Source of the DNA: Adineta ricciae
Lineage: Eukaryota; Rotifera; Eurotatoria; Adinetida; Adinetidae
Length of the DNA stretch: 64,000 nucleotides
Assembly: GCA_905250025.1 (NCBI GenBank)
Contig: CAJNOJ010000223.1
Coordinates: 1-64,000 of the forward strand
Direction: 5' to 3'
In this document: positions 1 to 64,000 of the stretch, piece by piece
How the letters are laid out: each line of letters starts with the position of its first letter
Numbering within the stretch: the first letter of the stretch is position 1
Notes under the pieces: generated by a model
What the model was told of the DNA's origin: nothing
Seen by the model: only the letters and a program-made list of their open reading frames with translations
The model's database searches: none
Position numbers and translations under genes: made by a program

Positions 1-10
1 CAAAAAATCG

Positions 11-440
11 TTGGTAAAACGAATGAAAAATATTCAGCTGCACGAACCGGTGTTCTTGGAATATGCATTACAATACAAATTCTTATTGAACACGATCTAT
101 TATCATTATCGAATTAAAGCATGTATGAAGTACATGCCAGCGGGTCGGCCAAACAAGAGACTAACATCATATCTTAAAAATGAGGAACCGACTTTTTTCG
201 ATCGCCTATGCGAGTTTGTCTTGAACTAAATCGCGTGAAATCTCGATGCGAAGGTTCCTCTCTGCCTATACAGCAGACTAGTATTCATAATCTTGCTAAT
301 GTCCACTTATACCTTCTTCTTTCTACAGTTGCCGGTGTCTCTTTGAAGCTCACTTTATGATAAGACGGTCAGCGCCTAAAGGCGAATTCGTCATAAGAAA
401 TAAATAAAGCGTTTATAAAAAAAAAAAAAAAAAAAAAAAA
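11..440 (+). other. 3' end of a polyadenylated unit (probable retroposed element)
   Basis: A short open frame (11-229, 72 aa, no domain I recognise) enters from the window edge. About 190 bases later there are overlapping AATAAA-type signals (about 399-408) and then a pure run of 24 A residues (417-440). A genomic poly(A) tract directly after a polyadenylation signal is the usual mark of the 3' end of a LINE-like element or a reverse-transcribed mRNA. The tract abuts sequence that is coding-like for another protein (LamG pseudogene from 441), so it looks like an insertion into that gene. The 5' part and any target-site duplication are outside the window. It could also be a chance A-run next to a genuine gene end. 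Confidence 0.35.
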
Positions 441-1350
441 TTTGATACTGTTGGTAATTATCCAATGAATGAAACATTTCCGATGAATTATGTTCCTGGA
501 TGAATTGGTTTATCTGTTAACTTTACATATACTGATTACAAATATCTTTCGACTAGAAATCATATTCCATTGAATAATCGTTCATTTACAATTGATTTTT
601 ACTGGTGAATGCCAATCATCGACAAATGATCACTGTTTATGTCTCAATGTTCGTTATAAACTTCTTCGTCTAGTATTTTTTAGCGATGATACATTTGCCA
701 AAACAAATTTAAGGATAAATCGATGGTATCACGCAACATTTGTGTACGATTCGACAGTAAAACAGCAGTTGATTTCTTTAAATGGTTTATTAGATGGGAA
801 TAGAACTGTGAGTAATCATTTGTGTGCAACAGTTGCATTATTTACAATTGGTGGTGGACCGGCTGGTGGAGATTCATCACCGTTTATTTGTTATTCTGGT
901 TCTATTGATCATTTTGGAACCAGTTATCGAGTTAAAAGTCCATGTGAAATCGACTTAAATGCAATACTTTTCTGTTATTTTCAATTTGAATCTTTCTCAC
1001 CTTTCATTGACTCTGAATCAAATCTGATCGATGCCATCAATTCAAATGGAATTCAAACAATTGGAGGGTGTGGATGTTTGTTTTTCCTTGTGGGGATTTT
1101 CTTCGAATGGTTCATTCAATGTAACTTTCATTGATTCATCAAATCAACTTACTTCAATGACGATTTCAAGTTCATTTTCATTGAATCAATGGACTCATCT
1201 TATCTGATGTTTTCCTTAGTTCGTCACCAACAAATAAAGTTTTTGTCAAAGAGGATCGATTTCAATGAAACAGTTTGTTGGTGTTGTTGATGAATTATAC
1301 ATTTTTAGTGAAGCATTAACATCGAATGATATTTGTTATTTATCAAATCC
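441..1350 (+). pseudogene. LamG/concanavalin A-like domain protein, decayed
   Basis: Translation gives recognisable pieces of LamG-type jelly-roll domains. The clearest piece (592-1134) has the W-YHATFVYD strand, then NG-LDGNR and a GG-----F-GSIDHFG pattern typical of the Laminin_G_3 fold. A second domain start (SLNQWTHL) lies near 1180 and a final strand (VGVVDELYIFSEAL) near 1275-1320, each in a different frame. In-frame stops lie upstream (for example near 502) and the frame shifts around 1070-1080 and again later. Such proteins are normally secreted or cell-surface ligand-binding proteins. Several disruptions and loss of the N-terminus next to the poly(A) tract make this a pseudogene. The family call is moderate; the exact architecture cannot be recovered. 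Confidence 0.55.
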
Positions 1351-1681
1351 TTGAACATTCCTTTTTCTCTTATTTATCATTCATAAACCGCTTTGAAAGA
1401 TTCTCATCAACGAATGAGGGTGTAAGACAGAAACATTCAGATTCTCGCTCTCAGATTTCATATACGTATTCTACTTTTACGTTTTTCCTTTTAAAATATC
1501 GATTAGCGAAGGTGAAAGTCAACGGCATATTGTAAATCATGGCTATCAAATACCAGAAGCCTGACTGTTTTATCTTACCACCTCTGCCTTTCACTGAATG
1601 AATTCACTTTAACCGACCTCGTCATGTTTGAGACTATAAATATCTAATACGATATATTGAAAAAATATATACAGACAAAAT

Positions 1682-2797
1682 ATGAAGGTGCTGGCCCATT
1701 CTGCAGCACTCTCGTTGATTTTTCTCTCGAATCTACACGAAATTGAACGACATAATGCCCAAGTTAACCGAACTTATACAAAGACCGTCAATCAGTTTTC
1801 CGATTTAACTCAGTCGGAATTCGAAACCGGAATTCTCACGCCACAATTAGCCTTTGCTCCTATTCCAAATCCACCGCCAACGTCTGTGCAAACTCGTTCA
1901 TCATCATCGAATCCCAATGCTTGTTGCTCAGCTCTTGGTTTAGGTGATGGGAATCGTCCTCAATGTAGTTATGATGGTAGTGTCAACGGTGTTGTACCAA
2001 ACGGCTGTATTCACCATGATTGACAATGCTATCGATCATCAGGAAATCCAAGTGAATGTTGTGCAGCGCTTGACTTTGCCTGGCGGGGTGGACGCGGGGA
2101 TCTTTTGCCAAATGGTTATCCCAAAGATTTCGATTGGACATCAATGACCTATCGAACTGTTACTAATGCTAAAAATCAAGGTAGATGTGGAACTTGCACA
2201 TTCTTTGCGTATGGATATAAATTCAAATTTGACAATATTTTCATGTTTTTCTAATGTTTAGGGTCGCTGCTGCATTAGAAAGTGCTTATGCAATTCGACA
2301 TGAACGGGATGCTGTTCCTCTATCAGAGCAACAACTGATCGAATGTTCTATTCCATAGACAAAGGCGGCTGTTGGTCACCGAATTTCGATGGTTGAATCG
2401 CCTAAAACAGCTTTAGCAACTGAAGTTCGTTATCCATATCAAGGTCTTCATGATACCAATTTCAATGCACATGCATGTAGCGAACGTTTTGCTCAACGTA
2501 TGGGTGCGACACATTTCTTTGATAAAAAAAGGAACATATCACGATGCTTGGGACACAGTCAATGATGATTTACTCATACGACTTGTATCCAAAGGTCCTG
2601 TCGCTATTGCTATTAATGCTGATTTTATGGGTGGATATGGAAGCGGGGTTTATCGTGGTCCGTGTTCACCACATGTCGATCATGCTGTTTTACTGACGGA
2701 TTGGGGTACAGATGCACAGGTGTTCCGTTTTGAACGTAAACTAGGAGAAAATCAATGTTTTCTCTATCATGGAGTGACCCGTCCGACTGCCATTTAA
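1682..2797 (+). pseudogene. Papain/cathepsin L-like cysteine protease, decayed
   Basis: The start carries an inhibitor I29-type propeptide (EIERHN, then NQFSDLTQSEF). The catalytic Cys motif follows as QGRCGTC (about 2177-2197), then SEQQLIECS and a His region in which VDHAVLL matches the family's DHAVL. A GT-AG intron of 53 bp (2209-2261) splits the domain after CTFFA and restores AAALESAYAIRHE. Breaks are visible: in-frame TGA at 2021, in-frame TAG near 2356, and a frameshift in the A7 run near 2525 (KGTYHDAWD continues in another frame). The Trp after the active-site Cys is Thr. The Asn motif and the C-terminus cannot be found. Active members are lysosomal or secreted proteases; this copy should be dead. 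Confidence 0.7.
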
Positions 2798-3274
2798 AAA
2801 AGACAGGAATATTTCTAATGAATGAAGGTGCGACGTGAAGAAAAACATTAGTTGATAGAAATAAATTCCAATAAATAATGAATTAGAACTTGATCGGAAA
2901 GAAAAGAATCGGATGTTTCTTCAGTTTGAAGTTTATTCATCTGCGCACTTCCTATAGTTTTCTATGGTGGCGCTTCTCAATAGTCAGTGAGTATGCTCTA
3001 CCTGATATATTTCTTTATGGAATCCTAAAGCACTTTTAATGATGATGTTTAATTAAATTATCATTTGTTTCCTTTATTATACAAGTCTGAGCTCTTTCAA
3101 ACATCAAACTTCGATAGCAAATGATATTAGTGCAAAGACTTAGTAAACTCTTTTTTCTAAAGAATCATGTTCCACATTATTATTGAGCTTCTCATTTATT
3201 CAACAGTCTTCAATTCGTACTCTTTTACTTCAAGAAAAGTTATTTTTATCGAAACATAGAAGCCTAATACGTAG
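2798..3274. other. Intergenic, AT-rich
   Basis: No coding-like frame, repeat or RNA gene is apparent. Earlier exons of the following NHL-repeat gene could lie here but were not found. Confidence 0.4.
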
Positions 3275-4622
3275 GTTTCTGTTCNCAAAACTCTTCTCTC
3301 TTCATTCAAATTGATCAATGGGAAAAGAATTCGATCGAAATTATTCGACAAACAGCTCAACAATGTCGACAAACATTTCTCAAAGCAAATGAAGGATTTC
3401 TCGTCGATATTGAAAAGAAATTCAATAAACTGATTGGAGAAATCAAAGAGATTCAAAAAGAAAATGAAGTGAACGAAATGAATTTGAAAGATCTGGAAGA
3501 AAAATTAACAAAGATCACCAAGGAATTCAACGATTCATCAGAAATCTTCATCGAAGAAGATTCACAAACATTTATCAAAAAAATCTCAGTGAAATCAACA
3601 AGAAGTAAGTCGAAAAATTTCTATTTCTCATACACAACATTGTTGAACAATGAATTCAAATACGAAAGATCAACTGAATTTTCGTCTTTGCAGAATCAAA
3701 GTTGGAGAAATGGAAACAAAATGGACCGATAATCTGTGGAGGAAATGGAAACGGGGAAGAATTAAATCAACTTTCAAATCCTGAAGGAATATTTATCGAC
3801 AAACATCAAAATATTTTCATTGCGGATGTGGGAAATGATCGAATTGTTCGATGGAAAAGAAACGAAAATCAAGGAACAATTGTGACTGGTGGAAATGGAA
3901 AAGGAAACAGTTTGAATCAATTGAATTATCCAACGGATGTGATTGTTGATGAACAAAATAATTCGATCATCATTGCTGATTATGGAAATCGAAGAGTAAT
4001 GCGATGGTTTTTGAACACAAATCAGTCGGAGGTTCTCATTCATAATTTCGACTGTTCTCGGTTAACAATGGATAAATTTGGATTTGTTTATGTTTCTGAT
4101 GGGGGGAAAGATGAAGTGAGAAGATGGAAAATGGGAGAAAAGGGTGAAGGAACATTAGTTGCTGGTGGAAATGGAAGAGGAGATCAACTCAATCAGTTCA
4201 ACTATCCAACTTTTCTGTTTGTCGATGACGAACAATCTCTTTATGTTTCAGATTGGGAAAATGATCGTGTGATGAAATGGAGAAAAGATGCGCAGGAAGG
4301 AATTGTTGTTGCTGGTGGAAATGGAAAAGGAAAGAATCTGAATCAACTGTATGGTCCTCAAGGAATCATTGTTGATCAAGAGGGTCGAATTTATGTTGCC
4401 GATTGTGAGAATCATCGAATAATGCGATGGAGTGAAGGAGATGAAGAAGGTGAAATAATTATTGGTGGAAATGGAGAACGAGATGAACCAAATCAATTGT
4501 CTTCTCCTCTCGGTTTATCGTTTGATGGTGAAGGAAATCTTTATGTTGTTGATTGGGGAAATCATNATAGAACAGGTAAAATTGGAGTTTACAGGCGATT
4601 GATGAATAATAAACGAATGTAA
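3275..4622 (+). CDS. Coiled-coil NHL-repeat protein, 5' and 3' ends incomplete
   Basis: An exon opening after an AG at 3273-3274 encodes a helical, charged coiled-coil (about 110 residues, rich in K, E and Q, from IDQWEKNSIEII). A GT-AG intron (3605-3693, 89 bp, donor GTAAGT) joins KSTR to KSKLEKWKQNGPIICGGNG, entering six NHL beta-propeller blades. Each blade has GGNGxGxxLNQLxxPxG, then ---DxxxxIYVADxxNxRVxRW. The coiled-coil plus NHL plan resembles TRIM-NHL proteins without the RING and B-box, an architecture expanded in bdelloids; NHL propellers bind protein or RNA. The last blade reaches DWGNH and then hits an ambiguous base at 4566, after which the frame runs antisense through a GPCR fragment. 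The native C-terminus is therefore missing and the first exon is not identified. Another ambiguous base lies at 3285. Confidence 0.6.
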
Positions 4623-4857
4623 TTTGAAAGCCAACAAGTGTACGTAATGGAGTGTACGAATAGAGATTGATCATATTGGCGACATTAGCTGCGAGCATAA
4701 GGGGAATGCACGGCGATAAAACTCTTAGGGAGCGTCTCGTGAAGAGTAGAATATTAAATATACCACCTATTGTTCCAATAACGATGTAGCTGATTCCCAT
4801 AGACGATACAAGTATGTTTCTAATATTGTCTATTGTTGTTGAGGTAATACCAGACAT
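4567..4857 (-). pseudogene. GPCR N-terminal fragment (class A-like)
   Basis: On the minus strand a frame opens at 4857 and encodes a short extracellular tail and two to three membrane spans: ISYIVIGTIGGIFNILLF (TM1), a short positively charged loop (TRRSLR), then SPCIPLMLAANVANMINLY (TM2), and a Cys at the start of TM3 (IACKLQFYLF). This matches the FMRFamide-receptor-like GPCRs that are abundant in bdelloids. Coding similarity stops exactly at the N at 4566, where the oppositely oriented NHL gene also breaks off. Either a rearrangement or an assembly join truncates both. Confidence 0.55.
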
Positions 4858-5816
4858 CCTTTTTTTCTCTAATGCCAGTACCTTTTATGGGCTGTGATGA
4901 GATTTTGTTAACGCACGGCTGTAGGAAGAACTTGCGAAGAATGTTTCTCTTAATATAAAATTTGACACGCTTTTGTGATGAAAATGTTGTTCTGTAGCTG
5001 AAAAAGAGCAACAAATTGATGCACTCAAGAATCTTTCCTGAAACGTTATAGTGATAGTGTAAAGAAAAAGAATCGATCGTTAACAGCAACTGTTGACTAA
5101 AGATTATGTGTCCTGTTCTTAGATTAATGAATCAGAAAACAAAATAGTGCCGAGTTTCACTCTCTACAATGAATTAATCATTCCGATAAATTAACTTCCA
5201 TTAAGATGGCGATCTTGGTTATTCTACTGAGTTTAGATTTCAAATTTCGTATGAGTATGGCATACGCTCGTGGAAGATGCGTCTCAACAGAAAAATAGAG
5301 CAAATGAAAAAAATCCTGTTTTATTTCGTCTCTAGTTACAATAAATTTTTCTCTAATAAAAATATCTCTACCAATGTGAAAGTACTTTCATCGAAGAATG
5401 AATACTAAAAGTGCTAAGTCATGCAATATTGCAACAAGAGATAGAATTTTTTTTATCAAAAACTTAATTATAAAAAAATTAACTCATTTCAAATCTGAAT
5501 GACGTATGTCATGTAAACTGAAAGCATAAGTATGCGTGATGAATACAGTATTTGACTTGACATTAATCTGCTTACCTTCTATCAGAGAGAGAGAGAGAGA
5601 GAGAGAGGGGAAAGCACAGCTATAAAGAGTGAAAAGATAAAAAGTTGAAACATTCTGGTACAAATGTCCTTGAGAGAATGTTTTCAACATTCAGCAAGAG
5701 AATTTCACACCAAGCTTGTCCAAAACAGATAATACTGTAGTTTAATGAATATTGATAGTGTTTCATATGATTCAAGCAGAGAAGTGAGGATGAGTAACAA
5801 GTCGATTTACATTTAA
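4858..5816. other. Intergenic with a GA microsatellite
   Basis: No convincing gene. A dinucleotide (GA) run of about 12 units lies at 5584-5607. Short open frames here have low-complexity translations and are not supported. Confidence 0.5.
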
Positions 5817-6463
5817 CCCTTAAAAGCCGAACAGGGTTTTTGTGAAATGGAGAAAGAATGAATCACATAAATAGAGAGTTTAGACCCCCAATATGCACAA
5901 ACCGTGGTTGGAAGTGCTGGGTGGTGCTAAAAAATTTTTCCACCCAGATGACCTGGGTGAAGTATGATCGTTATAAATTTTTGCTTGGGTGATCCTGTTA
6001 TATGGTTCAGGATCACTGTAAGTTCATACTGATGAAATTTTAAGATATCTCTAATTATCTATAGAGCGAAAATTTGCGAATAACCCTGAGGATTATGCCC
6101 AAAAGTTCCCATAAAATGGCACTTTTTATACCTTCAAAACACCTTAGTAGAAGAGTTTAAAACGCACAAAGTTGTTTTATACTATAGCTTAGAATTATTT
6201 CTGATGATATTACTCGAAATCCACGTTGCATATATCATCAGACAGGAATATCCAAGTAACCAACTATGGTTGAAAAGTCACACACTCTAAAAGCTATACT
6301 TTGGTGTCTGACCACTATTTTGACACGATTTTTTTCTTATGATACTATCACTCTGGCTGTTCTCATTCGATAAAATAGTAGCTCTTGTGGATACGACTTA
6401 ATTCCTTCGTTCTATAGCCATTAATGCAATGTCCCTTGGAAGGGATGTTTCGGCTTTTAAGGA
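5817..6463. mobile_element. piggyBac-like non-autonomous element (MITE)
   Basis: The ends are inverted repeats: CCCTTAAAAGCCGAA at 5817-5831 and its near-exact reverse complement at 6449-6463 (one mismatch at the outermost base). Each end is flanked by TTAA (5813-5816 and 6464-6467). TTAA target duplications with termini starting CCYT are the signature of the piggyBac superfamily. The 647-bp interior has no transposase frame, so the element is non-autonomous. It sits in an intergenic stretch between the GPCR fragment and a secreted protein gene. Confidence 0.75.
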
Positions 6464-6733
6464 TTAATACTCTGATCCATATTCAAAAAACATATATAAC
6501 ACAAATTCATTTATATCTAACTATATTATTATTCAATTATTAGTAAAGCGAGTATCCATGGGTTATTTTATTTTAAATGAAATATAGTCATCTAACCACC
6601 ACTGATAAGAACTTTCGAGATTTTTTCTCTCGGTCGTTTTATTGTATATAGATGCAAGGCAATTGTGATCGTATTTCGGTTTATTCGAAATAAGCAAAAG
6701 TGGTAAATTAAGCAAGGTTGAAAATATTTTCCC

Positions 6734-7285
6734 TTACGAAACCCAAAGATTTCGTCGTGATATTTCTTTTAACGATCCATTGCTCTCGTCAAAGAGATAA
6801 AGGATTAAATCGCCTTGACCAGCCAGATAATCTTGAGAAAAGCTTTTATAAACTAAGACTAAACCTGTTTGTCGATCGTAGACTGGCAGTGAAACTGCCG
6901 TTAGACCACGAACTTTGGGATTCTCCTTGTATAGTTTATCCCATCCACCACCATTTGCGATGAAATATTTTGAAAATTGATCATCTTTATCAATCACATA
7001 ACCTTTCGATGGGTTTGAAGCAATTGTTAGTGCTTTCGATTCTCGATTCTTCTCAATCAATGCTCGAAGCAAACGACGACCATTATTGTTACTCGTAGCC
7101 AATGGATCGAATATAACAAAGTCTTCAGTCACATCGTAGAGTGTTGTTTTTGATTGTACAACTGTATACCCATTATCAGGGTAATCTTCTGCCAAGATTA
7201 ATGATAGTAATTTGTTGTCATCCTCGAATGGTCGAGAAACAACACTTGATTGAATAATCAGGAAAAGGAGGATGAAGTCAAGCAT
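6734..7285 (-). CDS. Secreted protein of unknown function
   Basis: A single-exon frame of 183 aa. Residues 1-17 are a clear signal peptide (MLDFILLFLIIQSSVVS), so it should be secreted. The N-terminal half is polar. The C-terminal third has an ordered pattern: GGGWDKLYKENPKVRGLTAVSLPVYD, then TGLVLVY, LAGQGDLILYLFD, and a final LWVS. I recall a similar G-W-x-x-(Y/F)-Y-x-x-x-P ... LVYV ... L-G-G ... W-V-S pattern in uncharacterised bacterial secreted proteins, but cannot name a family. It is divergently oriented to the asdA gene with about 470 bp between the starts. No function is assigned. Confidence 0.7.
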   Translation of the reverse strand: MLDFILLFLIIQSSVVSRPFEDDNKLLSLILAEDYPDNGYTVVQSKTTLYDVTEDFVIFDPLATSNNNGRRLLRALIEKNRESKALTIASNPSKGYVIDKDDQFSKYFIANGGGWDKLYKENPKVRGLTAVSLPVYDRQTGLVLVYKSFSQDYLAGQGDLILYLFDESNGSLKEISRRNLWVS

Positions 7286-7668
7286 TCGTGCAATGGAGTG
7301 AACTGGTAGATTGGAGAGGTCGGTGCATATTTATATAAATATTTTTCGCTGTTCTTATAATCTTTCTAAATATACAATGAGCTCACGTTAAATATTTCCA
7401 TTCATTTTTTTATTTGAAACTAGATTTGAAGGATGAGAAATTGTAAATAAAGATATGGTTTCATCATTAATACCCTTGCCATTTCATAATCGATTGATAC
7501 AAAAACAAGCTTCTCTTAAATTATCGTCGTCATAATTTCTTTACTGTTTTCATCCAGTAAACAATAAGAGAAAAATCTATTGATGACACGACCGTACGCA
7601 CATGTATCACAAAGCGAAATAACCATTTCTTTCTTTCGTTTCTATACGTACCACGTGAACTAGAATAG

Positions 7669-9446
<1,778 letters not shown>

Positions 9447-10165
9447 AAATTTTATTTGAAATAAATATCAAGGAAATACAGCTTACAGTTCCAACCGACA
9501 TGTTGATGTAGCGTGAGCAAACAGTGCATCAACGATTTGCTTCTTGAATGAAGAAATAGTTTCTATTTGCCAAGCAAGTAGAACGCCTATAGTTCAACAT
9601 TTGATGGAAGAATTAATTCTACTGAAATTGAGATTTACATCGATTGCAAGTTGTCGAAACGAGGATGCTCGCTGAGCAATATGAATCAAATGAGTGATAT
9701 TTCTATTGATTATTATATAGACAAATTAAAGTAGATGGTAACGTACCAAAATACGCTCAACATTCCGCGAAAAATTTGGCTCAATAACTGCAATGTGCGC
9801 AGAAGTAAAACAGTGTTTCAATCAGAGCATACATAGGTAGCTATCGGCTTAGGTAAATGATAGTTGTACTGACCATGGAGGATATTGCAGATATGAACGA
9901 TAGTTTATTCACATGTATGAATATAGAGAACATCATTATATCATTTCCTGACCTCCAATTACGACTTTCAGAAAAATAGGAATCCTTAGGGAACTGAGCT
10001 TACGTAAAAAAGAGTATTGTCAACAAAGAATGATAAAAATATAGGTACGCATTATTGCTGCCAAAATCTGTTGTTTTGTGAATTTTGCTATTCTAAACTT
10101 GTCTTCTGACAGGATTAGCAGAACTTGACACGACTTATGCGAAAATGATGTATAATTCTTTGCTA
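9447..10165. other. Intergenic
   Basis: AT-rich sequence after the asdA stop codon with AATAAA-like signals close to the stop (about 9460). No coding or repeat structure seen. Confidence 0.45.
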
Positions 10166-10860
10166 TCAGTAGGAGTGCACCCAGAAATGCAGAATCTCTA
10201 AAAAGATAAAAAACTTGTCGTTCCCGCGAAAATTCACTCCAGCGCTTTTCATTTTCGTCACGTACAGAGCAACCTTATTCCACGCAGTAAGAGAAGGACA
10301 CACTTTTGTGTTTTTCTTGAAAGTCCAGTTTCTATCCTTTAGTCGAGACATGACTTGATGAATGAATCAGCTAGGTCAATCGGTGGTGCATTTCAATGCA
10401 GCATTACTTCTTTGCCTATAAGTCTATGATCCAGAGAATAGAAATCACAGAATTTTCCATGCTACTTGCCAAATTTTTGTGCTTCAAGAAACTTTTCATC
10501 ACTTTTGTTCAAACGTTTCAGTTTTCCTTTTCTCACAAATCTCTCGATCATCGCTTCTTCCATTCCAAATATTAGTCATTCAACGTAAGATACTCAACTT
10601 TGATGTGTTTCGAGCTGTTCTTCATAAGTTTTAGCAGACATTCAACCGGTGACCATCCACATAGTGAAGAACAACTTTTCGGTAAAATACTTCCACATCA
10701 AGACAATTTGCCATTTGTTCAAATATAGCAGGAGTTTCCTCGAATCGATTACCAACTGAGATACACAATATATGGTGAAAATCAGATGACCCCTTTCGTA
10801 AATGGAGTGTAGGATCATCCAAACCATGTTTAGCAACTTTGTGAGTAGAATGCAAAACTC
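10166..10860 (-). pseudogene. Decayed gene of unrecognised family
   Basis: Three minus-strand stretches read like protein but are broken by stops and frame changes. 10631-10855 holds FHHILCISVGNRFEETPAIF and continues to VVLHYVDGHRLNVC. About 10380-10570 holds EEAMIERFVRKGKLKRLNKS and FCDFYSLDHRLIGKEVMLH, separated by an in-frame TAG. 10166-10351 holds KVCPSLTAWNKVALYVTKMK. Amino-acid composition is protein-like and the order is colinear, suggesting a single degraded gene. I cannot name the family. Confidence 0.35.
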
Positions 10861-11095
10861 TCGAAAGAATGAATGATGCTTGCTAATAGTTAATTATAAT
10901 GAGGGTAAGTTTTTTTTCCGTATAATAGTTTTTTCTAAAATTTCTACCTCATGCGAGGATGTACGAGGAAGGTTCCACACCACTGTGTATTCGACATCTT
11001 AGAGACATTTGATCAACCCTCATCATCCTCTTCTGCATATGTATTTATTCAAATAATCATGACGCTACAGTAGTGATAAATACTGATGATTTGTT

Positions 11096-13376
11096 CTATG
11101 ATTGCCGTTGTTTACAAAGTCGAAAAAATGACTCTTTGAAAGCTTTTCGATAAGAATTCGAAGGAAGGACAAACACAATAAAGACCAATATTGAAGGTGT
11201 GAATGAAATGAAATAACCACAAAGATATAACCATGTATAATGAGATACACCTATACAACCAGATAACAATGAAATGACCAAACGTGGTGTAGAGAGAAGG
11301 ACTAGAATGATCGGACTGACGACAAGTTGTTTGTGTTCCTTCCACTGCTCACGAAGATGTTGTCTATATGTTTGTTGCCTTTGAGCATCTGCTCGTCGTC
11401 GAGCACTTCTAAAGATGATGAACAACGAGGATAAAAGATTTATGCTGAATGGACCAAGCAAGTGAATGAAGAGAATGGACGTATTGTAATCCTGAAGTGA
11501 TTGCGGATAAGTAGTGATACACCAGAAAAGCGTATCCGTCACGTCGACGCTGCTAGTAAATGTTTCTTCATCGGCAAATACGTCCTTAGTTATTTCATGT
11601 CGGAATATATGACGATACAATGGCTCATGAATGATCGTTCCCATAATCGCAATCGGTAAGATGAAGATGATCCATCGAGCAAAGCGTTTGCTTTTCTCTT
11701 TGTCAAAACCCACTCCTTTATAAACACTCACTGCGCGTTCCATCGCCACGCATGCATTCAGCCAAGCATCCCAGTAAAAAAATAGCTTGAGAACAGTCTC
11801 AATCAACTTACAACCACCTTGAAGAACAGAGAAACTAACAGATGTGTCCATCTGAGTGAGAATGACGAACCAAAATTTGATTGAGAATATTGTGATTGTT
11901 AAAAGAGAAGTGGCAGAGGATGCAAGAAGATACAGACTAAATCCAACTGTTCGTGAACTAGCATTTTGAAAGGTTAACATTGTGGAAAAACTACTCACGA
12001 CACCTGTAGTAAGCATAATTATTGAAAACGCAGCACTGATCCGGATGGCGAATGTTTGCTCATGTATTGTCATGTTTCGCTTGATTTCCAATCGAAGAAT
12101 GTCATCAAGAGTCAGACCGATACTTTTCACTTGAGTATTACATGCACCACCAACATAACAGTAAGTCGTATCATCAACTAAAGAAATCTTTGAAAGTAGT
12201 GGCGGCGGCAGATTTTTGACTTAGGGTAGGCTCACTACAAAAATTGTATATTTTTATAGTGTAAATTTTTTTTTGTGGTAATTTTTCAAAATCAGGATGG
12301 ACTGAGCCCATCCTGATCCACCCTTGGCGCCGTCGCGATTTGAAAGGGAACAATCTCAAAATCTATAGGTAATATTCAAAACTTTTAGCGGTTAAAAAAC
12401 TGCTTTTTTTCTATAATCTTGTAACATTTTCGATACAATTTTGAATATTGATATGGATAGACTTACCAATGCGTTGAAGACCAACATTTGTTGGGCCATA
12501 GACAGTGATTGAGAACGATCGTGCTGTCGACGATTCTCTAGTTGTCACAACTAAGACATACGTGACACCATACAGAAGGTGAGGTGAATATTTTATCACA
12601 CTAATATTACGACAAAAGTATTCCTTAGTTGGAATTAAGTTTTTAAGCGAATTTAGTGGGTCGAAATGACTTTTGTATATATTTATCTCTGGACCATCAA
12701 TGACATTAACAGTTCTAGTAATTGAAAGAGTGTAATATGCATCGGCAAGTACGGTTAATCGTAGCGTTTCATAGTAATGGTCTTCACTGGCGCAGTATTT
12801 ATTGTATTTTTGACTATTTATTCCCAGTGTCGATGAATAGTTCATGTGAAAAGCTGATGTAGCATCTATTCAGAAAAAGATCAAGTTTAAGTTTCAACGG
12901 CTATTGGCACAAAAGATTTTGTATAACTTGTGATGCTTCTCTACAAATCATAGAGATCACACACACACACTACTCACCTGTGCGGTGAAAACTGACATTG
13001 TTTCTACCGACCGGTTTGATCAAAAACTTTCCCATTATATTTCCTGAACATGTTGTCACAACTAATATGTATCGAATGTTAGTTTGAAGTTCAACAGTAA
13101 TTTGAGCTGAATCATACGCACTGCAGCCGCTTTTCTGCTCGAGTAAATTTTCGAGCGGGATCAATGGATAAAAATTGTGCTTATACACATAAACTGATAT
13201 GTCTGCGGTCATACTCTCTATGCTGCCAAAAATAGTATAAAAACCATCTTCATTGATATCCATCTGAATTGCTTCATAGTGGTGTCCCGAAGCCATTCGA
13301 CAAGAGGGAGGAAAATATGTCAGATGATTTTCTGTGAGTACAGACGCGTAGGTTGATTCAGTTTTTTGTTCGTAGT
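11096..13376 (-). CDS. Class A-like GPCR with tandem extracellular modules, 5' end unresolved
   Basis: The 3' exon (12177-11096) encodes seven membrane spans; instead of the DRY motif after TM3 it has MERAVSVYKG, and TM6 is preceded by a basic loop. Splicing upstream is clear. A 299-bp intron (12178-12476) joins GLQRI to VDDTTYCYVGGACNTQ. A 112-bp intron (12866-12977) joins FHRT to DATSAFHMNYS. The upstream exons (12865-12477 and 13376-12978) encode two related extracellular modules of about 120 residues, each with a YYETLRL or HYEAIQM strand, a YTLSI or YTIFGS strand, a paired Cys, and a YVLVVTT or YILVVTT strand. The protein is therefore a receptor with an ectodomain of repeated beta-rich modules, longer than a typical class A receptor. 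An AG precedes the first exon at 13377-13378, so at least one earlier exon (signal peptide) is missing. Confidence 0.68.
12178..12476 (-). other. Long intron with a hairpin and GC-rich patches
   Basis: This intron is about six times longer than most in the window. It holds a perfect inverted repeat with stem TCAGGATGG / CCATCCTGA around 12291-12315 and two GC-rich patches (near 12191-12203 and 12326-12339) that stand out from the AT-rich surroundings. It may contain a small foreign insertion, but no clean terminal repeat or target duplication could be defined. Confidence 0.35.
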
Positions 13377-13599
13377 CTATTCAACATAAAAAGTAAGGAA
13401 TAGTTACTTCTGTGAGTACTGTGATTAAATATTTCGTTATTTAAAATGAAGGTGTAGTCATCATCAGAATACGAATCAAGTCAATAACACAGTTCTTTGT
13501 ACTTGCCCGCATCATCGATCTCTAATTCAATCGTTTTTCTATATCCATTGATCACTCGAATCATTTTCGATGGTTTTATAGTTATTCAGTTTCACCAAA

Positions 13600-14310
13600 T
13601 CAAGTGATTTTCCTATGAAAATTGCGGTTCTTCATTTTATACACGTTTGATTCAACATCGTTAACATATTTTTGTATGGCTACCTTCGATCGGTATTTAA
13701 TAACATCCAGGAATGCTCATTTGAGAAACCTTAGCGCTGCCAAACACCACACAAAACAAATAATTCTGCTGATTTTCCTTCTCTTTTGTCTCCATAACAT
13801 TCCTCTACTCATCTTCTTCGAAGTTTCACCAACCGGTGATTGCGATGTCAATTCAAATCAATATTCTTACTATTATTTATACGCTACTCAAATCTTCTTA
13901 CAAGGCATTTTTCCCATCGTATTTCTATCAATATTTGGCACACTAACCTTTCAGCATTTATAACAACTGCAAACTCACATTAACAGTCATAAAAATATCG
14001 ATAAACAATTGTCTCGAATGCTCGTGTTAATGTCAATTGCAATTGTTATCTCATCAATTCTATATTGCATTGAATAGCTTTACTACGGAATGTTCACTCA
14101 AGGTAATCAACAACAATCCGTATTGATCTTTCTTTTGTATGTTGTTTCATCAATTTTATTTTACGTGAATCTAGTTTGAAGTTTTTATATTTATTTCATT
14201 TCAACGCCACACCTCCGACACGAAGTACAAAGATCATTCTGCCACAATAAACATTGTCATAATCCTACTAACATTCGAATTCACACAAAAACAGATCTTT
14301 ATCAACCTTA
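13600..14310 (+). pseudogene. Class A GPCR, decayed
   Basis: The frame 13622-13963 encodes the region from TM3 to TM5 of a rhodopsin-like receptor: CMATFDRYLITS (the ERY/DRY-like site is FDRYL), then IILLIFLLFCLHNIPLLIFF (TM4), a Cys-containing loop and a TM5 stretch. Coding similarity continues after a stop at 13961-13963 (KQLSRMLVLMSIAIVISSIL, TM6) with further in-frame stops, and ends with a TM7-like segment. The N-terminal part (TM1-2) is not intact. It lies head-to-head with the upstream modules of the neighbouring receptor gene. Confidence 0.55.
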
Positions 14311-15592
14311 TTAGAGATAGTACGCCCCCTTTTTTATCTTTGTAATTGTGAAAAATGAGAAGTGATCGAACTGATTACTGAAAAAATATGAAGAGTCACA
14401 GGATTTTTGCATGCTTTTCTGTGACGAGCTCAAATATAAACCACTCGAAGAAATGTTAAAGTATCCATTACAAATGTTTGTCTGCTGTGTCGTCTTGATA
14501 GTTGAATAATAGTGTTTCCTAAAATAAGATATGCACTATGGATCCTGAAAAAGAATACTTTCGTTTTATATAAAAATCATCGAGAAAAGAAGAAATGAAT
14601 CAAGAATTTCAACTAAAGATCGTATTCCTAGCAGCGTTTGTCGACCGAGTATTTGCATCTTTATCCCGTAAACACGATTCAGTAAGTTTTAGACGGCTGT
14701 GCTGCTGTTAAAACGTCGTTGTTGCACACTCTGCGTACATTACCATTAAAGAAGATAAATGGATCGTTTCTTTTCAAACCTGATCAAGTTTTCTACTTCC
14801 GCAAAGTGTCTATTTTTACAAGCTGTTTTTCATTTACATGTTTTCGATCGTGTTCAATGAGATACTCATCATTTACACTAGTACGTCTTCGTCTTAGGAC
14901 AAATAAGATGCCGCGTATCAATTTGATCTGTTTAAATGTAAAGGAGTGTGCGCAGTTGTTTAATTATGATTAGAATCAGTTACACAATATAGCTTTGGAG
15001 AACATTTGTTTACAAAGCGCAGTTACTTGTTCTTCGATATGCTCTCAAAATTGGATAAGTCATATGGATCCTATTGTTATTTGTTCAATTCTCGCCGAAG
15101 GTTTGTTGATAATCGTCGAAAAGTGCAGATGTTTTCAATCGGAATTCAAAATTTTCTATTTTGTCAATATCGGCCAACGATTAAGTTCATTTGCGCGTCA
15201 TCAGTTCGTTGGTTCTATGGATAACAGGTCAAATCCGTGCCAAACGTTATTTTAATGTGACTGATTGATGATAACTATTCACAGATCATCCGAGACCGAT
15301 ATTTCGTCATTGTAATCGTGATAGATGACAATCATCGAGCGCATCGACTAACAATGAGCAATTTTGAACCGGAAGTCCGAAATGATCGTATCGTATATCC
15401 TCAATAATAACAAAACAGAATCGCTTATAATAATTCATGCGTTGCGAGATATTCGAAAATAAAGTTTTCGAAATGTATCCATTGAGAATGTTTATTTTTA
15501 AAAGCGTGTTAGACAAATGTATTTCCAGTTTATCTTCCATGTATTTACGTGTGCTCTCGAAAAAAAAAGGAAGAAATGAACATCCCAGCGAC
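14311..15592. other. Intergenic
   Basis: Only short frames with low-complexity translations; no repeat or domain recognised. Confidence 0.45.
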
Positions 15593-16065
15593 TCAATGTG
15601 TAAAAGTCCAACCAACTACAATTGAAATCAAGGATAAATAAAAGCTGTTTGAAAGAGTAACACCTGCATTACATCCATCGCCTGTGCAGCAATTCTGAAA
15701 GTAGCCACTACTAAAAAGAACGAGGTTGTATTCCGTACAGGATTGAGTATATCCTCGTCCTATGTGAATTACTTTCCCATTAGTCACCGATGTTATTTTC
15801 TGAAGCGAAAGACGCAATTTGCAAAAGTATAACGCTGGTACAAAGTCACTCACAGTGCATGAGCATCCTGAATCACATCCTTTAACAGTGACGAGATTTT
15901 TTGGAGTCATACAGTTCGAACATTCATAACATTGAAGACCATATATGGTTTGTTGTGAAACTTCAATAGAAAAGTATTGAATTGATAGGTAAACGAAATC
16001 TTTCGAAAGAACAAACCCAAGAAAAGCAAAATAGCGAATAGTACGCTTTGATGAGTGACAACCAT
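15593..16065 (-). CDS. Ly6/uPAR-like GPI-anchored small protein
   Basis: Two exons. Exon 1 (16065-16017) encodes a signal peptide (MVVTHQSVLFAILLFLG). A 56-bp GT-AG intron (15961-16016) joins it to GLQCYECSNC, the hallmark start of a three-finger Ly6 domain. Further cysteines are spaced as CDSGCSC, FC, SC and the terminal CCTGDGCN, the family's closing motif. The C-terminus ends in a hydrophobic tail (SFYLSLISIVVGWTFTH), consistent with a GPI-anchor signal. Total about 138 aa, normal for the family. Ly6 proteins sit on the outer membrane face and bind receptors or ligands; the partner here is unknown. Three-finger folds also occur in venom proteins, but the GPI-type tail argues for a cell-surface protein. 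Confidence 0.75.
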
Positions 16066-16516
16066 TATACCGAAGTAAGTGGATCGGATTAAGTAGTTAT
16101 TTTTGGTTTTCAACGCGTTATTTTGTACACCGGTATGTTTCTCCTTTCTTCCGCAAGCATTCTATCAAAATATAGATCAGAGAGTAAGATAAACTTTTGC
16201 ATAGTGACAAAATTTCAAAATGATCAAATATTGACATCAAATGAGAATGATGTTCTCTTCGCATATATTAGCATTGTGGGTAGAAGGCCATTCTATTCCA
16301 CATAATCAATTTATTTTGATTGTAAACTTGTGATAGACATGACAAAACACCTACACTATCTTCCTGAATGTTTCCTTCAAACAAAATAAAGCCTGTTCAT
16401 AGCAAGTTTGATAAAAGTACTTTCATTTACTGTGACATCTTTATGTGATAAAGAGAACCTGAGATAAGAGACAAAACCAACATATCATTTTAAGTTGCAG
16501 CGAAACGTGTGCAACA

Positions 16517-18576
16517 ATGATCGTCAACTATTCTATCTTGCTTTTTATGATTGTCTCCTACATTCGAGGCAAAGAACAAACGGCTGGAAATGACCTCTCT
16601 CGATCGTTGTCAATGGATGAAGCTTATCTAATCATGTACAATAGGAATTCTTCGGAAAATATCACATTATTTGGGAACAAAGTTGTATGTGAAAACTGTA
16701 ATCTTGGGAAAATGTCTATGGTTGCTCCGAATAAGAATCGCACTATAATAATTAACACGCAATACGCATACGATTTAGAAATTCGTTCATCAGAATCCAA
16801 TGAAAGTATACTATGCCAATTTAAACCATACAAATTCCATGAACATGGTACATATGTGTTGCATCTTATGTATAACACACCGCTCGAGACGAAATGTTCA
16901 ATCGAACAGATTGGAAAATTGAGTGCCTATGCAATACCTGCTATTCTTGGTGTTCTATTTGTGATCTTATATACTGCAGTAGTTCAATTCTGGCAATACA
17001 TCGACTATCGTCGAATTTGGAATTATTTTCGCTCGACTGGCACACAAGCTCAAATACTTGTTGAAGATACTGCTCAGGGTAGTCTGAATACAAATCAATC
17101 TGCTGCGTCCAATACGAAATCTCGTGCTACGAAACGCCTGCGCTCTTTGGACACTTTTCGAGGATTTTCGCTGATGGTAATGATCTTCGTGAACTACGGC
17201 GGTACTTTCATTCAATAGTTACAAATACATGCTATATTCGATCGTATTGTTTTAGGTGGTGGTTATTGGTTTTTCGATCATTCAAGTAAGACATGAAATA
17301 TGTCAAAAAATGAAGTTCTTCGTTTTCATTTCGTAGCTTGGAATGGATTGACATTGGCTGATCTGGTTTTTCCTTGGTTTACTTGGATGATGGGCGTCTC
17401 GATTGTCCTTTCCCAACGATCACTTCGCTCGAAGAATGTTCGAAAACGGAGTATGCTCGTGAAAATCTGTCGACGAACGCTAATTCTGATACTTTTGGGT
17501 AAAATCAAGCTTATTTTATATACATTCATGCCCAAGACATGTGTTTTGTAGGGATGAGTGAACAACCTCATTTGATGAAATTCAAAGATCTTCGTTTTTG
17601 TGGTGTTCTTCAACGATTAGCTACATGCTATTTCTTTACAGCAATACTCGTTCTTTGCCTTGATAAAGATTATAAACTAAACAGTCAGGATGAGCATCAA
17701 GAACCATCGTTTCGTATGGAACTCAATCGAGCTGTGTTTCAATATTGGCTCCAATGGTTACTCGTGACATTGGTGGTGATTATTTGGGTCTTGGTAACGT
17801 TTCTCCTTCAAGTGCCCGGCTGTCCGACTGGATATATAGGTCCCGGTGGAAAACATGATCATGGAAAGTATTCAAATTGTACCGGAGGTGTGACAATTTT
17901 CTTGCAAAGATTTTTTGAGAAATGCGCTATTTATAGGAGTTGCAGGATATATCGATCGAGTAGTCTTGGGAAATTCTCATCTGTACGATGAGCCAACTTG
18001 TAAAGAAATCTATTCCACCAAGCTACCTTACGATCCCGAGGGTGAATATGTCGACTTCGTTATGGAAAGATGTTTATGACGATTTTTTCAGGTCTTTTGG
18101 GTAATTTAACTGGAATTCTTCTTTGTTATCTGGGTGTTCAAGCCGGTCATGTTTTTGTTCACTCAAATCGTGTTAATCGAATTTGTTCTCAATGGTTAAT
18201 ATGGGGTATCATTTGTGGTTGTTTTGGTCTAGGTCTATCCTTCGGCGGCCATTCAGATAGCTGGATTCCAATCAACAAAAATCTATGGTCATTAACATTT
18301 GTCTTCACTTTAGCTAGTTTAGCTTTCGTCATTCTCTCTGTGCTTTACGTTCTTGTTGACGTTCGTCAATGGTTCACTGGAGCTCCATTTCTTTGGTTGG
18401 GCATGAATTCCATTGCTATATACATGTGTCACGGCCTATTTGGCGTCAGTGTTCCAGTACAATTCGATGTTAGTGATACCCATGCTGCTCAACTTGCTAT
18501 GCATCTCTATGGAGCATTTTTTTGGTCGTTAGTTGCCGGTTTGATGTACTATAAGAAAGTTTTTATCGCTATTTGA
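16517..18576 (+). CDS. HGSNAT: Heparan-alpha-glucosaminide N-acetyltransferase-like protein (copy A)
   Basis: Six exons (16517-17201, 17256-17285, 17337-17498, 17552-17887, 17937-18041, 18092-18576), all with GT-AG introns of 49-54 bp, give 600 aa. There is a signal peptide, a luminal N-terminal domain with Cys and N-glycosylation sites, a first membrane span (AIPAILGVLFVILYTAVVQF), a cytosolic loop, then RLRSLDTFRG entering a multi-span region. Spliced NYGGGGYWFFDHSTWNGLT carries Asn and His eleven residues apart, matching the two active-site residues known in human HGSNAT. NCTGGVAGYIDRVVLG and YDPEG are further family blocks. The enzyme moves acetyl groups from cytosolic acetyl-CoA across the lysosomal membrane to heparan sulphate ends. 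The duplication boundary cuts inside exon 1 at 16686. Confidence 0.87.
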
Positions 18577-18669
18577 TTCAAGAGGTTTAGCACTCTCAAT
18601 TGGTTTTCATGTTCGTTCACAATGCAATTTTATTCATCAAATAAAAGAAAATATTCCTATCAAACTATA

Positions 18670-19617
18670 TCATCTAGATGTTGCACTTGAGATAAACGAG
18701 GTATACGGTGCTACTCGAGTGAAAACAACATAAGAATCACAAGTTAACAATCCCATATTCACCACCCCGGCACACGTCCATGCATTATTGATTTTCATCA
18801 TTAAAGGACTGCCACTGTCACCATAACATGCAACACTTGTAGTATTACCAGTACATATTTGATTGTCAGTTATTGATGTATAGTTGCAAAGTGATGAGGC
18901 TACCACACGTGTAGTTGTCTGTTGTAAATTGTCGGAGAAATTAGAAGTAGCTGCTGTTCGACCCCATCCGATATAAACAGGTGTATCACCGATTGTAGGT
19001 GCTGCATTATTTGACGGTAAGCAACATAAACCAACTTTTGTACCGGCACTCAATGGAGAGGACAATTTAAGTATTGCCAAATCATTTACTTTTGTGACAT
19101 TGGAGTAATTCGGATGAATAGTGATCGTAGAAATACTCCGTATCTCTCCACTTGACTTTTCTGAAAGCTTCTGAATACCTGCGTATGCAAGAATTGAATC
19201 ACTTGTTACATCATATACACAGTGTGCTGCGGTAAGAATATGTTGATAGGTAATTAATGTACCACCACAGAGTCGACCATTGGTCATGTTAAGTGCAACC
19301 ATCCATGGCCAACTATTTGATGCAGCAGTGTTTCCATTCACAATACGAGAGGATATCGTAGGTTGAACAGACGGACAACCACACGTAGCTTTAGCACTGC
19401 ATGTGGACTGAGCTGAACTTGAACTTGAACTTGAGGTGTGCAAACCTAATCCAAGTCCTACTCCAAGTCCAATGCCGAGAATGACCAATAAGGAACCAAC
19501 CACAATGGTAATTACTGCACAAATGATAAGCAACGTTCGTTTTGTACTTGTAGGAGCAGGCGCTGGAGGCTTAATTCCATAACTTGGTGCACGATAACGC
19601 ATTTTTGTGTACTGCAA
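18670..19617 (-). CDS. Membrane-anchored trypsin-fold serine protease (copy A)
   Basis: A single-exon, 315-aa S1-family protease. A cytosolic basic N-terminus of about 27 residues is followed by a long hydrophobic span (LLIICAVITIVVGSLLVILG), so this is a type II membrane protein. A Ser-rich linker leads to the activation site SSRIVNG. The catalytic triad is present in LTAAHC (His), NDLAIL (Asp) and CYGDSGSPL (Ser); the usual GDSGGP is GDSGSP. The residue six before the catalytic Ser is Val instead of Asp, so trypsin-like Arg/Lys specificity is not expected. Both the activation site and the triad look functional. It is convergent with the HGSNAT-like gene, with about 90 bp between stop codons. 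Confidence 0.85.
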   Translation of the reverse strand: MQYTKMRYRAPSYGIKPPAPAPTSTKRTLLIICAVITIVVGSLLVILGIGLGVGLGLGLHTSSSSSSSAQSTCSAKATCGCPSVQPTISSRIVNGNTAASNSWPWMVALNMTNGRLCGGTLITYQHILTAAHCVYDVTSDSILAYAGIQKLSEKSSGEIRSISTITIHPNYSNVTKVNDLAILKLSSPLSAGTKVGLCCLPSNNAAPTIGDTPVYIGWGRTAATSNFSDNLQQTTTRVVASSLCNYTSITDNQICTGNTTSVACYGDSGSPLMMKINNAWTCAGVVNMGLLTCDSYVVFTRVAPYTSFISSATSR

Positions 19618-20211
19618 ATAAAACGTACATTGAGCTTATCATATACATGTATATATACCGACGTAGATTCGTTGGCGTTTATTGTATCCTTCTATTGGAA
19701 ATAGGAAAAACTCAAAAACATGACACTTACTACTTTTCTTGATTCATGCTGGTTTTGCTCGTGATATAATCGTTTCGATATGTAGTCGATATAAAATGAC
19801 TAATATCATTTCCTTCCTTAGGAAGTGAGAAGTAATGCCCAAGGATGAATGCATATAACTACCGAGTACAATGTGTCATCTCATTAGAGACTCATGTTTC
19901 TAACTATTATTTGTAAAAATCAGCGCTCGGAAGATTGCAATAACATTTAAAAAATCATACGCATTGAGACAGCCACTCATCATTGAAAATATTACCTGTA
20001 GCACATGGTTAATTGAAATATGTAATACCTGGTGCAAATATACTTCCTGCTGACTCATATGCAACACAAGATACGCCTCATTTAGTTCAAGTAGATGTAA
20101 ATATGATAAAATGGTTAATTTTTTCATAGTCATAAAATATCATTATTTTAGTCGTATATAAAAAACAAGTTTTTTTTTGAATAATTTTGGTGAATTGAAG
20201 AATAGGAAAAC
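19618..20211. other. Intergenic, 5' region shared by divergent genes
   Basis: This lies between the starts of the protease gene (minus) and the methyltransferase gene (plus). The part up to about 20010 is also present in copy B; the rest is found only in copy A. No motif could be supported. Confidence 0.4.
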
Positions 20212-21058
20212 ATGGCTCAATATGATAGTTGTGCTGCAGATTATGTTGCTTCCAAGAAAGAAGGCTTTCGAGTTGATGTAGAATATTATACATTTCTTTA
20301 TCGAATGCTTCTACCAACTCTTGGAAAAGAACATCTTACTGCTAAACTTAATGACGTACTTGCAGGAAAACGTGTGCTTGATCTTGCTTGTGGCGATGGA
20401 CATTATACACGTAAGCGAAACTTAATAGAATTTCGAATTTATACTGCATCTTTTTTCAGGTAAACTGAAAGAGCAGCTAGGTGCAAAAGAGATTGCTGGT
20501 GTTGATATCAGTCAAGGAATGATTGATATCGCGCGCGCGAAAGAAGCAGAAAATCCGCTTGGCATTACTTATCAAGTGGCAGATGCACAAGATCTTCCTT
20601 CTCCAGCTGAGAAATATGATATTGTCACTGCATTCTATTTGCTCAATTTTGCTCGAACGAGTGATGAACTGAAACGAATGGTACAGGCTATCGACAAACA
20701 ACTAGCCGACAAACAACCTTTCTTTGCTACGATTACCAACATTTGTGGTGATGCAAGTACATACAATACCGATAGACATCGAAAGTATGCATTTATACGC
20801 GAGGCTGCTTTAGAAAATGGACGATTATCAGATGGTGCGGAAGTTAAATACACACAATTCAACGCAGCAGATGGCACTTCATTTTCGTACATAACATATT
20901 ATCTGTCAAAAGAAACTTATGAACGTGTTTTTAAAGAAGTAGGCTTTACTCATTTTCAATGGGTACCTATGGAAAGTTGTCCAACAGTTGAAGATCGAGC
21001 ATTCTATGATGATTTTATTCAGTATCCGCCTGCTATTGGAATCATCGCCTCGAAATAA
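20212..21058 (+). CDS. Class I SAM-dependent methyltransferase
   Basis: Two exons joined by a 49-bp GT-AG intron (20411-20459) give 265 aa. SAM-binding motif I is VLDLACGDGHYTR (about residues 55-67); the acidic residue at the end of strand 2 is in GVDIS; motif II-like VADAQDLP and motif III-like YDIVTAFYLLNFA follow. This is a small-molecule methyltransferase fold; the substrate cannot be read from sequence. It stands about 1.1 kb upstream of, and on the same strand as, the cyclodipeptide synthase. In bacteria CDPS genes are often clustered with N- or O-methyltransferases that decorate the diketopiperazine, so a tailoring role is a reasonable inference. Copy B keeps only about 130 bp of it. 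Confidence 0.8.
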
Positions 21059-21317
21059 TCGATTAGTTTCTCGCTTTTATTATAAACACGATGATTTTCC
21101 GTTAAAAACAAAAATAAACTGATCATTATCGATAGTTTTCAGCAGTTGTATGACTGATCTAACTCTGTGGCACGGTGTGATAGCGAGTTAAACATACTGT
21201 TCGTAGAAAGGAAGAAAAATCTCTGGTTGAAAATCATATAGAAGCCTTTAATCAGAAAAACTGTTGCAGTCAATTTGTTTTTTTGTGTAACGAAAAAACA
21301 AACAACGTGTCGAATGT

Positions 21318-21741
21318 TTAGTTAGCCTTTGATGATTGCATAGTGAGAAGCTGTTGAGCTAATTCACCGACAAATTTTCGACCGGGATTTTCTGGTTGGC
21401 CATTGGTACTGATCCATTCATCGGGTGTGAATAAAGCAAAAAGCCCGACTTTGAGAAGAACAGGTACGCATCTTTCCAATTCATAACGAGCTTCGTCCCC
21501 TTCTCGGTTTTCTCCATTGTTGAACCGTTCAATATTTTTCAGCATTGCAGCTACAGTGCCAGTCTGCACTGTACTTCCGTCCTTGAGTTGAACAGCTGGT
21601 AACGAAGCACCTTCAGCAACGTTCAATATACGGCAGTATGTCGATGCTACGTCATTTGTTCTTTCTTCACCTAAAATACCAATACCAAACGACAGTCTGA
21701 TTGATTAACATCGACGTTTTCCTACCTTTGTGTTCAGCCAT
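21318..21741 (-). CDS. Small bacterial-type protein of unknown function (DUF7709-like?)
   Basis: Start ATG at 21741 (MAEHKG), a 55-bp GT-AG intron (21671-21725), then a second exon to 21318: 122 aa in all. Conserved-looking blocks are GASLPAVQLKDGSTVQTGTV, a Leu-rich helix (VPVLLKVGLFALFTPDEW) and NPGRKFVGELA. This pattern (GA-LP-V-L-DG--VQTGTVA-ML-N, then VP-L-KVGLF-LF-P-EW) matches, from memory, a bacterial family of unknown function, possibly DUF7709. It sits inside the methyltransferase-CDPS-P450 group but on the opposite strand. It may be unrelated to the pathway or an accessory protein. It is absent from copy B. Confidence 0.65.
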
Positions 21742-22214
21742 GGCGACTAGCAGCTCAAGTTTCGAATGTGCGTCAATGAATGTGACAATCGTAATTTATA
21801 GGTATGCCATGACTTGTTTCTTCCTATTCCTACTACCTAACTGATTATCATTAAAAGCGTCATTGCCTGATTTTTACTCAGAATTGCCAAGATTTCTTAT
21901 GAATTACTATTTGTCATGATTCGAACGTACTTGATTCATTTGAGAACAGGTACATTCAGCCAGAAACCAGTGCATACACTTCCGTTTTCTACCAACTGAG
22001 TGAAGTCGGAAGTTTAGCTTTATCACATTCATAAATGAGTGGTACATCCAAAACATGACATTTTAATGATGTATTGGCGTTGTCACAACAACGGAAGTTG
22101 AGTCATTTCCTATTTATGTATTTTAATATGATGAAAGAGTATAAATTGTCGAGTATATAAACCATACTTAAGTCTTACTTTCAATCATTCATTTGAGATT
22201 TGATTTGGGTTAGT

Positions 22215-23208
22215 ATGGAACACATCTGTATTCAAACGTGGCAAACTTCCACAATTGAAGAACAATGTGATGATCATGATTTCGTCGTTGTGGCCATTAG
22301 TCCATCACAATTTCGCTCATTGTTATCATCAACTCCAAGAAGCATTAGTTTTGCTCGTCATATTCTCGATTATGCTTTAAGCAAATTTTCTTCATCGCAA
22401 AAACTCGTCGTCCTCATCGCCGATCAAATACAGAAATACAACGTAGCTGTATTCGAACACAAAAACGAAGAATGTTCACTAAAAACAGCTACATCACTCG
22501 GTCAAAAGATTTCAAGTTTCTTTTTTCAAGTTCTGGAACAAATCTCGCCGAATGATCGTCAAAGGATTCAAATTATCAATTGGACCGATATGCTCACGTC
22601 CAGCAACTATGACGCTCGTGTAGAAGACATCCGAGTGTACACAAACAATCATCCGGAGCAATGCTTGCCATTGATTGATAAGGTTAGAATACATCCATTC
22701 TTAACATTGAACGCTAATTAGTATTGATTATTTGTAGGTCTGTCAAGAATATGCCAGAGCACGGTCTCCGAAAAAAGTGCTGAAAACGAAGGAAGTCGTT
22801 ATGTTGCGCGAGTATGTCATCGCCGAACTACCTGCTTTACTCAATGGTATTGAATACAGCGGCGATACTTATCGATTTATGCTGCATCCAGTTCTGAAAA
22901 CGGATAATTCCAATGGAAATGATCAACGAGAGGCTATGGTTGCCCTACTTGATCATATGCGGAAAGATTATTTCACACATGCTACAATTACAATGTCCAT
23001 GTGTCGTATATTCGACGTCGAAATTCCACGTTCATCGATTGTCGACAATGATGAAGAATTGAGCGATTCATCGCAATCGTCATCTGTATCATCAGCATCA
23101 GAACCTATCGCCGATACTAGTAGGCCAACTTTGCAAGAAACAGCGCTCGACACTGATGGTAATTTGGATTATCTGTGGCTCTGTATTTTCATTCAAGTAG
23201 GTGGATAG
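22215..23208 (+). CDS. tRNA-dependent cyclodipeptide synthase (CDPS), probably fused to the downstream P450
   Basis: CDPSs take two aminoacyl-tRNAs and make a cyclic dipeptide on a Rossmann-like fold resembling class I tRNA synthetases. The start at 22215 (MEHIC) is preferred to 22200. A 55-bp intron (22684-22738) joins CLPLIDK to VCQEYARA. Strand 1 is VVVAISPSQF; its Ser29 aligns with the nucleophile Ser37 of AlbC. LREYVIAELPALLNG carries Tyr182 and Glu186, matching AlbC Tyr178 and Glu182, and closely resembles the bacterial YvmC motif. AlbC position 40 aligns with Gln32; positions 202-203 align with His206-Pro207, closer to the XYP than the NYH subfamily. After about residue 235 there is a Ser/Asp/Glu-rich linker and a hydrophobic end (LDYLWLCIFIQ), absent from stand-alone enzymes. 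Without splicing it stops at 23208; with the intron 23197-23257 it continues into the P450. Confidence 0.8.
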
Positions 23209-23257
23209 CATCATATCATTTGTAATGATCTCTGTTCTTTTTTCATAATCGATTTAG

Positions 23258-24871
23258 TTATCAATGCTTATTATTCGACACTTTTGGTTGCCGATCTTAT
23301 CTGCCTGTGTTTTCGCGTACGGACTCTATTATATCTATATATCATTTCTTGAGAAAGTATCTAAACATGGTGAATGGCCTTCGACTACAGCTGACAATTC
23401 CAAAGGAGCAGTTGGTACAAAGTATCAAACATTATTTGGTGATTTACCAGCTATACAGTCAAGTCAGAATGGACGTTTTCTGAATGATTTACACACGGAT
23501 TTAGGCTGCCCTCAAGCGTATCGTATTTACATGGGTCCGGAGCCAGCACTCATGTTGGCCCATTATCATGCTGTGAAAGATTTCTGGAGTCAACAAAATG
23601 AGAAATGTGTTGAACGAGATGTACATCTCGGTTGGCCACTTCAGATGCTCATGGGTAGTGGAGTTGGATTTCGTTCTATAGCAGATCGTAATCGAATAAC
23701 AAAATTTTTTCATCAATGCTTCGGTCCAAGTCAACTTCGACGATTCGATCTACATCTTGAATCACTGACAACTGATTTCCTCCGTTCCTATACTTCTGAA
23801 CAGATGCAATACCAAAATTTAAGATACTTCGCGCATGATGCTGCAGTTCATCTATTCCTCGGTGATGTTGGCTTTAATCACCTAGATGAACTTCATAGTC
23901 TTGTTGATGAACTTGCCGACTTGATGAACGAAGTATTTGACGGCAAATGGACGAACATACCTGTCATAGGATACTATCTTCTGCCTAATTCCTATTCGTT
24001 AAGAAAACGTATTCGTGCGTTCAATTCCACCACTCGTAATCTTCTTAAAAAAGTAATAGCTTTTCACAAGAAAACAAACAAGATGTTTGATTTTTGTCTT
24101 CATAGATTATCAATACCTATCGACAAACTTCATCAGTTGATGAACATGATACTGACACGAATATTTCTCTTCTAAAGTATTATGCACATGATTCAGATCC
24201 AACAATTACGTTTGATGAACTGACAGATACGATTATTGAGGGTTTACTTGCGCCTAATGATGGTACAGCTGGAACATTTATGTACACATTACTGTTGCTT
24301 GCAATGCATCCGGATATTCAAGAAAAAGCTCGAGAGGAAATTCGAAGTTTATCAGGTTTGTATCTTTGAACGTTATGTCATCATCATTATTATTACTCGT
24401 TTAGACTTGACATCACAATCGCTGAGTACAACAACATATTTGGATCAAATACTCAGTGAATGCCAACGCATATGTCCGATATTTATGTTCAACGTACCAG
24501 AATTTACTAGTGCACCGATGACAATCAGTGGAATACAAGTACCAAAGAACACAATGATTATGCTCGATGTCGTTTCTCTCAATCATAGCTCAGATATATG
24601 GTCTGAGCCGTTGAGATTTCGACCGGAACGATTCGATGTATCTAATGCACCTGTTCCACTCAAAGCTTATCACGGTTTTGGCAATGGACATAGTCGACGA
24701 TGTCTAGGACAGCATCTTGTCAAAAATTTACATCGACTATTTCTTGCTCATCTGCTAAATGAAAAGCAAATTCAATTAGTTAACAAGATAGAAAGTATAA
24801 ACGACATGAAGAGATGTCGGTTGCCGTTTATTTATATTCCAGCAGAAGCAGTAAGGCTCGTTCAAATCTAA
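23258..24871 (+). CDS. Cytochrome P450, in frame with the CDPS
   Basis: Exons 23258-24052, 24106-24355 and 24405-24871 (introns of 53 and 49 bp, GT-AG). Read alone from ATG 23264 it is 501 aa, a normal P450 length. It begins with a hydrophobic anchor (LPILSACVFAYGLYYIYISF). The I-helix region reads GLLAPNDGTAGTF, K-helix ExxR is ECQR, the PERF-type motif is FRPERF, and the heme loop is FGNGHSRRCLG with the cysteine ligand. The exon start at 23258 follows an AG acceptor and is exactly in frame with the CDPS exon ending at 23196. P450s commonly oxidise cyclodipeptides in bacterial CDPS clusters, so the cyclodipeptide is the expected substrate by inference. Copy B retains only the last codons. 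Confidence 0.88.
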
Positions 24872-25000
24872 GCTAATTATACAAATAATGATCTATCTTT
24901 TTTATTTTCATTTTTTTAAAACAAGCTGGCATTTTTAATAAAATTAACATCTCTATTTATTCTGATATACAGAACACGATAAAGCTTGCATGATGTATCA

Positions 25001-25002
25001 GG

Positions 25003-25036
<34 letters not shown>
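25001..25036 (+). repeat. Telomere-like hexamer array (GGGTGA)6
   Basis: Six uninterrupted GGGTGA units, followed by GGGTGTG, lie 130 bp after the P450 stop. The G-rich hexamer resembles the reported bdelloid telomere repeat TGTGGG but is not identical. Copy B has about two units at 48329-48342. Confidence 0.8.
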
Positions 25037-25178
25037 GAAGAGAAGCATCCACGCTTATCATGTTATACTAGTGTAAAATTGAATTAATTAACACTTTAAA
25101 AGAAAAGATGACGAAGTTTTCGATTGCAAACACCATCATATGTTCATTAGTGTTTTTTTCGATGAATTCTGATCACAA

Positions 25179-26153
25179 CTAATAATGTTTATTAAGTCTG
25201 ATTTGATCGAAAACAGGAATACATGTCTTACAAATTTCTTCAATATGACGATAATCTGTTCCACAACATCCATCAAATATGTTCAAATTCTTTAGTTTAC
25301 ATAAAAGAGCTAGATTATCTGCACCGAATTCTAGCGGATTGCCATCATCAAGTTCTGTACTTTCGTCGAGTTCAGCGTGACTCTTTTTAGAAGCATTACC
25401 TCGAACACCATGGATCCTTCTGCTCCAATCTTCGTTGGAATGAAAAATATGTGCAAAATTACTGGGATGTGCGCAATTTATTACATAATAGATCGGTGTC
25501 TTATCAGTAGCTGCATCGACAAGCTCAATTGCTTCCTGTAACGTTTGTCCTGTTGCTAATTTTCCATCATTTTCAATTGTAAATGAAATGACAATGGGCA
25601 TTCCAACTTGCTTTGCAGCACGTGCCATTCCAATAGCTTCTTCCGGATAATTCATTGTCGTTCCCGTAACCATATCCGCCTTTGTTTTACTTAAAATTTC
25701 GATTTGTCTTGCATGATAGGCTTGTGCTTGTTCCGACGACATGAGCACGCCAGGTTTGTAACCATCTGCACGTGGACCAATACATGCACTGAAAACGATT
25801 GGACATTTTTCCGTTTCATATTTCATCCGGATATCATCCAGTATCTCTATCGACTTCTGATTGATATAAACTAAATCGTCTTCCGCATAACCAAGTTTGC
25901 TCAACCAACCAGGGCTAGCACGCCATGTTACATTTTCCAAAATAAGTCCAATATTATATTGTCGAGCAATATCAGCATACTTACTCAGATAATTTCTTAG
26001 CCAATCACATCCAGATTCATCTTGCAAGATAATAAATGCGGCAAAACATGGCAGTTCACGTTTTTCATGAAAAATCAAACTGGTTTCCAAACCACCATTT
26101 GTGATAAAGAAATCACCTGACAATCGCGGCAATTGATTTCTATACTTAGCCAT
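25179..26153 (-). CDS. Homocysteine S-methyltransferase (copy A)
   Basis: A single-exon 324-aa protein of the zinc-dependent Hcy-binding family (BHMT/MmuM type), which transfers a methyl group to homocysteine to make methionine in the cytosol. FFITNGGLETSLIF is the N-terminal strand. The zinc ligands are the Cys in YYVINCAHPS (about residue 227) and the Cys pair in DGCCGTDYRHIEEIC (about residue 299). The usual GGCCG motif reads DGCCG here and GGCCG in copy B; the cysteines are kept. Length suits MmuM-type enzymes using S-methylmethionine or SAM; the donor cannot be told. It is convergent with the P450 gene, and a link to the methylation demand of the cluster would be speculative because it is also kept in copy B. 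Confidence 0.87.
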   Translation of the reverse strand: MAKYRNQLPRLSGDFFITNGGLETSLIFHEKRELPCFAAFIILQDESGCDWLRNYLSKYADIARQYNIGLILENVTWRASPGWLSKLGYAEDDLVYINQKSIEILDDIRMKYETEKCPIVFSACIGPRADGYKPGVLMSSEQAQAYHARQIEILSKTKADMVTGTTMNYPEEAIGMARAAKQVGMPIVISFTIENDGKLATGQTLQEAIELVDAATDKTPIYYVINCAHPSNFAHIFHSNEDWSRRIHGVRGNASKKSHAELDESTELDDGNPLEFGADNLALLCKLKNLNIFDGCCGTDYRHIEEICKTCIPVFDQIRLNKHY

Positions 26154-27455
26154 GACTATCCGATGTTTTATAATTAATTAGAAATCTGAAATCATTATTC
26201 AAAATCAAACTTTAGAAACACGTGTATAATCCAGAACTATTGAACAGTGACAAAAAAATAAAGTTCCTATTCTGGTTACCTTTGCATCTTGCTTCTAAAC
26301 AAACTTCTGTCACCTATGGTCTACGTTCTTTATCTTTCTCCTTATATTCTCGCGTACTTATATCTGATTAGCGACTTTCAAAAGAAACAACACATCTATT
26401 TCAGTTGTTTCATCTTTGCACTTGATATATAGAGGTACCCGCATGTAGTGACAACGGCATTTTATTATACAGCATGGTAGAGCGAAAAAAAAGCGATTTT
26501 CTTGTTCTGTCATGTGATTCTACTTCATGCATCATTGTGATGAGAAACTTTTAACAAGACTAGTTTGCCTAAGATGTGTCACGACGATAGAATTACAAAT
26601 TGTTTTGAATAGACGTTATATCAACATATCTGAATATTGAAAACATCCAAGTAATCGTTCCGATCACCTACACACAACTCCATTTTTTAAATTTATTTAT
26701 CGAACATTTTGTTTCGTATTCTTCTTCATTGAGAGCCATACAAGTTACGTTTGACACTGAGATAGAGTGGGATGAAACATTCAAGTCTTGCCTTATTCGA
26801 TGGAACAAAACGAGTTTGCTATTCCATCCCCTGGAAGGATTTTTTTATCTTTTACTCATCACATATAAACCTCTACGTATTGTTATCATCACGATTTTGA
26901 TATAGTTGTTGATTACAATTAGAAAGCTTTTGCTAACTAAAACTTAATGATGGTTTAACCAATGATATCAATCGGAAGGTGGTTGGCTAAGTATGATCTA
27001 CAATTCTTCGATTGAACAGTATCATTCCAGTTCTCTAGCTGGACTACTGCAAAACTATTTCCCGGAATTGGAAAATTTCCTCCACGAACAATGTCAAAAG
27101 GCATTTGTGAAAGCATTTCCTAATAATCGAAATCATTCTCCTGCAAAGATTCATTAGTACACAGATTCATCCATTCAAGATGATATCTATCCAGTTGTAT
27201 CGACCGGAGAGAAGCCTATTTGGCGTCCTTGATAAATTAAATGTTAAATTACACATCTTCTATTTACCTTTTAGTTTTTCTTTCAAGATGAAAAGCAAAG
27301 AAATGCGCCATCTCGTCATTTTTCTTTTTCTACAGATATAAAAGAAAAATAAATGTTCTGAGTTCCATAGAAACAGGCTATGCTTTGTCTTGTACGCTTC
27401 GCCTCGTTCATTCTTCATAATAGTCGAGTATTTTGAAGGAAATTCTTACAATAAA
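26154..27455. other. Intergenic with a conserved coding-like fragment
   Basis: Most of this holds nothing recognisable. At 26992-27236 (plus) a frame reads SSLAGLLQNYFPELENFLHE, then HSPAKIH, a TAG, and SSIQDDIYPVVSTGEKPIW. The same fragment is in copy B at 50402-50632, where its frame is shifted near the start but the stop is absent. It is a decayed exon or gene remnant of unknown family upstream of the transporter gene. Confidence 0.4.
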
Positions 27456-29778
27456 ATGATTGTTTCTCCACATTCATCTCAATCTAGAAAATCATTAGCA
27501 ATCTTTGCCGTTTTAACTCTATTGCAAATATTGACGGGTGTTCTGTACAAAATATCTCCACAAATCAAGCAAGGAAGTCAATCATTTGCAGCGATAGTGT
27601 TTTACGCTGAAGTTTTGAAATTGTTCATCAGTACTGTCATTATTTACATAACTGCTGATAGTCAAATTTCAGGTGAGGCATTCGACGTTCATCGTTGTGT
27701 TTTCTTTCGAAAAATTTCGACGATTTCAACGAAATTCTGCGAACAAGTCACATGGAGATTTCTGCTGTACTCCGCTGGAATAGCGTCTCTTTATTGTTGT
27801 AATAATTCTCTATTGATTTCTTCAAGCAATTCAATGGATTCTACCATCTCGACTCTGGCTACCAGCGTTTCAATTCCGTTCACCTTACTGATCTTATCGG
27901 GATTGTGTGATCGATGTATAAATCATTTCGATTGGATTGCATTGTCTCTCCAACTAATTGGCTTAGGAATTTCTCAATATAATGGATGCCAACAAAGTTC
28001 TTCTCAATTGGATTATATTATATTGATTACTATGGCAATATTAACAGCGGTTTCTCGTGTTGGGAATGAGTATTGCGTTAAGTATTTAAACATTGATTTA
28101 CAGGTGCAAAATTTAGTTTTATATTCGCTGAATGTCATGTTTCACTTCGTTTTGTTCTATAAATCATTGGCAGTACTAAATTATTCATGGTGGATGATGG
28201 CGATGAGTGTATGTTATTCATTGATTGGCCTGATTGTTTCAGCTGTTTACAAATACAGTGACATATTCATGCAACTTTGGTCGTTTTCGTGCGCAACAGT
28301 AGTGTTAATTCTGTGCAATTCATTGCTTTTCGGAAGTGTGGTTGACGCACATATATATGCGGGTGTTCTGATCGTACTTCTGGGATTTTATCTATTCATT
28401 CTCCAAAGGGATGACTTTGCTGCTGTACCGATCGAGAGAACAGTGACGAATGACGAAGAAGCAACTCGTTCGAGTTCAGTGAAGATAATTTTATTGATTT
28501 TATTCACAATAATTGGATACTTTACTCTTCTATCTACACGAACAACTATCCGACCCATCCCATTCAGAAACTCAAATACAACAGAATCCTTACATACAAC
28601 TACTGTTATCACAAAACAACAAGTTACCAGTATGTTGATCATATTTCGATCCACTAAATTTATTTTCTTTTCTCATTTCACATTCAGACAGTTTTTTTCA
28701 AATTACCAGAATTGATCCTATCCGACTTAATCGGCCTCTTAAAATACATGGTATCTTCAATGTCAAGGACGCCGAGCTTCAACTTACTGTAAACGCAATC
28801 AAATGCTCTTTATATTATTTCTCAAACAATGAAACTATCTGCAATGCACCTGATTTAATCGATAAACTACCACGGAATGCCACAGTCGAAATTACAGTCA
28901 AAGCACGATATGGAAGTTCGTCAATCGAACAGAAGATTACCGTCGCTCGGTGGATGACACATTGGGAACGCGAACATATTTTACTTTTGATATGCTTCGG
29001 ACAAGCGCGATACGAACGGATAGCATTTTTGAGTATGTTTGAAGATTTATTCCCAAAAGTTATTTACGCTGGGCCCACTGCAGGTGAAAATATCGTCCTT
29101 TGCCCCGAATTGCCCTGGCGAAATCATGTGTGCATGTCCAGGGTTATCGAACAATATCCGAATTATAATGGTTATTTGTACCAAACTTTCGACACGGGGG
29201 TTATTCTCTTCAATCTTTTTTCTTTTGATCTGTTAAAAATTTGGAGAGCAAAAGATTATCGTTCACGCGATCCGCCATTTGGTTCTCCGGTGCATGAAGG
29301 AAGTGCAGCAGGGTGGATGTGGAATGTTCATCCAGTATTAGCCGACACGAAAAAAGCATTTGCAATAATCAATAGCGAAAGCCAAAAGAATACATCAGAT
29401 GGCCAACGATATCGGAGATATATGAAAAACTTAGTAACTAATGCCGGTGCGGCTGATATGCGACTTGGCTCATTCAGTGATCTTTATTACATACCGAAAC
29501 ACCTGACGAACGATTGGTTGTTTCTAGCCGGGCGAGGGGGTGTGTTTGATAAGTGTAACGTTATACACGAGATCGTATCTCCAACGATTTCATGGATGAT
29601 TACTGATAAAATTACAACGAAATATCAAACATTCGAAGGTTCATATTCCACTGATGCGAGTATTCAAGAATATCTCCGGAATCCTCATCATCATTATTTT
29701 CATCGAGTCAATTTAACAGACAAAAACGAACGAGATTTTGTTAAAACGATCAAAGAAAAGTCACATGTGTATGTATAG
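27456..29778 (+). CDS. Nucleotide-sugar transporter fused to a putative glycosyltransferase domain (copy A)
   Basis: Two exons (27456-28629, 28688-29778; 58-bp GT-AG intron) give 754 aa. Residues 10-320 form about ten membrane spans with the SLC35A pattern: YKISPQIKQGSQSFAAIVFYAEVLK near TM2, SALQ-type LSLQLIGLGISQ, VQNLVLYSLNV, and YKYSDIFMQLWSFSCATVV. After a final span and a Thr/Asn-rich stretch comes a soluble domain of about 330 residues, containing ARWMTHWEREHILLLICFGQ, HVCMSRVIEQYPNYNGYLYQ, a following Asp/Thr site, and several His and Trp residues. The layout (hydrophobic strand, GYL-, acidic loop) resembles glycosyltransferase-like luminal domains; this is not certain. A transporter that carries its own transferase would supply the sugar donor in the Golgi lumen. 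The upstream in-frame start at 27390 is less likely, as copy B begins at the equivalent of 27456. Confidence 0.75.
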
Positions 29779-29811
29779 GAAGAGTTTTTCTTTTCAATAA
29801 AGATAAAAGTA

Positions 29812-32800
29812 TTAACAAGTTTGAACGTAAATGCTTAAGCTATCAGTGCCTTGATTTGCTACAGCAAAGTCGACTTTCCCATCCTGGCCGAAATTACCGG
29901 TTACAACCGAGAATGGATGCGAGCCATATGACATCGAATATGGCATCATATTATCGAATGTTCCATCACCTCGACCAAGAAATACTCCGAATTTATTATT
30001 GTCATAGCTGACAATAATGATATCAAGATTTGCATCATGATTGAAGTAATCAACAGCTAACGAAGAGGGATTCGATGATGGACCAGTTGAATATGTTGTC
30101 TGATTCGAAGAGAACGAACCATTTCCGTCGCCAAAAAATATACCAATCGTGTTCGAGAGAGAATTAACAGTAACTACATCGAAGTGTCCATCATGATTGA
30201 AGTCACCAGTCGCAATAGCGTTTGGAGATGACGATGGACCAGTCGAATAGGTTATTTGATTTGCAAACGAGAAATTACCATAGCCAAGAAACACACCAAT
30301 ATGATTATAATCTGCGTTAGCAATGATTATATCGTCGTAGGTATCATGATTAAAATCCTCAATAACGAATGATGGTGGCTGTGAAGTATTTCCAATTGAT
30401 AGTTCTGTTTCTATAATGAAAATAAGATCGGGTTGACCAAACCAGACAGTGACGGTGTTGTCACCAGAGTTCGCCACCACAATGTCAAGTTTAGCATCTT
30501 TGTTTAAATCACTAGCAGCGATAGATATTGGAGCAGAACCTGTTTGCTGTGTAAGTTGAGGGATAAATTCTCCATCACCATATCCTAGGAGAATACCGAG
30601 AGAATTGCTGCCAAGATTCGCGACAACTATATCTGAATATCCGTCATTATTAAAATCACCAATGACGACAGATTGTGGAAGAATGCCCACTGAATATCGT
30701 ATTACATTTCGGAAGGATGCATTTCCATTTCCCAGCAAAATCGACACTGAACGATAGCCTACAGTAGTTGCAACAATATCGAGTCGACCGTCATTATTTA
30801 GATCTCCTACTGCTAATGAGACTGGACCCACGTCTACCGAATACGTAACTTGCGGCATAAATGATCCATTTCCATAACCTAGAAAGATTCCCACGTTATT
30901 GACAGCATAGTTAGCAACAGCGATATCCAATCGAGTATCGTTGTTGAAATCAGTTATATGTATGTCGGACGGATAAGAAGAATTTAAATAAATAATTTGA
31001 GATGTAAATGATCCGTCACCATTGCCTCGTAGGACAACGAGTAATTTACTATCTGATCCAATAACTATGTCGAGGTTTGTATCATTGTCCAAGTCGCCCA
31101 CTGCTGCAGTTCTTGAATTGTAGCCAATTGTAATGGCTTTCGGATCTTCAAAGAATCCATTACCCAATCCTAGATATAGAATAATGTCGTTAGTACCACC
31201 ACTGGTAACAACTAGGTCCAGTCGATCGTCGTTATTGAAGTCGCCAACAACGACAGACAATGCAAGGCTTTTAACCGAATAGGTTGACGAATACCGAAAG
31301 CTACCGTTTCCCGTTCCTAAGAAGACACTGAGCGTATCAGAATCATAATTAACAACCATCATATCAGCATAAGAATCGTAATTTATGTCTTCTAGAACTA
31401 CGCATCGTGGACGTAAGTCGACTGCGTACGTCTGTGGATTCACGAACGAGCCAGAATTGAATATAGTTAATATATTAATAACATCACTGTAAGCATATCC
31501 AGCAACAATTTCCGATTGTTCATCATTGTTAAAATCTCCAGCGGAAATAACGGCCGGAGGAGATTCAGAAGGAGTCTGATAGGTATTTTGACGGCTGAAA
31601 GATCCTCGATCATCTCCAAGTAAAATTCCAACTTGATGAAAACCAGAAAGGGCTACTGCAATATCTAATTGGGAATCGTTATTGAAATATCCAACAGCGA
31701 CTGATGCCGGCGCAGAATTCAATTCCATTGTAATCGTAAGTCGATTGCGAAAAGTTGTATTATCAGATCCAAACAGAATTGAAATATCATCAGTACCATA
31801 GTTCGCAACAATCATGTCTAATCGGCTATCATTATTTAGATCACAAGTAATCATCGATTGTAGTTTAGAACCACCACCAGATGCGTATTTCAAGTCATCA
31901 ACAAGAGCACCTGTGCTTGGTTGAACTAATACAGCTATATAAGTACTATAAGAGTTTGTTACAACCAAGTCCAATCGTTTATCATTGTTTAGATCTGCAA
32001 CTGCTACACTATACGATAGTGAATTGGTGTAATATGACACTGCAGTATCGAACGAGCCATTACCATGCCCATATACAGTGTATAAATTCGGCACATTAGC
32101 GCAACCGACAATAAGATCCAACCATGTGTCATTATTAATGTCATCGATAACTACCCATGCTGGAAAAGTACCCACTCCATATGTAACTTGCGTTACAAAG
32201 GTACCGTTCGTACTTCCTAACAGAACGCTCACAGTACTGCTTACAGAGTTGGCCACAACAATATCCACTCGGCCATCATTGTTCAAATCTGCGACTGTTA
32301 CAAAGTAGGGATTCGTGCCTGTTCGGTATACTGTTGGATTTCCAAAACTTCCATTATTATAGCCGAAAAGAATGGTCATACTTCTGTTATTGAAATTGGC
32401 AAGTACTAAATCAGCTTGATTATCATTATTAAAATCGCTAGTAGCTACACAAATCGGTTTACTACCACTTGAATATCTCGTTTCATTTGTAAATCTACCG
32501 TTACCATATCCCAAGAAAACGCTGACACTGTTATTGCCAAAATTAGCAACAACAATGTCCAATCGATCGTCATTATTGAAATCGCCAAGGGCTACAAATG
32601 CTGGTTCAGAACCAGTTGAATAGTTCGATGGAGTTCCTAGGGTGCCATCGTCATTACCAAGATATACACAAATATTATGACTATTACGATTGGCAACAAC
32701 TATATCTATGTTTGTATCGTTATTAAAATCACCTATGGCTAACGAATATGGATTGCTACTCGTTGAATAAAATGTTGGACTTTGGAATGATCCATTGCCG

Positions 32801-34335
32801 TATCCAAGGGAAATCATCATCATATTACTTGCACGAGAGAGCACTATCATATCTAGTATTCCGTCATGATTCAAATCATTGACAGCTACAGTCGTCGAAT
32901 TGTACTTAACATCGTGCGTTGCGTATGATGGAAAGCCTGCAAAATATCCTTTGAGAAGTTCAATACTTCCAGTGTCATTACTAACGACGATTGCATCCAA
33001 CCGATTATCTTTATTATAATCACATAAAACAAACGAGATGGACGAAGTAGATCCAGTTGTGTTCATCATTGCATTGGAAAAACTGCCATCGCCCAAACCC
33101 AGAAGTAAAGCAGTGTCGTTCAGTCCGATATTAACAGTAAATATATCCAATCGACCGTCACCATTGAGATCTCCGACGCCGATCGAGTATGGCGAAGAAG
33201 AATCGATCGAATACGATGTTCGCTCCAAAAAGTTTCCATGTTCATCATTTAAAAGTACATAGATCATATTCGTACCATAGTTACTAACAGCAATATCAAC
33301 AAATCCATCCGAATTGAAATCTGCAACAGCAACTGACGATGGATGAGAATTGACACCGGTTGAGATTATCAATGTTTCTTGAATCGTATTACTACTATTA
33401 AAAAACACTAAATGTATCTCGTTCGTTCCAAAATTTGCAATAATAATATCTAAGCGATTGTCATTATTTAGATCTCCTGTAGTCAATGCGTATGGAAACG
33501 AATCATATCCAGTTGAATAAGTAAATAGATTGACAAAACTTCCCTTTCTATCCCCATAGAATATACTAATACTGTTCGTTCCGTGATTAATAACAATAAT
33601 ATCAACAAATGAATCCTTATTGAAATCAACTAGATGAAGTGATAGTGGTCGTGAAATTCCTGTTGATATTTCGATTTGATCTTGAAACGATCCATTACCG
33701 AATCCATAGAAGATTCCAATAGTATGACGGTTATAATTTGCGACTGCAATATCTAAATATGAGTCATTATTGAGATTATCGACTGCAGCCATCATCGGAT
33801 TGGAATTGATGCCAGTTGAATACTCGTATTCCTTGACAAAGTTTCCATTCGAATTTCCAAAATAAACTCCGATTCGACTAACAATCGAATTGACAATGAC
33901 CATATCGATCCAAGTATCCAGATTAAAGTCCCCGATGGCAACGGATACTGGTCCATAATTATATTCAATGGGATTTGTTTCCGTTCGCACGAAATTTAAT
34001 CCGCATGTCGATACTAAAACAGAACGTCATTTCGAATTCCGATACATGGATAATCTACCTTTCGGTTTTGGTGCGTTTAAGCAAACGATGATAATTCCAA
34101 TAGCCATCATGATACAAATAGATGTAGAAGATATAAAAATACGAACAGTTCCACTTCGTGTTGCATAAACAGAACGTTTTCTGAAACATAAAATACTTAT
34201 AAAATCTTAGATCAAACAAACGAAAATGTACAATTCTTGCAGAGGTTTCAGGATATTTAATCGATTATCTTGCTTCGTTTTATAGAGAATCTTTGCTAAT
34301 GGTGCACTAGAAGATAACTTTGAATTGTCATCCAT
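29812..34335 (-). CDS. Giant FG-GAP/VCBS-repeat membrane protein (copy A)
   Basis: Exons on the minus strand: 34335-34232 (possible start), 34180-34059, 34013-29812, with introns of 51 and 45 bp, give about 1475 aa. A short cytosolic N-terminus and one membrane span (CIMMAIGIIIVCL) are followed by 28 repeats of about 48 residues. Each repeat carries a calcium-loop core of the type DLNNDGRLDIVVAN and ends in LLGYGNGSF, with many N-glycosylation sites. This is a beta-propeller array like the FG-GAP heads of integrin alpha chains, and points to an extracellular adhesion or binding role. The first ATG present in copy B (57914) is AGG here, so translation would have to start at a later Met (for example 34335). 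It is convergent with the transporter fusion gene, 33 bp between stops. Confidence 0.82.
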
Positions 34336-34390
34336 GAGAATGTCAGCAGCAGTCACGTGTTCATCCAAACCAACGTGTCGATCAACAGTA

Positions 34391-35074
34391 TCTATTTCCC
34401 TCTAAATTTAACGGACTAATAGACCTAACACAGTCGCATAATGAATAGCGTTTCATACTTGACTCATAGTGTATGGTTCGATAAATAAAGATAAATAAGA
34501 GTAGGAAGGAAAAGCAACGTTCTTTTTCGTCGGCTATGTATAGGAATAAATGTTCTGTGTGAATAATTCGACTCCACCTATGGAATGATAATAAGGTAGA
34601 TGAAAAATAAGTATACATATTGACAGATTCATTTTGTGTATTAGCTGTCGATGACACGTGCACATTTCACCTTTTTTTCATTTGAATAAGAGGCCAGAGA
34701 AAGCACAAGCAGAACAGCGATTTGGGCGTGTTTTTTTATTAATTGGAATTCAGCATGTGACTGTCTTCTGTGTTACAAGAGAACAAGATAAAGAAGAATT
34801 TCTGTCATTAAATTTCCATCACGTCTCGAGTGTGATCACTAGTCAGCAAATAACTTTCAAACGTTATGTATGCACTCATTTTTTCCCAAAACTCAAATGA
34901 TATTTTATGACATATTTCCTTTTCAATCATATCGATACGCTCTCCATCGAAATAGCGTACATCTATGTTATACATCAATATACACGGTTGTTTTTTTCCA
35001 TTTAGAGATAGAAATCATGAACATGTAAATAGTTCTGTTCTTTACAGCTGTTTGAGCAACATCGGAACTGGTGT
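34391..35074. other. Intergenic
   Basis: Probable promoter region for the FG-GAP gene; no motif could be supported. The equivalent region in copy B is shorter (57915-58556). Confidence 0.4.
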
Positions 35075-36066
35075 TTAATACAGACCACCAAAGAACGTGA
35101 ATTCACATTCCCAGACTTGATTTGTTTTCCAAGGATTGATCATAAGGAGGAGTTGATTAGTTGCCAATGGGTTGTTTGCAATATTAAATAAGATGGGAGA
35201 CAATGTGTGGTAATATGTACCGTTGTTAATCGCTGGATAGGAAAATGATTGGCCCAAGTACATGTAAATCGTTTTCGGGTCATGCCATGCATCATCGTAG
35301 ATTGTCAACTGAAAAGAGCTCAATAAATATTTATCATTGAACGTGATACAAAGATAGTCAGGTAAGAGGTAACTATGAGGATTCCAAATAGTATAAATGT
35401 CGTTGTCGAAAGCGCGCCACCATTCATCTCCGGTTGTATTTAGTTCGATGCCTAGATTAGAGAATTGTGCTTGTGAAGTTCCACCGATAACAGGTATTCG
35501 AACAACTGACATGGCTATAGAAAAAGAAAGAGTCTTTCAGCAATTTCGATAAGCTTATAACGTACGTGTATATGTCTTATTTTCTCGTGAACAAACCAGA
35601 CCCAGGTCATTGCGACATTGTCTACTACTGTTACATGGTGCCCCTGTGAAAGATTGTGATTGGCATGTTTTGTTAGTCCAATAAGTATGTACTGGACATT
35701 GACATGTATCGTTTCGGCAAACCAAATATCGATCTTGAGCACAATAATCACAGGATTGATTATATTTCGGAGTTAAATCAATGTTATCATAAAGATAATC
35801 GAGCCAACTACGGTAATATTTTATGCTGAACTAACAAAAGAACCAGCTTGAGGAGAACTTTCGTAAAGTCGACAACATGATAAGTCAAAAACAAACGTGC
35901 GACATCGTGCATCTTTATGGCATAACATTGGACATTGTACAAGTTCGATCGGATTAGTCGGAGTATGATTAACCCCAGTGTCATATACATAGATGTGTGA
36001 CATAAAATCAGTCGATATGATGTTCATATTTAGTAGAAACAAAACGCAGCTGCAATACGTTATCAT
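35075..36066 (-). pseudogene. PAN/EB/discoidin-like secreted protein, broken copy A
   Basis: The order of domains equals copy B (58557-59598): signal peptide (MITYCSCVLFLLN), PAN-like Cys-rich domain, Cys-rich EB-like module, and a C-terminal discoidin (F5/8 type C-like) domain starting at MSVVRIPVIGG. Compared with copy B, a Ser codon has become TAA shortly after GSFVSS (about 35822-35824), two bases are inserted near 35790, and nine codons are missing in each of the first and last domains. The middle Cys-rich module is therefore out of frame. The last exon remains open, so decay appears recent. Confidence 0.75.
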
Positions 36067-36267
36067 TACACCGCGAGATGATCGAACGCACTAAAAAATC
36101 TTTGTTCGTAATGAAAATATCCACATATCGTCGCGATATCCTCCTTTCTATAGAGTAACAGCGGAAAGAATCAAATCATAAGTGTATTCAAGACGTTAAA
36201 ACAATTTTCTGTAGAGAGTCTGCTTGAATGTCGATCTTTACTAAAGTATCATTAAACAAAGAAACCG

Positions 36268-36534
36268 TTAGCGTGACAACTCTAAATCATTAACATTATT
36301 CGCGCTGAGTAACACCAAAGAGAAATAAAAAGTTTCGAACGCCGGTATTAATGCCGCTGACAACAGACCAGCAGGTACTACTTCCGACAACAAGACTGTT
36401 AAACCGAGCTGATGAAGTGTTTGCATGTTCGACTTTTCACCCGAACTAACATCAAGAGCAGGACTGAAATCAATACATATTAACGATGCACTGACACTGA
36501 TTGAACCGTTGCAGTTATCCTTAAAACACACCAT
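36268..36534 (-). pseudogene. Remnant of a secreted-type gene of unknown family (copy A, truncated)
   Basis: An open frame with SSGEKSNMQ and LLSEVVPAGLLSA matches the 5' part of the longer remnant at 60400-60945 in copy B. About 0.8-0.9 kb present in copy B between 59950 and 60755 is absent here at about 36330, removing the downstream coding-like part. No family recognised. Confidence 0.4.
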
Positions 36535-37414
36535 CTAAGTATTGTCGCCAATAACGCCTCTTGAGGATATACTTGAACTATCGCAGAAGCAGTCAGGATA
36601 ACTTCGACGCCATATGGTCAACGATGACGTTCTTGGATATTATCGGATGGACGTCTATAGAATCTCGAGATTGTTAGGAAGAAGAAAGAAAATTTTCTAT
36701 TAGCTCACCAGACGATTGATCCGCCACGGAAATATGTTGTATCGATGATCAATACTTATAGATAAAGGACTGATGAGAAAGCTGGTGAACATCATTTCTG
36801 AACGTTATTTCACGTATGAAACAGTAGAGTGTTATAACAAGCCTTTATATGGAAGATTTGCAAGTGAGAAGACATCGAAAGTATTAAACAGTATCTAGAG
36901 TAAATATTATTGTTTAACTGTAGAATGCATTTGTCTGTTGAAAAAAAAATCGAAGGTCTGATTTCACCTATGCAATTCGCTCTTTGTTTGCAACTATTTT
37001 GTGCATTGAATTTTGACTGAGAAATACACCCACTGTTCGCTATTTGTTATTTTAAAAACTATCGAATAGCATATACTTCTCAATCCACACATTGAACTTG
37101 TAGAACAAGAAAAAAAACGAGTGTCAAATTGATCAGTTGCTGTGGTCCTACAGGACCGAAAGTGATGCTTCAGTCTCAAAACTTTTGAAATGTGTTAGCA
37201 ACCGATCGCGGCTCGTCTTTTATGTTTCTCATCAAAAATATATTTCAGTTGTGTCGAGTTGCAGGTTGTGCAATCCTTCACTCCTCCTTTTCTCTGTTAC
37301 ACAATTTATTTTGAGGATGGTGCAATTCGATTCATTCGTGGGTCACTCTAAGAGACTCGAAATGGTTTATTATTGAGAGAGATTTTTCAGAGAAAGAAAT
37401 AAATGGGAATCTGT
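36535..37414. other. Intergenic
   Basis: Further coding-like fragments of the same remnant may reach about 36660 (compare copy B). Otherwise nothing supported. Confidence 0.35.
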
Positions 37415-38646
37415 TCACAATGGCTTCAAAACATTGGTGACATATCCACCTTGAACATTGCCTGGTGGGTAGTAGTTTGCAACAGTGTAGAGAGTAGCGT
37501 TGTCACTTGTTAATGCTCTACCGATACCAAGACGTTGTGTACCTATCCAAACTACTTGTGTAAAGTGTCCTGTGTATTCACCAAAACCCGGATTGGAAAA
37601 GTCATAACCTTTGATTTCGTTGTACCAACTTGTAGATGGATCTGAGCCTATTGATATATAGAAGTAAATTCAATTGAGGCAACTAGAAAACGGTGTTGAT
37701 CACTTACCTTTTGCATACATTGGCTGGCTTAACCCTGTGATTTCGTAAATATTCTCTCCAATAGCGTTTCCGTTCAATGTATTGCCACTATGTTCGAATA
37801 CTCGTGTTTGAGCTAATTTCTCGGCGTATTTTTGTGCGATATCATTCAAGTCAGAATCTAACACTAAGTTTGGTGCACCATGCGCACTTCGGAAGGAATT
37901 ATGCGTGTCTAATGCTTGTTGTCTGTATGTATCGAGAGTAATTGCTGGATATGGACTTTGTTTTTCTGGAAAATCACGAATCGTTAAATCGATCGGTTTA
38001 TCAAAATGACTTACTAATGCAAGAGCCGCCCATATATTGTGAGTCAGAGATCTTTCCATAGACCGTAGTTTGAGGCCAACAGGATTTCGATTGGCTTGAA
38101 TACGACCATCCCATGCACGTGGAGTCGGCATCACATAATTTCATGCAATCCCCGATCGTAGCAACATTGGTTATTGCTGAACCACTATTACCGAGATAAT
38201 ACATGTTCGGCAGATTTTCTGTGCAGGTCACCTTTGCATCGGATCCTATGAAAACAAATTTCAACACTGAATGCATCTATATTCTGGATTTTTACCAATG
38301 CAATATCCACCAACATATGATGAATCATCATACAGTATGCCGATTGATGTTTGAAGCCAACAACTACTAGAGGAACCTTGATATTGATATCCATAACAAG
38401 CCTTATCATTCTCGCATAAGGCTTGACAATCACTAGATGACTTGATATTGTCATTTCGTGAACCAGTGCTACCATCAAAATATTGACCTGTTTTTATTAC
38501 CGAACATTTCTTTGTTGGAGCCGTTGACACTACAAAATTACAAATCATAATGAAGAATCAATCGAGTATGTGTGCAAACCGTAAGTAAGGATGTTGATTC
38601 CCAACAACACAATCAGAACTTCGAAAATGCTATTTGTTTTTGCCAT
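37415..38646 (-). CDS. Secreted PAN-PAN-CAP domain protein (copy A, intact)
   Basis: Five exons (38646-38580, 38529-38296, 38245-38015, 37965-37708, 37647-37415) with GT-AG introns of 49-60 bp give 340 aa. A signal peptide (residues 1-22) is followed by two PAN/apple-like modules of about 70 residues with matching cysteines (for example CYGYQYQGSSSSCWLQ and CMGWSYSSQSKSCWPQ), then a CAP/SCP domain. CAP marks are HNSFRSAHGAP, FEHSG, GENIYE, GHFTQVVW and YYPPGNVQGGY, including the His and Glu residues of the CAP cavity. CAP proteins are secreted and bind sterols, lipids or ions; PAN modules bind protein or carbohydrate. Two PAN modules before a CAP domain is not an arrangement I recall as common. 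Confidence 0.85.
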
Positions 38647-40631
38647 TGCTGAAAGCCACTTGCAATCACAGATTGAAAAAGTAATATACGAAGACACGAG
38701 TATTTAAAGCTGTTTGTCAGTGTATGAAAACAAAGGTCGTAGCGCTTGAGTGAAAGTACAATACACTTTGTAACATCTGCACTGACAAAAGCGTTAGTCT
38801 GCAGTTGGCTTGTCTGTGTAGAAACATTCCGTGATTGTAACAGTCGATTAGCTTCCTAGTTTAGCACAGTCAACATACTTTTTTCTTTCTATTTGTGTGC
38901 ACCATATGTGCAGTCACATTCACCACCCTCAAGTTCGATGAACCCTCACGAATGAAAAAGTACGATTTTCAGTAAATAAGTCGTTTTCTTTGTATAACAT
39001 CGAGTGGTGGCGTAAAAAGTTACGAGTCTAAGAAAATGCATTCGCCAGCTGATGTAATTCATACTACTGTTGTATACACCCACGTAATTGTAGTAGGATG
39101 GAACTTCTTTGCAAGTAAAATCAATTGCAAAATAAAAATATCGTTTGCTACATATTATTGCAATAAAACTTTAAAAGTATACGATTCCATGGCACATTAA
39201 TTTAGTAGTACTTCATCATTTCGCTGATGGCGTCAATATAACTTGCGTATTTAAGTTTAATAAAGATAACATCTTGCTTTTTTACTAATACGCCAAATGA
39301 AATTCACATGATTACCGCTTTTTTTTCACCTTCCACTTAATGAAAAATTACAAATAGTAGCGAGAAGGTTACTCACGAACTATACTATACCTCAGGATTT
39401 AGTATGAAATCTGTCACGTTTGCTTGTGTTGTGTGGCAGGAACTAAAACGTTAGTCTGTAAAAAAAATGTGTCCGGGAAAGGTGACTTAAGTCCACTAGA
39501 AAATCCTTATCAAAGATTAAATAATCGGAGCAGTTCAAGACGCTACGTAAGCATCAAGTGATACAATGGTTTTTTTAATATCACAGATTTTTCTCAGAAC
39601 AAAGATGAAAATAACTTCTTCTTTTCTCTCTAATTCAGTCTATTAGTATAAAAAACTTGTACGATTGAATGTACCCATGCAAATTTAACTGATTAATTAC
39701 GTTTCATAGTATAGTGACTTTCTAAAATGGAGGATTTGGAACAAAAAACACATCTGAAGTTACTTTCTCGGTGCAATTTCATGTTACAGACATCCCTCGA
39801 AACGACTGAAGTTGCAAATGAAAGACGTAGTTCTTTCTTTCATATTCCGCTTTTCATCAAAGACGCTTATTATACCACGTATTGATAAGTCGTTTGGAGC
39901 GTTAATTATTAGAATATTTTCGACAGTTTGAACTGGTTGATCTCTGTTGAAAAAGGAACACTGACGTAAGTCTGCTCATTTCAACCCACGTTTTTCATCA
40001 ATCATATAACGTCATCGTCCTTCAATAATCTTTTATATATATTATGCACGAATATAGTTCATTGTACTTCACTCGACAATAGATTCTTCTCACTAGTTAA
40101 CAAAGTGCATATCTGCTTTCCTCAAAGCCGACCATGACATATATTTTACGTGAAAATAAGATCGATTTTTGGCTTTCCGTATGTGAAAAATCTCTCATAA
40201 TAGGGACCGTCTCTACTGTTATTCTTTTATGAGAGTGTATTTGATCGTAACAATATAGAAATCCGTCAGAGTTGAAAGCGCGCATATAATCTTAGAGATT
40301 GAAATCTTTATCGCACGTCAAATGTCTGAGTAAAACTACAGCAGAGACACTGTCGCATATACTCAATGAAGTGCGATAAGCGTTTATTTCTTCTATCTTC
40401 TCAGATAAGGTATTCAAAACGTAGACACAACGTTCACTTTGTTTTATTTAGTTCTTATATTATCCTCTTCAACAACGTCTGACAGTGATGTCATGGCAAA
40501 TCATCGCATGACTGGCAACAAATATATTTCATAATTGACATCCTTCAGCAGATCTCAAAGCAAGAGCATAAAAAAAAGAGCAAAACAGAAATCCCCATCG
40601 CGGTGACTTTTTCCACTCACATCGGCGTACA
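38647..40631. other. Intergenic
   Basis: Two kilobases without a supported gene. The part up to 39556 is closely matched by copy B (63091-64000), so non-coding sequence is conserved about as well as the flanks. No RNA gene seen. Confidence 0.4.
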
Positions 40632-41621
40632 ATGACGTCAACGGCAATTCAAGCATTCGCTTTTCAATATTCGTTGTATTCAAATTTCATCATAAGTATT
40701 GCCGGAATTATAAGCAATGTTATCAATCTATTGGTTTTTGTTAAGTTGAAACCATTTCGCGAGAATCGATGTGGGTTTTATTTAATAGTTGAATCTGTAT
40801 CTGATTTAGTCGATGTTACGTTCATCTTAATAATCACAATCGTTTCCCTTGTATACGGTGATGAATCTCTTAACTATTCGCTCTTTTGGTGCCGAATACG
40901 ATACATTACCTTCCAAACAGGAACATTAACAACATTTTCTATGATATGTTTTGCTGCTATAGATCAATATTGTTCGACAAATTATCGGCTGAGCTTGAGG
41001 CAATTCTGCAATTTGAACTTAGCTCGATATCTCGTCTTGACGAGTGTATGTCTTTGGTTTGTTCATAGTCTCATATTCGGTCTTTTTGCAGACGTTAATC
41101 CGACAGTAGGGTGTTATATATCAAATTCTGAATGGATAAGATATGGAACATACTTTTTCTATCCAATCCTTTATGGCTTTCTACCGATTGCATTGGCGTC
41201 ATTGTTTAGCCTATTGGCTTACCGAAACGTTCGTCGTATTATTCGTCGACAAACTCCGATTGAACGTCGGCGATTCGATCGTCAGATAACTGCGATGGTT
41301 TTGATCCGTGTTGGATGGTTTGTGGCAGTTTCGATCCCTTATACAAGCTATCGAGTGTATTCGATAAACATCAGCACGAAACAGGTCGATGCACTCCGAT
41401 CTGCAATCGAACGATTGATTCAAGTAATTTTCTATTCGATTATTAATACGAACTACGCGGTAATTTGTTTCTTATTGATTTTGTTCAACCGAATGAAAAG
41501 AATTTGTTTTGTAGCTGAATTTTTATATTTTTCTGATCTCGTCATCACGGTATCGTCGGCAAGTGAAATATATTTTCAAGAAAAAATATTGGCGACCAAT
41601 CAAATATGTCTGCTGTTCTAA
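40632..41621 (+). CDS. Class A-like GPCR
   Basis: A 329-aa frame with seven predicted spans. TM1 is IISIAGIISNVINLLVFVKL (with the GN-like SN), the TM2 region is YLIVESVSDLVDVTFILI, TM3 ends in AIDQYCSTN (DQY in place of DRY), and TM7 has NTNYAVICFLLIL near the usual NPxxY site. A basic third intracellular loop (RNVRRIIRRQTPIERRRF) fits G-protein coupling. Conserved Cys residues of TM3 (FWCRI) and extracellular loop 2 (TVGCYI) are present. The C-terminal 55 residues look atypical and may reflect an unrecognised intron near 41460. The ligand is unknown; FMRFamide-receptor-like families are the nearest general match. Confidence 0.72.
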   Translation: MTSTAIQAFAFQYSLYSNFIISIAGIISNVINLLVFVKLKPFRENRCGFYLIVESVSDLVDVTFILIITIVSLVYGDESLNYSLFWCRIRYITFQTGTLTTFSMICFAAIDQYCSTNYRLSLRQFCNLNLARYLVLTSVCLWFVHSLIFGLFADVNPTVGCYISNSEWIRYGTYFFYPILYGFLPIALASLFSLLAYRNVRRIIRRQTPIERRRFDRQITAMVLIRVGWFVAVSIPYTSYRVYSINISTKQVDALRSAIERLIQVIFYSIINTNYAVICFLLILFNRMKRICFVAEFLYFSDLVITVSSASEIYFQEKILATNQICLLF

Positions 41622-41985
41622 TGATAATCAAGTTCGTCCGGAAAACATAATGACATCGGATGCAAATATTGATCTTGATTGAGGAATTTCTTATTTTCGA
41701 TGGTTAAACCGAGAAAATAAATATTCCACTCAAGTGTTGACCTATTTCTACGGTTTAATATCGAATGATACTGTCATGCATGACATCAGTTACTCTTTTC
41801 TATTCATGAAAAACCTGACTTTGCAAATGGTTAACAGTAGATTGTTTTTTATTCGACTCTCGGCGATTAGGAGAAAGCCTGTCAGGTTTGAAAATATCTA
41901 TGATTAAACATTTATTGGCATATTACGAATGTATATAAACATCCGCTAGAGAAGAATACAATTTTTTACTGTAGTCATGTCATAA

Positions 41986-42975
41986 TTACGGCATGACGCG
42001 CGTATTAGTATACGTGGTCGTTCCAGGCTCCACCCGTCCACGTTTTAACTGTGGTAAAATACATTGTATCTTGCTGAATAGATGCTTTCTTACTTCATCC
42101 GTGTATGTCAGATTCACTAACATCCATATAGCGTATCCAAATGAAAGAAAGATGAAACTAACTCGTTGTGCGTAGGGTAAGCGCTCGGCATTTGAGAAAA
42201 TTTGAGTACGAAGAAAGAAGAGTATATATGGACAACTCATACAGCCGGTGACCATAGCGATAATCAGAAGTCGACGAACGAATCGAACTTCACGACGTTG
42301 TCGACGTTCATCCGCTATTCGAGTTTGTACATTGACTGAAAAAGGGCGATGTTTCGCGAAATATACAATTCGGGCATAAATCGAGAGAATAAAAGCCACT
42401 GGGCCGAAATAAATGAAAAACGACAGGTATAAGAAAATAACCAGGTCGTTCAGTGACGCCTAAAGTCAAAATCGAAACGAATAGTTTGATTTCTTCATTG
42501 ATATTTTCTACCATACCTGACAGATACGACTACCTGCCTGATAAACAATTCTACCTAGTACCAGAGAGGGAATTGCAAACGTGATCGAAACCAACCATTG
42601 AACAATCGTGATAGAAGCAATTATTGGCTTTGATTGCAGAGAGCGTTGTGCTGAGAACACAACAACAAACAGACTTCGAAGTGCTTGAACACATAACGTA
42701 TGATATAGAAGACCAGTTGCCGCATGAAGAAGAAAGCCGCGAAATGAACAGAATTGGTCGTTGCCATCAGATATGATTTGGTAGATTGCTTGACATCCGC
42801 TAGTGACATTGATGATAAAACCAGCAATAGCGGAGTTGAAGGCGAGCATGATGGTGACTGTTTGAAGTGAACGGTTAGTAACAACAATGATAATGAAAGT
42901 CAGCGAACAAATCAAACCAAAGAGACTGCAAGAAACCATAACCAACGATGATAAGAGATCGAGAGCGCTGTCCAT
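41986..42975 (-). CDS. Class A-like GPCR
   Basis: Two exons (42975-42517 and 42459-41986; 57-bp GT-AG intron joining SRICQ to ASLNDLVIF) give 310 aa. TM1 is FGLICSLTFIIIVV, followed by TM2 with IMLAFNSAIAGFIIN; the TM3 Cys is in QFCSFRG and ECL2 Cys in SRIC. TM3 ends QALRSLFVVVF, without DRY. The third loop is long and basic (DERRQRREVRFVRRLL), TM6 is IIAMVTGCMSCPYILFF. The start MDSALD at 42975 is favoured because the upstream in-frame extension to 43155 is Ser/Lys-rich and not needed. It is convergent with the previous receptor gene; ligand unknown. Confidence 0.72.
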
Positions 42976-44485
42976 ATTAACGCGAGGAAATTCGTTCGTA
43001 TAAAATTGACAAGAGATTCTAAATATATACAAAACAGTTTTTAAAATGTTCGAAAAGTACAAGGAAATGGTATTTGTCTTTACTATCCGAGTATCTGATT
43101 CCTTATGACACGAGAAAGTGAAAAGAAGTACATCGACTGAATCGAAGACCATCACATTTAAAAACCGAGCAGAAAACTATCAAATGTTTCTCACAAAAAT
43201 ATGTCATTTGCAAAAGGGTCGGTTTGGATGGATAAATCTTGTTTAAAGAGCGGCTTGTCCAAACGTAACGTTGTGACATTTTGACAAAGTATTTTTCGAT
43301 TTTCTCGAAGACTATAAAAGTTACGGATCTCGTTCAAACGCTCATAGATGCAGCTCGTTAAACTCTATCAATCATAAAAAAATCAAAGATTTCGCTTGAG
43401 CTCTTGTATTTCTGCGATCATTTTAGTGTCGCGTAACAGCGTGACATAAAAGGACCCTGACCTTGCACNGAGCTACAATCACAACTTTTCGGATATGTCT
43501 GTATATTTCTAATGGTAATTCGAATATCTTCAAAATCAGACTTTTAAACTAAGCATAAGCCTATTTTACGTTCAATGAAATATAGAAACTTTTCCCAAAG
43601 CTAAGTGTCCGATAGTAAACCTTATCCTTGTCATAGAGTTATTTAATGCATGGGTATGTTGAATATTGTAAGCTGAAACTTCAGTGAGGCGTACATAAGT
43701 GTATAGGAAAAACCGTGAACATATGTATTTTTTGAATTTATCATACTCTAGGACTTCTCCAAAGTCAAATATGTTGCCACTTATTTCGGATCATACCGTC
43801 GTTGAGTATCCGCGAAAGTGTTCCTCTTTCTCAAATGAATCTCATGAGTATTGTATATCGACTATAGACGAACGGAGTGCATGAAAATCTTAACGGGGGT
43901 AAGCAAGATGCGCATAATCTGTAAATGAGATTTTGTTAGAATGCAGAAGATTTATTTGTCATGATGTTCATAACCCACGAATAAGCAGATTGTGGGGTTG
44001 ACTAATAGTAGTTGCAGAACAAAATTGTCCATGTATTTCTTTTTCTCTATTCTACTATGACTTTCTAATATTCGCTGCTCTATCGTCATCACATCAGATA
44101 AATAATGTATAGTTCACCCAAACTAAACTGGATAGAGCTAGCACTGTTTCGTTCTGGCTTGTTGTTTAGTAGTCCAAAATAACGTGCAAATACTTATTCG
44201 AAAAAAACACCATTCGATTCGTTCTAAATATCAATCTAATCAAACCGTGGATTTTTAAAACCAATTAAGGAGTCTTATCGCTTTATTTTGATGCGCAAGA
44301 CAGACAAAAAAAATGTGTTCGCATCCGTAGGCGACTATTTACAAGAGATTCCGAAAATCTTCTTAATTCATGATGAAATTGTCAATAGGTCTGGCGATAG
44401 GTTTTAGAATTTCTCTTGTACTTCGAACATTTATATGAGAGTATAGTTAGAATCATTCTTAATTCGACGATTAACACGACTTTGA
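42976..44485. other. Intergenic, ends at the duplication boundary
   Basis: No gene supported. One ambiguous base lies at 43469. The sequence does not match the region upstream of copy A, so the left edge of the duplication at 44486 is sharp. Confidence 0.45.
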
Positions 44486-46379
44486 TATGTGAAAACTGTA
44501 ATCTTGGGAAAATGTCTGTGATTGCTCCAAATAAGAATCGCACTATAATTATTAACACACAATACGCGTACGATTTAGAAATTCGTTCATCAGAATCCAA
44601 TGAAAGTATACTATGCCAATTTAAATCATACAAATTCCATGAACATGGTACATATGTGTTGCATCTTATATATAACACACCGCTCGAGACGAAATGTTCA
44701 ATCGAACAGATTGGAAAACTGAGTGCTTATGCAATACCTGCTATTCTTGGTGTTCTATTTGTGATCTTATATACTACAGTAGTTCAACTCTGGCAATACA
44801 TTGACTATCGTCGAATTTGGAATTATTTTCGCTCGACTGATACACAAGCTCAAATACTTGTTGAAGATACTACTCAAGGTAGTCTGAATACAAATCAATC
44901 TGCTGCGTCCAATACGAAATCTCGTGCTACAAAACGCCTGCGTTCTTTGGACACTTTTCGAGGATTTTCACTGATGGTAATGATTTTCGTGAACTACGGC
45001 GGTACTTTCATTCAATAGTTACAAATACATTCTATATTCGACCGTTTTTTGTTTTAGGTGGTGGTTATTGGTTTTTCGATCATTCGAGTAAGATATGAAA
45101 TATGTCAAAAAATGAAGTTTTTCGTTTTCATTTCGTAGCTTGGAACGGATTGACATTGGCTGATCTGGTTTTCCCTTGGTTTACTTGGATGATGGGCGTC
45201 TCGATTGTCCTTTCCCAACGATCACTTCGCTCGAAAAATGTTCGAAAACGGAGTATGCTCGTGAAAATCTGTCGACGAACGCTCATTCTGATACTTTTGG
45301 GTAAAATCAAGCTTATTTTATATTGCATTCATGTCCAAGACATGTGTTTTGTAGGGATGAGTGAACAACCTCATTTGATGAAATTCAGAGATATTCGTTT
45401 TTGCGGTGTTCTTCAACGATTAGCTACATGCTATTTCTTTACAGCGATACTCGTTCTTTGCCTTGATAAAGATTATAAACTAAACAGTCAAGATGAGCAT
45501 CAAGAACCATCGTTTCGTGTGGAATTCAATCGAGCTGTGTTTCAGTATTGGCTTCAATGGTTACTCGTGACATTGGTGGTGATTATTTGGGTCTTGATAA
45601 CATTTCTCCTTCAGGTGCCCGACTGTCCGACTGGATATATAGGTCCCGGTGGAAAACATGATCACGGAAAGTATTCAAATTGCACTGGAGGTGTGACTAT
45701 TTTCATGCAAAGATTTTTTGAGAAATGCGTTATTTATAGGAGCTGCAGGATATATCGATCGAGTAGTCTTAGGAAATTCTCATCTGTACGATGAGCCAAC
45801 TTGTAAAGAAATCTACTCCACCAAGCTACCTTATGACCCTGAGGGTGAATATGTCGATTTCGTTATGGAAAGATGTTTCTGACAATTTTTTCAGGTCTTT
45901 TGGGTAATTTAACTGGAATTCTTCTTTGTTATCTGGGTGTTCAAGCTGGTCATATTTTTGTTCATTCAAATCGTGTTCATCGAATTTGTTCTCAATGGTT
46001 AATATGGAGTATCATTTGCGGTTGTTTCGGTCTAGGTCTATCCTTCGGCGGCCATTCAGACAGCTGGATACCAATCAACAAAAATCTATGGTCATTAACA
46101 TTTGTCTTTACTTTAGCTAGTTTAGCTTTCGTCATTCTTTCTGTGCTTTACGTTCTTGTTGACGTTCGTCAATGGTTCACTGGCGCTCCATTTCTTTGGT
46201 TGGGCATGAATTCCATTGCTATATACATGTGTCACGGTCTATTTGGCGTCAGTGTTCCAGTACAGTTCGATGTTAGTGATACCCATGCTGCTCAACTTGC
46301 TATGCATCTCTATGGAGCATTTTTTTGGTCGTTAATTGCCGGTTTGATGTACTATAAGAAAGTTTTTATTGCTATTTGA
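44486..46379 (+). pseudogene. HGSNAT-like acetyltransferase, 5'-truncated copy B
   Basis: Exons equivalent to copy A are kept with intact GT-AG introns (45002-45057, 45088-45138, 45301-45354, 45691-45739, 45845-45894), and the spliced product keeps NYGGGGYWFFDHS with the active-site Asn and His. The duplication starts inside exon 1, so the first 56 codons including the signal peptide are lost. The frame opens instead at 44416 with an unrelated leader that has no signal sequence. The catalytic body is otherwise open. Without the leader, targeting to lysosome/ER and the luminal domain would be compromised, hence the pseudogene call; a new upstream exon cannot be excluded. Confidence 0.7.
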
Positions 46380-46470
46380 TTCAAGAAGTTTAGCACTCTC
46401 AATTCATTTTCACGTTCGTTCACAATGCAGTTTAATTATCAAATAAAAAAAATATTCCTATCAAACTATG

Positions 46471-47418
46471 TCATCCAGATGTTGCACTTGAGATAAACGA
46501 GGTATACGGTGCTACTCGAATGAAAACAACATAAGAATCACAAGTTAATAATCCCATATTCACCACCCCGGCACATGTCCATGCATTATTGATTTTCATC
46601 ATTAAAGGACTGCCACTGTCACCATAACATGCAACACTTGTAGTATTACCAGTACATATTTGATTGTCAGTTATTGATGTATAGTTGCAAAGTGATGAGG
46701 CTACCACACGTGTAGTTGTCTGTTGTAGATTGTCGGAGAAATTAGAAGCAGCTGCTGTTCGACCCCATCCGATATAAACAGGTGTATCACCGATTGTAGG
46801 TGTTGCATTATTTGACGGTAAGCAACATAAACCAATTTTTGTTCCGGCACTCAATGGAGAGGACAATTTAAGTATTGCCAAATCATTTACTTTTGTGACA
46901 TTGGAGTAATTCGGATGAATAGTGATTGTAGAAATACTCCGTATCTCTCCACTTGACTTTTCTGAAAGCTTCTGAATGCCTGCGTATGCAACGATTGAAT
47001 CACTTGTTACATCGTATACACAATGTGCTGCGGTAAGAATATGTTGATAGGTAATTAATGTACCACCACAGAGTCGACCATTGGTCATGTTGAGTGCAAC
47101 CATCCATGGCCAACTGTTTGATGCCGCAGTGTTTCCGTTCACAATACGAGAGGATATCGTAGGCTGAACAGACGGACAACCACACGTAGCTTTAGCACTG
47201 CATGTGGACTGAATCGAACTTGAACTTGAACTTGAGGTTTGTAAACCTAATCCAAGTCCTACTCCAAGTCCAATGCCGAGAATGATCAATACGGAACCAA
47301 CCACAATGTTAATTCCTGCACAAATGATAAGCAACGTTCGTTTTGTACTTGTAGGAGCAGCTGCTGGAGGCTTAATTCCATAACTTGGTGCACGATAACG
47401 CATTTTTGTGTACTGCAA
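46471..47418 (-). CDS. Membrane-anchored trypsin-fold serine protease (copy B)
   Basis: A 315-aa frame nearly identical to copy A at 18670-19617, with about fifteen substitutions by eye. The membrane anchor, the SSRIVNG activation site, LTAAHC, NDLAIL and CYGDSGSPL are all preserved, so the copy should be functional. Most substitutions lie in the anchor and linker (for example AGINIVVGSVLIILG). Confidence 0.85.
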   Translation of the reverse strand: MQYTKMRYRAPSYGIKPPAAAPTSTKRTLLIICAGINIVVGSVLIILGIGLGVGLGLGLQTSSSSSSSIQSTCSAKATCGCPSVQPTISSRIVNGNTAASNSWPWMVALNMTNGRLCGGTLITYQHILTAAHCVYDVTSDSIVAYAGIQKLSEKSSGEIRSISTITIHPNYSNVTKVNDLAILKLSSPLSAGTKIGLCCLPSNNATPTIGDTPVYIGWGRTAAASNFSDNLQQTTTRVVASSLCNYTSITDNQICTGNTTSVACYGDSGSPLMMKINNAWTCAGVVNMGLLTCDSYVVFIRVAPYTSFISSATSG

Positions 47419-47810
47419 ATGAAATGTACATTGAGCTTATCATATACATGTATATATACCGACGTAGTTTCGTCAGTGTTTATTGTATGCCTCTATTGGA
47501 AATAGGAAAAACTCAAAAACATGACACTTACTACTTTTCTTGATTCATGCTTGTTTTGCTCGTGATATAATCGTTTCGATATGTAGTCGTTATAAAGTGA
47601 CTAATAGCATTTCCTTCCTTCGGAACTGAGAAGTAATGTCCAAGGATGAATGCAGATAATTATCGAGTACAATGTGTCATCTCATTAGAGACTCAAGTTT
47701 CTAACTATTACTTGCAAAAGTCAGCGCTCGGAAGATGGCGATAACATTTAAAAAATCACACGCATCGAGGCAGCCACTCATCACCGGAAATATTACCTGT
47801 AGTGCATGCC

Positions 47811-47986
47811 CAGGTCAACAAATCCGATCAGATTCTGGGAAACGGAATTGCATTGGAATCCGACTAGAAAAATTCGGTCGGTTATTGCAAATTTTATAAG
47901 CGATCTTTTTAGCTATATTGTATGATAACCCTTAGAAAATCCGGAAAATCTATGTTTCGGATCCGAGTACGGGATTGATCGACCTG
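47811..47986. mobile_element. Short inverted-repeat element at the cluster deletion
   Basis: A 176-bp segment found only in copy B. It starts CAGGTCAACAAATCC (47811-47825) and ends with an imperfect inverted copy (47972-47986; reverse complement CAGGTCGATCAATCC). No frame. It replaces the part of copy A from about 20010 to 20500 (the methyltransferase first exon). No clear target duplication, which may have been lost in the deletion. Confidence 0.45.
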
Positions 47987-47989
47987 AGT

Positions 47990-48170
47990 GTTGATCTCAG
48001 TCAAGGAATGATTGATATCGCGCGTACGAAAGAAGCAGACAAATCATTTCGCATTACTTATCAAGTGGCAGATGCACAGAATCTTCCTTCTCCAGCTGAG
48101 AAATATGATACTGTCAATGCATTATATATATATTCCGGCAGAAGCAGTACGGCTCGTTCAAATTTAAACT
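47990..48170 (+). pseudogene. Methyltransferase-P450 deletion scar
   Basis: 47990-48124 matches the methyltransferase of copy A from 20501 (DLSQGMIDIAR, then YQVADAQNLPSPAEKYD). It then switches within an AT-rich stretch to the last codons of the P450 (equivalent to about 24832; SGRSSTARSN in the shifted frame). About 4.2 kb of copy A, comprising the rest of the methyltransferase, the small DUF protein, the CDPS and nearly all of the P450, is missing. This shows that the duplicated ancestor carried the cluster and that copy B lost it. Confidence 0.85.
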
Positions 48171-48487
48171 AATTATATAAATCACGATCTATCTTTTCTA
48201 TTTTCATTTTTTTAAATACAAAATGACATTTTTAACAAAGTCAACATATCTATTTATTCCGATATACAGGACACGAGAAAGCTTGTAGGATGTATCAAAA
48301 GTTTGATTGACATAGACGATGTCAATATTGAGGGTGAGGGTGTAAAGAGGAGCATCCACACTTATCATATTGTATTAGTGTAAAATTGAATTAACTATCA
48401 TTTTAAGAGAAAAGATACGATGAAGTTTTCGATTGCAAACACCATCATATATTTATTAGTTTTTTTTTCGATGAATTTTGATCACAA

Positions 48488-49462
48488 CTAATAATGTTTA
48501 TTCACTCTGATTTGACCGAAAACAGGAATACATGTCTTACAAATTTCTTCAACATGACGATAATCTGTTCCACAACATCCACCAAATATGTTCAAATTCT
48601 TTAGTTTAGATAATAGAGCTAGATTATCTATCCCGAATTCTAGCGGATTGCCATCATCAAGTTCTGTACTTTCGTCGAGTTCAGCGTGACTCTTTTTAGA
48701 AGCATTGCCTTGAACACCATGTATCCTTTTGCTCCAATCTTCGTTGGAATGAAAAATATGTACAAAATGACTTGGATGTGCGCAATTTATTACATAATAG
48801 AGCGGTGTCTTATCAGTAGCTGCATCGACAAGCTCAATTGCTTCCTGTAACGTTTGTCCTGTTGCTAATTTTCCATCTTCTTCAATTGTAAATGAAATGA
48901 CAATGGGCATTCCAACTTGCTTTGCAGCACGTACCATTCCAATAGCTTCTTCCGGATAATTCATTGTCGTTCCCGTAATCATATCCGCCTTTGTTTTACT
49001 TAAAATTTCGATTTGTCTTGCATGATAGGCTTGTGCTTGTTCCGGCGACATGAGCACGCCAGGTTTGTAACCATCTGCACGTGGACCAATAGATGCATTG
49101 AAAACGATTGGATATTTTTCTGTTTCATATTTCTTCCGAATATCATCCAGTATCTCTATCGACTTCTGATTGATATAAACTAGATCGTCTTCTGAATAAC
49201 CAAGTTTGCTCAACCAATCAGGACTAGCACGCCATGTTACATTTTCCAAAATAAGTCCAATATTATATTGTCGAGCAATATCAGCATACTTACTCAGATA
49301 ATTTCTTAGCCAATCACATCCAGATTCATCTTGCAAGATAATAAATGCGGCAAAACATGGTAGTTCACGTTTTTCATGAAAAATCAAACTGGTTTCTAAA
49401 CCACCATTTGTAATAAAGAAATCACCTGACAATTGCGGCAATTGATATCTATACTTAGCCAT
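48488..49462 (-). CDS. Homocysteine S-methyltransferase (copy B)
   Basis: A 324-aa frame colinear with copy A (25179-26153). The zinc ligands are present in YYVINCAHPS and in the canonical GGCCGTDYRHVEEIC. It therefore retains the consensus motif where copy A has DGCCG, and looks fully functional. Confidence 0.87.
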   Translation of the reverse strand: MAKYRYQLPQLSGDFFITNGGLETSLIFHEKRELPCFAAFIILQDESGCDWLRNYLSKYADIARQYNIGLILENVTWRASPDWLSKLGYSEDDLVYINQKSIEILDDIRKKYETEKYPIVFNASIGPRADGYKPGVLMSPEQAQAYHARQIEILSKTKADMITGTTMNYPEEAIGMVRAAKQVGMPIVISFTIEEDGKLATGQTLQEAIELVDAATDKTPLYYVINCAHPSHFVHIFHSNEDWSKRIHGVQGNASKKSHAELDESTELDDGNPLEFGIDNLALLSKLKNLNIFGGCCGTDYRHVEEICKTCIPVFGQIRVNKHY

Positions 49463-50970
49463 GACTATCCGATGTTTTATAATTAATTAGAAATCTGAAA
49501 TCATTATTCAAAGTCAAACTTTAGAAACACGTGCATAACCCAGAACTATTGAATAGTGACAAAAAAAATAAAGTTCCTATTCTGGTTACCTTTGCATCTT
49601 GCTTCTAAAGAAATTTCTATCAGCTATGGTCTACGTTCTTTATCTTTCTCCTTTTCTCGCGTACTTATATCTGATTAGTGACTTTCAAAAGAAACAGCGC
49701 GCATCACTTACAGTTGTTTGATCTTTGTACTTGATACATAGATGTACCCACAAGTAGTGACGACGGCATTTTATTATACAGCATGATAGAGCGAAAAAAA
49801 ACGATTTTCTTATTCTGTCATGTGATTCTACTTCACGTGTCATTGTGATGAGAAACTTTTAACAAGGCTAGTTTACCTAACATGTATCACAGTGACAGGA
49901 TTAAAAATTGTTTTGAATAGATATTATTTTCTCCATTGTTTCCTCTCGTTCACGCTAAGACTTCATATCAACATATCTGAACATTGAAAATATCCCAATA
50001 ATCGTTTTGATCATATACACACAACTCCATACTTTAAATCCCTTTATCGAACATTTTGTTTCATACTCTTCATCGTTGAGAGCCATGCATATTAAGCTTG
50101 AATATCGATTTCAATTGAATTCAAGTTTGACACTGAGATAGACTGGGATGAAAAATTCAAGTCCTGCCTTGTTCGATGGAACAAAACGAGTTTTCTATTC
50201 CATCCCTTGAGGCGATTTTTTCCGTTGCGATCATTTCATTTAGAGCCTTGAGAGTGATTTTTTACTCATCACATATAAACATCTACGTGTTGTTCATCGC
50301 GATTTTGATGTAGTTGTTGATTATAATTAGAAAGTTTTTTCCAACTAAAATTTAAACATGGTTTAACCAATGATATCAATCGAAAGGTAGTTGGCTTAGT
50401 ATGATCTACAATTCTTCGATTGAACATTATCTTTTCAGTTCTCTCGGTAAATTGCTGCAAAAACTATTTCTCGGAATTGAAAAGTTTTCTCCACGAACAA
50501 TGCCACAAGGCATTTGTGGAAGCATTTCTTAATAATCGAAATTATTCTCCTGCAGAGATTCATTATTACGCAGATACATCCGTTCAAGACGATATTTATC
50601 CAGTTGTATCGATCGGAAAGAAGCCTATTTAGCGTTCTTGATAAATTAAATGTTAAATTTCACATCTTCTGTTTACCTTTTAGTTTTTTTTTCAAGATGA
50701 AAAGAAAAGAAACTCGTCGATGTGAATTTTGCTTTACATTTGCGAGTGTTTTACATAGTTTGAATGCATTCACGTCCTAATTGCATCTTTCTTAAAAACT
50801 AATTGTAAGAGGAAGAAATGCGTCGTCTCGTTATTTTTTTCTTTTTTTGCAGAAATAGAAGAGAAAAATATTCTACGTTCCATAGAAACAGGCAATGCTT
50901 TGTCTTGCATGGTTCGATTCATTCATTCTTCATAACAGTCGAGTATTTTGAAGGAAATTCTTAAAATAAA
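49463..50970. other. Intergenic with the coding-like fragment of copy A
   Basis: The remnant at 50402-50632 reads ELKSFLHEQCHKAFVEAFLN and DTSVQDDIYPVVSIGKKPI; relative to copy A it has a frame shift near the start and no internal stop. A few small insertions relative to copy A lie at about 49930-49960, 50100-50130 and 50700-50810. Nothing else recognised. Confidence 0.4.
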
Positions 50971-53291
50971 ATGATTATTTCTCAACATTCATCTCAATCT
51001 AGAAAATCATTATCAATCTTTGCCGTTTTAACTCTATTGCAAATATTGGTCGGTGTTCTGTACAAAATATCTCCACAAATCAAGCAAAGTAGTCAATCAC
51101 TTGCAGCGATAGTGTTTTATGCTGAAGTTTTGAAATTGTTCATCAGTACTGTCATTATTTACATAACTACCGATGGTCAAATTTCAGGTGAGGCATTCGG
51201 CGTTCATCGTTGGGTTTTCTTTCGAAAAATCTCGGCGATTTCAACGAAATTTTGCGAACAAGTCACATGGAGATTTCTACTGTACTCCGCAGGAGTAGCG
51301 TTTCTTTATTGCTATAATAATTTTCTATTGATTTCTTCAAGCAAATCAATGGATTCTACTATCTCGACTCTGGTTATCAGCTTTTCAATTCCGTTCACCT
51401 TATTGATCTTATCGGGATTGTGTGATCGATTTATACATCATTTCGATTGGATTGCGTTGTCTCTCCAACTAATTGGTTTAGGAATTTCTCAATATAATGC
51501 ATGCCAACAAAGTTCTTCTGAATTAGATTATATTATATTGATTAGTATGGCAATATTAACGGCGGTTTCTTGTGTTGGGAATGAGTATTGTGTTAAGTAT
51601 TTAGACATCGATTTACAAGTGCAAAATTTAGTTTTGTATTCATTGAATATCGTGTTTCACTTTATTTCGTTTTATAAATCATTGATAGTATTGAATTATT
51701 CATGGTGGATGATAGCAATGGGTGTATGTTATTCATTGATTGGTCTGATTGTCTCAGCTGTTTACAAATACAGTGACATATTCATGCAACTTTGGTCATT
51801 TTCATGTGCAACAGTAGTGTTAATTCTGTTCAATTCATTGCTTTTCGGAAGTGTGGTTGATGCACATATATATGCGGGTGTTCTGATCGTACTTCTGGGA
51901 TTTTATCTATACATTCTCCGAAAGGATGACTTTGCTGCTGTGCCGATCGAGAGAACAGTGACGAATGACGAACGAGCAAATCGTTCGACTTCAATGAAGA
52001 TAATTTTATTGATTTTATTCACATTCGTTGGATATTTTACTCTTCTATCTACACGAACAACTATTCGACCCATCCCACTGAGAAACTCAAATACAACAGA
52101 ATCCTTACATACAACTACTGTTATCACAAAACAACAAGTGACCAGTATGTTGATCATATTTCAATTCTCTAAACTTCTTTTTTTCTCATTTTACATTCAG
52201 ACAGTTTTTTTCAAATTACCAGAATTGATCCTATCCGACTTAATCAGCCTCTTAAAATACATGGTATCTTCAATGTTAAGGGTTCCGAGCTTCAACTTAC
52301 TGTAAACACAATCAAGTGCTCTTTATATTATTTCTCAAACAATGAAACTATTTGCAATGCACCTGATTTACTCGATAAATTGCCACGAAATACCACAGTC
52401 GAAATTACAATCAAAGCACAATATGGAAGTTCGTCAACTGAGCAGACGATCACCGTCGCTCGGTGGATGACACATTGGGAACGCGAACATATTTTACTTC
52501 TGATATGCTTCGGACAAGCGCGATACGAACGAACAGCATTTTTGAGTATGTTTGAAGATTTATTTCCAAAAGTTATTTACGCTGGACCAACTGCGGGTGA
52601 AAATATCGTCCTTTGTCCCGAATTGCCCTGGCGAAATCATGTGTGCATGTCCAGAGTTATTGAACAACATCCGAATTATAATGGTTATTTGTACCAAACC
52701 TTTGACACTGCGGTTATTCTCTACAATCTTTTCCATTTTGATCTGTTAACAATCTGGAGAGCAAAAGATTATTGGTCACGTGATCCACCATTTGGTTCTC
52801 CAGTGCATGAAGGAAGTGCAGCAGGGTGGATGTGGAATGTTCATCCAGTATTAGCCGACACGAAAAAAGCATTCGCAATAATCAATAGCGAAAGTCAAAA
52901 GAATACATCAGATGGTCAACGATATCGGAGATATATGAAAAATTTAGTAACTAATGCCGGTGCGGCTGATATGCGACTTGGTTCATTCAGTGATCTTTAT
53001 TATATACCGAAACACCTGACGAATGATTGGTTGTTTCTAGCTGGACAAGGGGGTGTGTTTGATAAGTGTAACGTTATACACGAGATCGTATCTCCAACGA
53101 TTTCATGGATGATTACTGATAAAATCACAACGAAATATCAAACATTCGAAGGTTCATATTCAACTGATGCAAGTATTCAAGAATATCTTCGAAATCCTCA
53201 TCATCATTATTTTCATCGAGTCAATTTAGCAAACAAAAACGAACGAGATTTCGTTAAAATGATCAAAGAAAAGTCACATGTATATGTATAG
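50971..53291 (+). CDS. Nucleotide-sugar transporter fused to a putative glycosyltransferase domain (copy B)
   Basis: Exons 50971-52144 and 52201-53291 (56-bp GT-AG intron) give 754 aa, the same length as copy A although many substitutions separate them. The transporter core and the luminal domain with HVCMSRVIEQHPNYNGYLYQ are both open. Preservation of both halves at equal length in both copies argues that the fusion is real and under selection. The start at 50971 has an in-frame stop upstream of it, and this settles the start in copy A. Confidence 0.77.
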
Positions 53292-53324
53292 GAAGAGGTA
53301 TTCTTTTCAATAAAAATAAAAGTA

Positions 53325-56300
53325 TTAACAAGTTTGAACGTAAATGCTTAAGCTATCAGTGCCTTGATTTGCTACAGCAAAGTCGACTTTTCCATCCTGA
53401 CTGAAATCACCGGTTACAACCGCAAATGGATGCGAGCCATACGGCATCGAATATGGCATCATATTATCGAATGTTCCATCGCCCCGACCAAGAAATACTC
53501 CAAATTTATTATTATCATAGCTGACAATAATGATATCAAGATTTGCATCATGATTAAAGTAATCAACAGCTAACGAAGAGGGAGTTGATGATGAACCAGT
53601 TGAATACGTTGTCTGATTCGAAGGGAACGAACCATTTCCGTCGCCCAAAAATATACCAATCGTATTCGAGAGAGAATTGACAGTAGCTAGATCTAAGTGT
53701 CCATCATGATTGAAGTCACCAGTCGCAATAGCGTTTGGAGATGACGATGGACCAGTCGAATAGGTTGTTTGATTTGCAAACGAGTAATTACCATAACCAA
53801 GAAACACACCAATATGATTATAATCTGCGTTAGCAATGATTATATCCTTGTAGTTATCATGATTAAAATCCTCAATAACGAATGATGGTGACTGTGAAGT
53901 ATTCCCAATTGATAGTGCTGTTTCTCTAATGAAAATAAGATCGGAATGGCCAAACCAAACAGTGACGGTGCTACCACCTGAGTTCGCCACCACAATGTCA
54001 AGTTTGGCATCGTTGTTTAAATCACTAGCAGCGATAGATATTGGAGCAGAACCTGTTTGTTGTGTAAGTTGAGGGATAAATTCTCCATCACCATATCCTA
54101 AGAGAATACTGAGAGAATTGCTGCCAAGATTCACGACAACTATATCTGGATATCCGTCATTATTAAAATCACCAATAACGACAGATTGTGGAAGAATACC
54201 CGCTGAATATCGCATTACATTTCGGAATGATGCATTTCCGTTTCCTAGCAAAACTGACACTGAACGATAGCCTAGAGTAGCTGCAACAATGTCGAGTCGA
54301 CCATCATTATTTAGATCTCCTACTGCTAATGAAACTGGGCCCACATCTACCAAATACGTAACTTGCGGCATGAATGATCCATTTCCATAACCCAGAAAGA
54401 TTCCCACGTTGTTGACAGCATAGTTAGCAACAGCAATATCCGATCGAGTATCGTTGTTGAAATCAGTTATAAGTATGTCGGACGGGTAGGAAAAATTTAA
54501 ATAAATAATTTGAGATGTAAATGAGCCGTCACCATTGCCTCGTAGCACAACGAGTAATTTACTATCTGATCCAATAACTATGTCGAGGTTTGTATCATTG
54601 TCCAAGTTGCCCACTGCTGCAGTTCTTGAAGTGTAGCCAATTGTAATGGCTTTCGAGTCTTCAAAGGATCCATTACCTAATCCTAGATATAGAATAATGT
54701 CGTTAGTACCGCCACTGGTAACAACTAGGTCCAGTCGATCGTCGTTATTAAAGTCGCCAACAACGACAGACATTGCAAGGCTTTTAACCGAATAGGTTGA
54801 TGAATACCGAAAGCTACCGTTTCCCGTTCCTAAGAAGACACTGAGGGTGTCAGAATCATAATTAACAACTATCATATCAGCATAAGAATCGTAATTTATG
54901 TCTTCTAGAACTACACATCGTGGACTTAAGTCGACTGCATACGTCTGTGGATTCGTGAACGATCCAGAATTGAATATAGTTAATATATCAATAACACCAC
55001 TGTAAGCATATCCAGCAACAATTTCCGATTGTTCATCATTGTTAAAATCTCCAGAGGAAATAACGACCGGAGGAGATTCAGAAGGAAACTGGTAGGTATT
55101 TTGAAGGCTGAAAGATCCTCGATCATCTCCAAGTAACATTCCAACTTGTTGAAAGCCAGAAAGGGCTACTGCAATATCTAATTGAGAATCATTATTGAAA
55201 TAACCAGTAGTGATTGATATCGGCGCAGAATTCAATCCCATTGTAATCGTAAGTCGATTGCGAAAAGTTGTATTATTAGATCCAAACAGAATTCCAATAT
55301 CATCAGTACCATAGTTCGCAACAATCATGTCTAATCGGCTATCATTATTCAGATCACGAGTAATCATCGATTGTAGTTTAGAACCACTACCAGATGCGTA
55401 TTTCAAATCATTAACAAGATCACCTGTATTTGATTGAACTAATATAGCTATATAAACACTATAAGAGTCTGTTACAACCATGTCCAATCGTTTATCATTG
55501 TTTAGATCTGCAACTGCTACACTATACGATCGTGAACTGGTGTAATATGACACTGCCGTATCGAACGAGCAATTACCGTGCCCATATAAAATGTATACAT
55601 TCAGCACATTAGCGCAACTGACAATAAGATCCAACCGTGTGTCGTTATTAATGTCATCGATAACTACCCATGCTGGAAAAGTACCCACTCCATATGTAAT
55701 CTGCGTTGCAAAGGTACCGTTCGTACTTCCTAACAGAACGCTCACAGTACTGCTTACAGAGTTGGCCACAACAATATCCACTCGGCCATCATTGTTCAAA
55801 TCTGCGGCTGTTACAAAGTAGGGATTCGTGCCTGTTCGGTATACTGTTGCGTTTCCAAAACTTCCATTATTATAGCCGAAAAGAATGGTCACACTTCTGT
55901 TATTCAAATTGGCAAGTACTAAATCAGCTTGATTATCATTATTAAAATCGTTAATAGCTACACAAATCGGTTTGCTACCACTTGAATATCTCGTTTCATT
56001 TGTAAATCTACCGTTGCCATCTCCTAAGAAAACACTGACACTGTTATTGCCAAAATTGGCAACAACAATATCCAATCGATCGTCATTATTAAAATCACCA
56101 AGGGCTACAAATGCTGGTTTAGAGCCAGTTGAATAGTACAATGGAGTTCCTAGGGTGCCATCGCCATTGCCAAGATAGATACAGATATCATCGCTATCAT
56201 AATTAGCAACAACCACGTCTATGTTTGTATCGTTATTGACATCACCTAAGGCTAACGAATATGGATTGCTACTCGTTGAATAAAATGTTGAACTTTGGAA

Positions 56301-57914
56301 TGATCCATTGCCGTATCCAAGGGAAATCATCATCATATTACTTGCACGAGAGAGAACTATCATATCTAGTATGCCATCACGATTGAAATCATTGACAGCT
56401 ACAGTCGAGGACTGGTATTTAACGGTTTGTTTTGCGTATGATGGAAAACCTGCGAAATATCCTTTGAGAAGTTCAATTCTTCCAGTGTCATTACTAACGA
56501 CGATTGAATCCAACCGATTATCTTTATTATAATCACATAAGACAAACGAGATGGATGAAGTAGATCCAGTTGTATCCATTATAACATTGGAAAAACTGCC
56601 ATCGCCCAAACCCAGAAGTAAAGCAGTGTTGTTCAGTCCGATATTAACAGTAAATATATCCAATCGATCATCTCCATTGAGATCTCCGACGCCGATCGAG
56701 TATGGCGAAGAAGAATCGATCGAATACAATGTTCGCTCCAAAAAGTTTCCACGTCCATCATTTAAAAGTACATAGATCATATTCGTACCATAGTTACTAA
56801 CAGCAATATCAACGAATCCGTCCGAATTGAAATCTGCAACAACAACTGACGATGGTTGAGAATCGACACCAGTTGAAATGATAAGTGATTGTTGAATCGT
56901 ATTACTACTATTAAAAAACACTAAATGTATATCGTTCGTTCCAAAATTTGCAATAACAATATCTAAGCGATTATCATTATTTAGATCTCCTGTAGTCAAT
57001 GCATATGGAAACGAATCATATCCAGTTGAATAAGTAAATAGATTGACAAAATTTCCCTTTCTATCACCATAGAATATACTAATACTGTTCGTTCCATGAT
57101 TAATAACAATAATATCAACAAATGTGTCATTATTGAAATCAACTAGATGAAGTGATAGTGGTCGTGAGATTCCTGTTGATATTTCGATTTGTTCTCGAAA
57201 CGATCCATTACCGAATCCATAGAATATTCCGATGCTATGAGTATTATAATTTGTAACTGCAATGTCTAAATACGAATCGTTATTGAGATCATCGACCACA
57301 GCCATTGTTGGACTGGAATTGATACCAGTTGAATACTCGTATTCTTTGACAAAAGTTCCCTTCGCATTTCCAAAATAAACTCCAATTCGACTAACAATCG
57401 AATTGACAATGACCATATCGATCCAAGTATCCAGATTAAAGTCACCGATGGCAACAGATACTGGCCCATAATTATATTCGATGGGATTTGTTCTCGTTCG
57501 CACGAAATTCAATCCGCATGTTGATACTAAAACAGAATGTCATTTCGAATTCCAATACGTGAATAATCTACCTTTTGGTTTTGGTGCAGTTAAACAAACG
57601 ATGATAATTCCAATAGCCGTCATGATGCATAAGATCATAGAAAATAGAAAAGTACGAACAGTTTCCCTCCGTGTTGCATAAACAAAACGTTTTCTGAAAC
57701 ACAAAATACTTATGAAATCTTAGGTAAAACAAACGGAAATGTACAATTCTTGCAGAAATTTCAGGATTGTTAATCGATTATCTTGCTTCGTTTTATACAG
57801 AACCTTTGCCAATGGTGCACTAGAAGATAACTTTGAATTGTCATCCATTAGAATGTCAGCAGCAGTCCTATGTTCATTCAAACCAATGTGTCGATCAAAA
57901 GTATCTAATACCAT
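53325..57914 (-). CDS. Giant FG-GAP/VCBS-repeat membrane protein (copy B)
   Basis: Exons 57914-57745, 57693-57572 and 57526-53325, with introns of 51 and 45 bp, give 1497 aa in one frame. The N-terminus (MVLDTFDRHIGLNEH) is a cytosolic stretch of about 75 residues. A single span (MILCIMTAIGIIIVCL) follows, then PKPKVSTCGLNFVR and 28 FG-GAP-type repeats as in copy A. The presence of the ATG at 57914 makes this the better guide to the full protein. Type II topology places the whole repeat array outside the cell. Confidence 0.84.
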
Positions 57915-58556
57915 CTAAATTTAACGAACGAATATATCTAATACAATCGCATAATGAATAGTGTTTCATACTTGATTCATAGTGTATGGTTCGATAAATA
58001 AATATAAATAAGAGGAGGAAGGAAAAACAACGTTCTTTTTCGTCGGTAATGAATAGGAATAAATATTCTGTGTGAATATTTCGACTTCACCTATGGAATG
58101 ATAATAAGGTAGATGAAAAATAAATATACGTATTGACAGATTCATTTTGTGAATTAGCTGTCAATGACACGTGCACATTTCACCTGTTTTTCGTTTGAAT
58201 AAGAGGGCGGAGAAATCAAAAGTAATTAGAATTGTGATTTGGGCTTGTTTCTTGATGAATTAAAATTCAGCATGTGACTGTCCTCTGTGTTACAAGAGAA
58301 CAGAATAAAGAAGAATTTCTGGCGTTAAATTTTCATCACGTCGTGAGTGTGTTCACCAATCAGAAAATAACTCTCAAACACTGTGTATGTACTTATTATT
58401 CCCCGAAACTCAAAGGATATTTTATGATATCTTTTCGTTAGAAAAACCTCTAGTTGTGTTATTCTCGCGCTGGTGTATTTCATAAAGAGATTAAAATTAT
58501 GAGTATATAAATAGTTCTGTTCTTTACAGCTGTTTGAGCAGCATCGGAACTGGTGT
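57915..58556. other. Intergenic
   Basis: No gene seen. Sequence resembles 34391-35074 of copy A with several indels. Confidence 0.4.
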
Positions 58557-59598
58557 TTAATACAGACCACCAAAGAACGTGAATTCACATCCCCAGACTT
58601 GATTTGTTTCCCAAGGATTGATCATAAGGAGGAGTTGATTAGTTGCCAATGGATTGTTTGTAATATTAAATAAGCTAGGAGATAATGTGAGGTAATATGT
58701 ACCGTTGTTAATCGCTGGATAAGTAAATAATTGACCTAAGTACATAGCATTTTCATCCAAATACACGTAAATCGTTTTCGGATCATGCCATGCATCACCG
58801 TAGATTGTCAACTGAAACGAGCTCAATAAATATTTATCGTCGAATGTGATCCAAAGATAGGCAGGAACGAGATAACTATGAGGATTCCAAATAGTATAAA
58901 TGTTGTTGTCGAAAGCGCGCCACCATTCATCTCCGGTTGTATTTAGTTCGATGCCTAGATTAGAGAATTGTGCTGGTAAAGTTCCACCGATAACAGGTAT
59001 TCGAACAACTGACATGGCTATAGAAAAAAAAAAGAGTCTTTCAGCAGTTTCGATAAGCTTACAACATACGTGTACATGTCTTATTTTCTCGTGAACAAAC
59101 TAGACCCAGGTCATTGCGACACTGTTTACTACTGTTACATGGTGCTCCTGTGAAAGATTGTGATTGGCATGTTTGGTTAGTCCAATAAGTCTGTACTGGA
59201 CATTGACATGTACCGTTTCGACAAACCAAATATCGATCTTGAGCACAATGATCACAGGACTGATTATATTTCGAAGTTAAATCTATGTTATCATAGATAA
59301 TCGAGCCAACTATGGTATCGTGTGATGCTGAACTAACAAGGGAACCAGTTTGAGGAGAACTTTCATAAAGTCGACAAGATGGTAAGTCAGAAACAAACGT
59401 GTGACATCGTGCATCTTTATGACATAACACTGCACATTGTACAAGAGACAAAACTGACGAATGTATACAGATGAGTTCGACAGGATCAGTCGGAATATAA
59501 TTAACCCCACTGTCATATACATGGATGTATGACATAAAATCAGTTGATATCATGTCCATATTTAGTAGAAACAAAACGCAGCTGCAATACGTGATCAT
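58557..59598 (-). CDS. Secreted PAN/EB/discoidin-like protein (copy B, intact)
   Basis: Two exons (59598-59070 and 59017-58557; 52-bp GT-AG intron joining KTCT to PMSVVRIPVIGG) give 329 aa. A signal peptide (MITYCSCVLFLLN) is followed by a PAN-like region with CAVLCHKDARCHTFVSD and CRLYES. An EB-like Cys-rich module comes next (CDHCAQDRYLVCRNGTCQCP, then GAPCNSSKQCRNDLGLVC). Last is a discoidin-like domain with WWRAFDN, YLWITFDDKYLLSSFQL and a C-terminal CEFTFFGG strand. It is probably a secreted adhesion or carbohydrate-binding protein; ligand unknown. The counterpart in copy A is broken. Confidence 0.78.
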
Positions 59599-60399
59599 TA
59601 TGCCACGAGATGATCGAACGCACTAAAAAATCTTTGTTCGTAATGAAAATGTCCACATATATCGTCACGATATCCTTTTTATAGAGCAGCAGGGAAAATA
59701 ATCAAATCATAAGTGTATTCAAGACGTTGAAACAATTTTCTGTAGAGGGTCTGCTTGAAGGTCGATCTTGACTAAATATAGACAGATGTTGATTGAAAAA
59801 TTACTCGTAAGAAATCTTTATACTTCATATGAAGCACTTGTTAAGTATCATTAAACAGAAAAACTCCATTAGAATGACAACTCTAAATCATTAACATTAT
59901 TCGCACTGAGTGGCACCAGAGAAGAATAAAAAGTTCATATAATTTTCCTAAAGATGCAAGAGACATCGACTATGTTAATTTTATTCGAATTCAGAAAGAT
60001 CGATTAGTAAAGAGAACGGTAGTATTAATGAGAAACGAATACTACTAAAAACTTCAATGTTGATATGCCAATAGTGGATGAATTTCTGGTAGATTAAATA
60101 AATGGCAACACTTTGTGCAGTAAATAACCATTGGTAAAGCGTGGACGGTGTTCTAATCGTCGAAATCGAACCTGATGCTATTGGTACTGTCGTTGTAGCT
60201 AAACAAGAAATGTGTGCAATTATTGTTCAGGTAATACGCATTCGTTGTTTACCAACAGTAGTTGTGTCCATAGCATTCATTGAAGCGCCAGGCATAAGGA
60301 CGTTAACTGTCCAAAAAGACAAACGGGTAATAGGTTCAGATTCGGGACCTGAAATAAGTTTATATTAATCGTTCTAATTGACCATCATCGATGTATAAA

Positions 60400-60945
60400 C
60401 ACTTACCACAACCTTCGAGGCCAATAGCAATACCTAGAATCAAAATATAACGGTGATGATCGAACCTGAATATATAACTTCTGATGTTGGCCATTATGAG
60501 TGTGAATGGCAATGTAATTACAAGGTCTTGAGGTTAGAGTAGCATCAGGAACAGCATTACAAACAACGCCGCATTCGTCGTAGGAATTGATGTTACTTGA
60601 CGCTGTAGATCATCGATATCTTAGTATATCAGTTCTGTCGAAATCGGCCATTTGAACGTTGTGAGTATAGGCAACATTAACTTGTTTATAAGTAATAGGA
60701 AGACTGACAGTGATTGAACTAGAATTTATATAACCATCTGGTCGAACTACGGTATTAATATGGCTGACAACAGACCAGCAGGTACTACTTCCGACAACAA
60801 GACTGTTGAATCAAGTTGATGAAATGTTTGCATGTTCGACTTTTCACCCGAACTAACATCAAGAGCAGGACTGAAATTAGTACAGATTGACGATGTACTG
60901 ATACTGACTGAACCGTTGTCGATATCCTTAACACACACCATCTAA
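60400..60945 (-). pseudogene. Decayed secreted-type gene of unknown family (copy B)
   Basis: Two frames are involved. 60945-60747 reads MVCVKDIDNGSVSIS, SSGEKSNMQ and LLSEVVPAGLLSAILIP. A different frame from about 60770 to 60440 reads NTVVRPDGYINSSSITVSLP, ITYKQVNVAYTHNVQMADFD, a TGA, then INSYDECGVVCNAVPDATL and PCNYIAIHTHNGQHQK. The fragment continues upstream with ICKNVIVGHGVKVILAASGI (about 61060-60980). Mixed frames and a stop indicate a pseudogene. No family recognised. Confidence 0.45.
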
Positions 60946-61857
60946 GTATTGCCGTCAATAACGCCTCTTGAGGATATCCTTGAACTATCCCAGAAGCAGC
61001 CAGGATAACTTTGACACCATGACCAACGATGACGTTCTTGCATATTATTGGATGGACGTTTATAGAATCTCGAGATTGTTAGAAAGAAGAAAGAAAATGT
61101 TCGATTAGCTCACCAGACGATTGATCCGCCATAGAAATGTGTTGTATCGATGATCAATGCTTGTAAATAAAGGACTGATGAGAAAGCCAGTAAATATCAT
61201 TTCTGAACATTATTTCACGTATGAAACAGTAGAGTGCTATAACAAGCGTCTATGTGGAAGATTTGCAAGTGAGAAGACATCGAAAGTATGAAACAGTCTC
61301 AAGAGTAAATATTATTGTTTAACTGTAGAATGTATTTGTCTAATTGAGAAAAATCGAAGATCTGATTTCACCTACGCAATTCGCTCTTTGTTTGCAGCTA
61401 TTTTGTGCATTGAATTTTGACTGAGATATACAACCCACTGTGCTCGCTATTTTTTATTTTAAAAACTATCGAATAACATACACTTCTGAATTCGCTTCCG
61501 CACGAGTGTGTTCACAAAAAATCAATACGCATATTGAATTTGTAGGACAAGAAAAAAAAACGAGTGTCAAATTGATCAGTCGCTGTGGTCCGACAGAACC
61601 GAAAGTGATGCTTCAGTCTCAAAACTTTTGAAATGTGTTAGCAACCGATCGCGGCTCGTCTTTTATGTTTCTCATCGAAAATATATTTCAGTTGTGTCGA
61701 GTTGTAGGTTGTGCAATCCTTCATTTCTCCTTTTCTCTGTTACGCAATTTATTTTGAGGATGGTGCAATTCGATTCATTCGTGTGTCATCCTAAGAGACT
61801 CGAAATGGTTTATTATTGAGAGAGATTTTTCAGAGAAAGAAATAGATGAGAATCTGT
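60946..61857. other. Intergenic
   Basis: Apart from the possible upstream exon of the preceding remnant (to about 61080), no gene is supported. Confidence 0.35.
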
Positions 61858-63090
61858 TCACGATGATTTCAAAACATTGGTGACATATTCGCCTTGAACA
61901 TTGCCTGGTGGGTAGTAGTTTGCAACAGTGTAGAGAGTAGCGTTGTCACTTGTTAATGCTCTACCGATACCAAGACGTTGTGTACCTTTCCAAACTACTT
62001 GTGTAAAGTGTCCTGTGTATGCACCAAAGCCCGGATTGGAAAAGTCATACTCTTTGATTTCGTTGTACCAACTTGTAGATGCATCTGAGCCTATTGATAT
62101 ATAGAAGTGAATTCAATTGAGACAACTAGAGAACGGTGTTGCTCATTTACCTTTTGCATACATTGGCTGACTTAACCCTGTGATTTCGTAAATATTTTCT
62201 CCAATAGCGTTTCCGTTCAATGTGTTGCCGCTATGTTCGAATACTCGTGTTTGAGCTAATTTCTCGGCGTATTTCTGTGCGATATCATTCAAGTCAGAAT
62301 CTAACACTAAGTTTGATGCACCATGCGCACTTCGGAAGGAATTATGCGTGTCTAATGCTTGTTGTCTGTATGCATCGAGAGTAATTGCTGGATATGGACT
62401 TTGTTTTTCTGAAAAATCGTGAATCGTTAAATCTATCGGTTTATCAACATGACTTACTAATGCAAGAGCCGCCCATATATTTTGAGTCAGAAATCTTTCC
62501 ATAGACCGTAGTTTGAGGCCAGCAGAATTTTGATTGACTTGAATACGACCATCCCATGCACGTGGAGTCGGCATCACATTTTTTCATGCAATCTCCAATC
62601 GTGGCAACATTGGTTATTGCTGAACCACTATCACCGAGATAATACATGTTCGGTAGATTTTCTGTGCAGGTCACCTTTGCATCGGATCCTGTGAAAACAA
62701 ATTTTTAACACTGAATACATCTATATCCTTGATTTTTACCAATACAATATCCACCAGCATATGATGAATCATCATACAGTATGCCGATTGATGTTTGAAG
62801 CCAGCAACTGCTAGAGGAACCTTGATATTGATATCCATAACAAGCCTTATCATTTTCACATAAGGCTTGACAATCACTAGATGACTTGATATTGTCATTT
62901 CGTGAACCAGTGCTACCATCAAAATATTGACCTGTTTTTATTACCGAACATTTCTTTGTTGGAGCCGTTGATACTACAAAATTACAAATGATAATGAATA
63001 ATCAATCGAATATTTGTTCAAACCGTAAGTAAGGATGTTGATTCCCAACAACACAATCAGAACTTTGGAAATGCTATTTGTTTTTGCCAT
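61858..63090 (-). pseudogene. PAN-PAN-CAP protein with frameshift (copy B)
   Basis: Exons match copy A (63090-63024, 62973-62740, 62688-62458, 62408-62151, 62091-61858). In the last exon the A4 run of copy A (37597-37600) is A5 here (62040-62044). The reading frame therefore shifts after EYDF and loses the GHFTQVVW and PPGN motifs before a stop. Signal peptide, both PAN modules and the first half of the CAP domain are intact. The change is in a homopolymer, so a sequencing error must be considered; if real, the CAP domain is inactivated. Confidence 0.65.
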
Positions 63091-64000
63091 TGCTGAATGC
63101 CACTTGCAACCACAGATTGAAAAAATAACATACGGAAACACGAGTATTTAAAGCTGTTTGTCAATGTATGAAAACAAAGATCGTTGCGCTTGAATGAAAG
63201 TACAATACACTTTGCAACATCTGCATTTACAAAAGCGTTAGTCTGCAATTGACTTGTCTATATAGAAACATTTTTTGATTGTAACAGTCGATTAGCTTCC
63301 TAGTTTGGCACAGTCAACATACTCTTTTCTTCTATTTATGTGCATCATATGTGCAGTCACATTCACCGCACGAAGTTCGTTGAACCGTAATAAAGGAAAA
63401 AGTACGATTTTCATTAAATAGGTCGTTTTCTTTGTATAAGATCGAGTAGTGCCGTAAAAAGTTACGAGTCTAAGAAAATATATTCACCAGCTGGTGTAAT
63501 TCATATTACTGATGTACACACCCACATAATTATAGTAGAACGAAACTTTTTTGCAAATAAAGTCAATTGCCGAATAAAAATATCGTTTGATACATATTAT
63601 TGCAATAAAACTTTCAAAGTATACGTTTCCATGCAACGTTAATTTAGTAGTACTTCATCATTTGGGCGATGGTGTCGGTATGACCTATGTATTTAAGTTT
63701 AATAAAGATGACATTTTGCTTTTTTACTAATACGCCAAATGAAAGAATCATACTTGCCGCTTTTTTCACCTTCAACTTAATGATAAATAACAAATAGTAG
63801 CTAGAAGGTTAATCACGAACTATACTATACCTCAGGATTTAGTATGAAATCTGTCACATTTGCTTGTGTTGTGTAACAGGAACTGAAAAGTTAGTCTGTA
63901 GAAAAAAATGTGTCCTGGATAGGTGAAGTAAGTCCACTAGAAAATCCCTATCAGAGATTAAATAATAGGAGCAGTTCAAGACGCTACGTCAGCATCAAGT
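63091..64000. other. Intergenic, window end
   Basis: Colinear with 38647-39556 of copy A. No gene seen. Confidence 0.45.

What the first reader, a model, noticed from the sequence alone, without database searches (positions are those of the whole stretch)
22215..23208. A cyclodipeptide synthase encoded in an animal genome
Spliced sequence gives VVVAISP with the nucleophile Ser, and LREYVIAELPALL with the Tyr and Glu that hold and activate the aminoacyl group in bacterial CDPSs. The gene carries a 55-bp spliceosomal intron and lies among animal genes on both sides, so it is not bacterial contamination. CDPSs are mostly bacterial and only a few animal examples are known to me. Subfamily-marking positions (Gln, His-Pro) are closer to the XYP than the NYH type.
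Basis: partly seen in the sequence, partly recalled or inferred. Interest (0 to 1): 0.92.

Follow-up and report, generated by a model that had tools for sequence, protein, structure and literature searches.

The report
Animal cyclodipeptide synthase fused to P450
A tiny freshwater animal, a bdelloid rotifer, carries a gene for a dipeptide-ring-making enzyme of a mostly bacterial kind, and the gene appears to run on into an oxidising enzyme (a cytochrome P450), so that one membrane-anchored protein may both build and decorate a small molecule.

Summary
In detail: 22215-23196 encodes a cyclodipeptide synthase (CDPS) domain with a 55-bp intron. The stop at 23206-23208 lies in a second, phase-0 intron (23197-23257); the gene continues to 24871 as an anchored cytochrome P450 (812 aa). 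The host is Adineta ricciae; public databases name the same 812-aa model only "Cytochrome P450". A 58%-identical paralogue has all four introns at the same positions and phases, and dN/dS of about 0.12-0.13 in both domains, with dS near saturation. A third locus has CDPS and P450 as separate neighbouring genes. CDPS membership rests on profile search (11 of 11 PDB hits are CDPSs, best FoCDPS, E 7e-19) and fold search; Pfam and NCBIfam scores stay below their cut-offs. Ser29, Asp70, Tyr182 and Glu186 are kept, but the ring-closing tyrosine (AlbC Tyr202) is His206, as in FoCDPS (by its name a fungal enzyme; organism not shown). CDPS-P450 fusion is known in Streptomyces; an animal, anchored one with His here did not turn up in ten searches of an open-access library. 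New variant of a known kind; transcript and product untested.

The parts
22215..22682 (+). Exon 1, CDPS N-terminal half (residues 1-156; Ser29 at 22299-22301, Asp70 at 22422-22424)
   Evidence: spliced product equals public protein P0012
22683..22737 (+). Intron 1, 55 bp, GT-AG, phase 0; same place in C381
22738..23196 (+). Exon 2, CDPS C-terminal half (Tyr182 22813-22815, Glu186 22825-22827, His206-Pro207 22885-22890), Ser/Thr-rich linker, start of the hydrophobic anchor
23197..23257 (+).
   Evidence: spliced product equals P0012
23173..23350 (+). Hydrophobic anchor encoded across intron 2 (residues about 302-340)
   Evidence: Hydropathy, peak 1.8, just over the 1.6 threshold used; one long helix 297-346 in the model
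23258..24052 (+). Exon 3, rest of the anchor and first half of the P450
24053..24105 (+). Intron 3, 53 bp, phase 0
24106..24355 (+). Exon 4, P450 I-helix region (LLAPNDGTAG from residue 621)
24356..24404 (+). Intron 4, 49 bp, phase 1
24405..24871 (+). Exon 5, P450 ExxR (SECQR), PERF and haem motif FGNGHSRRCLG (Cys757 at 24701-24703), stop
   Evidence: Pfam p450 E 1.8e-47 on the whole protein
20212..21058 (+). Neighbour: SAM-dependent, UbiE-like methyltransferase, two exons; same order and strand next to the C381 copy; a possible tailoring partner
   Evidence: best NCBIfam match MenG/UbiE E 1.7e-16, under its cut-off
21321..21704 (-). Neighbour: DUF7709 protein; same order and strand in C381
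   Evidence: Pfam E 2.6e-31

Best explanation
The gene encodes one 812-residue protein: an N-terminal CDPS, a Ser/Thr-rich linker, a hydrophobic anchor, and a cytochrome P450. Shown by sequence: the gene structure, its conservation in a paralogue, family membership of both halves, and the retained catalytic Ser, Asp, Tyr and Glu. Inferred: the CDPS takes two aminoacyl-tRNAs in the cytosol, loads the first aminoacyl group on Ser29, adds the second, and closes the ring with His206 standing in for the usual tyrosine proton relay. The product goes to the P450 on the same chain at the membrane face, which oxidises it with electrons from a reductase. Both domains should then be cytosolic, so the anchor would enter and leave on the same side (hairpin or in-plane) rather than cross once. 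The product would be a modified diketopiperazine, perhaps for defence.
For: CDPS: bdelloid profile A4 against all PDB sequences at E<=1 gives 11 hits, all CDPSs, best FoCDPS E 7.4e-19 and the Parcubacteria CDPS 2e-13; TIGR04539 E 5e-5, 4e-5 and 2.6e-5 for the three A. ricciae copies, each 23-24 bits under a cut-off of 45. AlphaFold2 block pLDDT 80-98 over residues 1-260; all 50 PDB chains matched at E<=0.001 are CDPSs, and all 36 for the C43 copy. Catalytic letters: Ser and Asp in 33 of 33 rows that reach them, Tyr/Glu and His-Pro in 14 of 14. Fusion: all four introns, intron 2 among them, at the same alignment column and phase in both fused copies; in C381 the P450 exon has no ATG at its start; the two environmental pieces holding exon 2 (P0010, P0011) share LW-x-IL-x-x-Q (LWLCIFIQ in the window) and then end in unlike tails; both 812-aa models are in public annotation. 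Selection: dN/dS about 0.12 (CDPS) and 0.13 (P450). P450: E 1.8e-47, haem Cys, ExxR, PERF. CDPS and P450 lie side by side at C43 too. UbiE-type methyltransferases next to CDPSs are described in actinomycetes (PMC2922099, section 5), like the neighbour here.
Against: No RNA or product evidence was available. dS is near saturation, so the ratios are rough. At C43 the two are separate genes (stop 5424-5426, next ATG 5560 of L007; P0020 is annotated alone), so linkage need not mean covalent fusion. AlbC Y202F stalls at the dipeptidyl-enzyme (PMC5935735, passages), so His206 might block ring closure; two attempts with fungal CDPSs in E. coli gave no product (PMC5816076, sections 10 and 14). The P450 lacks the usual I-helix Thr (APNDG for AGxET). 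The whole-protein model is poor (mean pLDDT 61, pTM 0.45, P450 half about 45), and shows the anchor as one long helix, not a hairpin. Hydropathy of the anchor is only just over threshold in the window copy. Pfam CDPS and TIGR04539 scores are under their cut-offs.
Confidence: 0.66

Rival explanations
1. The locus makes two separate proteins, a CDPS that ends at 23208 and a P450 translated from its own (spliced-leader trans-spliced or alternatively spliced) mRNA, as an operon-like pair.
For: Locus C43 is such a pair, 133 nt apart, with TTTTTAG just before the P450 ATG; in the window an ATG follows 6 nt after the acceptor. Spliced-leader trans-splicing in rotifers is recalled, not looked up.
Against: In C381 no ATG follows the acceptor, and the first later Met lies inside the anchor; position and phase are conserved; the reading after the donor is unlike between rows; public annotation joins them.
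Confidence: 0.15
2. A CDPS-fold enzyme that no longer makes cyclodipeptides: with His at the ring-closing position it releases a linear dipeptide, transfers the dipeptidyl group elsewhere, or is a non-catalytic tRNA-binding part.
For: His-Pro replaces Tyr-Pro in 14 of 14 bdelloid rows and in FoCDPS; Tyr202 is described as strictly conserved in active CDPSs (PMC5935735, passages); fungal CDPSs gave nothing in E. coli in two attempts (PMC5816076, section 14).
Against: Ser, Asp, Tyr and Glu are kept and the protein is under purifying selection; CDPS beside or fused to a P450 is a known CDPS context (PMC2922099 section 5, PMC5816076 section 14); His can relay protons (general knowledge).
Confidence: 0.27
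3. Bacterial contamination, assembly chimera, or a decayed relic.
For: A near-duplicate of the neighbourhood further along the window lacks the gene, so the region is unstable or the assembly has placed two haplotypes in line.
Against: Introns, animal-type neighbours, two intact paralogues, no frame break, relatives in A. vaga, A. steineri and Rotaria.
Confidence: 0.02

Closest known systems
FoCDPS (PDB 31ee/31eg)
   Same: Best sequence match of the bdelloid profile (E 7.4e-19); Asp of its ICDEI, Tyr and Glu of YTLAE, and His-Pro in place of Tyr-Pro
   Different: Chain of 271 residues, no P450 in it. That it is the Fusarium oxysporum enzyme is my reading of the name; no call shows the organism, and a plasmid search with its printed stretch found nothing. 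0 papers with the word FoCDPS
CDPS 71 of Streptomyces roseochromogenes (NYH CDPS fused to a C-terminal P450)
   Same: CDPS first, P450 second, one chain; its isolated CDPS part makes cWY (PMC5816076, sections 10 and 14)
   Different: NYH subfamily, about 240+410 aa, no anchor mentioned; the bdelloid one is not NYH, 812 aa, with a hydrophobic anchor, in an animal
CDPSs of Nematostella (Nvec-CDPS2), Platynereis and other marine animals
   Same: CDPS in animals; the Platynereis gene is induced in the antibacterial response (PMC2922099, section 5)
   Different: Eukaryotic NYH sequences come from coral, anemones and marine worms (PMC5816076 section 14); those of the 2010 survey were stand-alone (PMC2922099 section 5)
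ParcuCDPS (XYP, PDB 7QB8 series)
   Same: Second-best profile match; Ser26/Asp58/Tyr167/Glu171 correspond to Ser29/Asp70/Tyr182/Glu186 (PMC7613923, passages; Ser by position)
   Different: Has Tyr191-Pro where the bdelloid has His206-Pro; bacterial, 230-residue chain
Bdelloid NRPS/PKS clusters induced by a fungal pathogen (PMC11258130, abstract and passages)
   Same: Biosynthetic genes of non-animal type in the same species, proposed for defence
   Different: NRPS/PKS; the words cyclodipeptide, diketopiperazine and cyclic dipeptide occur 0 times in the main text

Membership tests
Cyclodipeptide synthase (CDPS) | Sequence-profile homology to CDPSs | tested here: met
   11 of 11 PDB hits are CDPSs, E down to 7e-19. 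Library models match only weakly, under their cut-offs: PF16715 E 9e-4, TIGR04539 E 2.6e-5 to 5e-5
Cyclodipeptide synthase (CDPS) | HUP/Rossmann fold of the CDPS type | tested here: met
   all chains matched at E<=0.001 (36 and 50, many from the same enzymes) are CDPSs; TM-score by target up to 0.76; next come tyrosyl/tryptophanyl-tRNA synthetases
Cyclodipeptide synthase (CDPS) | Nucleophilic Ser and Tyr/Glu of the pocket (AlbC S37, Y178, E182) | tested here: met
   S29 by its place right after strand 24-28, Y182 and E186 by alignment. Geometry in the model could not be measured
Cyclodipeptide synthase (CDPS) | Ring-closing Tyr (AlbC Y202) | tested here: not met
   His206; His in 14 of 14 bdelloid rows and in FoCDPS. 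Membership is of fold and family, with one catalytic letter changed
Cyclodipeptide synthase (CDPS) | Makes cyclic dipeptides from aminoacyl-tRNAs | not testable with these tools
   Needs an enzyme assay
NYH subfamily | N40, Y202, H203 | tested here: not met
   Gln32, His206, Pro207; AlbC, Rv2275 and YvmC are not among the 11 hits at E<=1; the subfamily of hits 6y4b and 9gun was not checked
XYP subfamily | X40, Y202, P203 | tested here: not met
   Pro met, Tyr not; the Parcubacteria and Fluoribacter enzymes among the hits are XYP (PMC7613923, passages). No CDPS tree was built
Cytochrome P450 | FxxGxRxCxG-type haem loop, ExxR, PERF | tested here: met
   FGNGHSRRCLG, SECQR, FRPERF; Pfam E 1.8e-47, over the cut-off
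Cytochrome P450 | I-helix (A/G)GxxT | tested here: not met
   APNDG(T/V) or APLDGV: acid kept, Thr aligned to Gly in 3 of 3 copies; that other P450s also lack it is recalled

The most novel reading that the evidence does not exclude
Bdelloids and, if FoCDPS is what its name says, fungi share a third CDPS type (X-His-Pro) that closes the ring, or releases its dipeptide, through a histidine. In bdelloids it was welded by an intron to a membrane-anchored P450 without the usual oxygen-activating threonine, giving a single-protein pathway to a new class of oxidised dipeptide, an animal antibiotic made from aminoacyl-tRNA.
Probability: 0.27. Interest if true: 0.88.

Novelty: new variant of a known kind. 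Interest (0 to 1): 0.72.

Why it matters
The animal CDPSs named in the papers read are few, NYH-type where typed, and stand-alone where described (PMC5816076 section 14, PMC2922099 section 5). This adds an animal group (rotifers), a different part of the family, a joining with the tailoring enzyme, and a natural replacement of the residue thought indispensable for ring closure. Two questions become testable: whether Tyr202 is really needed, and whether animals make oxidised diketopiperazines. Because the CDPS half scores under the Pfam cut-off, public annotation calls the whole protein "Cytochrome P450", so similar genes may be overlooked elsewhere.

Tried and rejected
Prokaryotic source of the CDPS: a genome-contig scan with A2 used two peptide patterns and gave 47 pattern matches, none confirmed; plasmid tblastn with P0024 gave none; the protein search with A2, which only reaches sequences sharing exact 5-residue words, gave bdelloid rows and unnamed environmental rows. 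These do not exclude a prokaryotic donor; the donor is not identified, and nearness to FoCDPS is the only hint. No CDPS tree was built.

Origin of the P450: a genome-contig scan with A5 used two patterns special to this clade and gave 47 pattern matches, none confirmed. An 11-row tree puts the three CDPS-linked P450s on one long branch (100/100), far from six plasmid P450s (five bacterial, one archaeal) and two other A. ricciae P450s; only 8 of the 16 scored loci were long enough to keep. PDB ranks CYP3A5 (84 bits) and CYP120 (77 bits) close together. Unresolved.

PF16715 against the whole genome rang nowhere, the 14 controls included, so it says nothing. Structural re-alignment (pdb_via) was not available. 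Papers: the ten search listings are (open-access library; long lists were shown in part); no listed paper ties rotifers to CDPSs as far as titles and abstract starts show (one search listed one drug-resistance review that holds both words once each; not opened). Trichoderma "cyclodipeptide synthases" are counted among NRPSs there and not used.

Full report
Observation. The two motifs, the 55-bp intron and the reading frame reported at 22215-23208 are present. The spliced protein is identical to P0012, an unnamed 812-aa product of Adineta ricciae on a contig of 172,133 bases, the length of the window's own contig C223. A. ricciae is a bdelloid rotifer. Of ten neighbouring ORFs scanned (38 of 150 aa or more are in the window), seven had Pfam matches: NHL repeats, aminotransferase, two 7-TM receptors (one at 27.4 bits under its cut-off of 30.5), trypsin, nucleotide-sugar transporter (under cut-off), FG-GAP repeats.

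The gene is longer than reported. The stop at 23206-23208 lies at bases 10-12 of an intron of 61 bp (23197-23257, GTAGGT...GATTTAG, phase 0). Splicing it joins the CDPS to a hydrophobic anchor and a complete P450 (exons 23258-24052, 24106-24355, 24405-24871). Pfam gives P450 at E 1.8e-47 on the whole protein, with FGNGHSRRCLG, SECQR and FRPERF.

Is the fusion real? Contig C381 of the same genome carries a second copy (P0013, 812 aa, 58% identical) whose four introns fall in the same alignment columns and phases: columns 162, 316, 582 (phase 0) and 665 (phase 1). At the CDPS/P450 junction C381 has GTAAAT...GATTTAG, and its P450 exon begins without an ATG. The two environmental pieces that hold exon 2 (P0010, P0011) have LW-x-IL-x-x-Q before the supposed donor (LWLCIFIQ in the window, LWLTLIML in C381) and then end in unlike tails; their DNA was not seen. 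Both 812-aa models are in public databases, named cytochrome P450. Against: no transcript reads were available, and the third locus (C43, L007) has a CDPS with its own stop (5424-5426) and a separate P450 ORF with ATG at 5560; its CDPS is annotated alone as P0020. The C43 CDPS is 34-35% identical to the fused copies, which are 57-58% identical to each other; the P450s 45-46% and 63%. So CDPS-P450 linkage is older than the split of the two types, whichever way the fusion or split went.

Constraint. Between the two fused copies dN/dS is about 0.12 over residues 1-258 and 0.13 over 346-812, with codon-position differences 0.34/0.18/0.52 and 0.28/0.18/0.52; the linker (259-305) is looser, dN 0.74 over 44 codons. 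dS of about 2 or more is near saturation, so only the direction is safe.

Is it a CDPS? Library models are weak: Pfam 19.4 bits for the piece and 16.8 for the whole protein, cut-off 27; P0013 shows no Pfam CDPS match at E<=0.01; 10 of 26 relatives match at E<=0.1, several of the rest being half-length. TIGR04539 matches the three copies at E 2.6e-5 to 5e-5, 23-24 bits under a cut-off of 45. A profile of 26 bdelloid rows against all PDB sequences returns 11 distinct sequences at E<=1, all CDPSs: FoCDPS E 7.4e-19, seven ParcuCDPS variants E 2e-13 to 3e-11, three others about 2e-5; a 10-row profile of mostly N-terminal halves also gave 11 hits at E<=10, all CDPSs. AlphaFold2 of the window protein gives block pLDDT 80-98 for residues 1-260, while the whole model is poor (mean 61.2, pTM 0.45); the C43 CDPS has mean 81.1, pTM 0.79. 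Foldseek at E<=0.001 gives 50 of 50 and 36 of 36 CDPS chains.

Catalytic residues. Of 35 protein rows (the genome's own three included), 33 hold the N-terminal half: Ser in 33, Asp in 33. Fourteen hold the C-terminal half: Tyr and Glu in 14, His-Pro in 14. In ParcuCDPS the active-site residues are S26, D58, Y167, E171 and Y191 (PMC7613923, passages). In AlbC, Y202 is described as strictly conserved and as the proton relay of ring closure, and Y202F piles up the dipeptidyl-enzyme (PMC5935735, passages). The bdelloid has His206 there, and so has FoCDPS (IFHPVY in the alignment). That FoCDPS is the Fusarium oxysporum enzyme is my reading of its name; no call shows the organism. Fusarium-type fungi do have CDPSs (Gibberella zeae, PMC2922099 section 5; Fusarium fujikuroi, PMC5816076 section 10), and that survey places fungal CDPSs in XYP and reports two unsuccessful attempts in E. 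coli (section 14). The gene is thus a CDPS by descent and fold with one catalytic letter changed, outside the strict definition of both named subfamilies.

The P450. The I-helix reads APNDGT, APNDGT and APLDGV where CYP3A has AGYETT: acid kept, Thr aligned to Gly. The three CDPS-linked P450s form one clade (100/100) on a long branch in an 11-row tree. Probable remnants of this P450 lie on C288, C237 and C90, with no CDPS match at E<=1 within the 9-9.5 kb fetched around each. The hydrophobic anchor covers about residues 302-340 in P0012 (peak 19-residue hydropathy 1.8) and 296-345 in P0013 (2.4); the C43 P450 has a 46-residue hydrophobic stretch near its N-terminus. Since the CDPS needs cytosolic aminoacyl-tRNA and microsomal P450s face the cytosol (general knowledge), a hairpin or in-plane anchor is the simplest topology; this is inference, and the model shows one long helix.

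Neighbourhood. Methyltransferase (20212-21058), DUF7709 (21321-21704, minus) and CDPS-P450 recur in that order and orientation on C381. Of 70 window ORFs of 90 aa or more compared with the whole 86.8-kb contig, the other matches are a trypsin (two window copies) in another position and an NHL-repeat gene with an ORF antisense to it. The methyltransferase search of the genome listed no match on C43. Its best NCBIfam models are of the UbiE kind, and UbiE-type methyltransferases beside CDPSs are described in actinomycetes (PMC2922099 section 5). A three-gene cluster is possible but not shown.

Mechanism and standing. Most likely: the CDPS loads Ser29 from one aminoacyl-tRNA, extends from a second, cyclises with His206 in place of Tyr, and hands the diketopiperazine to the tethered P450; a methyltransferase may follow. 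Shown are gene model, family, fold and constraint; transcript, activity, product, topology and role are inferred. CDPS-P450 fusion is known from Streptomyces (CDPS 71, PMC5816076 section 14) and CDPSs from a few other animals, described as stand-alone in the 2010 survey (PMC2922099 section 5). The bdelloid biosynthesis paper does not hold the words for CDPS or its products in its main text. Hence a new variant of a known kind.

Noticed in passing
window 16686-39559 and 44486-64000: The window holds a near-copy of itself (95.4% for 16686-20007 = 44486-47808; 91% for 27298-36245 = 50813-59776; 91% for 36335-39559 = 60742-64000), either a tandem duplication or two haplotypes placed in line.
   Followed up: partly
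window 47988-48220: In the second copy most of the methyltransferase, DUF7709 and the CDPS-P450 are missing: an inner piece of the methyltransferase is joined to the last bases of the P450 near a TATATAT run, which looks like a deletion of the whole cluster.
   Followed up: yes
L034 4432-5073, L035 4457-5078, L036 4229-5230 (C288, C237, C90): Three probable remnants of the CDPS-linked P450 clade, 40-59% identical by piece, with in-frame stops or frame changes (intron read-through may explain some), and no CDPS match nearby.
   Followed up: partly
G000 C257:135446-135934 and C499:37926-38408 (L019, L020): P450s in open frames of 1042 aa that group with a Sphingomonas plasmid P450 in a CDS of similar length (100/97), perhaps P450-reductase fusions of bacterial origin.
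   Followed up: no
window 21321-21704: A DUF7709 protein sits between methyltransferase and CDPS in both cluster copies; its function is unknown to me.
   Followed up: no
window 25002-25031: Five tandem GGTGAG units just downstream of the P450, telomere-like in look.
   Followed up: no
P0022, P0024, P0026, P0032, P0035: Rotaria sordida has both a piece like the first exon of the fused type (P0022) and stand-alone CDPSs (P0024, P0032); stand-alone-type rows also in Rotaria sp. Silwood2 and, cut short, Adineta steineri.
   Followed up: partly
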